From positions 8,532,001 to 8,596,000 of the forward strand of contig OX940863.1 in assembly GCA_954871525.1 (NCBI GenBank): DNA of 64,000 bases, read 5' to 3'. The translations under genes and the position numbers were made by a program. Below, piece by piece: positions 1 through 64,000 of the stretch (the first letter of the stretch is position 1; every line of letters starts with the position of its first letter). The notes under the pieces are model-generated. The model saw only the letters and a program-made list of their open reading frames with translations. It searched no databases and was not told the origin of the DNA. The DNA comes from Parietaria judaica (lineage: Eukaryota; Streptophyta; Magnoliopsida; Rosales; Urticaceae).

Positions 1-853
1 TGAATCCACCCCGTCTGTATTGCCTGCATAATATTCGTGTACAATATTGTATATCGTTTATGTTTGCATTATACGCATACAACGACGTACATGCATGGAG
101 CTGTACGTAAGATTGTGTGTAATACAATGTATATATAAAATCAATTTGTAATTGCGCATACGACGACGTACATGCATGCTAGTGATGTTAATTAAAGGTA
201 GAGATATGAATCTAATAATGTTTACGAAATTCTAGTCAGCTTACATCCCTTCATTAATTAAAAGTTTATTTAGATTAGATAACACGAGTTATATATGCTT
301 GTGTAGGGTATAAATTCTTAGATTGTCTATTTGTTCAAGTTTAAAGTGTAATTACTTTTCTTGTTGGTTTTGATACACGAGGTGGTTTTTTCTCCTTAAT
401 ACTATTTGTATAATTACAAAGGCAATTTGTTATCACAATATTCATCCGCTATAAGTGAAGAATATTAATAAACTTAAGACAATGTCACGAGAGCGAGCGG
501 CTTTGACTCTTCCTTATAAAAATACCTTAATTGTCGCCACGGCTTCCACGGCTCCCGAGGCTCCCATAAGGTGACCGATCATGGACTTGGTAGAGTTGAT
601 CCGTAGCTGCTCAAAACCACGAACCAAGTATCTAAAATAATTAAAAGTAAATAAAATTAAAGTATAGCAAAATGGTCACTCCCTGTAAACCCTACCTCTG
701 GATTATGTGCAAAAAAACGCGTTATAGCCCGATGTTCTTTTAAATCATCGGCCACCATCAAGGCAGCGTGCGCGTTTATGTGGTTCACGTCTTCTCGCGC
801 CACGCCGGACTGAGCCAAGGCCTTCTCCATGCAAAGGTCAATCCCTGTCCCTG

Positions 854-902
<49 letters not shown>

Positions 903-3444
903 TAGGAAAAAAAAAAAAAACCTTTACGTTTTTGGTTGCATGATTATTACCATCGGAACTAGGGTTGTTGTAGTGATTAGTGTCAATAGTGAAGCTCCCG
1001 CCAAGAAACTCTGCATAGATTTTTGCACCTCTTTTCTACAATTAATAGAACAATTATAAGATAATGATAATAATATCACAAAAAGTTGTCGTTTTCCTTG
1101 CATTGTTATACATATGTATAAGACGTTGAATGAACGCGAAACCTTAGCGTGTTCTAGCTCTTCCAAGAGCAGAACTCCGGCTCCCTCTCCCATCACGAAC
1201 CCGTCACGTTTCTGCAACAAAATAAAAAACACGCAAACACACAATTGGTGTCAATTTATCATCAAAATGATTTTTAACTATTATAGATTCCTCTCAAAAC
1301 CGGCTACGAATAGTAACATAGAGACATATCAACCATATTAAGCTTTATTTCTATATCTGATATATGTTTTTTCTTTCTTTCAAAATGGTAGCTATATGTT
1401 AGTGGACTCGTGACACAATTATAATATTATATTAAATAGAGATACTAACGACATATATCTTTAAATTATGTTTCTTAATGCACTTGTACCCTTATGTTTT
1501 TTTTTTTATGGTCCATATCTTCAATTAAGTTTTTATTTTATTATCATATTTATCCTTAGAGACATTAATTCACCGAGTTAATGTTTTCATCTAACAGAGA
1601 ATAATGATGATCAGACGTTATAAGCTTGAATTGAAGTAGAATTGCGGGTAAAGAAAATGGGTGTAAACATATACAATGTCCCATGGGCGTGAAGCTTTGG
1701 TTGGTTCGTCGTTCCTTTTCGAAAGTACGTGAAGCCTCCCATGGCTGAAAGTACAGTCATAAAAAAAATCATGAACTTATTAAGTTTTGGAAAACTAATT
1801 AGGGTCCGTAATTATAGCAACAACACATGCCTAATGGAATAACTCCGCCATCAGATCCGCCACAAAGCATCACGTCCTGCGAATATATTCAACTTCGATG
1901 AGAGATCGCCTCATTAGTTATAGATTAGGAAAGCGTATACAATTAATTGATAATAATTTTAATATATTAATAACCGTGATTAAACTATACTTTTGTCTGA
2001 TCCTAACTTTCAAGAAATTTATCAAACTATTAACCTCAATGTAATAAAACTCTCGATCCTAGATTATAAAACAAATTAATTAAGGTGAGAAAATACTTAC
2101 CACGTCATTTCGGATAATATGATGAGCTGAATTGAGTATGCATAGATTGCTTGTGGCGCAAGCCGTCGATATAGAGTAGTTCGGGCCCATCCACCCCTAA
2201 AATTATATATACCTAAAATAAATTAATATTGTGCCATTGAATATGTTTATTGCCTTTTCTTTTCATATGAATTGGGGTCATACATATATATAACAGAATA
2301 AAAGTAGTAGTTGTGCTATATATATTGTACTAAGTTTAAATAATTGAGCTAATTGTGATTATTTAAGTTTAATTTAAGAATATTTTTGTTATTATATATG
2401 AAAAATAATTATATGCATAGCTATATTATATAGTTTTCCAAGTAGAAGGATTCTAGTTCTATTTTAATTATTAAAATTTCCAATCTTCTTAAATGAGCAT
2501 ACAAAATATGTATATCGTTGAACCTCGTTAAATATTATATAGTTTGATTAAAGTGGCTTAAGTTAAAGAGTCAACTTGATAGTTTAAAATACAAAATAGC
2601 CAATATTTAGTTAATATTTGTAAAATGGCCAATTAACCGTACTAATCATTATAAAATAGTCATATTAACCTTTATAACCATATTAACCATTGACAAAATA
2701 GTCAATGTTTGGCTATTTAATTTGCAAATAAAAACCTTAAGCTTGTTAAAATACAATGTAAACGTATGAATGTGGTTGCTCATTATAATTTCTCTATAAT
2801 TAATTTGATACATTTGTAAGGCCTTAATTTGAAAAAATATTATGAAATTAATACTTGATAGATTAGTAATTTTGATAAAATTAGGGTTAATGGTGGCATA
2901 TATATCCAAGTTGTACTAAAGTGAGGCGACATAAACCTTATTTTTTTCTTCAGTGGCATATATTCCCAAGAACGGATTTTGAGAAATTCATCCATTCTTA
3001 ACGGCGTTAAGTGCGCTGCTAAAAATTAATTACTTTCGTTGTCAAATGAATTACTTTCAAAGAACATAGGGCATTTTGCAATAGTAACCTTAAAAGGGTT
3101 TTAATTTTGTTTCATACCCTCGGTGAACAGTGTTTTTGTTTCTTAACAGGGAGTATTTAGGGGGTATGTTTTTAAATGAAATGCCAACGGAGGTCGGTTT
3201 GCAATTTAATTCAAGAACATAATAGAAATTAAAAAGATTATACGGCAAAAATACTTAAGTTTTAACTTACCAAGTCGATTGCCAGCACAGCAGATCCCAT
3301 GTTAGTGGTTGAGAAAGGTACACTAAATGGGTGCATTTTCTTGTACGAGACTCTCAGAGCTTCGAACGCATTAACAGACACCTGATCAAACCCTCTACTT
3401 CTGTCAAAAAATGAACAGAAAAACCCTAATATAATCAACCGAGG

Positions 3445-3502
<58 letters not shown>

Positions 3503-4786
3503 TTCTGACTTAACTGACATGCCTCCGAGCGCCGAGCCGATCAAGATGCCGCACTTGGTCTTGTTCAGCTCCGTGTCTTCCATGATCCCGCCGTCTGCCA
3601 AGGCTCTCTTGCCGGCAGCGACCATGTAGAGCATGAACTTGTCGGCTCTCTGTGCCACCTTCCGCGACACCAACCCGTCCACCGAGAACGATTTGATCTC
3701 CCCCGCGATTTTCTGGGACGAATATATCGCGAAATCGGGAGTGATTCCTCAAAAAATAAAGACTAGAAACGGAAAACGGACATGGCCTGTTTTGGAGGAA
3801 TCCGGACTGAAATAGCTGCCCATTTTTTTGCGAAAGATGAAATCGAGAAAACCTGTTCCTGCTTAACTGGTCACGGTTTTGTCCGTTTTCCATATAATTT
3901 TTTCTTATCTATATATACATGATATATAAAGTAGAATTTAAAATGGGCAAACGGACTGAAACAACGGAATCGTCCATCCAATTTTTTTCGGTAGGAATAG
4001 CCATCCATGAAAACAAGTCTGTTTTTCGCTTTCCGGAGAAATACACTAAAATTTCCGTCATATTGCTTGTTCTAGTTAATTGCTAGAAAACATTAAAGAA
4101 GATTACAAGAATTGAGCGATCATTGAGTGATTTGAAACGTTGAACACACTCGAATAATCGAACGCTTTATGCAATCAAGTTACGTTACCTATGCAAAACG
4201 CTCAAAATTAATTATGAGCATTACTAAAATTGAGTCTTAATGATCATCAACATTGGCAACTGAGTGTAAATTAATTGTTGTCATTTTTACAGGAATACAA
4301 AAGCGATAGCAAAAATTATGTACCGTCGGAAATTTTGAGCAGTCGAACGATTCTATCTTGCTAATACCGCTCGCTCCCCGAAGAAGATTGTCGTAGAAGA
4401 CATCGGGATCATGCCCGAGAGTGCTCACAATGCCCAGCCCTGTCACGACCACACGCCTCTCCTTCACCTCCTCCGTTTCCTCCAGTACAGCTTCGCTGGC
4501 CGAAACTACATGACCAAGAAAAAGACCAACACAATTTATATAACATGTTCCTTCATAAAACGTCTCGAAACCGGAATTTACCAGACTGAGCACCGCAATC
4601 TTCGTGCCCGGTTTGCCTTCTAGAGATGGATTGGCCCGACACACCAAGAATTAATCCTTTGCTTCGATTATAGTTTATTAGGCTCTCATACCCCCGCACT
4701 GAGTTTCTCGGTTTCTTCGGGGACGGCAACAGCGACGATACGGCATGCCATGAACCGAGAGGAGAGGCGAGAGAAGAAGAAACCAT
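1..4786 (-). CDS. KASII-like plastid 3-oxoacyl-ACP synthase (3' end beyond window)
   Basis: Beta-ketoacyl-ACP synthase II (FabF type) normally elongates 16:0-ACP to 18:0-ACP in plastids. Twelve exons join in one open frame: 4582-4786, 4324-4505, 3515-3712, 3271-3381, 2101-2196, 1827-1876, 1675-1744, 1143-1211, 951-1035, 696-850, 526-606 and 1-23 (partial), about 440 codons inside the window. Exon 1 is Ser-rich and basic, like a transit peptide. Exon 2 has RRVVVTGLGIVSTLGHDPDV. The active-site Cys lies in STACATSN (exon 5), the first His in INAHA (exon 10) and the second His in STKSMIGHLMGA (exon 11). Odd points: the TSTPAGD residues after INAHA are replaced by ALMVADD, the loop after FLGGSFT is divergent, and exons 6-7 read GIHGRLHVLS where KASII has GLGGFVACRALS. 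It could be a diverged paralogue or a gene starting to decay; no frameshift or stop is seen. Confidence 0.82.
853..896. repeat. (TA)n microsatellite in KASII-like intron
   Basis: Near-pure TA dinucleotide run directly upstream (in gene sense) of the acceptor of the exon carrying INAHA. Confidence 0.9.
3446..3500. repeat. (AT)n microsatellite in KASII-like intron
   Basis: About 55 bases of pure AT repeat filling much of the short intron between the exons ending at 3515 and starting at 3381 on the minus strand. Confidence 0.95.
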
Positions 4787-5499
4787 TGATTATTGTTCAG
4801 AAAAAGAAACAGCTTGTGGGAACTATTAAAGACGTAATTAAATTCGAGAGTTAATTAGTGAAATTAATGAAGTGAACGATCTGTTTGTTTAACATGGGAC
4901 TTGAATGTCCCACTGGTTTGGGTAACACGTTCATTCAATGCAATAAGCATTTCATGAACAAAGCAAGTCTATTTACATGCTACACAAAAAACGCTGATAT
5001 CAAGAGATATATTTTTGGGATAATTGCGGCGTAAGTACTCAACTTTGATGAAAAATTACACTTTAGTATGATCTAAGCTGGAAAGTTGGTGATACAAATA
5101 CACTCCTTCACAAAAATGTAAATTACACTTCGATACCCTCTTTTCACAAAATGGCCCATAAGCTTTCTATACTTTTATGAGAGGAAGAATTTTTACGTCA
5201 ATTTTTTAGATTAGTCAATTTTTGTCGAAAGTCAAGTATTTTTGCCAGAATTATCCTTAATATTTTAGTTTGAGACGAATACTTATGCAAAATTAAAGCC
5301 GTATGGTGAATCCATGATGTGTTACAAAACTATCGCGAGAAAAGAACCAACAGACATTCAAATAACTCCGATAAAGTTTTTTTTTTTTTAATTGGACAAA
5401 TTACTAACACTATGAAATTATGTAAAATGGCACGTGACATTCAGTTGACCGCCACATGACATGCCACGTCGTTCGACTGTCATGTGGCATATCACGTGG

Positions 5500-5860
5500 C
5501 ATTTTTTATCTTTTAATTTTTGTAAAAATATATGACAAGAAATTATGGGGAAAAAAAAGTGACAGGTTTTGGTAAAATAATTTACCACAAATTCAACCAC
5601 GGTCAATGCATTCTTTAAACTTCAAATTTTTGGTATAATAGGAGGGAACCAAAATCGTTGTCGTTTCTTCATTCAGCATGTCACATGGTATTTTACTTTT
5701 TTATTTTTTTAAATATTTGACAACAAATTATGAGAACAAAAATTATACATGATCATAAATTTTGGTACAATAATTTACCACAAATTCTTACAACCAACGA
5801 TGCATTCTTCAAATTTCAAAATTTCGGTATAAATAGGAGGGAACTAGAAATCGTTGTCAT
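5500..5860 (+). repeat. Tandem promoter duplication upstream of CCCH gene
   Basis: Two diverged direct copies, about 5500-5665 and 5690-5860. Shared landmarks are AATAATTTACCACAAATTC, a GATGCATTCTT-like block, GGTATAATAGGAGGGAAC against GGTATAAATAGGAGGGAAC, and AATCGTTGTC. The second copy carries the likely TATA box. Confidence 0.75.
5828..5835 (+). promoter_or_regulatory. Putative TATA box of CCCH gene
   Basis: TATAAATA about 100 bases before the start codon at 5932. The duplicated upstream copy has the weaker TATAATAG at the matching place. Confidence 0.5.
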
Positions 5861-5931
5861 ATGTTTACTTGTTCCTCTGCACAAAAAAGACAAAGCGGTC
5901 TCTTTCAGAAACAGAAAGAACGAAGCCAACA

Positions 5932-8146
5932 ATGGAAGCCGAAAGAGAGAAAAAAATCATCTGTATATCTTCTTCGTCGGAGTCTGAGGCCGACTCCGAT
6001 TCGGAGTCGGAGTACGATTCCGACTCCGAGTTCGATTACGAGTCCCAGTCCAGCTTGAATGACTCGGAAGATGACGATCCGACTTTCAGCGTTCTCGAAG
6101 ACGCCGATTCAAGATTCTCGAACCTCTCCATCGAGAAGAAATCCAAGGCTCGGTTAGTCTCTCGATTCGATTGCGTTTCTGAAAGATTAGGGATTTTGAT
6201 CTTGTGAATTGCAGTGTTGTTCGAGAAAATGAGGACGAGAGTGAGGTTGATGAAGTGGATGAGAGAGGCTTCGAGGAAGTTCTGAGAGTCCTTGGAGGTG
6301 AATCTTTGAGATATTTCCATCGAGTTCTATTTCTTAGAGACGAAGAAAATGTCAAATTTGAAACCCATTTTTGCATAAATGCTCATTTTTCAAGGTCATC
6401 CTTTTTCTGCTTTTTCTTGCATTGCAGCTGAGCATGTGAAGAAGTTGAAAGTGGAGCAATGCAAGGTTTACTTGAAGAAGAACGGGTTAAGGCTGACAGG
6501 AAACAAAGCTACGCTCGTTCAGCGCGTTCGGGAGCATATTGAGTAATTTCTTGTTTAGTTTCAGGTACAATTGTTGGATGATTTCTTAGTTCGTAATGAT
6601 TTTGTTTATTTTCTCTTATATGTATAGGATTGTCAACGGTGGAGGAGAGAGGAAGTATCCGGTTTCGAGCTTTGTAGTGAATTGTAAAGGTAAAAGTGCG
6701 TTCGATCACGTTCGTTTCTTGTTCACGTTTGAAATCAGTTTAACGAGGTTATTTGATGCAGGCGATGCATGCACTGGCGACGTAGTTCTGTTTAAGCAAA
6801 AGGTCCACGACATGTAAGCGTAGTTTCGTATCATAAAATGAAATTCCCGTTTGCTTGTCTTTACCTTTAAATAGATAAGAAATGGAAATGATCTCCCGTT
6901 ACAAGTGTGAAATTCTCTACCTTTTTTGCAGGTTCAATTTAGCATCACGTAGTGCGAGTGGCCCCCGGCGTAGCACAAGAATGGTTGCAGGACGTATAGT
7001 GAAAGAAAGCTACGGAGCAGCCAAACAACAACATACATTTACGGTGAGTCGGGCTGTAAGTTGATCGATGTCAAGTAAGTCTACAATGATGAATGATCCA
7101 AAATTGTATGTAAAATCAAGAATTGTTGTTAGCATAGCATGGTTGCGTTTGTTGCGATTGGACATTAAAGTTCACTTAAACAATTGATGATCGCAATATT
7201 TAAAAGCGTTTTTTCACGTTGATACCAGATTGAAGTGCTGTGGAGTAAAGGGGAGAAACGGCTTCCTCCGCTTCACCCCCTCCTAATCAAAGGGCGAAAT
7301 CTCTATAGATTGAAAACTTTGAGACAGGTCCGTTGTTCTGAAAAAAGAAATAAATTATTTGCTCCTTTGGGATTATTGCCTTCGGATAAAAAAAATTATC
7401 GGTTATTGATGTTAGAAATGGATAGACGAGGGAGAGAGGGAGAAAATTTTGATGGAGAAGCACTCAAGGGGAAGACATGCTCGGTCTGACAGAGATAAAA
7501 GGATCCGAAAGAAGGGTGAGCGGATAATTCATCAGGAAAATAGGTATTGATTATCACTCATCGGTCTTACGTAACGTTAATATTATATATTACTTTCGCA
7601 TTTTAATTACATAATCAAGTACTCTATTGCAGGATCTCGAAGAAGAAAGCGACTCGAGATGGAAACCAGTCTCAGTTTGACTCAATCTCGGTGCCAAAAC
7701 CCCATATTCAACCTCAACAGACGGGATTCGTAAGCAAACCCGCTACAGAAATTCACCAAGGCGGTTTAGTTGCTCATCCGGGAAGACAACCTACTCAACC
7801 TCGCGCTCAACACTTTACCATGTACGCTGATTACATAACAATGGGAAAAGATCCAATGCAATGTGAGTATAACGACCTATGGCATCATAGACGCTCTGGC
7901 TTTCACGAGCCTCATCCGTACAACTCCGGTATCAACTTATATTCCCGCGATCATATGAACCGGAAAATGAGAGAGTTCCCGGAGAGGAATACTTATAGAC
8001 AACCGCATTCAAGCATCGACAACAACGGCGCTGTACATAAGCAATGTCGACACTTTGCTCAAGGCCGTTGTCACTTTGGAGAACGATGCAAATTTTCTCA
8101 TGTCGTTCGGGAGGAATGTGGGACCAGAGCGAAGTCGTTTTATTAA
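5932..8146 (+). CDS. SAP domain and CCCH zinc-finger protein
   Basis: Nine exons (5932-6152, 6215-6297, 6428-6542, 6628-6689, 6762-6813, 6932-7043, 7229-7327, 7416-7543, 7633-8146) give about 461 residues with consistent phase. The N-terminus is a very acidic Ser/Glu/Asp run (SSSSESEADSDSESEYDSDS). A SAP-type DNA-binding helix pair follows at about residues 101-140 (EQCKVYLKKNGLRLTGNKA, then LVQRVREHIE). The last exon carries a C-x7-C-x5-C-x3-H finger, CRHFAQGRCHFGERCKFSH, near the C-terminus. The layout resembles plant CCCH proteins with a SAP domain (the Arabidopsis C3H62 type), probably nuclear and nucleic-acid binding. The precise role is unknown. The start is the first ATG after the TATA box, leading straight into the acidic run. 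Confidence 0.85.
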
Positions 8147-9148
8147 GGGTTAGTTGTCATAAGAAATTAAAATTCAGTTAGTCCTCCTGTGGATTCAACT
8201 GTGGTTTTGTTTGTTGGTTCAATCATGGCTAATTGAACCTTGTTTTGTCGGCAAAAATATGATTACTTACGAAATACCTTTTTTGTTTATTTTTTGTCCA
8301 TTTCACAAGTTTAAAATATGGTGTTTTTTCTTTACATTGGTGGCAAAAAGTACCCAAATTTTGAACAAGTGAGGCAGCATGAATTCAAAGTGAAAAAATA
8401 ATAGCAAAAGTATTCTCAGTCAAAAAAATTGAGGTGACATATTTCTTCGTTCAATTTTTTTACGGAAGTTTGTCAAATGTCACTTAGCGTCAAATTGATA
8501 AAAATATGTGTCACCTAAGTTTGTCAAATGTCACACGAAATATGTGTGTTATTTCAAATTTTATCGACTTTGAGTATTGTTATTTCTATGTTGCTAATGA
8601 TTTTTTTTTTTTTGGTGATGCTTTCATCTTATTGAAACGTTAAATAAAAGATGGAGGTCAAAAATACGGTGAAACAAATGCAAGTCCGAACGAGTTTGGT
8701 ACTCAAGCTACGCAAAGGAACAAAATAAAATTTTATTTTCTTAAAACAAAATAATAAAAAAATATAGCAATGAAAAGTCGATGTCGTGTTTGCCTATTAT
8801 TTAATTGTGTTCGGTGTTCTTGTTTGTCGAGCCTAAATCCATTTATAAGTCGTAGTCATTTCGTGTCTCGTGCCCCGGACTCTTCTCACCCCCTACCCCA
8901 CTCCAAATTTTGTATTTGTATATAAAATAAAAGAAAAATAATAATAAGAGCGTCGTTTGTGGGCTCCACTATAAAATCAGTTGGACGAATCTCTGAAACT
9001 TCAATCATCGAAAAACACTCGATCGATCTCCATCGATAGACGAGCAGGACTATAGGCAGTTCGTCGATCAGCTTTCTTCGCTACTTTCTCAATCTGGATT
9101 CTGTTTCCGTCAACACTCCGATCGTTCTGTTTCGGCGAGCAGTCGAAA
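8147..9148. other. Intergenic region, promoter of HAOX copy 1
   Basis: AT-rich spacer without a supported gene. A TATAAAAT sequence lies at 8970-8977, about 170 bases before the HAOX copy 1 start, with a leader rich in TCGATCGATC-like sequence between. Confidence 0.6.
8970..8977 (+). promoter_or_regulatory. Putative TATA box of HAOX copy 1
   Basis: TATAAAAT at a suitable distance upstream of the ATG at 9149. This is a motif match only. Confidence 0.5.
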
Positions 9149-11375
9149 ATGGCGGGTGGGCCGGTCAACGTGAGCGAGTTTCAAGAACTGGCCAAGAAGT
9201 CTCTCCCCAAAATGTACTACGATTACTACGTTGGTGGAGCTGAGGATCAGCACACTCTGAGGGAGAATCTCTTGGCGCTTCGGAGGATCAGGTAACTATG
9301 CTGAATCTTCTCGCTAGTTCTTGTTACTGTTTGAATTCATTTCCATTCGAATTCACAGGTTGAGGCCAAGAGTTCTTGTGGATGTTAGTAGAGTAGACAC
9401 TGCCACAGCTGTGCTGGGTTTTGAAATCTCGGCCCCGATAATGATTGCGCCCACGGCTTATCACCAGTTAGCCCACCCTGAAGGTCTTCAATTTCGTTGA
9501 ATCACTGGGTTTTGGGGTCAGATTTTGGCTGATATATTGTATATGTATGTATGTATGTATGTATCTTCTGGCTGTAGGTGAAGTTGCCACGGCAAGAGCA
9601 GCCGCGGCCTGCAACACGATAATGGTCGGATTTTAGCTTGACTAACACCGGGGTTCGTGTTTTTTTATTAGAATGTTGAGATTCCGAGGATTTTTTCTTT
9701 GTCTTGAAGGTTTTGTCGACCATGTCTACGCGTACCGTGGAGGAGGTTGCTTCGAGCTGCAACGCAGTTCGGTTCTTTCAGTTATATGTAATCTCTCCTT
9801 GACCAATTTTCGCTTTTGATTGTTTGTTAGTCTGCATCATGTTGAGCGTAGTGGCTTAACGTGTGAAGTTGAATCTAAGAGTAGGTTTACAAAAACCGAG
9901 ACGTGTCGGCTCAGCTGGTGCGGAGAGCCGAGCGGAGCGGATTCAAGGCCATTGTATTGACAGTTGATGCTCCAAGACTTGGTCGCCGCGAGGCAGACAT
10001 AAAGAACAAGTAAACTTTATGCATTATTTTTTCCACATTGAATGTGATTATTCGTCATCCTCAAAATAGGAGTTCTCTTGTCCGATTTGATACGTGATTT
10101 TTGAAACATCCACAGAATGATTGCACCTCAGTTGAAGAACTTCGAAGGCCTTATATCGACTGAAGTCGCCGATGTGAGTCAAACAATTCTTATATAAATC
10201 TATAAATCAAAGTCAATCTATAAATCTCCCCTCAGTGCCCGCACATTACACGCTTTTGTCTCCAAGGTGCTTTGATACAAGTCCGTCAATTATTTCCCGA
10301 GTGAATTTTTTATTTATTTCCACAGGACGATGGATCAAATTTAGAGGCTTTTGCGAGAAACACTTTTGATGATTCGCTTTGCTGGGAGGTATGAATACTA
10401 TTTTACTACTATAACAATTTTTGACTACTTTTTGCGAGAAACACTCTTGTTAAGAATCTCGTCCCAATGCAACGAACAAGCACGGAATTCTTTGTTTGTT
10501 TTGTACCGTTCCTATATTTAGCTTATTTAGCGCATAATCTGCAGGACTTGGCATGGTTAAAATCAATTACTAGCTTGCCCATACTGATCAAAGGCGTACT
10601 TACTGGTGAAGATGGTAAAAATGAATCTCCAATTGCAATGTATTATTTTTATACTGGTATTATCTTCTTTTTTCACTTTAATATTGTTATTAATGCTGGC
10701 ACTTTCAGCAAGAAAGGCCGTCGAATATGGAGTTTCTGGTGTCGTCGTCTCTAACCACGGAGCTCGTCAGCTGGATTATACTCCCGCCACTATCTCTGTC
10801 CTAGAAGAGGCGAGTATTCGCTACCGATGATAAGTTACCATACATGAATCTTAGCAGAAATATATGCCGAACATGAAACTCCAGAAACGTCCTTGAATCC
10901 TCATCGCAGGTGGTTCAGGCCGTCAGAGGAAAAATACCCGTTCTCTTCGACGGAGGAGTGCGCAGAGGAACCGACGTCTTCAAGGCACTAGCCCTTGGTG
11001 CACAAGCCGTTCTTGTAAGCTCTACTACATTTCAACACGTACATGCGCATACATATATGTTAGGATTTTGACCTAAATCACTAAACCGAGAAACGAAAAC
11101 CGATGGCCAAGAATTAGTGGTTCGCTCCCAGTGTAGGAGGTCATCCACTTGCCGCTTATACATATCTTGGATTTGATACCGTGAACTTTTTTCAGATTGG
11201 AAGGCCGGTTGTTTTCGGCTTAGCTGCGATGGGAGAGAAAGGGGTAAGAAGTGTGGTTGAAATGCTGAAGAGCGAGCTCGAGCTCACCATGGCTCTCTCT
11301 GGCTGTCCTCGCCTTCAAGACATTAAACGAACTCATGTTCAGACAGAGAATGACAGATTCAACTCAAAGCTTTGA
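9149..11375 (+). CDS. Peroxisomal (S)-2-hydroxy-acid oxidase, HAOX copy 1
   Basis: FMN-dependent alpha-hydroxy-acid oxidase: oxidises 2-hydroxy acids to 2-oxo acids with H2O2 release in peroxisomes. Eleven exons (9149-9291, 9359-9483, 9578-9624, 9710-9787, 9885-10009, 10116-10173, 10326-10388, 10545-10614, 10709-10809, 10910-11014, 11196-11375) encode 364 residues. Visible active-site elements are Tyr24 in KMYYDYY, FFQLY, LIKGVL (Lys), SNHGARQLD (His and Arg) and the FMN-phosphate motifs DGGVRRGTD and GRP. The C-terminus NSKL ends in the peroxisome signal [28 protein letters not shown] and the SKL end fit the HAOX1/HAOX2 branch (medium/long-chain 2-hydroxy acids) better than photorespiratory GLO1/2. 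Intron 9 appears to use a GC donor (AG then GCGAGT at 10810). First of three tandem copies. Confidence 0.93.
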
Positions 11376-12549
11376 GCCACTCATTTTAAATAAAAACAAA
11401 TTACGCTAGTTAATAAATCATTTCAAATAAAAATTTACACGAAAAATTTACTGTCTCCTATTTGTTTTTTTAGGGATATTGTCTCATATTTGTTGACTTT
11501 GTGTATTCGTGTCGTTATTTTTTCACTCTAAACTTTTGTCGCCTTGGTTGTTTAAAAATCAAGTACTTTTAACATTCTCTGCAGATTCTGAATTTGTTTG
11601 GGTTCAGTGATAAGCTCCTTAGCCAAGGGAATATTCAAACTAACATTGTTCTTATCTGAGCAGAGGAAAGTATTTAATATATTAATAAAAACCAACATTA
11701 TTTTATTTTATAGCCAATTTCGTTTTTCTTCCTTTCTCTCGTGGAAACCATGAACCAGTCGTCGATCATCAGCGTTCGGTAAACTCATGAGTCAACTATT
11801 AAGTATACTACTACTAGTAGATTTTAGCATAAATTTAAATAAAAATATTTAGCAAATGTGGACTACAAATTATGTTGTAACCGAAAGAACCACGTCAAAT
11901 TTAATTAACGAATTTTTTAACTAATACTATATTTGATTTTTTTTTTTTAGTAAATATGATTGGATATATACTTGACAAAGCTTAAAACAAATCGGTTACA
12001 TAAATATATTAATAAAAGAGTCCATCCAAATCCTATAGGAAAAATTGTTTAAGCATTAGACCTGGCGTAACTACTGGTGAATAATAAAAATAAGATATTA
12101 ACTTGATACGGACGGAATTGAACCTCGACAGTGTTTTGTGGATTTTATGTACTATTGAATTTAAAATTGAATACTTATGTTATGCCGCAAATATCTTTAC
12201 GTGTCTATATACATAAAGCCGAAAAAAAAGGATATAATGACACATGAGCCAGGGTTTCTTTTAACTTTTTTTTTTAATTAATTTCTTAATCTTTATTATA
12301 AAAAAAATAAAAATTGTGATTGTCACACGTGGAAAAGCTCCTATTGGTTGCACTTATCTACACCCAATGAGCCAAAATATTCTCTAATCACTTCATAATT
12401 TTGATCTCTTTGACTCCAAAGAAGAAAGAGAGTCTCATTTCCCAGCTCAAAGGTAATGTTTTATACTTTTTGATATGATCAATTAGATCACATGTATTCA
12501 ACTACATCCAATCATCTTCATTAGATTAGTGGTAAATTTCCAGGCCAAT
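11376..12549. other. Intergenic region between HAOX copies 1 and 2
   Basis: AT-rich spacer without a supported gene. The last ~200 bases (from about 12345) are conserved before copy 3 (from about 18486): CTACACCCAATGAGCCAAA, then CCAGCTCAAAGGTAAT. They contain the likely promoter, leader and a leader intron ending at 12542. Confidence 0.7.
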
Positions 12550-14062
12550 ATGTCAAGTGAACCTGTGAGTGTTGCTGAGTTCCAAGAATTGGCCAAGAAA
12601 GCCCTTCCCAAAATGTACTACGATTTCTATTCCGGTGGATCCGAGGACCAGAACACGCTCAAACAGAACGTCGAAGCGTTTCAACGAATCACGCAAGTTT
12701 GATTAAATTACCTTAGCCTGATTTTTCAGTTTCAGTTGTGTTATTTTAACATTATAGTTTGTTTAATAGGATAAGGCCTCGAGTTCTGGTCTACGTGAGC
12801 AGAACCGACATGTCGATGACCCTGTTGGGTCACAAAATATCGGCCCCGATAATGATAGCCCCGACTGGTATGCACCAGCTGGCACACCTTGAAGGTCTGA
12901 ACTTTATAATCAACTTCGCATCACAATTAGCAACGAAGATGAAATGTTATGTTTTTCTAAATTGATCTCACTCAGGCGAGGTCGCCACAGCCAGAGCCAG
13001 CGCTGCTTGCAACACCATCATGGTACCTCGGCTTCGGTGTTCAAAATCCGTTTCTTTCCGTACAAATCATAGCATCATGTAACTAACTATATACTTGTTT
13101 TATGTTAGGTGGTATCGTCCGTGTCTACTTTCACGATAGAGGAAGTTGCTTCCAGCTGCGACGCTGTTCGGTTCTTTCAGTTATATGTACACGTTGTTTA
13201 TCTTCTTTCTGGCTTCGGTTCATTTCACCGCCATCAATTGATGGTTCAGTAAAATGTTTAGACCGTTTTTCTCCGTGTTTTTGTGCGAAGGTGTATAAGA
13301 GACGCGATGTATCGGCTGAGCTGGTACGGAGAGCTGAAAGAAATGGATTCAAGGCTATTGTTTTGACTGTTGACACGCCTAGATTGGGCCGAAGAGAGGC
13401 AGATACCCGAAACAAGTGAAACATACTACTCAAAAATCACATCAATTTATCTGTTTTGCAGAAAATTTTCAAATATTATCAGCAAAAATCACTAGACCTG
13501 AAGTCTCTAACACGTTTGCTGTTTGGAGAAATGAATTTGGAACTGTTTTTCGCAGAATGATCGTGCCAAAAGTCAGGAATCTCGAGGGGCTTATGCCAAC
13601 TTTAGTAAGTGAAATAGTCTCTAAATTATCACTTTATATGTGTTTAGATCACTTTAAATGATCCTTAAAACCACATAAATAGAAATTGAAGTAAAGAAAG
13701 TGATTGGTCCCAAGGAAAAAATCAAACACGAATTAACGAGTAACCGAAGTGACGAATTCCTGATGTCTATTAAATAAATGGATACTAATATGAACAAAAC
13801 CGTAGTTCCTTCGGGAACACGGCCCGAGCTCTCCCTTGGGATAGGCACATAATATTACAAATTACCAAAAATGCCCCTAATACATAATTTAAATAACTCA
13901 GTTCGCCACTAAGACACAATTATAGGATTTATTCAATTAGTAATAACTAAAGGCCCTTGATATAATCATGTCTTTCCTATATACTTGTTTTACTTTTATC
14001 TATCAAGATCTCATTAAAAAAAATTCAGAAGATATTAATATTTAATATAAATACAAAAATGG

Positions 14063-14141
<79 letters not shown>

Positions 14142-15004
14142 GAGTGAGGGCTCAAACTTAGCGGCTTATGCTAATGTGACCTTGGATGCTTCTCTAACAT
14201 GGAAGGTACAAAACTATCATCTGAAATCATGCTATCTTATCTCGCCTCTCGTTTTGATCGAAACGACGAAAACAATCTGTTACTTCATCAACAGGACATT
14301 GAGTGGTTAAGATCGGTCACGAAACTGCCGATTCTTCTCAAGGGAATACTCACTCGTGAAGACGGTAAATTGTAAAAAAAAAAAAAAACGACGAAAATTT
14401 ATTCTATTAAAGAATCTGATTTAAACTCCTGACAATTCACTATCACCTGGGACTTTCAGCGCGAAAAGCCGTTGACGCGGGCGTTGCGGGGATCATTGTT
14501 TCTAATCACGGAGGCCGACAACTGGATTATTCTCCCGCCACTATTTCTGTCCTAGAAGAGGCACACTTTTCTTAGCAAAAAGTCTTAATTTATGCTCTAG
14601 TTTTTTCACATTCTTCGTGTTAACGGCCTGAGTTTTTTTCAGGTAGTTCACACTGTCGAAAGGAAGATTCCCGTCCTTATGGATGGCGGCGTCCGACGGG
14701 GAACAGATGTCTTCAAGGCCTTAGCGCTCGGGGCTCAAGCAGTGCTTGTAAGACTATAACCGGTTTCTCTACTTTGAGGCTTCTTCGTCTTTAGTTTCTT
14801 CACTTCAGTGGTTGAATACTGCAGGTTGGTAGGCCGGTCATCTATGGCTTGGCAGCAAAGGGAGAGAATGGAGTGAAAAGCGTGATTGAATTGCTGAAGA
14901 GCGAGCTCGAGCTCGCCATGGCTCTCTCTGGTTGTCCCCACCTTCACGACATTAAACGAACTCATGTTCAGACGGAGAGTGACAGATTCAACTCAAAGCT
15001 TTGA
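12550..15004 (+). CDS. Peroxisomal (S)-2-hydroxy-acid oxidase, HAOX copy 2
   Basis: Second tandem HAOX gene, eleven exons (12550-12692, 12770-12894, 12976-13022, 13109-13186, 13291-13415, 13556-13604, 14143-14205, 14295-14364, 14460-14560, 14643-14747, 14825-15004), 361 residues, open throughout. It keeps [36 protein letters not shown] and the terminal SKL. Exon 6 is nine bases shorter at its 3' end than in copies 1 and 3. Intron 1 has a GC donor (AC then GCAAGT, 12693) and intron 9 a weak GC donor (GCACAC, 14561). Intron 6 ends with a 73-base AT run touching the 3' splice site. The leader holds a probable intron between CAGCTCAAAG and the CAG at 12541-12543. Likely active, but splicing of introns 6 and 9 is doubtful. 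Confidence 0.9.
14067..14139. repeat. (AT)n microsatellite at a 3' splice site
   Basis: About 73 bases of pure AT repeat ending four bases before the CAG acceptor of exon 7 in HAOX copy 2. It replaces the pyrimidine tract seen in copy 3. Confidence 0.95.
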
Positions 15005-15037
15005 GCCTCTAAAGAATAATTTGTCCAAAAAAAAATA

Positions 15038-15042
15038 GTAAC
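15038..15042. repeat. 5-bp target duplication (left) of Copia element
   Basis: GTAAC directly before the TGTTGG terminus. The same GTAAC follows the right terminus at 17539-17543. Confidence 0.85.
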
Positions 15043-15779
15043 TGTTGGTGAGAAGCCCATTTGATTAGGCCCGTAGAGCACCAGCCCAGTAGTCAAATAA
15101 CCCAGCCATTTGACTCACTTAAATTGTGATGTCGTTTGTAGTATAAGGCTGTCGTTTTTTGGTGAAAAGCTGAATGAATCTCAGCCTTTGATATGAGATC
15201 GATCCAACGGCTCGCCTAGGTTGTTCATCTTGCTGATTTCAATAAGGGTTCATTCTCGAACCAAGAAGTCGAATATAACGAGAGTATTCGAAGGAGATTG
15301 AGCGAGGGTTCTGCAACACGAATCGAAGGCTGAAGAACTTCTCGGAGCACCGCGAGACGACGATCGGCCAAGTGGTGGCCGCGCCGGAAGCAAAGAGGCT
15401 TCGGTGATTCCGACCGTGAGAGGATTAGGTCGGAGTCGATCGGGTGCTGCGCGAGAAGAGTATTAAGCTTCGATTCGGTGAAGGCGAAGCTCGGGAGATC
15501 TCCGGTTCGACGACGTGGACTGATGACAGATCGATCTCCGATCGATCGTGCCGAGCCCTAGAATCAGGTTTCGTCGTTCCGATTTCTTTCTTGATTGTTT
15601 TCTGTCCGTAGTCGAGTGTGTATAATCTGTTTCGGTAGGATCGGAGATCCGTAGCTGCATGTGTATTGCGTTCTCGGTTGATTTCTTTGATTTGCATGTT
15701 TGTATCGGATCAGTTTGTATTGTTTGAATCGTTCGTTGTTGTTCGGTTTTCGTTCTAGGTCGGTAAAGGATTTATAACA
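15043..15779 (+). repeat. Left LTR, forward orientation
   Basis: 737 bases from TGTTGG to ATAACA. Its inverted counterpart at 16808-17538 differs at only a few positions, so the duplication is young. Confidence 0.85.
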
Positions 15780-15780
15780 G

Positions 15781-15793
15781 TGGTATCAGAGCC
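15781..15793 (+). other. Primer-binding site (initiator tRNA-Met type)
   Basis: TGGTATCAGAGCC one base after the left LTR, the usual plant Copia primer-binding sequence. Confidence 0.85.
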
Positions 15794-15939
15794 ATAAGTC
15801 GTGAAATTCGGTTTCGTAATCTCACGATTTTCGGTCGATCGATAACTTCGATTTGTTCGTTGGGTGATTCCGCATCTGGTGTTGTTTGGCTTTGTCTCTG
15901 ATTGATTCTTTCTTGTTGATTAGTTTGAATCTTGTTGGC

Positions 15940-16782
15940 TATGCACATACCCGTGAAGGGAAACTTGATCCGAGATCGATCAAATGTGTATTTTTGGGCT
16001 ATCAACAACAAGAAGGTACAAAGGGGTATCGGTTGTGGGATAGGAGTACTAGGGGTGTCAAGATCATAGTCTCGAGAGATGTGATCTTCGATGAGAGTAC
16101 GTTCCCGTGTAGATCTTCTAGAGAGGAACCCGAGAGTGCCTTAGAAGAGTCTAGTAGAACCTCGATTGAGGTGGAGCCCTTAGAAAGCCCTAGGGTCGAT
16201 GAGCCGGTCGGTGAACCGCAAGGTGATGCACCCGTTCACGAAGGAATAGGTGGAGTTGGTGACGAGAATGTTGAACTACCTCATGTAAAGGAAGTTGAAC
16301 ATGTCGAAGAGTCTAACCGGGGAGAGTTAGAGAGTTATCAACTAGCTAGGGATAGAGAGAGAAGAGACATTAGGCGTCCTTCTAGGTATTCCTATGCCGA
16401 CCTTGCGTTTACGGTGTTGATTGCCGAGGTTTATGTTAGTAACCCGAATCCTTATAGTGAGGCCGTTAGATCTAGGGAGAGGTCTAAGTCGGTAGAGGCT
16501 AAGAGGAGAGGTTTAGATGAGCACATTGTGGTGGTTCAATCCAAGGGATATATAGATAAGCAGTTTCATGACAAAGTGTGCTTGTTTACGATGTCGTTAT
16601 ATGGTTTGAATTATTCTCCGAGGCATTGGTATGAAAGATGTGATTCATATGTTTCGAATATAGATCTTGTTAGATGTCATTGCGATTCATATTATTATTT
16701 CCATTTTAAGAGTGACATTCCTATATTCTTATTGTTATATGCTAAGTTTGTGAATCTTTCTCTTGCGATCGTTGTGTGTTAA
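15940..16782 (+). pseudogene. Internally deleted Copia pol fragment
   Basis: An open stretch whose start resembles the Copia region between integrase and reverse transcriptase (CVFLGYQQQEGTKGYRLWD, VSRDVIFDE). Its end resembles reverse transcriptase around LYGLNYSPRHWYERCDSY. The place where the catalytic YxDD motif should be does not show it. The gag gene, protease, most of the integrase and RNase H are absent. Non-functional remnant. Confidence 0.8.
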
Positions 16783-16807
16783 GTAAGGGTAAATTCTTTA
16801 CCCTTAC
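16783..16807. repeat. Perfect 11-bp hairpin at the internal/LTR junction
   Basis: GTAAGGGTAAA, three bases TTC, then TTTACCCTTAC. It ends exactly where the inverted LTR begins, and the right LTR lacks its last few bases here. Confidence 0.85.
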
Positions 16808-17538
16808 AAATCCTTTACCGACCTAGAACGAAAACCGAACAATAACGAACGATTCAAACAATACAAACTGATCCGATACAAACATGCAAATCAAAGAAAT
16901 CAACCGAGAACGCAATACACATGCAGCTACGGATCTCCGATCCTACCGAAACAGATTATACACACTCGACTACGGACAGAAAACAATCAAGAAAGAAATC
17001 GGAACGACAAAACCTGATTCTAGGGCTCGGCACGATCGATCGGAGATCGATCTGTCATCAGTCCACGTCGTCGAACCGGAGATCTCCCAAGCTTCGCCTT
17101 CACCGAATCGAAGCTTAGTACTCTTCTCGCGCAACACCCGATCGACTCCGACCTAATCCTCTCACGGTCGGAATCACCGAAGCCTCTTTGCTTCCGGCGC
17201 GGCCACCACTTGGCCGATCGTCGTCTCGCGGTGCTCCGAGAAGTTCTTCAGCCTTCGATTCGTGTTGCAGAACCCTCGCTCAATCTCCTTCGAATACTCT
17301 CGTTATATTCGACTTCTTGGTTCGAGAATGAACCCTTATTGAAATCAGCAAGATGAACAACCTAGGCGAGCCGTTGGATCGATCTCATATCAAAGGCTGA
17401 GATTCATTCAGCTTTTCACCAAAAAACGACAGCCTTATACTACAAACGACATCACAATTTAAGTGAGTCAAATGGCTGGGTTATTTGACTACTGGGCTGG
17501 TGCTCTACGGGCCTAATCAAATGGGCTTCTCACCAACA
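16808..17538 (-). repeat. Right LTR, reverse orientation
   Basis: Reverse complement of the left LTR, ending at CCAACA against the GTAAC target duplication at 17539-17543. It lacks the terminal TATAACA of the left LTR at its inner end. Confidence 0.85.
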
Positions 17539-17543
17539 GTAAC

Positions 17544-18693
17544 AGCAATTACACCGGTTTCCGGGTGTTTCATCACGTACGAGTCGTCGTTTTTCACGTC
17601 ACTAGTCAATAATTTTCACTCTCAATCATACTCTATTTGATAAAACTTGTATGAGGACACCTACAACAACATATTTATGAACTTTCTGATTTATAAAGTT
17701 GTCGTTTATCATTGAGCTCTCTAGTTGTTTGTTGTCGTTCACTGAGGAAAAATTGATTGTCTTGTAATATTCTTGTCGTTTATTATTCTCTATTTTCTTC
17801 AGCTCCGTTGTTGTCGTGGTTATTCTATTTCCCATTGTAGTGTTTGGTTTCTCCTTGAGTTATTGTCGTTTACATTTTCTTAAGTTCGATTCTATCCATT
17901 CAAACTTGTAGGCTTTATTGTCGTCGGGGTCGCTTTTAGCTTGTTATCATTTTCGGATTATGTCGTTTTTTTTATTTTTGTTCTCAGATATCTATCAAAT
18001 CTTTAACTAAGTTTCAATATTTTTGATATGGCTAAGATTAAGATTGAATTTTCATGAACACGAACTTCTTGAATCAATTCATTCCGCATTTTCTTGAACT
18101 TCATAGCCCGGTAATTTAGTAACCGGCCCAATTGGAACCGAGGTAATGCGATTTCGCATCACAACCTAAACACTAGAATTATTGAATAAAATTAAGAGAT
18201 ATGGTATTGAATAGAAGTTTGGTCACATCAACTTCAAGGCTTGTGACAAAAAATTGATTCCCAAAACAATGACCCAACATTTTTTTCATATCATCTTAGC
18301 TCATAAGTGGACCCATACTATAATTGTCACTGTTCTTGAAAAAAATCTACAATTGCAATTTAAATAATTGAACTTGACATAATGCTTTTAATAATTCAAT
18401 TTATATAATATATATATATATATAAAGCACTTTAGATGAGGTTGGTTAAAAAGATAGTGACATATGAGTAGAGATTCTTTTTTCAATGCACTTATCTACA
18501 CCCAATGAGCCAAAGTATTTTCTCATCACTTTATATTTTGATCAAAGAAAAAGAGAGCCTCATTTTCCAGCTCAAAGGTAATTATAATGCTCATATTTTC
18601 TTTATGTGATCAATTTCATCACATATATTTAATTGTCTTTATAACACTATTGGTAACTTGTTGTGATTCATGTGTCATACTTTTCAGGCCAAA
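17544..18693. other. Intergenic region and promoter of HAOX copy 3
   Basis: No supported gene. 17560-17960 carries many TGTCGTT/TTGTCGTTTA words. From 18486 the sequence parallels the promoter and leader of copy 2 (CTACACCCAATGAGCCAAA, TTTTCCAGCTCAAAGGTAAT), with a probable leader intron ending at the CAG before 18689. Confidence 0.6.
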
Positions 18694-21076
18694 ATGTCAA
18701 GTGAACCTGTAAATGTGAGTGAGTTCCAAGAACTGGCCAAGAAAGTCCTTCCCAAAATGTACTACGATTTCTATTCTGGAGGATCCGAGGACCAGAACAC
18801 GCTCAAACAGAACGTCGAAGCGTTTCAACGAATCACGCAAGTTTGATTAAATTAGGCCTTTCGATGAATAGCATTTGACTGTTGCAATGTGTTCTTGTTA
18901 ATCTTTTTGTGTGTTTCCAGGCTAAGGCCTCGAGTTCTGGTCGACGTTAGTAGAATCGACATGTCGACAACCGTGTTGGGTCACAAAATATCTGCGCCTA
19001 TAATGGTAGCTCCAACTGCTATGCACCAGCTGGCGCACCCTGAAGGTCTGAATTCGATAGTTCAGAGTTGTATCAGATATTTTTGATGTCATGTTTTTTT
19101 TACGAAACGGCTTAACGCAAATACAAGTGAATATGAAAACTTTTTCTCTAATTAATCTCAGGCGAGGTCGCCACAGCCAGAGCTTCCGCTGCTTGCAACA
19201 CCATCATGGTATCTCGGCTTCCGAGTTCGATTTTGCTATTTCGTGCTCATTATGAAGCCATGAAACTATGTTTCCTTTAGGTCTTATCGTTCTCGTCTAC
19301 TTGCACGATAGAAGAGGTTGCTTCGAGCTGCAACGCTGTTCGTTTTTTTCAGTTATATGTACGAATTTTCCAATTTCTTTCTGGCTAAAGGTTCATTTCG
19401 CTTCCGCAATTGACGGTTGTGTAGAAAGTTAGACCTTATTTACACTGTTTTCATGAGAAGGTGTATAAGAGACGGGAGGTATCGGCTCAACTGGTTCTGA
19501 GAGTCGAAAGAAACGGATTCAAGGCTATCGTTTTGACAGTTGACACGCCTAGACTCGGCCGAAGAGAAGCAGATACGCGGAACAAGTAAGAGATACTTCT
19601 CATTTATGACATCAGTTAATCTCTTCTGCAGAGCATTTTTCATATTATTCACTAGACTTGCAGCCTCTGTGACGCGTTTATGTTGTCTGGAAAAATGAAA
19701 TTCAAAACCGTTTTTCGCAGAATGATAGCGCCGAAACTCAGGAATCTTGAGGGGCTTATGCCGACTTTAGTTGCCTCTGTAAGTGAAGCATAATTTAATG
19801 TCTTGAGTTCATACTTTATATTTTGATAGATATCTAGAAATCCTTCTATTTTCATCGGAAAAAAAATGAGCTTATAAATCACGCAATCATTTTATTCTGA
19901 TAGAACCCGAAACAAACCCGGAACACCACACCGGTAAGTTCCCAAACTCTTTTCCAATTCGAAAATATCACAACAAAACGTCTTTCCTTTGGGAGCAAGG
20001 CAAACACTCTCCACGCGATGTCTTGAAAGGAAAACTGAGCTTTATAAGGACATTAGTGTCTAGGCTAAATTACAAGTTTGCCCTTCTTTATATGGGTCTA
20101 AACAGATTCCTACGTACTTGTTTGTGAATACAACTTTTATTTATCTATCAAAATATAATTGGAACTTGCTTCTTTAGGGAATTAATATATAATATAAATA
20201 GAAAAATGGGTGTGCAGAATGAGGGTTCGAACTTAGAGGCTTATGCTAATGTGACCATGGATGCTTCTCTAAGTTGGAAGGTACAAAAATATCATCTCAA
20301 ATCATGCCTTATCTTATCTCATCTCGGGTTTTGTTGCATCGAAATGACGAAAACAAACTGTTACTTCATCGACAGGACATCGAGTGGTTACGATCGATCA
20401 CGAAATTGCCGATTCTTCTCAAGGGAATACTCACTCATGAAGATGGTAAACTGTAACAAGAACGACGAATTTTTTTTCTATCAAAGAATCTAATGATAAA
20501 CTCCTGCCAATAATTCACTATCACCTGCGACTTTCAGCGCGAAAAGCTGTTGAAGCGGGCGTTGCGGGGATCATCGTTTCTAATCACGGAGGTCGACAAC
20601 TTGATCATTCTCCGGCCACTATTTCTGTCCTGGAAGAGGTATAATGTCTATGAACACTTACGAAAAACTCTTCATTTAGCACTGGTTTCTTCACATTTTC
20701 ATGTCAATTGATTTAACGTAGGTGGTTCACGCTGTTGGAAGGAGAATCCCGGTGCTAGTCGATGGCGGAGTGAGACGAGGAACAGACGTGTTTAAGGCCT
20801 TAGCGCTCGGGGCACAGGCAGTGCTTGTAAGACTCTCACTGGTTTCTCCATGACAGCTTATTCTTTAGCTCTTCACTTCGGCGGTTGGAATTGCAGGTTG
20901 GGAGGCCGGTCATCTACGGCTTAGCGGCGAAGGGAGAGATTGGAGTGAGAAGCGTGATTGAAAGGCTGAAGAACGAGCTCGAGCTTGCCATGGCTCTCTC
21001 CGGCTGTCCTCGCCTTCAAGACATCGCAAGGGATCGTGTTTGCACGGAGCTTGACAAATTCAATTCCAAGCTTTAG
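18694..21076 (+). CDS. Peroxisomal (S)-2-hydroxy-acid oxidase, HAOX copy 3
   Basis: Third tandem HAOX gene: eleven exons (18694-18836, 18921-19045, 19162-19208, 19281-19358, 19461-19585, 19721-19778, 20218-20280, 20376-20445, 20538-20638, 20722-20826, 20897-21076), 364 residues, same exon plan as copies 1 and 2. Catalytic signatures [27 protein letters not shown] and DGGVRRGTD are present, and it ends FNSKL (peroxisomal). It is closest to copy 2 (shared MSSEPV start, QRIT at the exon 1 junction, [10 protein letters not shown]), so these two arose by the later duplication. Intron 1 shares the GC donor of copy 2 (AC then GCAAGT at 18837); intron 9 has a normal GT donor, unlike copies 1 and 2. 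A substitution gives [10 protein letters not shown] where the others have [10 protein letters not shown]. Confidence 0.92.
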
Positions 21077-21310
21077 ATTACTTGTTTCTTGCTCAACCTC
21101 AATTGTGTGAACTTGTAACACTATCGAGTTTATGTACACAACAGCAAACTTTGTACAGCGTATTCAGAATTATGATTAATTATCTCATAAGATATCTATA
21201 ATTACTTACTTTTGGCACATTAAATGTCTTAGTTATTTGAGATCATTTTACTTTGATATTTATAAATTCCATTCCTCTTTCTGATTAAGGGTGAACAGAA
21301 AAACCGTAAA

Positions 21311-21320
21311 CCAAAAACCA
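21311..21320. repeat. 10-bp target duplication (left) of composite transposon
   Basis: CCAAAAACCA, repeated exactly at 23290-23299 on the other side of the block. Confidence 0.7.
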
Positions 21321-21489
21321 ATGGCGGAACTAGAAATTTTGTATAGGGGGGGCTGAAATTTTTTTCCCTAGCGGAACTAAAATTGTTGAGGTTCTCATTG
21401 TTGAATATTTTGTACAATGTTTTGGAACTCTGTATACAATTCATATACAATTCAGAAAATGATAATTAAAAAGGCTTAAGGCAAAAGAA

Positions 21490-22650
21490 GAAAAGTAGAT
21501 AATGTTTAGCTCGGAGGATGCAACGGCCATCCTTAGTATCCTGGTGGAGCAAGATTTGGAAGATTACAACCCCTCCAAAAGTAAAATTACACCTATGGAG
21601 AGTTTGTAAAAAGGTGGTGCCAACTCGCACTATCATTTCCCGTCGTGGTATTCAGTTGGATACAGGGTGTCCTCTTTGTCATCTAGATCATGAGACAGTT
21701 GGCCACTGTATCTGGGGATGTAAATCCATTCGTAAAATCTGGAAACTTGCGGGACTTGGAGGTATTCTAGACCTCTTCGAACCAAGAATTGATCTTCTTT
21801 GTCTCATTTCCTCGGCACTCACTTCTCTTAGCCCGGGTGAGTCTGTTCTATTTTCCATCCTTATGTGGCAAATTTGGAATAATAGAAATAACGTTGTGAA
21901 TTGAAGCAAATCGAGGACCCAAGAAGACATTGTTGAGGGTGCTCTTAGCTACCTCTCAGAGTTCAAAGAGGCTCACAAGACTGAGACTCCAAAATCATGT
22001 AACGAGACATCCGCTCTGGCTTGGAAACCTCCCGAGGAGAACTGTGTTGATATTTGTGTTGACGCCGCAATCGATGGCGATGGGAAGGGTTATGGCATTG
22101 GTCTAGTGGCTCGTAATTACGAAAATCAAGTCCTCGCATCGGGAATCAATTTTTATAGGTACAGGCTATCTCCCCAACTTGCGAAGGCTTCAGCCATTCG
22201 ACGGGGGGTTGAATGGGCGTATGACAAAAGATGGACGAAGATTTGTGTTTAATCTTATTGTTTGGGGGTGATTAAAGCTCTGAACAGTAAATTCACCCCT
22301 CTTTCTGATCTGGACTTTATTATTTCTGATATTCATCGTTTAGCTTCTCAGATTGAGTCTGTTTTTTTTTTTTCTGCTTCATCCCGAGAGGTTGTAATGA
22401 ACTTGCTCATGGTCTTGCTAAACTCGCCATTAACGCTAGAGGAAATTTCGTTTGGTTGAATTCTGTCCCGCCAAGTGTTGAGATGTTCCTTCTAAGGGAT
22501 TCAAGTTGTAATAAGGGAGTTCTGGCCCTTGTTCAGGACGCTCGCTTGGCTTTTTCCAATGGTAATATGATGTGGAGTACTCTTCCCGCCCGAGCCGCAT
22601 CCGTTAGGGGGACTCGGAGGGTTTAATAAGGCTCGTCTTTCTTTTAAAAA
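21490..22650 (+). pseudogene. 5'-truncated LINE, zf-RVT and RNase H end
   Basis: Translation shows the zinc-binding domain found after plant LINE reverse transcriptases (WWSKIWKITTPPKVKLHLWR, CPLCHLDHETVGHCIWGCK) and then an RNase H-like region (CVDAAIDGDGKGYGIGLVAR) broken by stops and frameshifts. The end TTTTAAAAAAAATAG looks like the poly-A tail. The reverse-transcriptase core is missing. Confidence 0.8.
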
Positions 22651-22825
22651 AAATAGTCATAGATACGGACAAAATTTGTCTTATTTTAAGTAATAACCTG
22701 AAAACTCAAGGGCAATATAGTAAATAAATAATAAATATTAATGAAAATTGTCTTGTGTAACAACATCAACATATAAAGGGTAGAATTGTAACTTCATTAT
22801 AGCATTTCTTCCTAGGTTGGCTGAG

Positions 22826-23040
22826 TTTTTTTTTTTTTTTTTTTTTGAAACGGGTGGCGCTATCGGCCAAGGTTACAATGCATCTCGCATGACTAGATAT
22901 ATTTTAGTGTAAGAACAAGTGGCACTATTGGCCAAGTTTACAAATATGTAAAAGGGGGCACTCATTTGAGTTTCATTGGAGGGTTTGAACCCATGACCTC
23001 TTGAATAGAGGTGTAGTGGACTTACCACTAGGCCAAGCTT
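22826..23040 (-). mobile_element. tRNA-derived SINE, copy A
   Basis: On the minus strand it reads AAGCTTGGCCTAGTGGTAA (A box), then GGGTTCAAACCCTCC (B box), an unrelated body, and a poly-A tail (T run at 22826-22846). A second copy lies at 57610-57812. A short possible target duplication TGGCTGAG occurs on both sides. Confidence 0.85.
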
Positions 23041-23250
23041 ACTTGGTTTGGGGCTGGCTGAGTATTTTGACCAAGATTAATAGTTTTTTTTTTGGGGGGG
23101 GGGGATTCCATCCTCGAAAAGACTTAGTAAGCGAAGGGGACTGGCTGAGTATTTTGACCAAGATTAATAGGAGTTTTCGAACTTAGTAAGCGAAGGGGGT
23201 GGCTGAGTATTTTGACCAAGATTAATAGGAGTTCAAAAATTTTTGGGGGG
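23041..23250. repeat. Tandem repeat, about three units
   Basis: Three copies of TGGCTGAGTATTTTGACCAA followed by GATTAATAG, partly separated by CTTAGTAAGCGAAGGGG. G runs interrupt the units. Confidence 0.8.
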
Positions 23251-23299
23251 GCTTTTGTCCCAGTAGTGTTAGGCGTACTTCCGCCTATGCCAAAAACCA

Positions 23300-24320
23300 G
23301 ATATACCGAATACCGAATTTAAACGGTTGCGGTATTCAGTTATTATAAAATGAACCGAACCGAAAACTAAATTTACCGCATATGACTAGAGTTAGTTTGT
23401 AATTTTAAATTTTCTATTGAACTATGTACTAACATCTATAATACATATCGAGTTACTAACATCTATAATACATATCGAGTTTATAAGTTTAAATCTATAT
23501 TTATCATCATTTTCACTTTAATGATTAGGTTATTGGAATCTTATTATATATATAGATTAATGATTTTATTTGATTTTTAGTCATATTCTTCAAAACAGAA
23601 AATGCAATTAAAATACCGATATTACCCCAACCGAATACCAAAGTCCATACCATAAATGCAGTTTTTATTTATCTTTTCAAATAGGATCTTTGGTTTTCTT
23701 TATAAAAATACCGAAATCGGTATTCGGTCTATTATCCGCACCGAATATCCGGTTATTCACACGTTCGGTTTTCTTATAATATATTTCTCCCTGCAAGTAA
23801 GAAATATTTATAAATTTTAGACGGAATCGAACGTGACTATGCGTCTAAATCATGATCACCAAGCCAAACTGAAAGACGAGTTCATTTCATATTGTGTTAC
23901 AGAGTGAAGAGAAAGAAAAAAAAAATCATGAAAAAAGTCAACGAATATATTTATAAAAAAAATATTAAAAAAAAATAAACTAAATTGACCAGTTCTTGTC
24001 ATACACGAAGCTTCAAAAAATTAAGTCTAGATATATTACAGTAACACTAAAATTCCCAATGAATAGTCAAGTAAATTTCGACAAATTATATATATTTAGT
24101 TTAGCATCCATCATGGAAGAAAACCCGCGAAATCGAGCAAAACATTGCCATTTCAATCTATGATATTATCACAAAACTCTATGTACCACATTATTCCTAA
24201 CCCTAGATACAATTCCTGAAATTCCTTGGACTAAACTTTTATTGCGCTGCATCGGAAAGAAAGAGGAAACAGAATCGCACCTACAGCTTCTCTCTGTTCA
24301 TGCGAATGGACCGGAACAGG
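23300..24320. other. Intergenic region 3' of SPT20-like gene
   Basis: AT-rich, with repeated ACCGAAT/GGTATTCGGT words (23305-23770) suggesting an old repeat. No gene supported. The right end should contain the 3' untranslated region of the SPT20-like gene. Confidence 0.5.
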
Positions 24321-27300
24321 CTAGTTGCTCTTGTTGACACCTTGGAGTTCCATAGGAGAGTTGGCGACCGAGCCGAGAGTCTGAGAGCTCAGCTGTGGGC
24401 TCGCAGGACAGCCCTCCGGGTTTCCGGCGCTCATGGCGTGAACCGCACCTGCGCTCATCTGTGGGCTCATCGGAGTTCTTTGGGCCATTTGCTGCGGGCT
24501 CGCCTGCTGCTGAAGCTGCGCTTGTTGTTGGGTCATCTGCTGCATTCCCATGGCGGAAGGCGAGCCCACCTGCGGGGATGACCCGCTGTCTTGCTGGTGC
24601 TGTTGCTGCAATTGCTGAAGCTGTAATTGCTGTTGTTGCTGTAAGTGTTGTTGTTGTTGCTGCTGCTGCTGCTGGAGTTGTTGCTGTTGTTGCTGCGGGT
24701 TCATGTACATGTTCATCCCTCCCATCAGTTTCGGGGGCGCCATCGGGCCCATCGATGCCCGTTGCATGGGGCCCATGTTATTGGCTCGGTTTAGAGTATG
24801 ACCCAGCACGGAAAGACCAGCGGTGTTCGGGTGCAGCTGTCTGGAGCCCGGAATCCCAGCTATGCTCTGTTGAGGACCACCCAACATTGTCGCTCGGGTA
24901 GTATGCATGTTCCTTAGTTTCGAAGCCATGATAACTGCTGGTGCTAGGGTTCCGGATCGGATATGCTGGCTTATTGCGTTACCGATGTTCGACGCGGAGT
25001 TGTTCATGTTCATTGGATTTTGGGCAATGTTTCCCATCCCAGGGATCGGTGCCGATATTCCAGTTCCACCCACTCCTCTTGCGTTCCCCATTGTCATCGT
25101 GTTTCCGAGGCTCGGAATTCCGCCCATGTTGTTGCCCATGTTTCCGAGGCCCATCATCATCTTCCTGTGCAACTGAGGTTGTTGCTGGTTCTGTTGCTGC
25201 TGTTGTTGCTGTTGGTTAAATAGCTGAAGCTGGAGAGCGGATTGCTTGTTGACCATGTGATTACCGAGCTGCATACTCGGATTATTCTGGCCAATGGCAT
25301 TCAAGTTCGCGAGAGGATTTGCGGCGAGCATCATCGATCTCTGGAACTGTGAGTGTTGTTGCTGTTGAGCTAACTGGTTCTGCTGTTGCTGGTGCTGAGA
25401 AAGCGAAGGCTGCGAGTCGGGGAGGTGTTGGCGTGGAGGCATGGAAACCCCATTTAAGAGGCCCTGAGATATCTGTAAGGCCTGAGAGGTGCCAGGTGGC
25501 AGCATCCTTGAGTTCGCTAGAGGATTTTGGGACGAGTTAAACGATGGAGAGCCACCGTTGGTTGGCTTTGCACCGTCATTCGATGCCTGATTCGGAACTG
25601 CTTCTCCGTATTGTTGCATCTCCATGCCAGGATTATTTGGCTGGATGGCTGCTGCCGTGTTGATGCGAGGCTGCCTGATCTCAACATGCCGTTGCACGGT
25701 ATACCCTTCATGTTCTACCTGTGAAACAGAACAAATTATTATAGAATGAGAAGGTGCTCGACGGAGAAAGAGGGCAAGACTAGAGCTGCTGAACCGTACC
25801 AGTGTAATGAACTGTTTTGCAAGAAGATCCGCAAAATGCTGCAACAGAATTTCACCATGGTTATGTCGGAAAAATATGCAATTATAACGGAGCCAAATTC
25901 GGGAAATTCAATAGAATGAAAGACAATTGGTTCAATAAAGATCAGAAGACTTCTATCATATATTTTGAGAACGCTTTAATAAAAATCAACCGTTATACTC
26001 AGCTTCAGTTAATCAACAGGATGATATAGTATAAACAATAAAGAGTTAAACTTACGGTGTTGGGCAGTGTTAGAAGATGATCCTCCACGGAATGAAAATC
26101 ACCCTGTTCTACATCTCCATAGAGCATCGCCACAGTTCCATCGCCTGGCTTCTCTGACATGATCATCCTACTTCGGAACTTGGGAACATAAGTGACAGAG
26201 TTTCCTGAAAAAGCGATGTTATATTTCAGGCAAGTCAATCCGCCAAATCTCATGAATAAACTCATAAAATAGAGATAAAATATTAAAATAAAAACCTTGT
26301 AGTACGCGCTCCTGGTGCACCACAGTCATAACTCGTGTCTTGCAGACATTCATACTCCCACCGCCAACTGACTTCGACAACGGTTTTTCAACTTCTTTGT
26401 CGTCTTCATTATTATCGGGACGGGAAAGACTCTCCCCAACCATGTGAGCTGCATGTACTTTGGGCTTTCGGATGTACTCATCACCCTTATTCTTTTTACG
26501 ATTAAGTTGATGCCTATAAGGGAAAGAAACGAAAAACATGATAGATCCAAAAGAGATGAGTTACAATGATACCATACAATAGCCCATCTTATAAACATTA
26601 TACTATCGATATATTATCTCAAAACATTGTGCAAATATTCGTATTCCGTATATAATCTCAACAGAATGATGAAAGAAAAAAAATTACATACCTCAAGACC
26701 ACCATTTCAATCTTTGAGAACCGCTCAAGCACATCCTTATCGACAGATTGAGTTCCCAGTGATGGACTGGCGACATTGCTAACACTGGCAGGCGAGCCCA
26801 CAGCGGCAATTGATGGATTCTTGTTAGCGGAATTTGATCTCCGCTTCACTGGCGGGTGCTGGGCCTGGTGTTGCCTTTGCATGACATCATTAGTACTCAT
26901 AGGCCCAGATATTGCTGCCTTCTCCTTTTGGGTTCCGAAATGAGGCCCTGCTGAGCCCGTAGAAAACTCCCCAGATTTTGACAATAACGGAGAATGAACT
27001 AAAGTACCCGCTGAAACCCTGGGGCTTTGCACCGGCTTTCTCCTCGGAAGCTGCTCCTCCTTCCTGCCGTCTTTCTCAGTGTGCTGACCAAGATTGTTCC
27101 AAGGTGTCTGAGGAAAATTGGATCTCATGAAAGTATTCTGTGGCAATCTTTGCTGGTGCTTTGGCTGTTGTGGATCGTTATGGCCTGCTTCTGATTCCAC
27201 CATCTGCATATCTGACCCCTCTAACTTATTAGCCGTCTCGAGCTGTTCTTCCTTTGCATATCTCACATCCTGATTCAAAACCCCGTCAAACACCTGCTGG

Positions 27301-29977
27301 GAGAACTTTTGATTACCGGTATTTGCATACTGAATCCCTCTGCCCATTGCTGGTGGCTGAAGTAACGTACTCTTCCAGTTCGAATCTGAACGGACGTTGT
27401 CCATATGTTGGCCCATTGGGCCCTCGAGGCCCACAGGCATCGGCCTCGCTCTTTTGTTATTCAAACTGGATAAGGGTGACATTGGCCCGTCTGAGTTCTC
27501 CCTCTTTGACACAAAGGAGTTCATCAAATCCTGACTTGTTGACACATGATCCTGAGAGATTCTGGGGTTGTTGTTAATCCCCATTTGATAGTTTGCTTGG
27601 TTGTTAGCCAAATGTTGTGCCATAAGAGAAGCATCTTGCACAAACCCATTGGCTCTTAAGGCCACCATATTGTTCGCCAGATTTTCCGGAGCGTGCTCTG
27701 GAACAATTCCCGAATCTCCCAATCTGCCATTAGAGCCTTCTGTAACCCTATCAATGCAGACTTTCTTCCCGTGGATCTTGCCGTTACAAGTTACCGTAAC
27801 TTCCGGCATCTGTCGAAGCCTTTTTCTCCTCATACTGCCAAGACCCAGACCAAGCTGCAATCTCGGAGCCGGATTCTTACAGAGCCTGTCCAATTTGGGA
27901 GTAGGCTCTAACAGGAGCCGTGGTTGCATTGCTTTCAGTACCATAGATTCCAGTTCCTGCAAATAAAATGCAACACTAAGCAAGAGACATCCAGAAATCT
28001 ATCTGCAAAGATAAGGATGAGGAAGAAAATTACAATAACATCACCATAAGCCCAGGAATTATCCGAGATCATTGGAATATCCTTAACAAGATTCTCCAAT
28101 GTCATTCTGAGACATACTTTATTCACAATAGGTGATCTATCCGTAAGGGAAACAGACCCTGGCTCAGAAGCACATTTGCGGTAATCACGAACCTGTAGAA
28201 TTTGAACCAAATTGAGTTAACTTCTACCAAACTAGAATATCCACACAATAATGGAAACGTTTGTAGAACAATATCATAAAAAGCTGAAAGTGGCCGCAAT
28301 ACCATACAAGCATAGTAACTACATAAGATATGATGAATATGATCAGAAACTGATAATAAAAAAATAAAAAATAAAAAATAAAAAACTAGCTTAATTTTAT
28401 TGATGCCTAATTTATACATTTGCTCGAATTCAAGAAAAAACGACAAAGTAAAGTATATTCCAGCAAAACACATATGTTAAATTCAAAACTTGGATTTCTC
28501 CATCAAATTATAACATATGTTTTAAGTAGAAAAAACTACAGTGTGCACTAATAATTCCAATCATTCATGGAGGAAAACGAAAAATCATACAGTAATCTTG
28601 ATTCAAATAATATCGAGGAGGGCCAAGATAAACTTACCTCGCAAACAAGTGTTCCATCAGTGAACTTGCAGGGTATTTCGTCTAAAATATCGCATGGCAA
28701 TAGGCCAGATTCAATGTCCTTGAAAAAGGAATTACAAAAGGAACGAGAAAGAATTAGTTTCACTTTAACAAAAAAAAAAAATAGAATAGAAATAATTTGT
28801 AGTAGCTAGACTATGTCGAAAATGATATCGAGAAAGTATAACAAATAAAATATTATACTGCCCAGCTCTTTTCAATTCAGCAATGAAAAGTGAAAGAAGC
28901 GATATTTCCTAAAAAAAATCAAACTGGAATAAAAAGAGTTAAATGGATAGATAATTACCGAGAACATAGTTTCCGATGCCCTATCATATGGATGTAACAT
29001 CTTCGGAACATCTTGAATGGCTGACTGATGCACCATGTCATTCTGAAAATATACTGAGTTATAAGTAAGCAACTTACAAAGATGAAGAAAGGACTCTGCA
29101 TTCCCAAAATCGACTCTTTTCAATTAATTTCAGGCAGTAAATGATCTTCTAAACAAACCTCTGATGGTTTTCCAATAGAATATCCATCTCGGAAAATGTT
29201 CACCGTGAAGGAAACTTCTCTCTCTGTCAACACAATAACAAACCAAGGCAATGAAATCTCGACATTCAAATCCGGGTAAGATCAAAATTACCAGCATTGC
29301 AAACCTGCAAGATCAGTGGACATGAATGAACCCGACATCACGGCGTCTTTCCCAGCACCCTCAGCAACGGAACCCTGAAAGCAGGACTAAATAAAATTAA
29401 ATTTTCTTCACCTATAACATAACATAATAAACCACCATCTCTATCTCATAATTCCATGGAATTGGTTCTCCGATTTAACGATCTAAGTTCCGGTTTAATA
29501 AATACCATGAACCCTAGATTTCTTCTGGACCTCAACAGGGCACAAATTACTGGAAATAATTTGAGACTTGAAAGAAAATAAATAAGGAAAACAAACACTT
29601 AAAACCCAAAATTCACATCATCCATATTCCATCAGTGATCAAAGAAGCAAAGAAATAGGCCATTCTAATCAGGAAAGGAGAAGCCAAGAACAAAATTCCA
29701 CAATTTGCAAACTTCAATTCCATTTCGAACACAAACCGTGACAAATTGCGGTAAATTACTTCGATTACGACCGAAATTCTATATCATCACTTGCATTCCA
29801 GTTCCTACTCCTTCGAGCTTTACTTACCGGGAGCTTGCGAGCCATAGCCTCGTCTTCGCGCGCGATTCGCGAGCCGTCGCCGCCATTGTCGTCTTCAACG
29901 ACGTCGGAGTCGGGCTGAAGCGACGGCTTGGGCTTAAACCTCTTGCCGGTCCTGGAGACCTTGAAGGAAACGCCCAT
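24321..29977 (-). CDS. PHL: SPT20-domain Gln-rich protein, PHL-like SAGA subunit
   Basis: Eleven exons (29828-29977, 29305-29374, 29159-29223, 28959-29042, 28638-28718, 28034-28192, 26692-27956, 26296-26513, 26056-26204, 25800-25838, 24321-25718) join into about 1225 residues. The start MGVSFKVSRTGKRFKPKP is the signature of the PHYTOCHROME-DEPENDENT LATE-FLOWERING family. EREVSFTVNIFRDGYSIGKP, DIESGLLPCDILDEIPCKF and LTDRSPIVNKVCLRMTLENL form the Spt20 domain. The C-terminal third is very rich in Gln, Met and Asn, with long poly-Gln runs at 24600-24700 and near 25200. Family knowledge: nuclear, linked to SAGA co-activator and flowering-time control in Arabidopsis. The 39-base exon HFADLLAKQFITL matches the family. 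An upstream in-frame ATG at about 30052 is less likely as the start. Confidence 0.9.
24600..24705 (-). repeat. CAG/CAA tract encoding poly-Gln
   Basis: Imperfect CAA/CAG run encoding most of the longest Gln stretch of the SPT20-like protein. Mixed codons suggest moderate length stability. Confidence 0.9.
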
Positions 29978-30049
29978 ACCGGAGTCGCTGAAATCGGAGG
30001 AATCGGCGAATCGCCGGTTTCCTCTGCTCCTACGTCGGAATGATCGGGT

Positions 30050-30912
30050 CAACGAAGAATCAAAAGAAGAATCAGCAACGCTTACAGAAGACGAAGATCG
30101 AATCGAGATACAGAACCGAGAGATTCATGAATGTTTGGAGGGAGTTTTTGATGCATTGAGAATTATCAGAGAAGCTCGAGAACGAAGACATGAGAGAGAA
30201 AGCAAGAGAGAGAAGAAGAAGCTCACGTTGTCGGAGAGGCCCAAAGCCACTGACTTATGGGCTTTGCGACCCCAGGCCCATTAAAGCCCACTTCTCTTAC
30301 TCTAAAAGTACCTAATTTAAATTTCAATTGTGCTGATTATATACTCAAAGCCATAATTTTTTGTTTGCCATTGGCTTTTTATCATGTTTCCATCAATATT
30401 AAGTCATTTACACGTGCATCGGTGTGTTTCTATCAAAACGTCAAAAAAATAAGTGTTAAGTTGACTTGTACAGGTGTACAAAAATTAAATATTAACAGGG
30501 TCCAGAGACACACGGGAGACAATGAATTGTAAACACGAGCAATTGAAAGCTTGAGAATATGTTTAGCTATTTTGAATGAGTTTGATTACTTTTGCCACAA
30601 TTATCACTTAACTTTTTGGAGTTACCTGCAATGTATTACACCTTAAACAAATTGGGCGTACAAATAGAATGTGTATTTCAAGTCATGAGGTTTTCCTCTT
30701 TACTCATTGGCTTCTCTTTTAGTACATCTATTTTATTTTCGTATATTAAAAAAAATGGTATTGATATTTCTTAAACTAAACTTTTCATTTCTATTGGCTA
30801 TCCAAACAAATTCAACACAGTTCATTGGTTGTATATACAAATGTGCACTTCGTTTTCAACTTCCATGTTGAACAATTACAGTACGATTTTAAGCATGATT
30901 AACCGTCTACGC

Positions 30913-30955
<43 letters not shown>

Positions 30956-31200
30956 TGAGACTCAAATCATACACCGCAATGCTTCTATCCTCGAACCTCC
31001 AAGTAATTAATGTAAAAATTGAAGGACCATTTTCGTCTAGTTAGAAACCACTTCTGAGCAGTTTCAGCTTTTAAAAAATACATATTAGATGTGCTACAAA
31101 ATTTGGGGGAGAAAATGGTATATACTTTACAGCTGAAAAAAGAAGATTAAAAAAAAAAAAGAACAATAATTTTACATCTGAACTCATATATTACCAATAA
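30050..31200. other. Spacer between SPT20-like promoter and NUP107 3' end
   Basis: 30050-30290 should be the leader and proximal promoter of the SPT20-like gene (read on the minus strand). 30300-31200 is AT-rich with a TA microsatellite (30916-30953) and no supported gene. Confidence 0.55.
30255..30290 (-). promoter_or_regulatory. Site II-like TGGGCC/TGGGCT cluster
   Basis: On the minus strand, GTGGGCTTTAATGGGCCTG and AAGCCCATAAG: repeated TGGGCY words about 300 bases upstream of the SPT20-like start. Such site II elements are common in promoters of housekeeping genes. Motif evidence only. Confidence 0.45.
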
Positions 31201-33294
31201 TCAAGAAAGTTGATCGCTTTGAAGCTCCATTTGCGATATTGAGTACTCCCTCTCGAATAATAGAAATTCCTACACACGGCAATATCCACATTAAACAAGC
31301 TCGAAGCTCCGAGCATGAACGTTTCTTCAGAGTTTATGCTCCAGGGATTTCGATTTTGTCACGGTTATAGAACCCACGAAACCCTTTTTCCCGATTGTGT
31401 CTATCCTAAATCCTAATTTCAATTCCATTGAAATAATATTTGGCTTCCTTTTCTCATTACTCTATTTTTTTTTACACTTAGTGGACCCGCCCGAGTCTTA
31501 TATAGTTAAACCTAAACACAATTGAATCATTTAAATAAAAGTATTTAATTTATCAAATAAAAATAAAAAAGCGTGAAAAAAACATAATTTAAATTATCAA
31601 CCTGCAATTGTTGCTGACTAAACAGCTGAAGAAATCCGGTTTCAGGGCTAGCCACGAGTTCGATCAACTCGTCGTGGCTTTCGGGCATCATGCCCGACTG
31701 CATCAGTGAAACTGAGATCTGCATATGCATCAACATCATCCATGGAAACATGTAAGTGCATATACATAGATATACAATATTACAAAGGATTTTCCTACAA
31801 ATTATATAAATAGAGCTTGCCTGCATAGACCGGAGAATAACTTCCGGAAGGCAGCACCGCCGGCAAAGCCCCCTAACAATATAGGTTGCCGGACCTTCCT
31901 TGGAGCCATCGTTCCTTGAAACCCATGCATCTAATCTTGATATCTCCATTGTTATCCCACCTTGAAAACGGGGAAGCTCGCCTGCGGAAGATTGTCATGT
32001 GATTTAATCACTTGATCCTTCTTTATCTTTAGCTTAAAACTATTTTGAAAACTACGAGCCCGTTTTGTGGTGGTTTTTCTGTTGTTTGTTTCTCAGTTTG
32101 GGGTTTATTAATAGTTGCACAAAGTCCTCCAAATATCTAAGTCTAACTTCAACAGAAAGTCCACAAGCTCATTCAATAGAATCTCTTACCTTTGAAGCCA
32201 GCAGCCATAATTGTACCGAGGATACCACCGTCATAGAGCTCGGAAGACCCGAGACCGTCACCAGTGACTGCCAAACAGCGAAGCACCACCTCAGTGCAGT
32301 AATTATCCACCGATGAAATCGACACGTTCACCTGCCAGAGATTCAATGATATTATGTAATGATAATTTCCTCACCTACTCAAGTAATATAAGATCAAATT
32401 AATTTAGTCTAATTTTGTTGTTAACAGTATTTTTTGTCTTTTAATTTTTTGTAATTGGAATTAAATAATAATCCCTCCTTAAGCTTTTCACATCAGAGCA
32501 GTTTCCATCTATCTTTAATTTGTGGCAGCAATGCTCATGTACTTTAAAAATGAAACGGATTGCGCCTTGATCTTTAATTTTTGATAAAACCCCTGTGATT
32601 TGAAGTTGTAGCATATTGCCTACTCATCGATATACGATATCATTATCAAATGTATAAAATTATAACATAACAATGTATTTATATTTTATCATCTTCTAAA
32701 AACAATAAAGTAAATTTAGATAACACCAATTTTATTTTATTTTCTTCCGTTTTCATACATACTTTTTGGGTATAATACTACTAGGTAAGGGAGGAAACGG
32801 CGTACCACAAGTTGTCTATTCGACACAACTTCTTCGCTCACTGAAGAGTAAAGTGAACTCATGAGCGTTGTGCAAATCATGGCATCGGGGCACATGCACT
32901 CGCCAGAAGGAAGGCAGAGCATCGCAGTGGCATGCAATTCCAGATACAAAGGCTCCACATTCTCATTGTTATTATCTTCAGGGAATACCAGCCACGGATT
33001 ACCTTTCCCTATAGAGAATGAGGTTTCAAATGTTTAAGAATACACAATATATATATATATATATATATAATCCAAAATGACGAAAGAATAGACCATGAAA
33101 AGAGAGACAATGGCCAATTAAACTGCTACGACCCGAAATCCGATCTCGTAACAGGAGCCGTTCGTTTTGTTTCCGACTCTCACTCCTAACAAGCCCAGAC
33201 TCTAGAATAGAGAGAGACTAAGTTTTTAGTTGGGACAATATTTTTGGTTTTTCTTTTTTATTCACTTAGTGTCTCTTAAATAGACCAAAGTACA

Positions 33295-33347
<53 letters not shown>

Positions 33348-36300
33348 GAGCCCAAACTCTAAAACCTATATTCCCCAAACCCTATACAGATTCAAACAAA
33401 AGAACTAACACAACATATATATATATATATATAAACATATATACAGCATAAATAAATAGCAATAATGAACTATGAGTAATGTTACGAATGCAACATAAAC
33501 TTACTCAATAGTAACAAGAGAGATGAATTCAGAGCCTCCTCTGCTGTTGAAATGGCTCTGTTTCTCTCCTCTGATGAGAGCTCAAGTGGAGAAACTTCTG
33601 CATTCTCTAGCTCTAATTTAAGCCAATTGCGGTATGTTGCATCAACGGAGTAATATTCACTCTATTAAAATCAAGAGAAAGTATTAAAATACTGAAAGGT
33701 CTACGTGATTTTCATAATCCTTTTGAGAATTGCATACCCAGTCCTGGAACTCTCTCATATTCTCTGACACGTTACGACCCTCAAAGGTGTCGTCGGAGTC
33801 GTCTGAGAGTTGCTTCAAAGGTTCGGCGAGGAAACTCAGTAGTGTGTGTGCACCTATGGGCATAGCTGGCACCCTCCACATTGAAATCAACGCAAACTCC
33901 CTGAACAATATGTTGCTACACCAAAAGAAAATTATGAGGCTCAAAACAAAAATAACAACCTTAAAGTGACACCGGACCGTACACGGGAGGGTAAAAAAAA
34001 CTGTTGTTTTTGGGAATTTCTGAATGTTTTATTCAACAGAATGAGTATGTTTTATACTTTAATCAACAGCTGATGAAACAATAATATTAACTCTTAACTA
34101 ATTCTCATTCAAAAGGAGCCTGCATAATTTGCTAAAATTACCATAACTAATTACATATAAATTGCTATTTACAAAATACTCCCTAAATTTTTATTAATAA
34201 GTTCTATAAACATATCAAAAGCTTTTCAATAATTAATGAGAAGAAAACAGACTCACCATTAAGGACCCTAAAGATGTAAAAATTGTGAATGAAATACAAT
34301 ACCTATGCATCAATGCTCGCAACAGAAGTTCTGTACTGATCTCCTCGACATTGTGAATTGTCGAAGGCGGTGTGAAACATAACCATTGAGTGACCATAGC
34401 TTTCTGAAGACTCTGGAGGCGATGCTGCTCTGCAACGTCAGATAGTTTCCTGTTCTTACCATCTTTGATTTCCCGAGATCTTGATAAAACCCTGTTCGGA
34501 TCCATAGATGTAAAATTGCATTAGGTTGCTCACACTTTTTAGCTAAAATTGGAAAGAAAGGTGACACGAGTACCTCTCAATAATCTCCTCAAAACTTCCT
34601 TTTGAGTCATCCCCAGCAGAAAATGGCAAGTATTCCATTGCAGAGAGAAAAATCTTGTACTTCACATGCACACTTTGAGATGCAAGAAAATATAGGGAGC
34701 GTAAGTTAGGCTATCAACTACGAAATAGCTAAGGAAAAAAGCCTCCATACAAAATGATGATAGCCAAACAGCAGAAGCAGTAATTATAAACCATTATAGC
34801 AAGTCTCTTATATCACTCTGCAGAAAGAATATTTTGAAATCTAAAACATCATATTGAAGTAAAAATCTCGGTAATGTTAGATCTAAATTCCAAAAAGCAT
34901 GACCTAGATAATGATAATTACCTGCTGTTAAGCCTTAGTTCCATCATCTGCACAAAAAGGTCTATACATCGATGACCAGCAAGTTGAGAAGCATAAATGC
35001 CAACCAACTCCTCGTGCTGCTTCGTAAATAAAAACATGGCATACCTGAAATCCACATCGAACAATTACTAAAACATGCCATAGATCAGCAGCATCAACAT
35101 ATTAAAAAGGACCATCAAAGACCTCAACAGAGGTCAATTACATGTAATTTGTAAATATAAAATGTATTGCACAGAGACACGTCCAGAACACAAAAATAGG
35201 GAAAATGAGTAGCGAGGATAGTAACTTTACAAACTTGCAAAGATCATTTGCAGAAAGAGAATGTTTTGAAGCTACTTACATGTTCAATATAAGGTCGCCG
35301 ACGTTTACTATTTTGTCCTTGGAAGCATCCTTCATTTCATCACCAAGTAAGTATCTAAGCACAAGAACTAAGTGAGCTCCAAACCGAATCATTTGAGGAT
35401 CTCCATGCGGCCTGACACAATAATTGGGCATCAGTAAATGGCCCCAAAACTGAAAACGACTGAAGAAGATCATTCTGTTCAAGTAAAATGTTCCGAGAAA
35501 ACTGTATCATAGTTAACTGTGGAAAGTAAGGAAAACTTACTATAGATATTTTATAACTGGACAACATTTCTGTTTTACATGATTTAGCACTCGGGCAAAG
35601 CTACGGTTATCAGCCATGAAACCCATTAATGCCATGTGGATCCATCAGTTATTTTTTTTTTAATGGTTTGGGGGGGTTAATTGGATTTAGTCTCTTTGAG
35701 GACGGGCAGGCAGAGCCGGCCCACTGACAACATTAGGAAAAGCAAGTAGCATTTGATTACCTAAAATCCCTCTGATCATCTTGGGAAGGAGCTATCCACG
35801 ACCATATAAGGTCCAACAAGCGGGGAATATCCCCTGTCATCAGGATCATCTGTTAAAGCAAGTTGTGTGTCAGTCAAACATCGTCATTTTCGTCTTGGAT
35901 AGTACCTCCCATGACTATAAATATGTTGATTTACTACAATGAAGATCTATATTTAACACAACCTCTATTTGGCGTTGTTGCTCCTTGCAGGTACGAGTAA
36001 CACTTTCATGCACCATCTCCCTAATTCAGATTAAAAGAAATATTTATTTATTTATTTACAGCAGAATAACGAGCTTAATTAGTTTCAAATGAATTCACTG
36101 ATAGCATTAATACCCTGAATGTAGCTTCTGTAGAAGATCAGTGAGTTCTCGTGGTTGCTGGTTCAAAACCTGGAGCGGCCAATTTTCAGGCCCATTTTGG
36201 CTTCCATCAATTGCATCGCCTGAGTTTCTAAGGCTTTCTGGTTGCAAATTAGTCAATACCAAGTCAACTTGAACTTCTAGCCATGACTTCGATATTGCCC

Positions 36301-39300
36301 AGCACGCTGACTACACAAATAAATGCTTTCAGGTGGACCAGTCCAAATGGATTGCAATTACTATAGAGTACGAGGGAATAATTAAAGGGTATGTATAACT
36401 TCCAAAACTAAAGAATGCCAATACAGCATTACGGGAGCATAACATTAAACAACTCATTGAAGTAATACAGGAAATATCTTTCCAAACTAAATAGTTAAGA
36501 ATAAAGCATTCATATATATATTAAACTAACTGTCATAATTCGTTAAATTCATCCAGTCCTTTTAAGTATCAACAATTACATTTTCAATTCCATCACATAG
36601 ACATTCTTCTCCTATGTTTCCTCGTTGTACTCATTTGCAGTTTCAATGGAAGCATTTCTATAGTTACAATCAAAATACTCGTTCACATTAAGTATCGGAA
36701 AACAAATCTACTGAGAGCAAAAAGTTAGTGCAAATAATTTATGCTTCAGAATAAATTGCCTACATCATATGAAACTCTTCTTATGAACAAAAAATTCAAT
36801 GTAGAAGATAAGTTGTAGCATATAGTAATCATGAATTATTGGCTGGCCAAATCAAATAAGCGGAAATCCAATTTACCACATGGAAATTAATAAAGTTTCA
36901 AAAACAAACCTCCCAGTCAGTGCAGACAGGAAGCACGCGCTGTAAGTTGCTACAAAGGGCTGCATATACAGCTGATTCAAACTTCCCACCGTCTTGATGA
37001 GCAATTTTCTATTGATAAAGAGATGACCAATTAATACACTGAGCTAAACACGAAAAAACATTACATGATGCAAGCAAGAGGACTGTACACTAATCACCCA
37101 TTCAACCACACCTATTAAAACCCACACAAGATAAAAAGGAAAAAAACGACATCTTTTATATCATAATAAAAAAATAAAAACATGAACAGAGAACAAATAT
37201 TTCCAAGTAAATTTGTTCGAGAGGAGTTTGGGAACCTCGGAGGCGCAATAAGAGGCCCATCTCCACAGGCGCCATTGGTGGCCCGTGCCACTTTCAAGTT
37301 CTATCGCCTGCAACGTTCTGTCCTTCCCATTCTTTAAGAGGGCTTCCACGGATGGAAATTGGTTCAGCCCGCCAAAAGGAGACAATGTTGCAGCTCTCCA
37401 TGGCTGCCAAATCATTAGCAGATGTCAGGAGAACAGCCAAATACACAAATCAGCAATTACATATAATTATTATTTTCATGGACTTCGTAGCTTACTTGCC
37501 CTGCGGATCTGCAAAGATTACATGCCTCTTCAAGTCTCCCTGCTCTCAAAAGAGTCCAGAGATCTTCTAGAAGAGATTCATCTTGTTTCTGTTGTATAAC
37601 AGAAAATGAAATTCATATATTGAATAATTTCTCCGGGCAAAATGGGGGGAAACAAAGAACAGAAAGAAATGCGAGCACCAAGATTAAGGCTACAGATAGA
37701 TTCTATTTCAAACTTTTGCATACCATGGTCCGGTAGTTAGTAAAAGGTGTGCCATAAACTCAATATACCAAAGGAATCTAGTTCTACAAGTCAAATGGCA
37801 TAATGTGTACCTTATCATCGGGTAACTGGTGAGCATGTTCTCGTGTTGGAGCATCAAAATCTAGGTGATGAATAGTACCAGCATTTGAGGCTCCTCTTTT
37901 AAGATACCGTTGGGTATGACGCCAAATTCCAGAAGTTGGGAGATATGTCCCAACGTGTGATCCTCGCATCTATAAGTTAACAAAAATATAAAAACCAAAA
38001 TACTACTATACACACAAACAGATATCTAAAGGTTCAGGATGGCATTATCTATGCTCGCAAGAAAAAAGTTTATTAATCATCCTTCAAATAAAAACAGAAG
38101 CAAATGGTAAAAATATCAAAATGGGAAAGGGTAAATTCGTATTATGGTCCCAAGTAGAAGATCTCGTCATGAACATAAACTCGGAGAGAAACTCTCTAAT
38201 CCCAGGAGAAAACTGAACTCAACTTTTGATTGATATATTGCTCGCTTTATTTATTCCAGTGCAGCCTTTACATATTATTTCAATTATTTGCATCATTAAA
38301 AATAAAGAATAAAATGTAATGAGCCCTAAGAAACAAAAATCCTCAACTAAATGAAAGTGGGTGGGAACTTAGAAAGTACCAAGCAAATGCACATCCGCAA
38401 CAAAAATTATATGATAACGATTACCTTGCTTTCCAAGTCAAGCGCTTTGGAAGCTAAACCTTCGAGCCACTGAACAATCCTCAAGCATAACTGAGCCGTA
38501 TGGTCTTCAGCTACAAACTGGCAAGCCACTAAATGTGACGTTTGTGGCATCTGTCAAGGATTAAAGCATTCAGATGAGCCATTCCATGTTCTTTTCTACA
38601 TACTGACAGATTATAAACAGATGAAATAAAATGTGTCACCACTATGAGTTCTTTAGGGATATCTTCAGTTCCTGCAAGCAGAAGAAGAATTTTTAGTCAA
38701 AGAATACAAATGACGACATGAAGTTAATCTAGACATAGCTTTTCATTTCTTATACTTACTCAAACGGATGGAATTTATATAAAATATCGATTACAATACA
38801 AGTAAGAATGAGCTTTTTTTTTTCTTTTGCGAATGTTACTTCTAACAAAGAATACAAGGTCAGAATTAATTTCCTTTCCCATAAAGGTACCACAGAAGGG
38901 ACCAAGAAGCAGCCTCATCAAGCAGGAGCTGAGCTTTTTGCCTCATCAGCTTCTCCTCTGCAACTCGATGCCACACATCGGAGCTACCCCTATTGAAGCA
39001 ATAAGGGCAATTAATCAATTGATTATAGCAAAAAAAAAAAACTCAATCCTTTTTGTTCTTTCTTGGATAACGGAGCGGACAATATTGCTCAATTTCTATG
39101 TAGATAGTTTTTTTCCAAGGACCAGTACTCATAAAATAATAACTTTACAAACAGTGCAGCAATCAAATATGTAGGAATATATATTATGGGTATCCCTTTG
39201 CCGACCAAAATAATGAAAGTTAAACACCATATACCTAATTGACTGGGAAACGTTCCGACAGGACTCCTCAAATTTTAGAATTAGGTCAGAGAAAGGAATC

Positions 39301-39966
39301 AACCCTGCAAAAAAGAAACCAAATAATATATTTAGTCAAGCAAGTTTCTAGATAGTGATGAGGTGGCTGAAACTTTCCTTTTTCTACTGCCTCAAGCTCA
39401 CCGCAATCACACATTATCGAAATTGATTTAATGATCAAAACAAATGATTTCGAACTTTAACTAACACATAAGAAAGTAAGATTACACTGTTTGGGTAAGC
39501 TTGTGTTAATTACTGCTTGAAGTACCTTGAAGAGCAGAATCCAACAGGGAAGCAAAAAATGTAAACGTTGCATCGCCTCCATCAGCCAGCGACTCTTCCT
39601 CGCGTTTACAAGCTTTCAGTGAAGAGCGCACTGAACTAAAACCAACACCCACGTTTTCCGCTCCATGCCCGTCGTTGGAGAAAGCCCTTTTGGAAGCAGA
39701 ATATGACCTGATAGGCGTTCCTTCCATGTAACCGCCGTCGATGCTCTCCACCTCTTGCTTAATACTTTCGAGAATAAGAGCGGCATTTGTAGGGCTGTGA
39801 ATATTCTGCCCGTCGTAGAGCAACCCCGCTTCTCCGAACTTCGAAGGTGTCGATTCTCGGTGAGGCGATGCGCTTGAGCCTGGATATCTTTTCCTGCATA
39901 CTAAACAGATTAGAAGCGCTAAAGAACATCGTATGCACTCGAATCCGCACAACAAGAAATTCCCAG

Positions 39967-40018
<52 letters not shown>

Positions 40019-40216
40019 CAACCCTCAACAAAACCCCAAATCTCCATACCAAAACACCGCGACCGGCATTTCCGATTGAGCAATGAATCCATCGACTCGG
40101 AAAGTAGTGAGTGTTCTTGCTGTAGGTTATGCTTACCCGTATCGGCGATATTGCTCTCTGGTACTGAGGTCCTCGGGGTCGAAGTACCTCGGAGAAGCGT
40201 CCATGTCGACGTCCAT
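31201..40216 (-). CDS. NUP107: Nuclear pore complex scaffold protein NUP107
   Basis: Large gene with more than twenty short exons. Exon 1 (40137-40216) encodes MDVDMDASPRYFDPEDLSTR. Exon 2 (about 39525 to 39894) gives KRYPGSSASPHRESTPSK and SLLDSALQ. Later exons include WHRVAEEKLMRQKAQLLLDE (near 38900), GTYLPTSGIWRHTQRYLKRG (near 37940), LLRAGRLEEACNLCRSAGQ (near 37540), PWRAATLSPFGG (near 37400) and ETGFLQLFSQQQLQ (near 31640). The last exon ends EFLLFEREYSISQMEL with TGA at 31201. Family knowledge: an alpha-helical subunit of the Nup107-160 Y complex of the nuclear pore. No frame-breaking change was seen in the exons read, but not every junction was resolved. Several introns contain AT microsatellites. 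Confidence 0.88.
33297..33345. repeat. (AT)n microsatellite in NUP107 intron
   Basis: About 49 bases of AT repeat; shorter TA runs flank it at 33047-33069 and 33415-33433. Confidence 0.9.
39970..40015. repeat. (GA)n microsatellite in NUP107 intron 1
   Basis: About 23 GA units within the first intron. On the NUP107 strand it reads as a CT tract a short distance before the exon 2 acceptor. Confidence 0.95.
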
Positions 40217-40974
40217 GCTCTCCAGTAAAGAGTCCGCCTTGAGAAACCCTGGAATGGCAGTGGGAGAAGTTGCAGAAGCTCGAAAGCCCTAGAAATGTCG
40301 AACGCGGGAAGGCTCAGAACGAAGGTGGAGATCGGCGACGCTTCCCAGTGTGAGGAGACACAAAACGACATGGTTTTGAATAACTTTATTTATTTATGTA
40401 TTTGGTCCCCAGAGAAATAATTCTTTTCGTTCCAGTCACATATTTCAAAAGATTAGTAGCAATATAAGTGCTAATTTAACAATATTTACTTATATTAATA
40501 TCATTTATTAATATATAATTAAAACAAAAAGTTTGAATGATGTTAATATATAAGTAACATAAAATTATATAAAAAGTTTGATTGATATTAATATATAAGT
40601 AAATATTGTTGAATAAAAAGTTTGAATGATATTTATGGGGTAGTTTTATTTGTTTTCACGTCAAAATTTCAGTGTTTATTATTTTAGTTTTTTCTAAACA
40701 TTCGTTCACTTATTATTATTATTATTATTTTCAATTAAAAAGTAATATTTGAGAGTTTAAAACGACATGTGTATTGTGTCCAAAGTCCAAACACATAATA
40801 ATATATTTTAAATTTTGTTAAATTGATTAAAAAATACATTAAGATTGGAGTTGAGAAGAAAAATGATAAATATTGAGAATTTGACCCAAAAAAAATATTG
40901 AATTAGTATTATTATAAAATTCAAAATATTAGATACTTATGTCGCTATTAACCTATTGACTTTAAGAACACAAA
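40217..40974. other. NUP107 upstream region
   Basis: AT-rich spacer between the NUP107 start and the left Pack-MULE. Repeated AAAGTTTGAATGATATTAAT-like words (40520-40640) resemble words near 52575. No gene supported. Confidence 0.55.
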
Positions 40975-40983
40975 ATTAAGTTA
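40975..40983. repeat. Outer 9-bp flank of left Pack-MULE
   Basis: ATTAAGTTA. Its partner is not next to the other end of the same element. It lies, reverse-complemented (TAACTTAAT), at 52649-52657 beside the inner end of the right element. Confidence 0.85.
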
Positions 40984-41200
40984 AGGCTTATTAGCAAAAT
41001 ACTCAATTAGAGTCAAACTATTTCAAAAAATACTCAAGGTTTAATTAATCCAAATCATACTCATTTTAAAGATTATTTTCCAAAAATATCCACACAAAAA
41101 GCCCACTCACAGAGTTGTCTTCTTCGCCAATCTCTCCCCCATTCCCTAGTTAGGGTTTCGAACCAGAACCCTCGCCGGAGTTCCGACCAGTCCGGCGACC

Positions 41201-42031
41201 ATGGCTCGTAACGAGGAGAAAGCGCGGTCCATGCTCAACCGCTTCATCACCATGAAGGAGGAGGAGGAGAAGAAGCCCAAGGAGTGCCGCCCCTTCCTGG
41301 CCTCCGAGTGTCGCGACCTCGCCGACGCCAACAAGTGGCGCCAGCAGATCCTCTGCGAGATCGGCCGCAAGGTCGCCAAGATCCAGAACGAGGGCCTCGG
41401 CGAGCACCGCCTCCGTGACCTCAACGACGAGATCAACAAGCTCATCCGCGAGAAGGCCCACTGGGAGCGCCGCATCGTCGAGCTCGGCGGCGCCAACTAC
41501 GCCAAGCACTCCTCAAAGATGACCGACCTCGACGGCAACATCGTCGACGTCCCCAACCCAGGCGGCCGCGGCGCGGGCTACCGATACTTTAGCGCGGCGA
41601 AGAAGCTCCCCGGCGTGCGCGAGCTCTTCGAGAAGCCACTGGAGCTGCGGAAGCGGCGCACGCGCTACGACATCTACAAGCGGATCGACGCGAGCTACTA
41701 CGGGTACCGCGACGACGAGGACGGGGTCTTGGACCGCGTGGAGGCGCCGGCGGAGGCGCGAATGAGGGCCGCGGCAGAGTGGCAGAGGATGGAGGAGATT
41801 CGGGTGGAGGCGAGGCGGGCGGTGAAGAGCGGGGAGGTGGCGATGGTGGCGGTCGTGGCGTGGGAGGTTCTGTTCGAGGAGGAAGAGGAGGTGGTGGAGG
41901 ACGAACGGCGAGAGAGGGAACTGAAGGAGCGGAACGAGAGCGAGCGGGAGTTCGTGGTGCACGTGCCGCTTTCACGTGGTCCGCACAGAATGACTGTCGA
42001 TGTTGACTTGACGGTCATGGTGGCGAGCTAA
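41201..42031 (+). CDS. ISY1-like splicing factor, altered C-terminus (MULE copy 1)
   Basis: Intronless open frame of 276 residues. MARNEEKARSMLNRFITMKE through HVPL matches ISY1/NTC30, a spliceosome NineTeen-complex protein: DLADANKWRQQILCEIGRK, GANYAKHSSKMTDLDGNIVD, RYDIYKRIDASYYGYRDDED. After VHVPL the family sequence stops and a short unrelated tail SRGPHRMTVDVDLTVMVAS follows, so the conserved C-terminal end of ISY1 is missing. Very GC-rich compared with its surroundings. The frame is open in both MULE copies, which differ by about two residues. It may be an expressed chimeric gene or a young captured copy. Whether an intact parental ISY1 exists elsewhere cannot be seen here. Confidence 0.75.
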   Translation: MARNEEKARSMLNRFITMKEEEEKKPKECRPFLASECRDLADANKWRQQILCEIGRKVAKIQNEGLGEHRLRDLNDEINKLIREKAHWERRIVELGGANYAKHSSKMTDLDGNIVDVPNPGGRGAGYRYFSAAKKLPGVRELFEKPLELRKRRTRYDIYKRIDASYYGYRDDEDGVLDRVEAPAEARMRAAAEWQRMEEIRVEARRAVKSGEVAMVAVVAWEVLFEEEEEVVEDERRERELKERNESEREFVVHVPLSRGPHRMTVDVDLTVMVAS

Positions 42032-42593
42032 AGAGGAGCCCAGGTGGTTCAGTTCATGGCTCCCATGATCACTCAATACATTTTATTTATTTTATTTTAT
42101 TTTTCAATATTCTTATTCTTCATTATTATCATTATCCTTCCCATTTTAAGATTTCCACTTCACTGTGCATTGATTTTATTCTACAGATGAAATTGTGTCA
42201 AAACTCCATTTTTTTCCCTTATGTTTAAGGCTTGATATTGTCTTTATAGCTTGCTTGCGATGAATTGGCTGTGCTACTTTATGACATGCTATAATATGAC
42301 TTTCTTTTATTTCCATCAACGACCATTTAAATGACTCATCAAGTGGTATAGTGTTATTAACACACTGTAGAAAACCAAATATATAAGGATCGTTATAATT
42401 AAGGCATAAAGAATGCTTTTTTTTCTACCTGAAACAACATTATATACTCTTTAAATTGTCATTACTGACTTATTTATTATAACCCTTATAATTAAGTTAC
42501 TGCTTTATGATGGAGTAAATAGTTGAAATTACATTATTTTCCTATCTTGTCAAGCCTCTTCTAATCAGGCTAAAAAGTGTAACATGCATAAAA

Positions 42594-43235
42594 TACGTTA
42601 ATGTAACTAAAGTTACATAAGTTACATTAGTGTAAATGTACTTACCCAAATGTAACTTTAGTTACATAAGTGTAACTCTTGTTACCCCAGTGTAACTGTA
42701 GTTACCCAAATGTAACTGTAGTTACCCAAATGTAACTTTAGTTACATAAGTGTAACTGAATTTACCCAAGTGTAACTGTAGTTACTCAAATGTAATTTTA
42801 GTAACTTTAGTTACATAAGTGTAACTGAATTTACCCAAGTGTAACTATACTTACCCAAATGTAACTTTAGTAACTTTAGTTACATAAGTGTAACTGTAGT
42901 TACCAAAATGTAACTTTAGTTACATAAGTGTAATTGTAGTTACCCAAATGTAACTTTAGTTACATAAGTGTAACTCCAGTTACATAAATGTAATTCCAGT
43001 TACCCAAGTGTAACTTTAGTTACATAAGTGTAACTCCAGTTACATAAGTGTAACTGTAGTTACCCAAATATAATTTTAGTGACTTTAGTTACGTAAGTGT
43101 AACTGCAGTTACCCAAGTGTAACTGTAGTTACCCAAATGTAATTTTAGTAACTTTAGTTACATAAGTGTAACTCTTGTTACCCAAGTGTAACTTGGTTAC
43201 CCAAATGTAACTTTAGCTACATAAGTGTAACTCCA
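42594..43235. repeat. Palindromic GTAAC satellite array, copy 1
   Basis: About thirty units of roughly 20 bases, typically GTAACTTTAGTTACATAAGT or GTAACTGTAGTTACCCAAAT. Each unit has an inverted repeat GTAACT-N2-AGTTAC. Confidence 0.93.
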
Positions 43236-43244
43236 GTTACCCAA

Positions 43245-43434
43245 TGTACTTTCCGTGCTCCCCTGCGTCGAGCCGGAGAATCCGACGAACATAAAATCGG
43301 CGACGTACTCTTCGAGATCGAGCGGCACGGAGAGAACCGGGTCGCTAGGCTTCATATTCAAATACGAAACCGACACGTTCAGGACCCGGCCCGACCCGGA
43401 GTATTCGATCCAGACATTGACGAGATCTACGCGA
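43245..43434 (-). pseudogene. L-type lectin receptor kinase fragment (MULE copy 1)
   Basis: Minus-strand translation gives [20 protein letters not shown], then LDLEEYVADFMFVGFSGSTQ, a typical stretch of the legume-lectin domain of plant lectin receptor kinases. It begins and ends abruptly at TFCD sequence and satellite. No kinase domain. Confidence 0.75.
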
Positions 43435-44262
43435 GATCACCGCCTTGTACCCACAAACCGTGACCAGGGAATAAATGATTATGCAAATAGGCTTGATTAC
43501 TTCGAGAATCTTCCCCGAAGCCACGCCTAATTCAATGGTTTTGGACCGGACGATAAACATCAGCGGCGACACAATGCTCTCCAAGCAAGGCTCAATGAGC
43601 TGCCCTTGCTCTTGGTACTTGTCCATCTATAAAATCACACACAAATACATAGAAATTCCATGATTCTGCAACCATTAACAATACAGCTCTAATTAATTTT
43701 CATAAATTTATCTGCTTGTATAAAGTTTGAACAAATCAAACACTAAATCTCATAATTAGCAAATTGATCCAACATCAAACTTCGTGCTCTTGATCCTTGT
43801 CCCTCCATATGCAAAAGAAATCGTCTGTAAAACTAGAATTCTAAGTAATTTGTTTCCATTTATAGTTCGATCTGAACAAATTCGTATACTTTGATAAAGT
43901 TTTTAACGAAAAAAATTCACAAATTAACAAGTAAATCTCAGAACTAAGCCTATTGATCCAACATAAAGCTTCATAACCGAAACAAAAGAGTAACCTAAAC
44001 CCATCAACATCGAAAGCGAAACCGATATACATTGCACACAGAGAGAGAAAGAGAGAGAGTAAGATGGATCGGATCTGGTGAGTGACAGAAGGATTAGGGA
44101 CTCCTCCCATGGAAACGATGTCGTCCAAGAGGGACTTCACGAGCTCCCACTCCTGAAGGAAGTACTTCTGGAGAACCTACTCCTTGGAGCCGTGCTCGTC
44201 GTATTCCTCGTCGAAGTCCTCCGTCGGCATCGCCGTCTCTTCCGTCGGAGCTGCCATTGCTG
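43435..44262 (-). pseudogene. Tubulin-folding cofactor D 5' fragment (MULE copy 1)
   Basis: Exon 1 (about 44077-44262) encodes EETAMPTEDFDEEYDEHGSK, then a TAG stop, then [20 protein letters not shown]. Exon 2 (about 43435-43626) encodes [20 protein letters not shown] and TVCGYKAVI. These match the N-terminus of TFCD (TITAN1 in Arabidopsis). The intron between is kept, so capture was from genomic DNA. The stop in exon 1 and the missing remainder make it non-functional. Confidence 0.8.
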
Positions 44263-44630
44263 CGCAGAGAAGAAAGCTTGCTCTCTCTTTCCTGCCTCTG
44301 GGATCAGTGACAGTGATGGAGAGCGATTGTTTTCGCTCTTTCAACTCTAACTCCGTGCTTGAAATCACAGCCATCGATCTGCGACGACAATCGCGGTTCG
44401 TTGAACCTGGTTGAACAACAATGGCGGAAGAAGAGTCGAACAACAATGGCGGAAGAAGCCGTGATCGAGCGCTGAGGATTGAAGACGAAGCCTATCGAAC
44501 GTGACTGAAAAGAAAGAAGAGGGTATATTTGTCCTAAAAAGCCCAAATGAGGTTTTCTTTAATTATAGCAAACATTTGAGTATCATTTTGAAATAGTTTG
44601 ACTCTAATTGAGTATTTTACTAATAAGCCC

Positions 44631-45540
44631 TAATATAAATGACTATTCAGTATACAAAGTGTATACCGAACCGAAGGCTCAATCGAATCTAATTGGATCG
44701 TATTTTATAGATCGAAGCTTACTTCCACTTTAAAGTACAAGATTTATGGTAGGTGGGTACTTGGATTTTTGTTTTGAGAGTTTTTTTTTTTTTTTTTGGT
44801 TGAGAACCTAAATATTGTTGCACCAAAATTAATGTAAAAAAATTAAGATTACGTTGATTTGCCAATATTAACGTATGTGAACGTGGAAAGAATTATAGTT
44901 CACCTTTGCGTATCCTCAAATTTGGCAATTACATTCCAATGTAGTCATTACATGTTAGATGTTTTTATCAGTGTCGTTATTTATTGAGTTTCAAAATTGG
45001 CTAGATTTTTTTCTTATAATATGAGTCACTATCGGAGATTAAAAAATATCTAAAAAATTAATGTAACGCTAAAAATAGTATGACAGAAAACAGGTTTATT
45101 TAACAGAAAGTAACAAATATATAAAAACTAAAAAGTAATTTTTTTTTTTTAATTAAACATTAAATTTCTTAGCTTATTACCGCGACGCCCAAGAAGACAA
45201 TTAAATTGAATATTATTAGTTATTACCGGAAAATCACTAAAATTATCTGTTCTGTATTGTAAGTTGTAATATTGTTATTTGTTAGAAAATAGATATTAAT
45301 TCCATTTAATACGAAGGCTTAGATACAGCTGTCCGTTTCCTATTCGTCGATGAAGAATCAGTCTGACCAGCTCCGTACCTTATCATCACTCCTCGTGAAC
45401 CATATGACCGATTTACCCCTCGAAACCCATCCTTCGTTTTCTCGCTTTGCCTCTCTCTCTCCTCTCTCTCTCTCTGCACGAACCCTAACCTCAAACTTTC
45501 TCGGAAAATTTGTTGATTTTCACGGGAAATCGCCGGGGAA
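44631..45540. other. UBP1 upstream region beside Pack-MULE copy 1
   Basis: AT-rich upstream region and leader of UBP1. It starts with TAATATAAA (44631-44639), the inverted half of the right-hand target duplication. A CT-rich tract at 45440-45480 lies in the presumed leader. Confidence 0.6.
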
Positions 45541-47595
45541 ATGCAGCACCAGAGGCTGAAGCAGCAGCAGCAGCAGCAGCAAGCTCTGATGCAGCAAGCC
45601 CTCCTCCAGCAACACTCGCTCTACCACCCCGGAATCCTGGCTCCTCCTCAGGTCAGACCTCTCTCAGAATCGCGATCACTGCCTCTGATCTCGTTTGATT
45701 GTTTCGGACGTTCTTCGCATTTCGCTTTCACGCGATTGCGATGGCGATTGTGGTTGTGGTGAGAGTTAGGGTAAGGCTGTTCCATTTCTGTTAGGGCGAG
45801 AGTTTGCGAGCTAGGGATTTGGGCGTGAAGTTTCTTTCCTCTTCTCATGGAAGATTTCCGCCTTATCGGGAATTTAGATGATTCTTTCGGCTTTGGATTC
45901 TGGGTTACTCGTTTATGCCTCTGTGTTTGTTCGCTGAAAGCTTTTTTGGACTTCGATATGATGCGTTTGCATGACTTGCCACTATGAGACCTTGTTTTGG
46001 CAGGAAATGAATGTTTGAGTTCCGCCTTTTCACTTTCTAAAAAATTATTTCCAGAAATGGTTTGGGAACGTTTTGTTTTAGATTCTGCACTTCGTTTTTC
46101 AAAATCCATGACTAAATTTTTTGAAACCTTTTAAATCATTTTGATTTTTGTTTCTTGTTGCTGATTAAGAAAGCATGTAAGTGGTCTTGCTTTGTTGGGC
46201 TGTATTTGCTGCGTGAAATACCAGTTTTAATGGTTATATGCCCCTAATATATGAGGTTTTTATTTACGTCGAATTTCGCTTTGGTTGCTCGTAGCTGTTC
46301 ACAGATGTAGAGTGTAAACAACTTTCCTCTAGTTTAGGGGGTTCTCTCGTAAAAACCCGTTAGTTAGGAGTAGTTTGAAGCTCAAGTTCTCGTGACTTTT
46401 AGTTTCGAATGAGTATTAACGTCTGAAAATTGCAATTTCCTTGCAATACTTCTTCTTGCTATGTGTCTGAAAACTTGACTTGCTTGAGCACTGGTCAGTA
46501 TCTGACCTAATTCCGTTGGTAATTTATTCTTGTAGATGATGTTTCTCAAAAGTTAGTTTCTGTATATTGTGCCTTCTTCCACTCCACTTGAATATTTAAC
46601 ATTGTATCGACTTTTATTAGTGTTCTCCGCGAGATAGTCAGACTTAACATCTAATAAAGAGACAGTGCTATCCCAGCCTTCGGCATAACTATTACTCGAC
46701 TTACAGTTAGGCTTTTTAGTTGATTTGAGAATTTAATGGAGGTTTAATCAATTAAGACTTTAGGAATTTGATAGACCTTAAAAGTAATGGTCTAAGTGTG
46801 TAACTTGGTGTAATTTTTTCCTTTATTGTGCACGTGATAAGTTCTTTTCATTTTTTATATTTTCAACTTTTTTGTAATGTGGTATTTTAGCTTATTAAAG
46901 ATTCCGTTAAATTTTTTCAAGTTTGAAACCAGAATTTCTGATAGGATAGATACAGGAGCCCCCTTTTTATTTTAATTTTATCCTTTTATTTTTCCTTTAT
47001 TTTCTTTTTAATTTTTATTTTTGCAGATTGAGCCAATCCCAAGTGGAAATCTGCCTCCTGGTTTTGATCCAAGTACTTGCCGCAGTGTGTGAGTGTTTGT
47101 TTAGACATTTTTCTTTTCTTATTTATATTTTTTCTTTTCTTGGAATGTTTGTCTTGCAACCTTCACATTATTGTGCAACTTTTAGGGCTTCATAGTACCT
47201 GTGTATATTAGATACAATTACACTAATTCTTTGAACCACTGTGATTACAACCATGTCCTTAACTATACTTTTGCTTCGTTTTTTATTGGATCTTTTTAAA
47301 TTCATGCTTAAATTTTATGGGCAATAAATCACATATGTCTAAATCAATTTTGTTTGTTCTTCCCTTTTTTAAAACTTCCAGTTTCTTTATTTTTGAGAAA
47401 TTGCAGGTATGTTGGAAATATTCACACCCAGGTAACAGAGCCTCTTCTTCAAGAGGTTTTTGCAAGTACTGGTGCTGTTGAGGGCTGCAAACTTATTCGA
47501 AAGGAAAAGGTACATACATTTATAATTGTAATTGATTTCTATTCCTTTTCAGCTTTCTTGTGCTGCCTTTGTGCCTTAAGGTCATTACTTGCTTA

Positions 47596-47636
<41 letters not shown>

Positions 47637-50076
47637 GGCTTTGTATTCTAGCTAGTTTCTAATCGTTTCATGTCTCGTCTATGTGTTTCGGCAGTCATCC
47701 TATGGATTTGTACACTATTTTGACCGTAGATCAGCTGCCCTTGCTATATTGTCTCTAAATGGAAGGCATCTGTAAGTAAAACTATTGCTGATCGTTTTTT
47801 CTTACTTTGTTCACGCCTTTGCTCTAAGTTCTTGACGCTTATGATGCATTCAAATTTCAGGTTTGGACAGCCTATCAAAGTAAATTGGGCATATGCTAGT
47901 GGCCAGAGAGAGGATACATCAGGTATTTTGTTTCTGTTCGTTTGCCTGAATCTTGGTGCTGGCTTGGTGAATCTGTTGGTGTCACTGGGCTGGGCCCATG
48001 AAACCCATAGAACCCTGCAAAACCCATTAAAATATTAACACCAGTTGATTGACCCATAAGGCATTAATAGGTTTTGTAGCCTTTTGGGTGGTCTATGGAT
48101 TTCGGGGCCGGTCCAGCCCAGCCCACTGACACACTAGTTGGAACTATTTATGGAATGATTCATATTTCCCTACTGTCATGTCAGTTCATGAAATATTTTC
48201 TGTTTTTGCAGGTCATTTCAACATTTTTGTTGGTGATCTCAGCCCTGAGGTTACTGATGCTACGTTGTTTGCGTGCTTTTCTGTTTATACCAGTTGTTCG
48301 TAAGCTTCGGCTCTGACTTTGAAATTATGATTCACTTTTTTTTTTCTTTTTTCCAATGATCAGTTTTAACAGAGTTATCACGTGGATAAGATTATCGTGG
48401 CCTTTCAGTTTGACCATTTTCTCTTTCAGAGATGCAAGGGTCATGTGGGATCAGAAGACCGGACGGTCCAGAGGATTTGGTTTTGTTTCATTCAGAAGCC
48501 AGCAGGTACAATTTTCGTAATAAATCTGATGTTTTTTTTCCTATTGCCTTAATGCCTGACTAGACTCTGAACAAAGTAATGTCTTTTTCTATTCTTTCAG
48601 GATGCTCAAAATGCGATAAATGACTTGACTGGTGAGAACATGCTTTTAGTTATAAATACCCCTTTTTATATTAACAATTTATGCTTTGCTTTCTACTAAA
48701 ACAAGCCACTTATGAACGGGTGTGAATATTTTTTTATTGGCATAAACTGTTTTGTTTTTGTTTGCTTTTAGATTCGGACGCAACATACTGTTCATTTCAT
48801 CTAACTTTGTGCGTGTATTCTTGTGCTTCTTGTGTCATGGTTCAGGTAAATGGCTCGGTAGTAGACAGATTCGATGCAACTGGGCAACCAAAGGTGCTTT
48901 ATCAAACGAGGACAAGCAGAGTACTGATGGGAAAAGCGTGGTTGAACTAACCAACGGCTCGGGTGAGTCGATTATCTTCCGCACTTAATGACGACAAATG
49001 ATTTCCATTCATGACTGTTTAAAGATGTGCAACTTTAATCTTTTGCTTCATATATGGTTATATTAATAAGTACCGTTTACCTTTAAGCTTCATTACGAGG
49101 TTGCTATAATATAACAGTAAGAAATAAGGTTGTGGTTTGATTCTCGACATTACAGAAGATGGGAAGGATACAAGCAATAGCGAGGCCCCGGAAAACAACC
49201 CTCAGTATACTACTGTGTATGTTGGCAATCTTGCCCCAGAGGTTAGTAATCTCATTTGTTGTTATCCTTCTCTTTTGCTACACTGTTTCTTTTGGTAGCC
49301 GAAAATGACTCTAGTTTTCTGAGAAGAAAGAACCTGAGCCGTGTTAAATGGTATGTTTTGCGTGTGAGCCCAGGTGAGTCAGCTTGACCTGCACAGGCAC
49401 TTTCATAACCTTGGTGCTGGGGTGCTCGAGGAGGTGAGGGTTCAGCGCGATAAAGGCTTTGGGTTTGTGAGGTACAGCTCGCACGCTGAGGCGGCTCTCG
49501 GTATTCAGTTGGGGAACACCCAGTCACTTCTGTGCGGCCGCCAGATCAAGGTATTTGTTATATATGCGTAAAAGTCAATTACGTTATTTAATCTAATTAA
49601 ATTAGGTCCTGTTATGGTTAGATTATGTTAGGGATTAGTAAATCGTGTTTAGGGGTTTAATTTGGTTGGCCCTGATCCAGCCAATCAGGTTACAATCTTT
49701 ACTCTAAGGGGTAATATTGCCATGAAATTTTAAAATTTTCTTCCTCCAGTTCGGCCCCGTTCCCTTGTGACACTAGTCTATCTCGATGTTTTGGGTGCAG
49801 TGCTCGTGGGGCAGCAAGCCCACTCCAGCCGGGACGGCCTCGAACCCGCTCCCTCCCCCGGTGGCGGCCGCCATGCCGGGGATCTCGGCCAACGACCTCC
49901 TGGCGTACGAGCGGCAGCTTGCCATGAGCAAGATGGGCGGGGTGCACGCCCTGATGGGGCAGCACCCGCTGAAGCAGGGCACGATGGGGATGGGCGCGGC
50001 GGGTGCCAGCCAGGCGATCTACGACGGCGGGTTCCAGAACGTGGCCGCGGCTCAGCACCTCATGTACTACCAGTAA
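45541..50076 (+). CDS. UBP1: Oligouridylate-binding protein UBP1
   Basis: Twelve exons (45541-45651, 47027-47088, 47407-47509, 47695-47771, 47861-47922, 48212-48299, 48430-48505, 48601-48631, 48846-48962, 49156-49241, 49374-49550, 49801-50076) encode 421 residues. Family knowledge: U-rich RNA binding, pre-mRNA processing and stress-granule formation, related to animal TIA-1. After a Gln-rich start ([14 protein letters not shown]) there are three RRMs: [15 protein letters not shown] to [25 protein letters not shown] to RGFGFVSF, and [20 protein letters not shown] to [10 protein letters not shown]. The end [15 protein letters not shown] ([11 protein letters not shown]) is typical of the family. 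Intron 1 is about 1.4 kb. The gene lies in the segment inferred to be inverted. Confidence 0.93.
47597..47636. repeat. (ATT)n microsatellite in UBP1 intron
   Basis: About 13 ATT units in the intron between UBP1 exons 3 and 4. Confidence 0.9.
47979..48132. mobile_element. Possible short MITE in UBP1 intron 5
   Basis: The ends are imperfect inverted repeats: GTGTCACTGGGCTGGGCC on the left and GGTCCAGCCCAGCCCACTGA-type sequence then CAC on the right. No convincing target duplication was found. Confidence 0.4.
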
Positions 50077-50866
50077 AAATAATATCCGATATAATAAAAT
50101 ATTCCTCTTGACTTGTAGGATAAGTTCTTTTTCTATTTTTATTTTATTTTATTTTTGGGTTTGGTTTGTCATCCCACTTTGATGTGATCCTGTCTGTGGA
50201 TGAGTGTCTTGTATGATTTTCTGCTTTCTTATTATGATGAGTGGTTATTATAATCAGAGGGAGTTATATATTATTATTAAATTCTACGACTCTTGTGATT
50301 TTTCATTTCAATTTTTATGCAAGAGTAACAACCTTATATTCATAAGTCTATATTCAACTTTTTGGTCCTTCGGTTTTTCGATTTTTTTTGTTTTGTACAC
50401 CCCTAATTCATTGTTACTTAAAAAAGAGCATGTTCCTAAACTTTTTTTTTTTAACGGATGAAGTACTCAATGTCTTGGGAGCACACGTTATTCACTTCTG
50501 GGAATTTAATCCGTTAAAAAATGATTAGGGATATATTTGCCCTTTTGTAGTAACTAAGGAAATGTATGCCACAATTACCTGTATTTGTAAGAGAGTTCGA
50601 ACATCTAATAAATATTGAAAATTTAGGATGTTTATTGTCGAAAAAATAAAGCCTGTGTAGAAGTACATAAGTTCTAATAACTTCGCATATATTTACCGCT
50701 CATAACTCAAAAGTTCAATTCAATTGAGATGTAAGATAGCTTATCATTCTCTTCTAGCAAAAACGAACCTTAAAGATCCGCAAATTATCCACGCCCTCTA
50801 CCAAGCGTTCCAACCTCCATTACGTTTTACCCGAAAGCATTACAATAATCCGAATTGGAACCAACA
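50077..50866. other. Convergent spacer between UBP1 and FLU
   Basis: The 3' regions of two converging genes. AT-rich, no other gene or element recognised. Confidence 0.6.
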
Positions 50867-52373
50867 TCAGTCTCTTTCCAGTCTTGCAATGTACTGATCA
50901 TAGAAATTTCCGGCTCGCTCGAGATCTCCAAGCTCAGTGTAACAGTCAGCAATCGCTCCGTAAGCTTCCGTGTTTCCTGAATCCTCCCCTTCTCGCTTAG
51001 AAATATCGAGAACCATGGTGTGGTATTTTATGGCTTCGCGATACTTGCCTTGTCGCTGAAGCGAGGCTCCTGAGGCACAAAAAAAAACAACAACGAATGA
51101 ATTCAGTGGAAGCCTTTATATGAAGCAACCGAAACAAGAGTTTGGCACGGGAAACTAACCTAGTCCTCTGGCTGCCTTCTTCTCCTTAGTAGAATCCTTA
51201 AGGGCTCGGGCGAGCTCTAGGGCCGTCTGGAACTCCAAGAACGCTTTCTCCGGTTCCTGATTCCTCAGAAACGTTTTCCCGGCTCTGAGATGAGAGATCA
51301 AATCCTGCTTACTTGGATCGACAATGACTTCGCTCTCCGAAATTCTCCCGGGGGAAGGAGCATAGCTCAAGCTGGGAGCGTAGGACTCGATCTTCGCTTG
51401 CCTCCTAAGGGCAGCATTTATCTGACGCAGCTGTTCGTTAAGCCGTGCTAGCTCTCCTCTCCTCTGTCGAGCAAGCAAACCTGTTGCCCTAAAGTTAGAC
51501 CATCGATATTTACGGAGCGATAACATCAGAGGGAGGATCGACATTGACCTCCGACAGTGGCCCCCACAAGAGCCACGCCTAGCAGCACAGGCATGTTGGA
51601 CATGGGGCCTTCAGCTTCGCACGTTTCCGCCATGGCTTTGAGAGGCATCAATGCGTTGCTAGCGAAAAATGCCACTGCCAGGACGCTGCATTCTCGTACA
51701 TTTCCCTGTCAAACCAGAAAGCGGTTTAAATGTTGCAAGTTGCAACGATACGCGTAAAAATTGATACAACAACAACCAGTTTTAAATGAGAAACGAAAGG
51801 AACAGCTGAAGGAAGACTCACCATCATACCTGACAATTCGAGCTCGGTTCGAAAACCTCAACCAGTCCATTGCGACCGTCTTTGTACGACGAGATAAGTC
51901 TTTCGACTTTGGGCGAAAAAGAGCTCAGCTTTCCTGATTCACACCCAAAAAAAGCGCGAAATTCAGCGACATCGATGCACAATTCACACATTGATCAAAA
52001 CATCAGTACTATCTAGCAAACCAGAGAAGCCATGGAACAATGTGGCCGAAAATTAGATAAGCTTTTCAACTTTGAGTGAAAAGAGAACTCAGCTTTCCCA
52101 ATTCACACACAAAAAACCGCAGATTCAAGGACACGAAAGAACACTGAGGATTTCAAGCAGTGAATCTAGCGAGCAAGAGACGCCATAGAAAGCTAAGCCA
52201 TTGAAACACGGAGAAGCAGTACGAAGACTATCATTGACGCAGAGAGTCTAGGAGTTTCAGTGATCCAGTGCGGACATACCGGAAAGACAGTGGGTGGCGG
52301 AGAGTTGATCGGACGGCGGAGATCGACGGCGGTCGACGGCGAGGAAGGAAGAGCAACGGAGCAGCACCGCCAT
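50867..52373 (-). CDS. FLU: FLU, TPR negative regulator of chlorophyll synthesis
   Basis: Five exons (52280-52373, 51830-51933, 51549-51705, 51160-51480, 50867-51069) encode 292 residues. Family knowledge: FLU is a plastid membrane protein that binds glutamyl-tRNA reductase and represses 5-aminolevulinate synthesis in the dark. Visible features: a short Ser/Arg-rich N-terminus (MAVLLRCSSFLAVDRRRSPP), a hydrophobic segment around VLLGVALVGATVG, a coiled-coil segment RRGELARLNEQLRQINAALR, and C-terminal TPR repeats (LRAGKTFLRNQEPEKAFLEF, GASLQRQGKYREAIKYHTMV, IADCYTELGDLERAGNFYDQ). No frame breaks. Its start lies only 284 bases from the inverted target-site half beside Pack-MULE copy 2, so its distal promoter was replaced or displaced by the inversion. 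Confidence 0.92.
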
Positions 52374-52648
52374 TTCCTTCAAGCTGAGATAGCATCGTAC
52401 ACTCAGGATTTCAAGGATAATATTAATATCTGCCAAGAAGATTGGAAAATCAACCTTCTTTTTGGACTTATTTACCAAAATGCCACTCGTCAGGAATTAT
52501 TGGTTCCTTTTTTTTTTACCCATTCCGCGACTGGGACTTATGTCTTATAATGTGCTGATAATAGTTTTATTAAAATAAAAAGTTTTAATGATATTAATAT
52601 ATAAGTAAATATTGTTAAATTAAAACAAATAAATCTGTCTTTACAGTA
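52374..52648. other. FLU proximal upstream region
   Basis: Short upstream region of FLU. A block of AATGATATTAATATATAAGT-like words resembles sequence on the NUP107 side (40560-40610). Confidence 0.5.
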
Positions 52649-52657
52649 TAACTTAAT
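52649..52657. repeat. Inner 9-bp flank of right Pack-MULE
   Basis: TAACTTAAT, the exact reverse complement of the outer left flank ATTAAGTTA at 40975-40983. Confidence 0.85.
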
Positions 52658-53027
52658 GGGCTTATTAGTAAAATACTCAATTAGAGTCAAACTATTTCAA
52701 AAGGATACTCAAAGGTTTGCTATAATTAAAGAAAATCTCATTTGGGCTTTTTAGGACAAATATACCCTCTTCTTTCTTTTCAGTCACGTTCGATAGGCTT
52801 CGTCTTCAATCCTCAGCGCTCGATCACGGCTTCTTCCGCCATTGTTGTTCGACTCTTCTTCCGCCATTGTTGTTAAACCAGGTTCAACGAGCCGCGATTG
52901 TCGTCGCAGATCGATGGCTGTGATTTCAAGCACGGAGTTAGAGTTGAAAGAGCGAAAACAATCGCTCTCCATCACTGTCACTGATCCCAGAGGCAGGAAA
53001 GAGAGAGCAAGCTTTCTTCTCTGCGCA

Positions 53028-53857
53028 GCAATGGCAGCTCCGACGGAAGAGACGGCGATGCCGACGGAGGACTTAGACGAGGAATACGACGAGCACGGCT
53101 CCAAGGAGTAGGTTCTCCAGAAGTACTTCCTTCAGGAGTGGGAGCTCGTGAAGTCCCTCTTGGACGACATCGTTTCCATGGGAGGAGTCCCTAATCCTTC
53201 TGTCACTCACCAGATCCGATCCATCTTACTCTCTCTCTTTCTCTCTCTGTGTGCAATGTATATCGGTTTCGCTTTCGATGTTGATGGGTTTAGGTTACTC
53301 TTTTGTTTCGGTTATGAAGCTTTATGTTGGATCAATAGGCTTAATTCTGAGATTTACTTGTTGATTTGTGAATTTTTTTCGTTAAAAACTTGATCAAAGT
53401 ATACGAATTTGTTCAGATCGAACTATAAATGGAAACAAATTACTTAGAATTCTAGTTTTACAGACGATTTCTTTTGCATATGGAGGGACAAGGATCAAGA
53501 GCACGAAGTTTGATGTTGGATCAATTTGCTAATTATGAGATTTAGTGTTTGATTTGTTCAAACTTTATACAAGCAGATAAATTTATGAAAATTAATTAGA
53601 GCTGTATTGTTAATGGTTGCAGAATCATGGAATTTCTATGTATTTGTGTGTGATTTTATAGATGGACAAGTACCAAGAGCAAGGGCAGCTCATTGAGCCT
53701 TGCTTGGAGAGCATTGTGTCGCCGCTGATGTTTATCGTCCGGTCCAAAACCATTGAATTAGGCGTGGCTTCGGGGAAGATTCTCGAAGTAATCAAGCCTA
53801 TTTGCATAATCATTTATTCCCTGGTCACGGTTTGTGGGTACAAGGCGGTGATCTCGC
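53028..53857 (+). pseudogene. Tubulin-folding cofactor D 5' fragment (MULE copy 2)
   Basis: Same as in copy 1 but on the plus strand: EETAMPTEDLDEEYDEHGSK, TAG stop at 53109-53111, [20 protein letters not shown], retained intron, then [20 protein letters not shown]. Sharing of the stop shows that it predates the duplication of the element or was spread by conversion. Confidence 0.8.
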
Positions 53858-54045
53858 GTAGATCTCGTCAATGTCTGGATCGAATACTCCGGGTCGGGCC
53901 GGGTCCTGAACGTGTCGGTTTCGTATTTGAATATGAAGCCTAGCGACCCGGTTCTCTCCGTGCCGCTCGATCTCGAAGAGTACGTCGCCGATTTTATGTT
54001 CGTCGGATTCTCCGGCTCGACGCAGGGGAGCACGGAAAGTACATT
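53858..54045 (+). pseudogene. L-type lectin receptor kinase fragment (MULE copy 2)
   Basis: [20 protein letters not shown] and DFMFVGFSGSTQGSTES on the plus strand, fused directly after TFCD exon 2 sequence and before the satellite. Confidence 0.75.
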
Positions 54046-54046
54046 G

Positions 54047-54860
54047 GGTAACTGGAGTTACACTTATGTAGCTAAAGTTACATTTGGGTAACCAAGTTAC
54101 ACTTGGGTAACAAGAGTTACACTTATGTAACTAAAGTTACTAAAATTACATTTGGGTAACTACAGTTACACTTGGGTAACTGCAGTTACACTTACGTAAC
54201 TAAAGTCACTAAAATTATATTTGGGTAACTACAGTTACACTTATGTAACTGGAGTTACACTTATGTATGAATTACATTTATGTAACTGGAGTTACACTTA
54301 TGTAACTAAAGTTACATTTGGGTAACTACAATTACACTTATGTAACTAAAGTTACATTTTGGTAACTACAGTTACACTTATGTAACTAAAGTTACTAAAG
54401 TTACATTTGGGTAAGTATAGTTACACTTGGGTAAATTCAGTTACACTTATGTAACTAAAGTTACTAAAATTACATTTGAGTAACTACAGTTACACTTGGG
54501 TAAATTCAGTTACACTTATGTAACTAAAGTTATTAAAATTACATTTGGGTAACTACAGTTACACTTATGTAACTAAAGTTACTAAAATTACATTTGGGTA
54601 ACTACAGTTACACTTATGTTACTGGAGTTACACTTATGTAACTGGAGTTACACTTATGCAACTAAAATTACATTTGGGTAACTGGAGTTACACTTATGTA
54701 ACTGGAGTTACACTTATGTAACTAAAGTTACATTTGGGTAACTACAGTTACATTTGGGTAACTACAGTTACACTGGGGTAACAAGAGTTACACTTATGTA
54801 ACTAAAGTTACATTTGGGTAAGTACATTTACACTAATGTAACTTATGTAACTTTAGTTAC
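54047..54860. repeat. Palindromic GTAAC satellite array, copy 2
   Basis: Reverse-orientation version of the array in copy 1, about 40 units of roughly 20 bases. It is longer than copy 1 by about 170 bases. Confidence 0.93.
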
Positions 54861-55431
54861 ATTAACGTATTTTATGCATGTTACACCTTTTAGCCTGATT
54901 AGAAGAGGCTTGACAAGATAGGAAAATAATGTAATTTCAACCATTTACTCCATCATAAAGCAGTAACTTAATTATAAGGGTTATAATAAATAAGTCAGTA
55001 ATGACAATTTAAAGAGTATATAATGTTGTTTCAGGTAGAAAAAAAAGCATTCTTTATGCCTTAATTATAACGATCCTTATATATTTGGTTTTCTACAGTG
55101 TGTTAATAACACTATACCACTTGATGAGTCATTTAAATGGTCGTTGATGGAAAGAAAAGAAAGTCATATTATAGCATGTCATAAAGTAGCACAGCCAATT
55201 CATCGCAAGCAAGCTATAAAGACAATATCAAGCCTTAAACATAAGGGAAAAAAATGGAGTTTTGACACAATTTCATCTGTAGAATAAAATCAATGCACAG
55301 TGAAGTGGAAATCTTAAAATGGGAAGGATAATGATAATAATGAAGAATAAGAATATTGAAAAATAAAATAAAATAAATAAAATGTATTGAGTGATCATGG
55401 GAGCCATGAACTGAACCACCTGGGCTCCTCT

Positions 55432-56262
55432 TTAGCTCGCCACCATGACCGTCAAGTCAACATCGACAGTCATTCTGTGCGGACCACGTGAAAGCGGCAC
55501 GTGCACCACGAACTCCCGCTCGCTCTCGTTCCGCTCCTTCAGTTCCCTCTCTCGCCGTTCGTCCTCCACCACCTCCTCTTCCTCCTCGAACAGAACCTCC
55601 CACGCCACGACCGCCACCATCGCCACCTCCCCGCTCTTCACCGCCCGCCTCGCCTCCACCCGAATCTCCTCCATCCTCTGCCACTCTGCCGCGGCCCTCA
55701 TTCGCGCCTCCGCCGGCGCCTCCACGCGGTCCAAGACCCCGTCCTCGTCGTCGCGGTACCCGTAGTAGCTCGCGTCGATCCGCTTGTAGATGTCGTAGCG
55801 CGTGCGCCGCTTCCGCAGCTCCAGCGGCTTCTCGAAGAGCTCGCGCACGCCGGGGAGCTTCTTTGCCGCGCTAAAGTATCGGTAGCCCGCGCCGCGGCCG
55901 CTTGGGTTGGGGACGTCGACGATGTTGCCGTCGAGGTCGGTCATCTTGGAGGAGTGCTTGGCGTAGTTGGCGCCGCCGAGCTCGACGATGCGGCGCTCCC
56001 AGTGGGCCTTCTCGCGGATGAGCTTGTTGATCTCGTCGTTGAGGTCACGGAGGCGGTGCTCGCCGAGGCCCTCGTTCTGGATCTCGGCGACCTTGCGGCC
56101 GATCTCGCAGAGGATCTGCTGGCGCCACTTGTTGGCGTCGGCGAGGTCGCGACACTCGGAGGCCAGGAAGGGGCGGCACTCCTTGGGCTTCTTCTCCTCC
56201 TCCTCCTTCATGGTGATGAAGCGGTTGAGCATGGACCGCGCTTTCTCCTCGTTACGAGCCAT
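55432..56262 (-). CDS. ISY1-like splicing factor, altered C-terminus (MULE copy 2)
   Basis: Second copy of the 276-residue ISY1-like frame, same length and same non-ISY1 tail after VHVPL. Differences from copy 1 include RKVAEIQN for RKVAKIQN and VPNPSGRG for VPNPGGRG; Glu in RKVAEIQN is the family residue. No stop or frameshift. A long antisense open frame covers the same bases only because the sequence is GC-rich. Confidence 0.75.
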   Translation of the reverse strand: MARNEEKARSMLNRFITMKEEEEKKPKECRPFLASECRDLADANKWRQQILCEIGRKVAEIQNEGLGEHRLRDLNDEINKLIREKAHWERRIVELGGANYAKHSSKMTDLDGNIVDVPNPSGRGAGYRYFSAAKKLPGVRELFEKPLELRKRRTRYDIYKRIDASYYGYRDDEDGVLDRVEAPAEARMRAAAEWQRMEEIRVEARRAVKSGEVAMVAVVAWEVLFEEEEEVVEDERRERELKERNESEREFVVHVPLSRGPHRMTVDVDLTVMVAS

Positions 56263-56479
56263 GGTCGCCGGACTGGTCGGAACTCCGGCGAGGGTTCTGG
56301 TTCGAAACCCTAACTAGGGAATGGGGGAGAGATTGGCGAAGAAGACAACTCTGTGAGTGGGCTTTTTGTGTGGATATTTTTGGAAAATAATCTTTAAAAT
56401 GAGTATGATTTGGATTAATTAAACCTTGAGTATTTTTTGAAATAGTTTGACTCTAATTGAGTATTTTGCTAATAAGCCC

Positions 56480-56488
56480 TTTATATTA
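56480..56488. repeat. Outer 9-bp flank of right Pack-MULE
   Basis: TTTATATTA, the exact reverse complement of TAATATAAA at 44631-44639 beside the inner end of copy 1. Confidence 0.85.
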
Positions 56489-57594
56489 ATACCATGTCGG
56501 ATGTTTAATTAATTAAATTTTATTATCATTTTATGCATTACATAGTATATGAAGAAGTAGAAACTAATTAAATTAAGTTTATGTAATTTGTTTTCATTTC
56601 TACAAATAAAGGGCCTAACAGACATGGTCCAAAATCGAATTTAATACAAGATTTCAATTAAAAAAATCCAAAGATAATGTCTAAAAAGTTTTAAAAATAA
56701 GACATAAAGAGAGGCATGTAATCATATGGTATATGCCTGCTGAATGCTGATGAGAAGGAGAAAAAAACTCAATGGCTAAAACTAAAACAAAAGTGACACA
56801 AACAACCCAATTTCAGCCCAAGCAACCTAAGGCCACCCAATTTTTTATTTTTTTATTTTTCTCTTCATGTAAAACCCATAAATGTCTTTAGAATGCCAAA
56901 ACACACATAAAAGTGTCAAGAGCTCTTATCCCCGAAGCTAAAAAGGGAAAGGAAAGCCGGGCGTTTGTTGTGTGAAAAAATTTGAAAATGATTTTATGTT
57001 CCGGGTAAATCCAACCGGTAAGATCGAGTATTTACGTATCTTCAACTTAGCTTAATGGTAATTTCGTATCACTTCTTGTATGTCTTGAATTCAATCCACT
57101 TAGAACACAAAAAAGGCATGACTCCCTTGCCGAGGTGGAAGTTTATCACCTCTCTTATTGCTCGTACACTGCAAATATTATATATATATATATATATATA
57201 TATTATGTGACCTTAACTAACGGTATCACCTCTAAATATCGGTATTTACTGAGTTACTTATTGGGTTCTAAATATACATTTTCAACATTTTATTATGGGA
57301 CGAAACTAAGGGTATTTGAGGCTGGCTTATGTCATTCCTAACCAAGTAAAAATGTTAAATTAATGAGTTATATATTATACATAGTATATATCATAGGCGG
57401 AACCACACACAAATGTGGTGTGGTTCCAGCCACCCCAATATTTTTTAAATATTCACTTTTAGCACTAATTTTTTTTTAAAATTACAAATAAACCCCTTCT
57501 GTTTGCACTAAAAACCGCCACCCCGAAGTCCAAATCCTAGTTCCGCTTATGGTATTTATGATATATATGATATATAACTCATTTTTTGATGAGT
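56489..57594. other. AT-rich intergenic region
   Basis: No supported gene. Contains a TA microsatellite (57180-57203). At 57393-57557 lies a repeat-like segment bounded by AGGCGGAACCAC and GTTCCGCTTATGG, similar to the ends of the block at 21321-23289. Confidence 0.5.
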
Positions 57595-57609
57595 AGTGAT
57601 ATCTCTATA

Positions 57610-57812
57610 ACCAAGCTTGCTTGGCCTAGTGGTAACACCACTACTCACATCTCCAAGAGGTAACGAGTTCAAACCCCATGTGAAGCAAAATGTTTGCCCC
57701 CTTTACATATGTAAACTTGGCCAATAGTGTCACTTGTTCTTAAACTGAATATATCTAGTAATGCGAGAGTGCATTGTAACCTTGGTCGATAACGCCACCC
57801 TATTAAAAAAAA
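57610..57812 (+). mobile_element. tRNA-derived SINE, copy B, with 15-bp target duplication
   Basis: A box TGGCCTAGTGGTAA near the 5' end, B box GAGTTCAAACCCC, body shared with copy A (ATGTAAACTTGGCCAATAG, TTGGTCGATAACGCCACCC) and a short A tail. Flanked by AGTGATATCTCTATA at 57595-57609 and 57813-57827, an exact 15-base duplication, so both ends are defined. Confidence 0.92.
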
Positions 57813-57827
57813 AGTGATATCTCTATA

Positions 57828-58413
57828 TTTGTCATATTTATATTTTGATGTGAAAAGTGTTCCATAATATTTTATGTCACACAGTTTAAAATAATAAATA
57901 GATAATTTGCTTAGTTTAGTAAAATGTTTTTTCATGAGCGAGAATAATTCATTGAAGCTAAATGTCCATCTAATCTGTTAATTTTATCTGCAAAACCAAA
58001 ATTTATATGAAAATAGTTATTCTATTCATTGTGTGTGAGCCCCGATGTTACTTCTTGGTTCCGCCCCTGACTTTATTTATACATTTATTCCCGGTAAATA
58101 AATATTCCATGAGCTACAAAGAGCAACAATTTTTTAGTCTAAAAGAAAAACGAGACATCAAAATTCATATATCACATTAATGAGCGAAGCGAACTACTTC
58201 TATTATAAGACTCTGGAATCTGGTCCATCAGTTACAAAAATGATAATATATAATTACAAATATTGATATGCTGATACAGACATGACTAACTATTGATGAG
58301 TGTAGTTAGGAGAGTTAATAAATTGATATAATATAAGCTTCAAGAAATAAATTATAGCCTCGTATTGCCTAAAGCGTTACGTGGATTCATCTAATCTTCA
58401 CCATGAAATAGAG
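57828..58413. other. Intergenic region 3' of JAZ gene
   Basis: AT-rich. Around 58050-58065 is TTGGTTCCGCCCCTGA, an end-like sequence of the same GGCGGAAC repeat class. No gene. Confidence 0.5.
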
Positions 58414-60435
58414 TTATAATCTAAGTTGAAGCTGATCTGAGCATTGACCTTCCCTCGAACTACCTTCTTCGCCCGTCAAGGTCGCCGGCGCGGGCCCGGG
58501 GGCGCGGTTCGGTACTTGGTACGGCGCTTTCGACGCCACCCTGAATGTTACAAAGAAAATAAACCCTTAGTACTAATAAGTATTACATGAAATATAGTTT
58601 CTTAAATAATAATGAAAACTGATACGACGTGTTTACCTGTCTTTCCTCTTCTCCAAGAACCGGTGGAGCGAGTTTCTTCTCGCAATGGGCAGATCTGCAA
58701 AACGAGAGAGCGAAAAACGTTACACGAAGATTCTCGTATATCGTGAATGTTAAATATATTTATATTTATAAATATCATAATCGTTGATGGAAGCGTGTGT
58801 CGCATTCAGATCTTAAAAAACTAACCACATATTCGGTCCATTATAGCTTTTGTATTTGTATCTCAACGTGTTAAATTATGATCTTTTAACATGTTTAGGT
58901 CATTACTTTTAGTAATTAATGGTAATTATTCTTATTGAATACTAACCAAATTGCATAATTGGTCAAAAGCTCTATTTAAACGTGTTAATTACGATAATTT
59001 TTTGTTTAAATCATTGCGACGAACTTAAAAAGCAACGCTCACCAGATCCGTTGGCGGGCTCGGAGGGTCGTGGTTGCATCAGAGGCTGATCACTCTTCTT
59101 CTGCTTATTATTATTATCGCTGTCCTCCTCAATGTTGACGCTAATGTTAATGTCAATCTCGGCCTTCTTAGTGACGACAGGCAACACAGGATTCGGTGGT
59201 TCGGGAGAAACAGATGCAGACTTGCTCAGATCGATATGCTCAATCACCACGGGCTCTGGAACAGGGATGCGGCCTTTGATGTTGGAGCTTCCCTTTCTCG
59301 CCAAAGCTATCACATCGTTGGCTCTGTCTCCGTTGAGACCGTTGAACACCAGAACTTGGCCCGCGAAAAAAATCGTCATCTGAGAACCTTCCTGCTTCAT
59401 AACCGGCATTCGAATCGGAACCATTGCTTTACAACTTGTAGATTTCCTATAAAAAGATAAGAACGAAGAAATGGATTCAGTGTTTTTTTTTTCTTCTCGT
59501 TTACAGACAAGTTGTTCGAGCTAGAAGTGAAACCATAAGCGGGGACCGGGAATTAGACTACTTTCTCCCATTTTCGTTTTCCGGGAATTAATTTAATTAT
59601 TGTAAAATCCATTTTTTTGGGAACCAGTACAAACATGGAACTGGGACCGTTAAAAAAGGCGGTTGAAACCAGTACTTACTAAAACAATTTATATCTAAAA
59701 AATAAAAATTCAGGACCAAGAATTCCACTACTCCGATTTCCGTAAACCGGTCCCGTTGACCCCGTATCGTAAAAATTGATGATCTTAAACCCCGGCGTCG
59801 GGAACAGCTATAAAATTTCACCCGGGGTTTATCATAATCTAGCTTCTTCTAGTCCTAAAAAGTCATAAAATAAATTTTATTAAAAAAATTGTTCAATATC
59901 GTCAATTCTTATGAATGGAGTCATTTTTGTCATTGCATGGCCACACATAAAACGCTATTTTGAAGGATAATGTTTTATTAATAAAAATATTGGACCCAAG
60001 TTTCCTCTATCAACATTCAACGCTAAAACCAAAAATAAATGAATAAATAAATATTAAAAAAAACTAGCGCCATTCACAGTTCTCAATTCTCACACACACA
60101 CACACACACACACCTTAGATCAGCTTTATTGGCCTCTTCCGATTCGAGATCCACAACATCGTGACCGAAGCCCGAGGATTTCACCGTCGCCGGCGGAGCT
60201 CCGGCCAAACTCCTCGCCGTCGCTGAAGGCAAAAAAGCATCTCCGGTCAATTTCTTCGAAGACATCACCTCCGAAATTCTCTCAGTTCGTGGTTCGTACC
60301 TTTCGTTTCTGCATTTCCAGACACTCCGACGCCGAGACTCCTCTTCTCCTTGAGGAACTGGCTGAGCAGAGTGCACGCCTGAGCAAAGTTCGACCTCTCC
60401 GCCGGCGATTTTCCAGGTCTCTGGCCGGAAACCAT
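58414..60435 (-). CDS. JAZ5/6-type TIFY jasmonate repressor
   Basis: Five exons (60300-60435, 60114-60240, 59043-59446, 58637-58694, 58414-58540) give 283 residues with consistent phase; the exon 2 acceptor is the least certain. JAZ proteins repress MYC2-type factors and are degraded through COI1 when jasmonoyl-isoleucine is present. The N-terminal NT segment is SNFAQACTLLSQFLKEKRSL. The TIFY/ZIM domain is MTIFFAGQVLVFNGLNGDRA (TIFF in place of TIFY, as in JAZ5/6). The Jas motif has the degron DLPIARRNSLHRFLEKRKDR followed by VASKAPYQV, split by an intron in the usual Jas position. The last residues LQLRL form an EAR-type LxLxL motif that could recruit TOPLESS directly. The JAZ5/6 assignment rests on this end and the NT segment. 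Confidence 0.9.
60090..60113. repeat. (GT)n microsatellite at a JAZ 5' splice site
   Basis: On the gene strand, exon 2 ends CTAAG and the intron starts directly as GTGTGTGT for about 12 units. Confidence 0.9.
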
Positions 60436-60484
60436 GGCGCTTCTCCGATATTGGCGGCAAGATCTCGAGGAGAGAGAGAACCCT

Positions 60485-60486
<2 letters not shown>

Positions 60487-60512
<26 letters not shown>
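60487..60512. repeat. (GA)n microsatellite in JAZ leader
   Basis: Thirteen GA units about 50 bases upstream of the JAZ start codon (CT repeat on the gene strand). Confidence 0.9.
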
Positions 60513-60515
<3 letters not shown>

Positions 60516-60601
60516 GGAAGGCAATGAATTCCACTGGTATCGTTTGGACTTTGCTTCTTTTATTCCTCATCTTTTGGGGTCTTCCTCTCCTCGCATTTCC
60601 G

Positions 60602-60607
60602 CACGTG
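60602..60607. promoter_or_regulatory. G-box upstream of JAZ
   Basis: CACGTG about 170 bases upstream of the JAZ start codon. G-boxes are MYC2 sites, and JAZ promoters are usually jasmonate-induced through them. Confidence 0.55.
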
Positions 60608-60629
60608 TTTTTTGCTTCCGAATAAAGTG

Positions 60630-61019
60630 GTTAAGCTTTGGTGCTTCTTTATTTAAATCGTTTTTTATTTATTTTTAAAAGCTAAATAAATAATGGGACG
60701 CCGCCCCAACTCCACACGAGAGCGACTTTATTTATTTTATATTAAATGTAAGGGTCTAGTATTTTATTTTTATTTTTGCGTCAATAGTACTTAAAAGTTA
60801 CGAATTAGTGTCTACGTCCAATTCTGTTTAATTACTGTTTGCTTTTTTTTTTTTTTTTGGGTCTCGAAGTATATGAAATTAAACCTCGACACTATTTATA
60901 GCTTTTAAGTTCTATTGTTATTATAAAAATATCTTAACACACTTAGCATATGATTGAGGAGCAAATTAGTACAGGAACATTTAAGAGTCAAATTAACACG
61001 AAGTTATAGGTTTAAAGAA

Positions 61020-61077
<58 letters not shown>

Positions 61078-63143
61078 TGATACACGATAATAAGTATAAG
61101 TTCAAGTTCAACAACAAAGTATGTTGAGGGACAACTTGATACCTAATTAACTATTGATAAATTCAAGGAATATTAGTGACTTATGATATTAAATAAACTC
61201 GTTTTGAAATCACACGTGATTATTTAAGTTTGTACTAACAATAATGCTATATTCACTCGCATATTAGTTGTCATCTCGTATTTTAGTATATTCACGTGTA
61301 TTTCTATTAAAATTATGGTAATAACGGCAAAAGTATTACAAATTATTTGGGATAAAATAAAATCTAAAATCTTCGTGATAAAAGTAATAAAAATCCAATC
61401 TTATGCCCTGTTATATGTTTCAAAACGTCTTTTTTAAGTTGACTCCATTAAACACCACGGCCGGGTAAGCTGAAAATTTGTTCGGCGTCACGGTTCTGAA
61501 TTATTATTATTTTTTTCTGCAAAAAGTCAAACTAAACATATTTGGGTTTGTTCTATCTATACAAATACAATATTAATAATCATACACCACAATTTTGGCA
61601 ATATTAAAATCTTAAATCCACGTAAAAGATTAATGATATAACCAATTTTATTCGGTAATAAAGGAAAATCCTGAAATTTATTCAAAGAAATTAATTTGAT
61701 TGGTACGTCAGCTCAGCTCTTACATAGACATAGAGTACCTATTGGTTATCTACCACCAGTCTGTTGAAATTTAATAATTATCATTTATAAGCATGTGAAA
61801 CAAAACAACTAAATATAACTTTTATTAAATAATGACAGATGCTACCAATCAACTTTATTTTGCATTTTTTTGTTATGTAATTCGTATTTTAATTTTATAA
61901 AATAATTATATTGTATTTTAATTTTCATTGAATTTTTTTAATAAAATTTTCAATTTTTCAATTTTCTTTTCTATGTATCTCATATATAGAATGCTAAATT
62001 TTTTGTTCAACCCAAAAAAAAAAATTGATTTTAATAAAGATTTGGAATACATTATATTAAAAAAAAATAATCTCACTATTTTTTTTATCTCTATATAATC
62101 TATATATTTTATTTTTGTTCTTATGCAGCTTCTAATTTTATAATGTTATCCTTATACACTCTTTAACCTTCTTTTTATGTTTTTTTTTTAAATAACTTTA
62201 TTTTTTAATTTTTTTAATCTTTAAATTAAATAAAAATACAAAGTAAAAAATGTATACAAAATAATAAGCGGCATAAGAACACAACTACAAAATAAGAAAA
62301 TTTGTCTGTAACGAAATGTAGCTTTTAATGAAAAAAAATTAAAACAAACATAACGAAAATATAATTAACAAAAAATAAAATGTTCTTAAAGAATGTACTA
62401 GATAGCTAGGTTTAAAATGTCGCTTGCCGATGTCGTTTCGCATTTTTCGTTTTACGGATATATCGTTTGTCGATGGGTATGCCGATGGGCAAATCGTAAA
62501 AAAAGGGCATGCCGCATATACCACACTTTTTTCATAGGCATACCGCATGCCGATGGGGTTTTCGACGGTTATTTTGTAAAAAAATATTTGGGTATTTAAG
62601 CAAGATATTTATATAGGTTCAAAACTACATATTTAATAAATACAAGACATAATTGTATACAACAAAACACATTTGTAACTTAAATATGTAGTTGAAATGT
62701 ATAATATTAAGTCACTTTATTAGTTGAACTTGAAGTGTATAATATTAAGTCAAATTATTATGTGAAGTGAATATGTATGTTAAGTGTGTAATATTATGTG
62801 TATATGCATGTTAACAAATTTAATATTAGTTGAAGTGTATAATATTAAATGAATATGTATATTAAGTGTATATTTAACTTGAGAGTGTTATATTTAAATT
62901 TTGGTGACAGTTAAGGGGGGTTTAAATAAAATTTTATATAAATTAACACTAAAAAAAATTAAAACTAAGGTATTATTATACAAAAAAAAATAAAAAAAAT
63001 TGGAGCGGGTGGTTTGACTTTGAACCACACCCCTTCAATGAATGCTTCCGCCAATGGGTGAAGTTAATATGTATGTTAAGTGTATAATATTAAGTTAAAT
63101 TATTAGGTGAAGTGCATGTGTATGTTAAGTGTGAATGTGTGAT
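60630..63143. other. Gene-poor AT-rich region
   Basis: No supported gene. Holds an ATA microsatellite (61020-61076), a patch at 62415-62570 with repeated TGCCGATGGG/GCATGCCG words, and repeated GTATAATATTAAGT words (62700-62880, 63070-63100). Confidence 0.6.
61020..61076. repeat. (AAT)n microsatellite
   Basis: About 18 units of ATA/AAT. Confidence 0.95.
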
Positions 63144-63643
63144 TAGGGGTGGCAATTTGGGACCGGACACGAAACACGAAACGGTTACGACACGATTTAA
63201 ACGGGTCTGGGTCTACCGTAAATGGATCTGGGTCCAACCGAGTCGAACACGATTAACACGATCAAATAACGGGTAAACACAGCACAAACACGATAACACG
63301 ATGGGGCCCAATTAGACACGATTAAAGTGCAAAAAGTTACATTTTATATATGTTATTATGTATTTTAATACTTATTATATATAACATCTATGTTTTTTAC
63401 TTATAATAAATTAAATTAAGTTAAATGAGTATAAATTGAATTAATTTGACATTTTAAAATACATGACTATGTTAAATAGGTTAAACGGGTAGACACGATA
63501 AACGCGGTATTTAAATAGGGCGAGTCTGGGTCTCATCTTCTAACACGATATTTAAATGGGGTGGATCTGGGTGTACACAAAATAAGTAAAAAACGATTAA
63601 GACCCGGCACGAACACGACACGAAACCCGAATTGCCACCCCTG
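63144..63643. mobile_element. Non-autonomous hAT element
   Basis: 500 bases starting TAGGGGTGGCAATT and ending AATTGCCACCCCTG, the typical plant hAT terminus, flanked by an exact 8-base duplication TGTGTGAT (63136-63143 and 63644-63651). The interior is rich in ACACGA/ACACGATT words and has no transposase. Confidence 0.85.
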
Positions 63644-63651
63644 TGTGTGAT

Positions 63652-64000
63652 ATTAGTTGAATATCAAAAAGTCCCACATTGATAGATGACAATAGTTTGG
63701 TGATGTTTATATACTAAATATTTGGAACAATGGCTTGGGCCCTTTGGTTCATAGGATTTTGTGGATGAGAGGGGACTCACACAAATGTTCCACCACCACA
63801 CGCGCGCCGCCGTCTGGACGTGACGATGCGGGGTAGGGTCCTCTTGTGCAAGTATAATTATTTTAACCGAAAATTTAATTGGTATTTTTGTCGAAATTCA
63901 CCAAAAATATGATTTTTAGCAAAATTCCAACAATTTTTCGTAATTTTTACTCACAAGAACGAAAAACGATATTCCACCCACGTGCCCTTGCGAATTTCGC
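63652..64000. other. Possible LTR-like repeat cut by window edge
   Basis: AAAAGTCCCACATTGATAGA at 63667 followed by GGCTTGGGCC resembles the start of short plant LTR elements. No second copy or boundary is visible, so this is weak. Confidence 0.25.

Follow-up and report, generated by a model that had tools for sequence, protein, structure and literature searches.

Ectopic recombination between two transposons in inverted orientation has a published signature, target-site duplications that match crosswise between the two elements (PMC2775673, PMC8225341). Moreover, inversions made by recombination are described as having no matching duplications at their breakpoints and flanks that are usually non-identical (PMC8225341), as is the case at the locus analyzed here. 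The Drosophila buzzatii inversion 2z3 carries two copies of the transposon Galileo in opposite orientation, with exchanged target duplications (PMC2775673). The same arrangement was found in a 64,000-nucleotide stretch of Parietaria judaica DNA (the window). Our reading, to which we give a probability of about 0.93, is that the gene order of the window is a derived inversion, generated by recombination between two separately inserted copies of a MULE.

The two copies belong to the same family and lie in opposite orientation. Copy A (40984..44630, + strand, 3,647 bp) has its ISY1 end on the left and its TBCD/lectin end on the right; copy B (52658..56479, - strand) is 3,822 bp long. They differ by 19 substitutions (0.52% of 3,624 aligned positions) and by two indels, both within an internal minisatellite of 20-bp units, which spans 42631..43248 (+) in A with 31.2 units and is longer in B (54048-54843, 37.3 units). 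The two inverted arms, 8 kb apart, are 99% complementary (99.5% identical over 3.6 kb), in line with the near-identity claimed in the preliminary description. As expected of a MULE, a member of the Mutator superfamily, the elements end in terminal inverted repeats of about 45 bp, with 43 of 45 positions identical in A. Note that the first base of copy A is an A, while the other three element ends have a G.

Both copies contain an ISY1-like open frame of 276 amino acids (41201..42031, + strand, in A; 55432..56262, - strand, in B), the family of the A frame being named via the B copy. Fragments related to legume lectins and, presumably, to TBCD lie at 53662..54040 (+) in B and are mirrored in A; database searches with the TBCD fragment gave no match. 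The captured sequence matched ISY1 (Pfam PF06246, E 3.1e-79) and the legume-lectin domain (PF00139, E 1.3e-8). Judged from sequence, A and B would thus qualify as Pack-MULEs, elements that have captured host gene sequence between their terminal repeats. Inspection by eye of the list of open reading frames revealed no transposase.

The nine bases flanking the elements match crosswise. The site A target, ATTAAGTTA (40975..40983, +), is the exact reverse complement of 52649..52657 (-), and TAATATAAA (44631..44639, -) is the exact reverse complement of the site B target TTTATATTA (56480..56488, +). Both copies of each target were defined by flank comparison, and those of site B also by the empty site described below; the second copies would have been moved and reverse-complemented by the inversion. 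Both crosswise matches stop at nine bases; where the second pair adjoins the elements, this limit was read directly from the displayed sequence. By contrast, the two flanks of one and the same element agree at just 2/9 positions, both for A and for B. The element coordinates, the two crosswise matches and the lack of matching own flanks had all been given correctly, to the base, in the preliminary description. Random 9-mers drawn from the surrounding AT-rich flanks match in this way with an empirical frequency of about 4.7e-5 per pair, and two independent crosswise pairs would arise by chance with a probability of about 2e-9. As a family control, 16 other loci were examined, and both ends were recognised in eight of them. 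The 9-bp flanks were identical in six of these eight copies, with 8/9 matching positions in one and 5/9 in another. This family therefore makes the 9-bp target-site duplication characteristic of MULEs and, since six of the eight control copies have identical flanks, those of A and B are exceptional.

These flanks also bear on the possibility that an older or unrelated inversion came first and that its edges received the elements only afterwards. MULEs are enriched at rice inversion breakpoints (PMC10030860), which by itself does not prove that they cause the inversions. Late insertions would, however, have left each element with its own matching 9-bp flanks, which neither has, and the crosswise pairs require an inversion that postdates both insertions. 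We have therefore rejected this explanation, whose probability we regard as negligible.

The decisive support for a derived inversion comes from a duplicated block on contig C10 of the same genome. On either side this block is collinear with the window; it contains neither element and has the gene order NUP107-FLU-UBP1-JAZ. This is the order that the preliminary description had obtained by un-flipping 44631-52657. An element-free relative with the UBP1-FLU order of the window would have spoken against that description; the comparison within this genome revealed the other order. Counting matches of at least 150 bp, window positions 24000-40600 align to C10 in minus orientation only (16,695 bp), 44640-52648 in plus orientation only (7,722 bp) and 56489-62300 again in minus orientation only (5,436 bp), so that 44652-52541 stands in the opposite relative orientation on C10. 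Two stretches, one of 204 bp in the left part (22835-23036) and one at 63144-63642, give plus matches outside this collinear pattern. No match of at least 150 bp to A or B was found on the C10 block, and the family terminal repeat is absent from 100 kb of C10, allowing up to four substitutions.

The two target sites are preserved on C10 to different degrees. At site B (29883894-29883902), a single TTTATATTA lies at the UBP1/JAZ junction, and the 30-base stretch around it is identical to the joined window flanks, which are now 12 kb apart in the window. At site A, the FLU-side flank can be aligned up to the target, the 9-mer itself has diverged, and about 300 bp of the NUP107 side has no counterpart. 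What is observed directly is the exchange of the duplications and, on C10, both the ancestral order without the elements and a still intact B target. Since C10 lacks both elements, has the other order and carries a single B target, the window represents the derived state, and the proposal of separate insertions followed by recombination gains support.

C10 also bears on alternative transposition, in which the ends of two elements act as one transposon, re-insert nearby and invert the segment. Such events are known for Ac/Ds (PMC8225341), and Vandal5, itself a MULE, has been credited with a 1.17-Mb inversion in Arabidopsis in which one end inserted elsewhere (PMC5664140). This process makes one new matching duplication and leaves the other flanks unchanged, whereas here both pairs are crosswise, which by our own reasoning a single event cannot yield. 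Moreover, C10 shows nothing unusual at the B target, a single site that still has its two flanks beside it, and apart from a gap at 50340-50618 the inverted segment can be matched to C10 over its whole length. We found no single new matching duplication and have rejected alternative transposition, which we consider highly improbable. Import of the inverted segment from elsewhere was likewise rejected: at 4.75%, its mismatch to C10 is near the 4.97% measured for the left flank, which identifies the segment as the original partner.

In the case of an assembly artefact, the order in the plant itself would be the ancestral one, each element being an ordinary insertion, and the 8-kb segment would have been turned round between the inverted repeats during assembly. 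The un-flipped order would indeed give each element matching flanks, the ancestral order does exist on C10, and the segment could not be placed by reads shorter than about 4 kb. However, the assembly comprises 87 contigs for 538.7 Mb, those inspected include some as long as 63 Mb, and such contiguity points to long reads; there is no N in the window, and A and B can be distinguished at 19 sites and two indels. We thus consider an artefact unlikely, and recombination between the two MULE copies remains our preferred reading.

The inverted segment (44631..52657, 8,027 bp) carries two genes and is oriented opposite to its collinear flanks when compared with C10. The UBP1-type gene (oligouridylate-binding protein, RRM; 45541..50073, +) begins 911 bp from A, with its start codon at 45541 picked by eye. 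The TPR gene FLU (50870..52373, -) begins 285 bp from B, with the start codon at 52373 and the first exon also picked by eye, and it matches Arabidopsis FLU in PDB 4yvo and 4yvq. FLU is a negative regulator of the enzyme that begins the synthesis of chlorophyll precursors (PMC4726326). To the left lies NUP107 (31219..40216, -), whose start codon at 40216 is 768 bp from A; tblastn with the Trema protein covers residues 1-1083 of 1087, and the protein search agrees. Among the NUP107 relatives listed, the best come from Trema, Parasponia, Cannabis and Ulmus, in keeping with a plant of the Rosales. To the right, a JAZ-type gene (59014..60559, -; approximate limits) has its 3' end towards B. It contains a tify-domain exon at 59014-59520; the frame at 60086-60559 was added by eye and is without a Pfam match. 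On C10, the starts of NUP107, FLU and UBP1 are at 29893013, 29891298 and 29884814, and the JAZ region is at 29879888-29881619. NUP107 and FLU are adjacent there and split in the window, as had been claimed: the inversion separated a head-to-head pair. The C10 FLU copy has one in-frame TAG, near query residue 14 and outside the part matching Arabidopsis FLU (residues 67-129); this codon probably sits in an intron, and we rejected the idea that the copy is a pseudogene.

Gene order in other plants was also considered. The Arabidopsis order UBP1C-FLU-NUP107, given in the preliminary description, agrees with the gene numbers At3g14100, At3g14110 and At3g14120; our literature search found no papers naming these genes together. 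NUP107 and UBP1 are listed on contigs of equal size in Parasponia (450,215) and in Morus (262,035), and in each probably share one contig. The locus tags of more distant plants disagree on deep synteny: those of Rubroshorea (NUP107, SLE2022_307970; UBP1, SLE2022_307990) leave space for one gene, whereas those of Bertholletia (NMG60_11002362 and NMG60_11002363) leave none, unless FLU is unannotated.

We propose that this MULE family made two separate insertions, with the elements facing opposite ways. One would have struck the 5' region that NUP107 and FLU, arranged head to head, have in common (target ATTAAGTTA), and the other the interval from UBP1 to JAZ (target TTTATATTA); at each site, a 9-bp duplication of the normal kind would have arisen. 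Subsequent crossing-over of these near-identical 3.7-kb elements would have reversed the intervening 8,027 bp and, at the same time, swapped one duplication of each site. The crossover may have been homologous, either meiotic or arising when a break in one element was repaired with its counterpart as template. The altered promoter context of FLU, NUP107 and UBP1 may have an effect.

To locate the crossover, the A/B differences were polarised with up to 16 other copies. Seventeen of the 19 substitutions entered the count; no polarity could be assigned to 41599, and 43020, a minisatellite position, was left out. The 12 A-derived and 5 B-derived sites fell into five runs (P ~0.06) and, with several of the 17 resting on one or two outside copies, displayed no clean switch point. 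The pattern was nearly sorted with two outside copies alone (L009 and L010), which was not so with up to 16, and the outside copies disagree at 40984, 41638, 44552 and 44574. Chimeric copies have been reported for the Galileo elements of 2z3 (PMC2775673). Because the arms are 99.5% identical over 3.6 kb and 8 kb apart, the two orientations might coexist in the species or recur. Such a still-active flip switch is a tentative idea that we think rather doubtful; if true, FLU would alternate between a NUP107-side and a JAZ-side promoter context.

The resemblance to 2z3 extends to the single target copies present on non-inverted chromosomes (PMC2775673), found here for the B target. Galileo, however, belongs to the P superfamily and makes 7-bp duplications (PMC2775673), unlike the 9-bp duplications of this plant MULE. 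As in the Vandal5 inversion, a plant MULE is the likely cause, but in that case the other end stayed at the donor site and two copies did not recombine (PMC5664140). In a plant case of duplicated genes, homologous recombination between inverted repeats exchanged gene upstream regions, although over about 45 kb and without transposons. The maize p1/p2 inversions (Ac/fAc) also have DNA transposons at both breakpoints and a changed gene context, but with matching 8-bp duplications (PMC8225341). Citrus CitMule_1, in Arrufatina, is also a MULE, located at a rearrangement and flanked by 9-bp sequences that differ from each other, although it is a single element beside a 2-Mb deletion (PMC4334395). 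Among the open-licence titles and abstract openings we noticed no plant inversion via two recombining MULE copies with exchanged duplications, which is weak evidence of absence. The locus adds one more clear-cut example of an established mechanism and is no new type of event. Its near-complete footprints (exchanged duplications, young elements and an element-free duplicate block) offer a standard by which recombination can be distinguished from aberrant transposition. The locus further amounts to a natural promoter-swap experiment, in which FLU is cut off from NUP107 and the unswapped copy in the same nucleus serves as the control.

Base-by-base reading placed the two MULE copies of the window, A and B, in opposite orientation at 40984-44630 and 52658-56479, and confirmed what the preliminary description had reported, namely that the 9-mers adjoining A are the exact reverse complements of those adjoining B, in both pairs. 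This crosswise identity stops at nine bases, and the own flanks of each element are alike at 2 of 9 positions. Between A and B there are 19 substitutions (0.52% of 3,624 aligned positions) and two minisatellite indels. Note that both elements carry an uninterrupted 276-aa ISY1-like frame (41201-42031 and 55432-56262), which in B is ~80% identical to plant ISY1 across 93% of its length, with a C-terminus unlike that of the Cucumis protein. Both also contain a 20-bp minisatellite, of 31.2 units in A (42631-43248) and 37.3 units in B (54048-54843), whose units look partly palindromic by eye.

The genome (538.7 Mb, 87 contigs) holds at least 41 matches to the TBCD-side end of the element, including the two in the window, with 40 of 594 candidates scored. 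As a control, we took 16 stretches around the next-best matches to this end. The pattern used recognised both ends in eight of them, the other eight being uninformative, with one recognised end only. The 9-bp flanks were identical in six of the eight two-ended copies, and matched at 8/9 and 5/9 positions in the remaining two. Thus, a 9-bp duplication is normal for this family and the window pair is the exception.

Exon-by-exon mapping of NUP107 in both copies used the Trema protein; FLU matches the chains of its Arabidopsis counterpart in PDB 4yvo and 4yvq, UBP1 matches plant oligouridylate-binding proteins and JAZ matches the tify domain; the FLU and UBP1 start codons were picked by eye. The FLU exon has a second genome match on another contig, C10, and the 100 kb around it were compared with the window. 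C10 is collinear in minus orientation with window ~1-40557 and 56480-62286, while 44652-52541 matches in plus orientation, against its minus flanks. Counting hits of at least 150 bp, 24000-40600 gave 16,695 bp minus and 0 plus, 44640-52648 gave 7,722 bp plus and 0 minus, and 56489-62300 gave 5,436 bp minus and 0 plus. The mismatch was 4.97%, 4.75% and 6.7%, respectively; the inverted part has thus diverged to the same extent as the part on its left. Within the 100 kb, A and B had no hit of at least 150 bp, and no family terminal repeat was present at up to 4 substitutions. Judging by its collinearity, we take the C10 block to be a homeolog produced by genome duplication; were it a large segmental duplication, the argument would hold equally well.

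Other matches lie off the collinear line. Those in the repeated part (9-21 kb) overlap multiply at 9140-21315, which suggests a tandemly duplicated gene cluster; 22835-23036 is a single 204-bp plus match; and 63144-63642 matches C10:29859832-29860422 in plus, unlike the adjoining minus block, reflecting either another rearrangement or a dispersed repeat.

In Arabidopsis, where consecutive gene numbers denote neighbouring genes, UBP1C (At3g14100), FLU (At3g14110) and NUP107 (At3g14120) are consecutive. Between NUP107 and UBP1, the Rubroshorea locus tags leave space for a single gene and those of Bertholletia leave none.

The insertion target between UBP1 and JAZ (site B) is read through on C10 as one TTTATATTA copy (29883894-29883902); it lies within 30 bases that are identical to the two window flanks when joined. 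These flanks stand ~12 kb apart in the window. Around the target between NUP107 and FLU (site A), these genes lie head to head on C10. The alignment reaches the target on the FLU side; on the NUP107 side, ~300 bp of window sequence is absent and the 9-mer has diverged. This is consistent with an empty target, though not base-exact. Between NUP107 and FLU, C10 has a 1,005-bp insert of its own (29891472-29892476), marked by a 9-bp duplication, TAAAAATTA, and long terminal inverted repeats. This transposon-like insert lies 174 bp upstream of the FLU start codon, and its termini are unlike those found in A and B. MULE-like elements have struck this promoter region independently in each of its two copies. 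An AT-rich ~45-bp unit is repeated at window 40492-40663 and 52575-52625, near both sides of the ancestral intergenic region.

Very probably, the elements inserted separately, in opposite orientation, and a crossover between them then inverted 44631-52657; together, these steps predict all the observations. The same interpretation in the preliminary description is upheld by the C10 orientation and the single site-B target. A single alternative transposition could also be proposed, but it should leave a new matching duplication and, as we reason, cannot yield both pairs crosswise. Published marks of recombination include opposite orientation, exchanged duplications and chimeric copies (PMC2775673). 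The first two are present here; for the third, 17 of the 19 substitutions gave 12 A-derived and 5 B-derived sites in 5 runs (P ~0.06). The crossover may have been meiotic, or may have arisen in the repair of a break at one of the elements.

The divergence between A and B is about a tenth of that between the blocks (0.52% vs 4.7-6.7%). Unless gene conversion kept A and B alike, the younger insertion and the inversion would be much later than the block duplication, and polymorphism for the inversion may persist. Prior to the insertions, NUP107 and FLU were arranged head to head, with ~1,042 bp between their start codons; NUP107 now faces UBP1 across A (768 and 911 bp from their respective start codons), and B stands 285 bp upstream of FLU. 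This changed context might affect expression. What makes the event of interest is how complete the evidence is, together with the promoter swap; it adds a clean new example of a well-known mechanism, not a new kind of biology.
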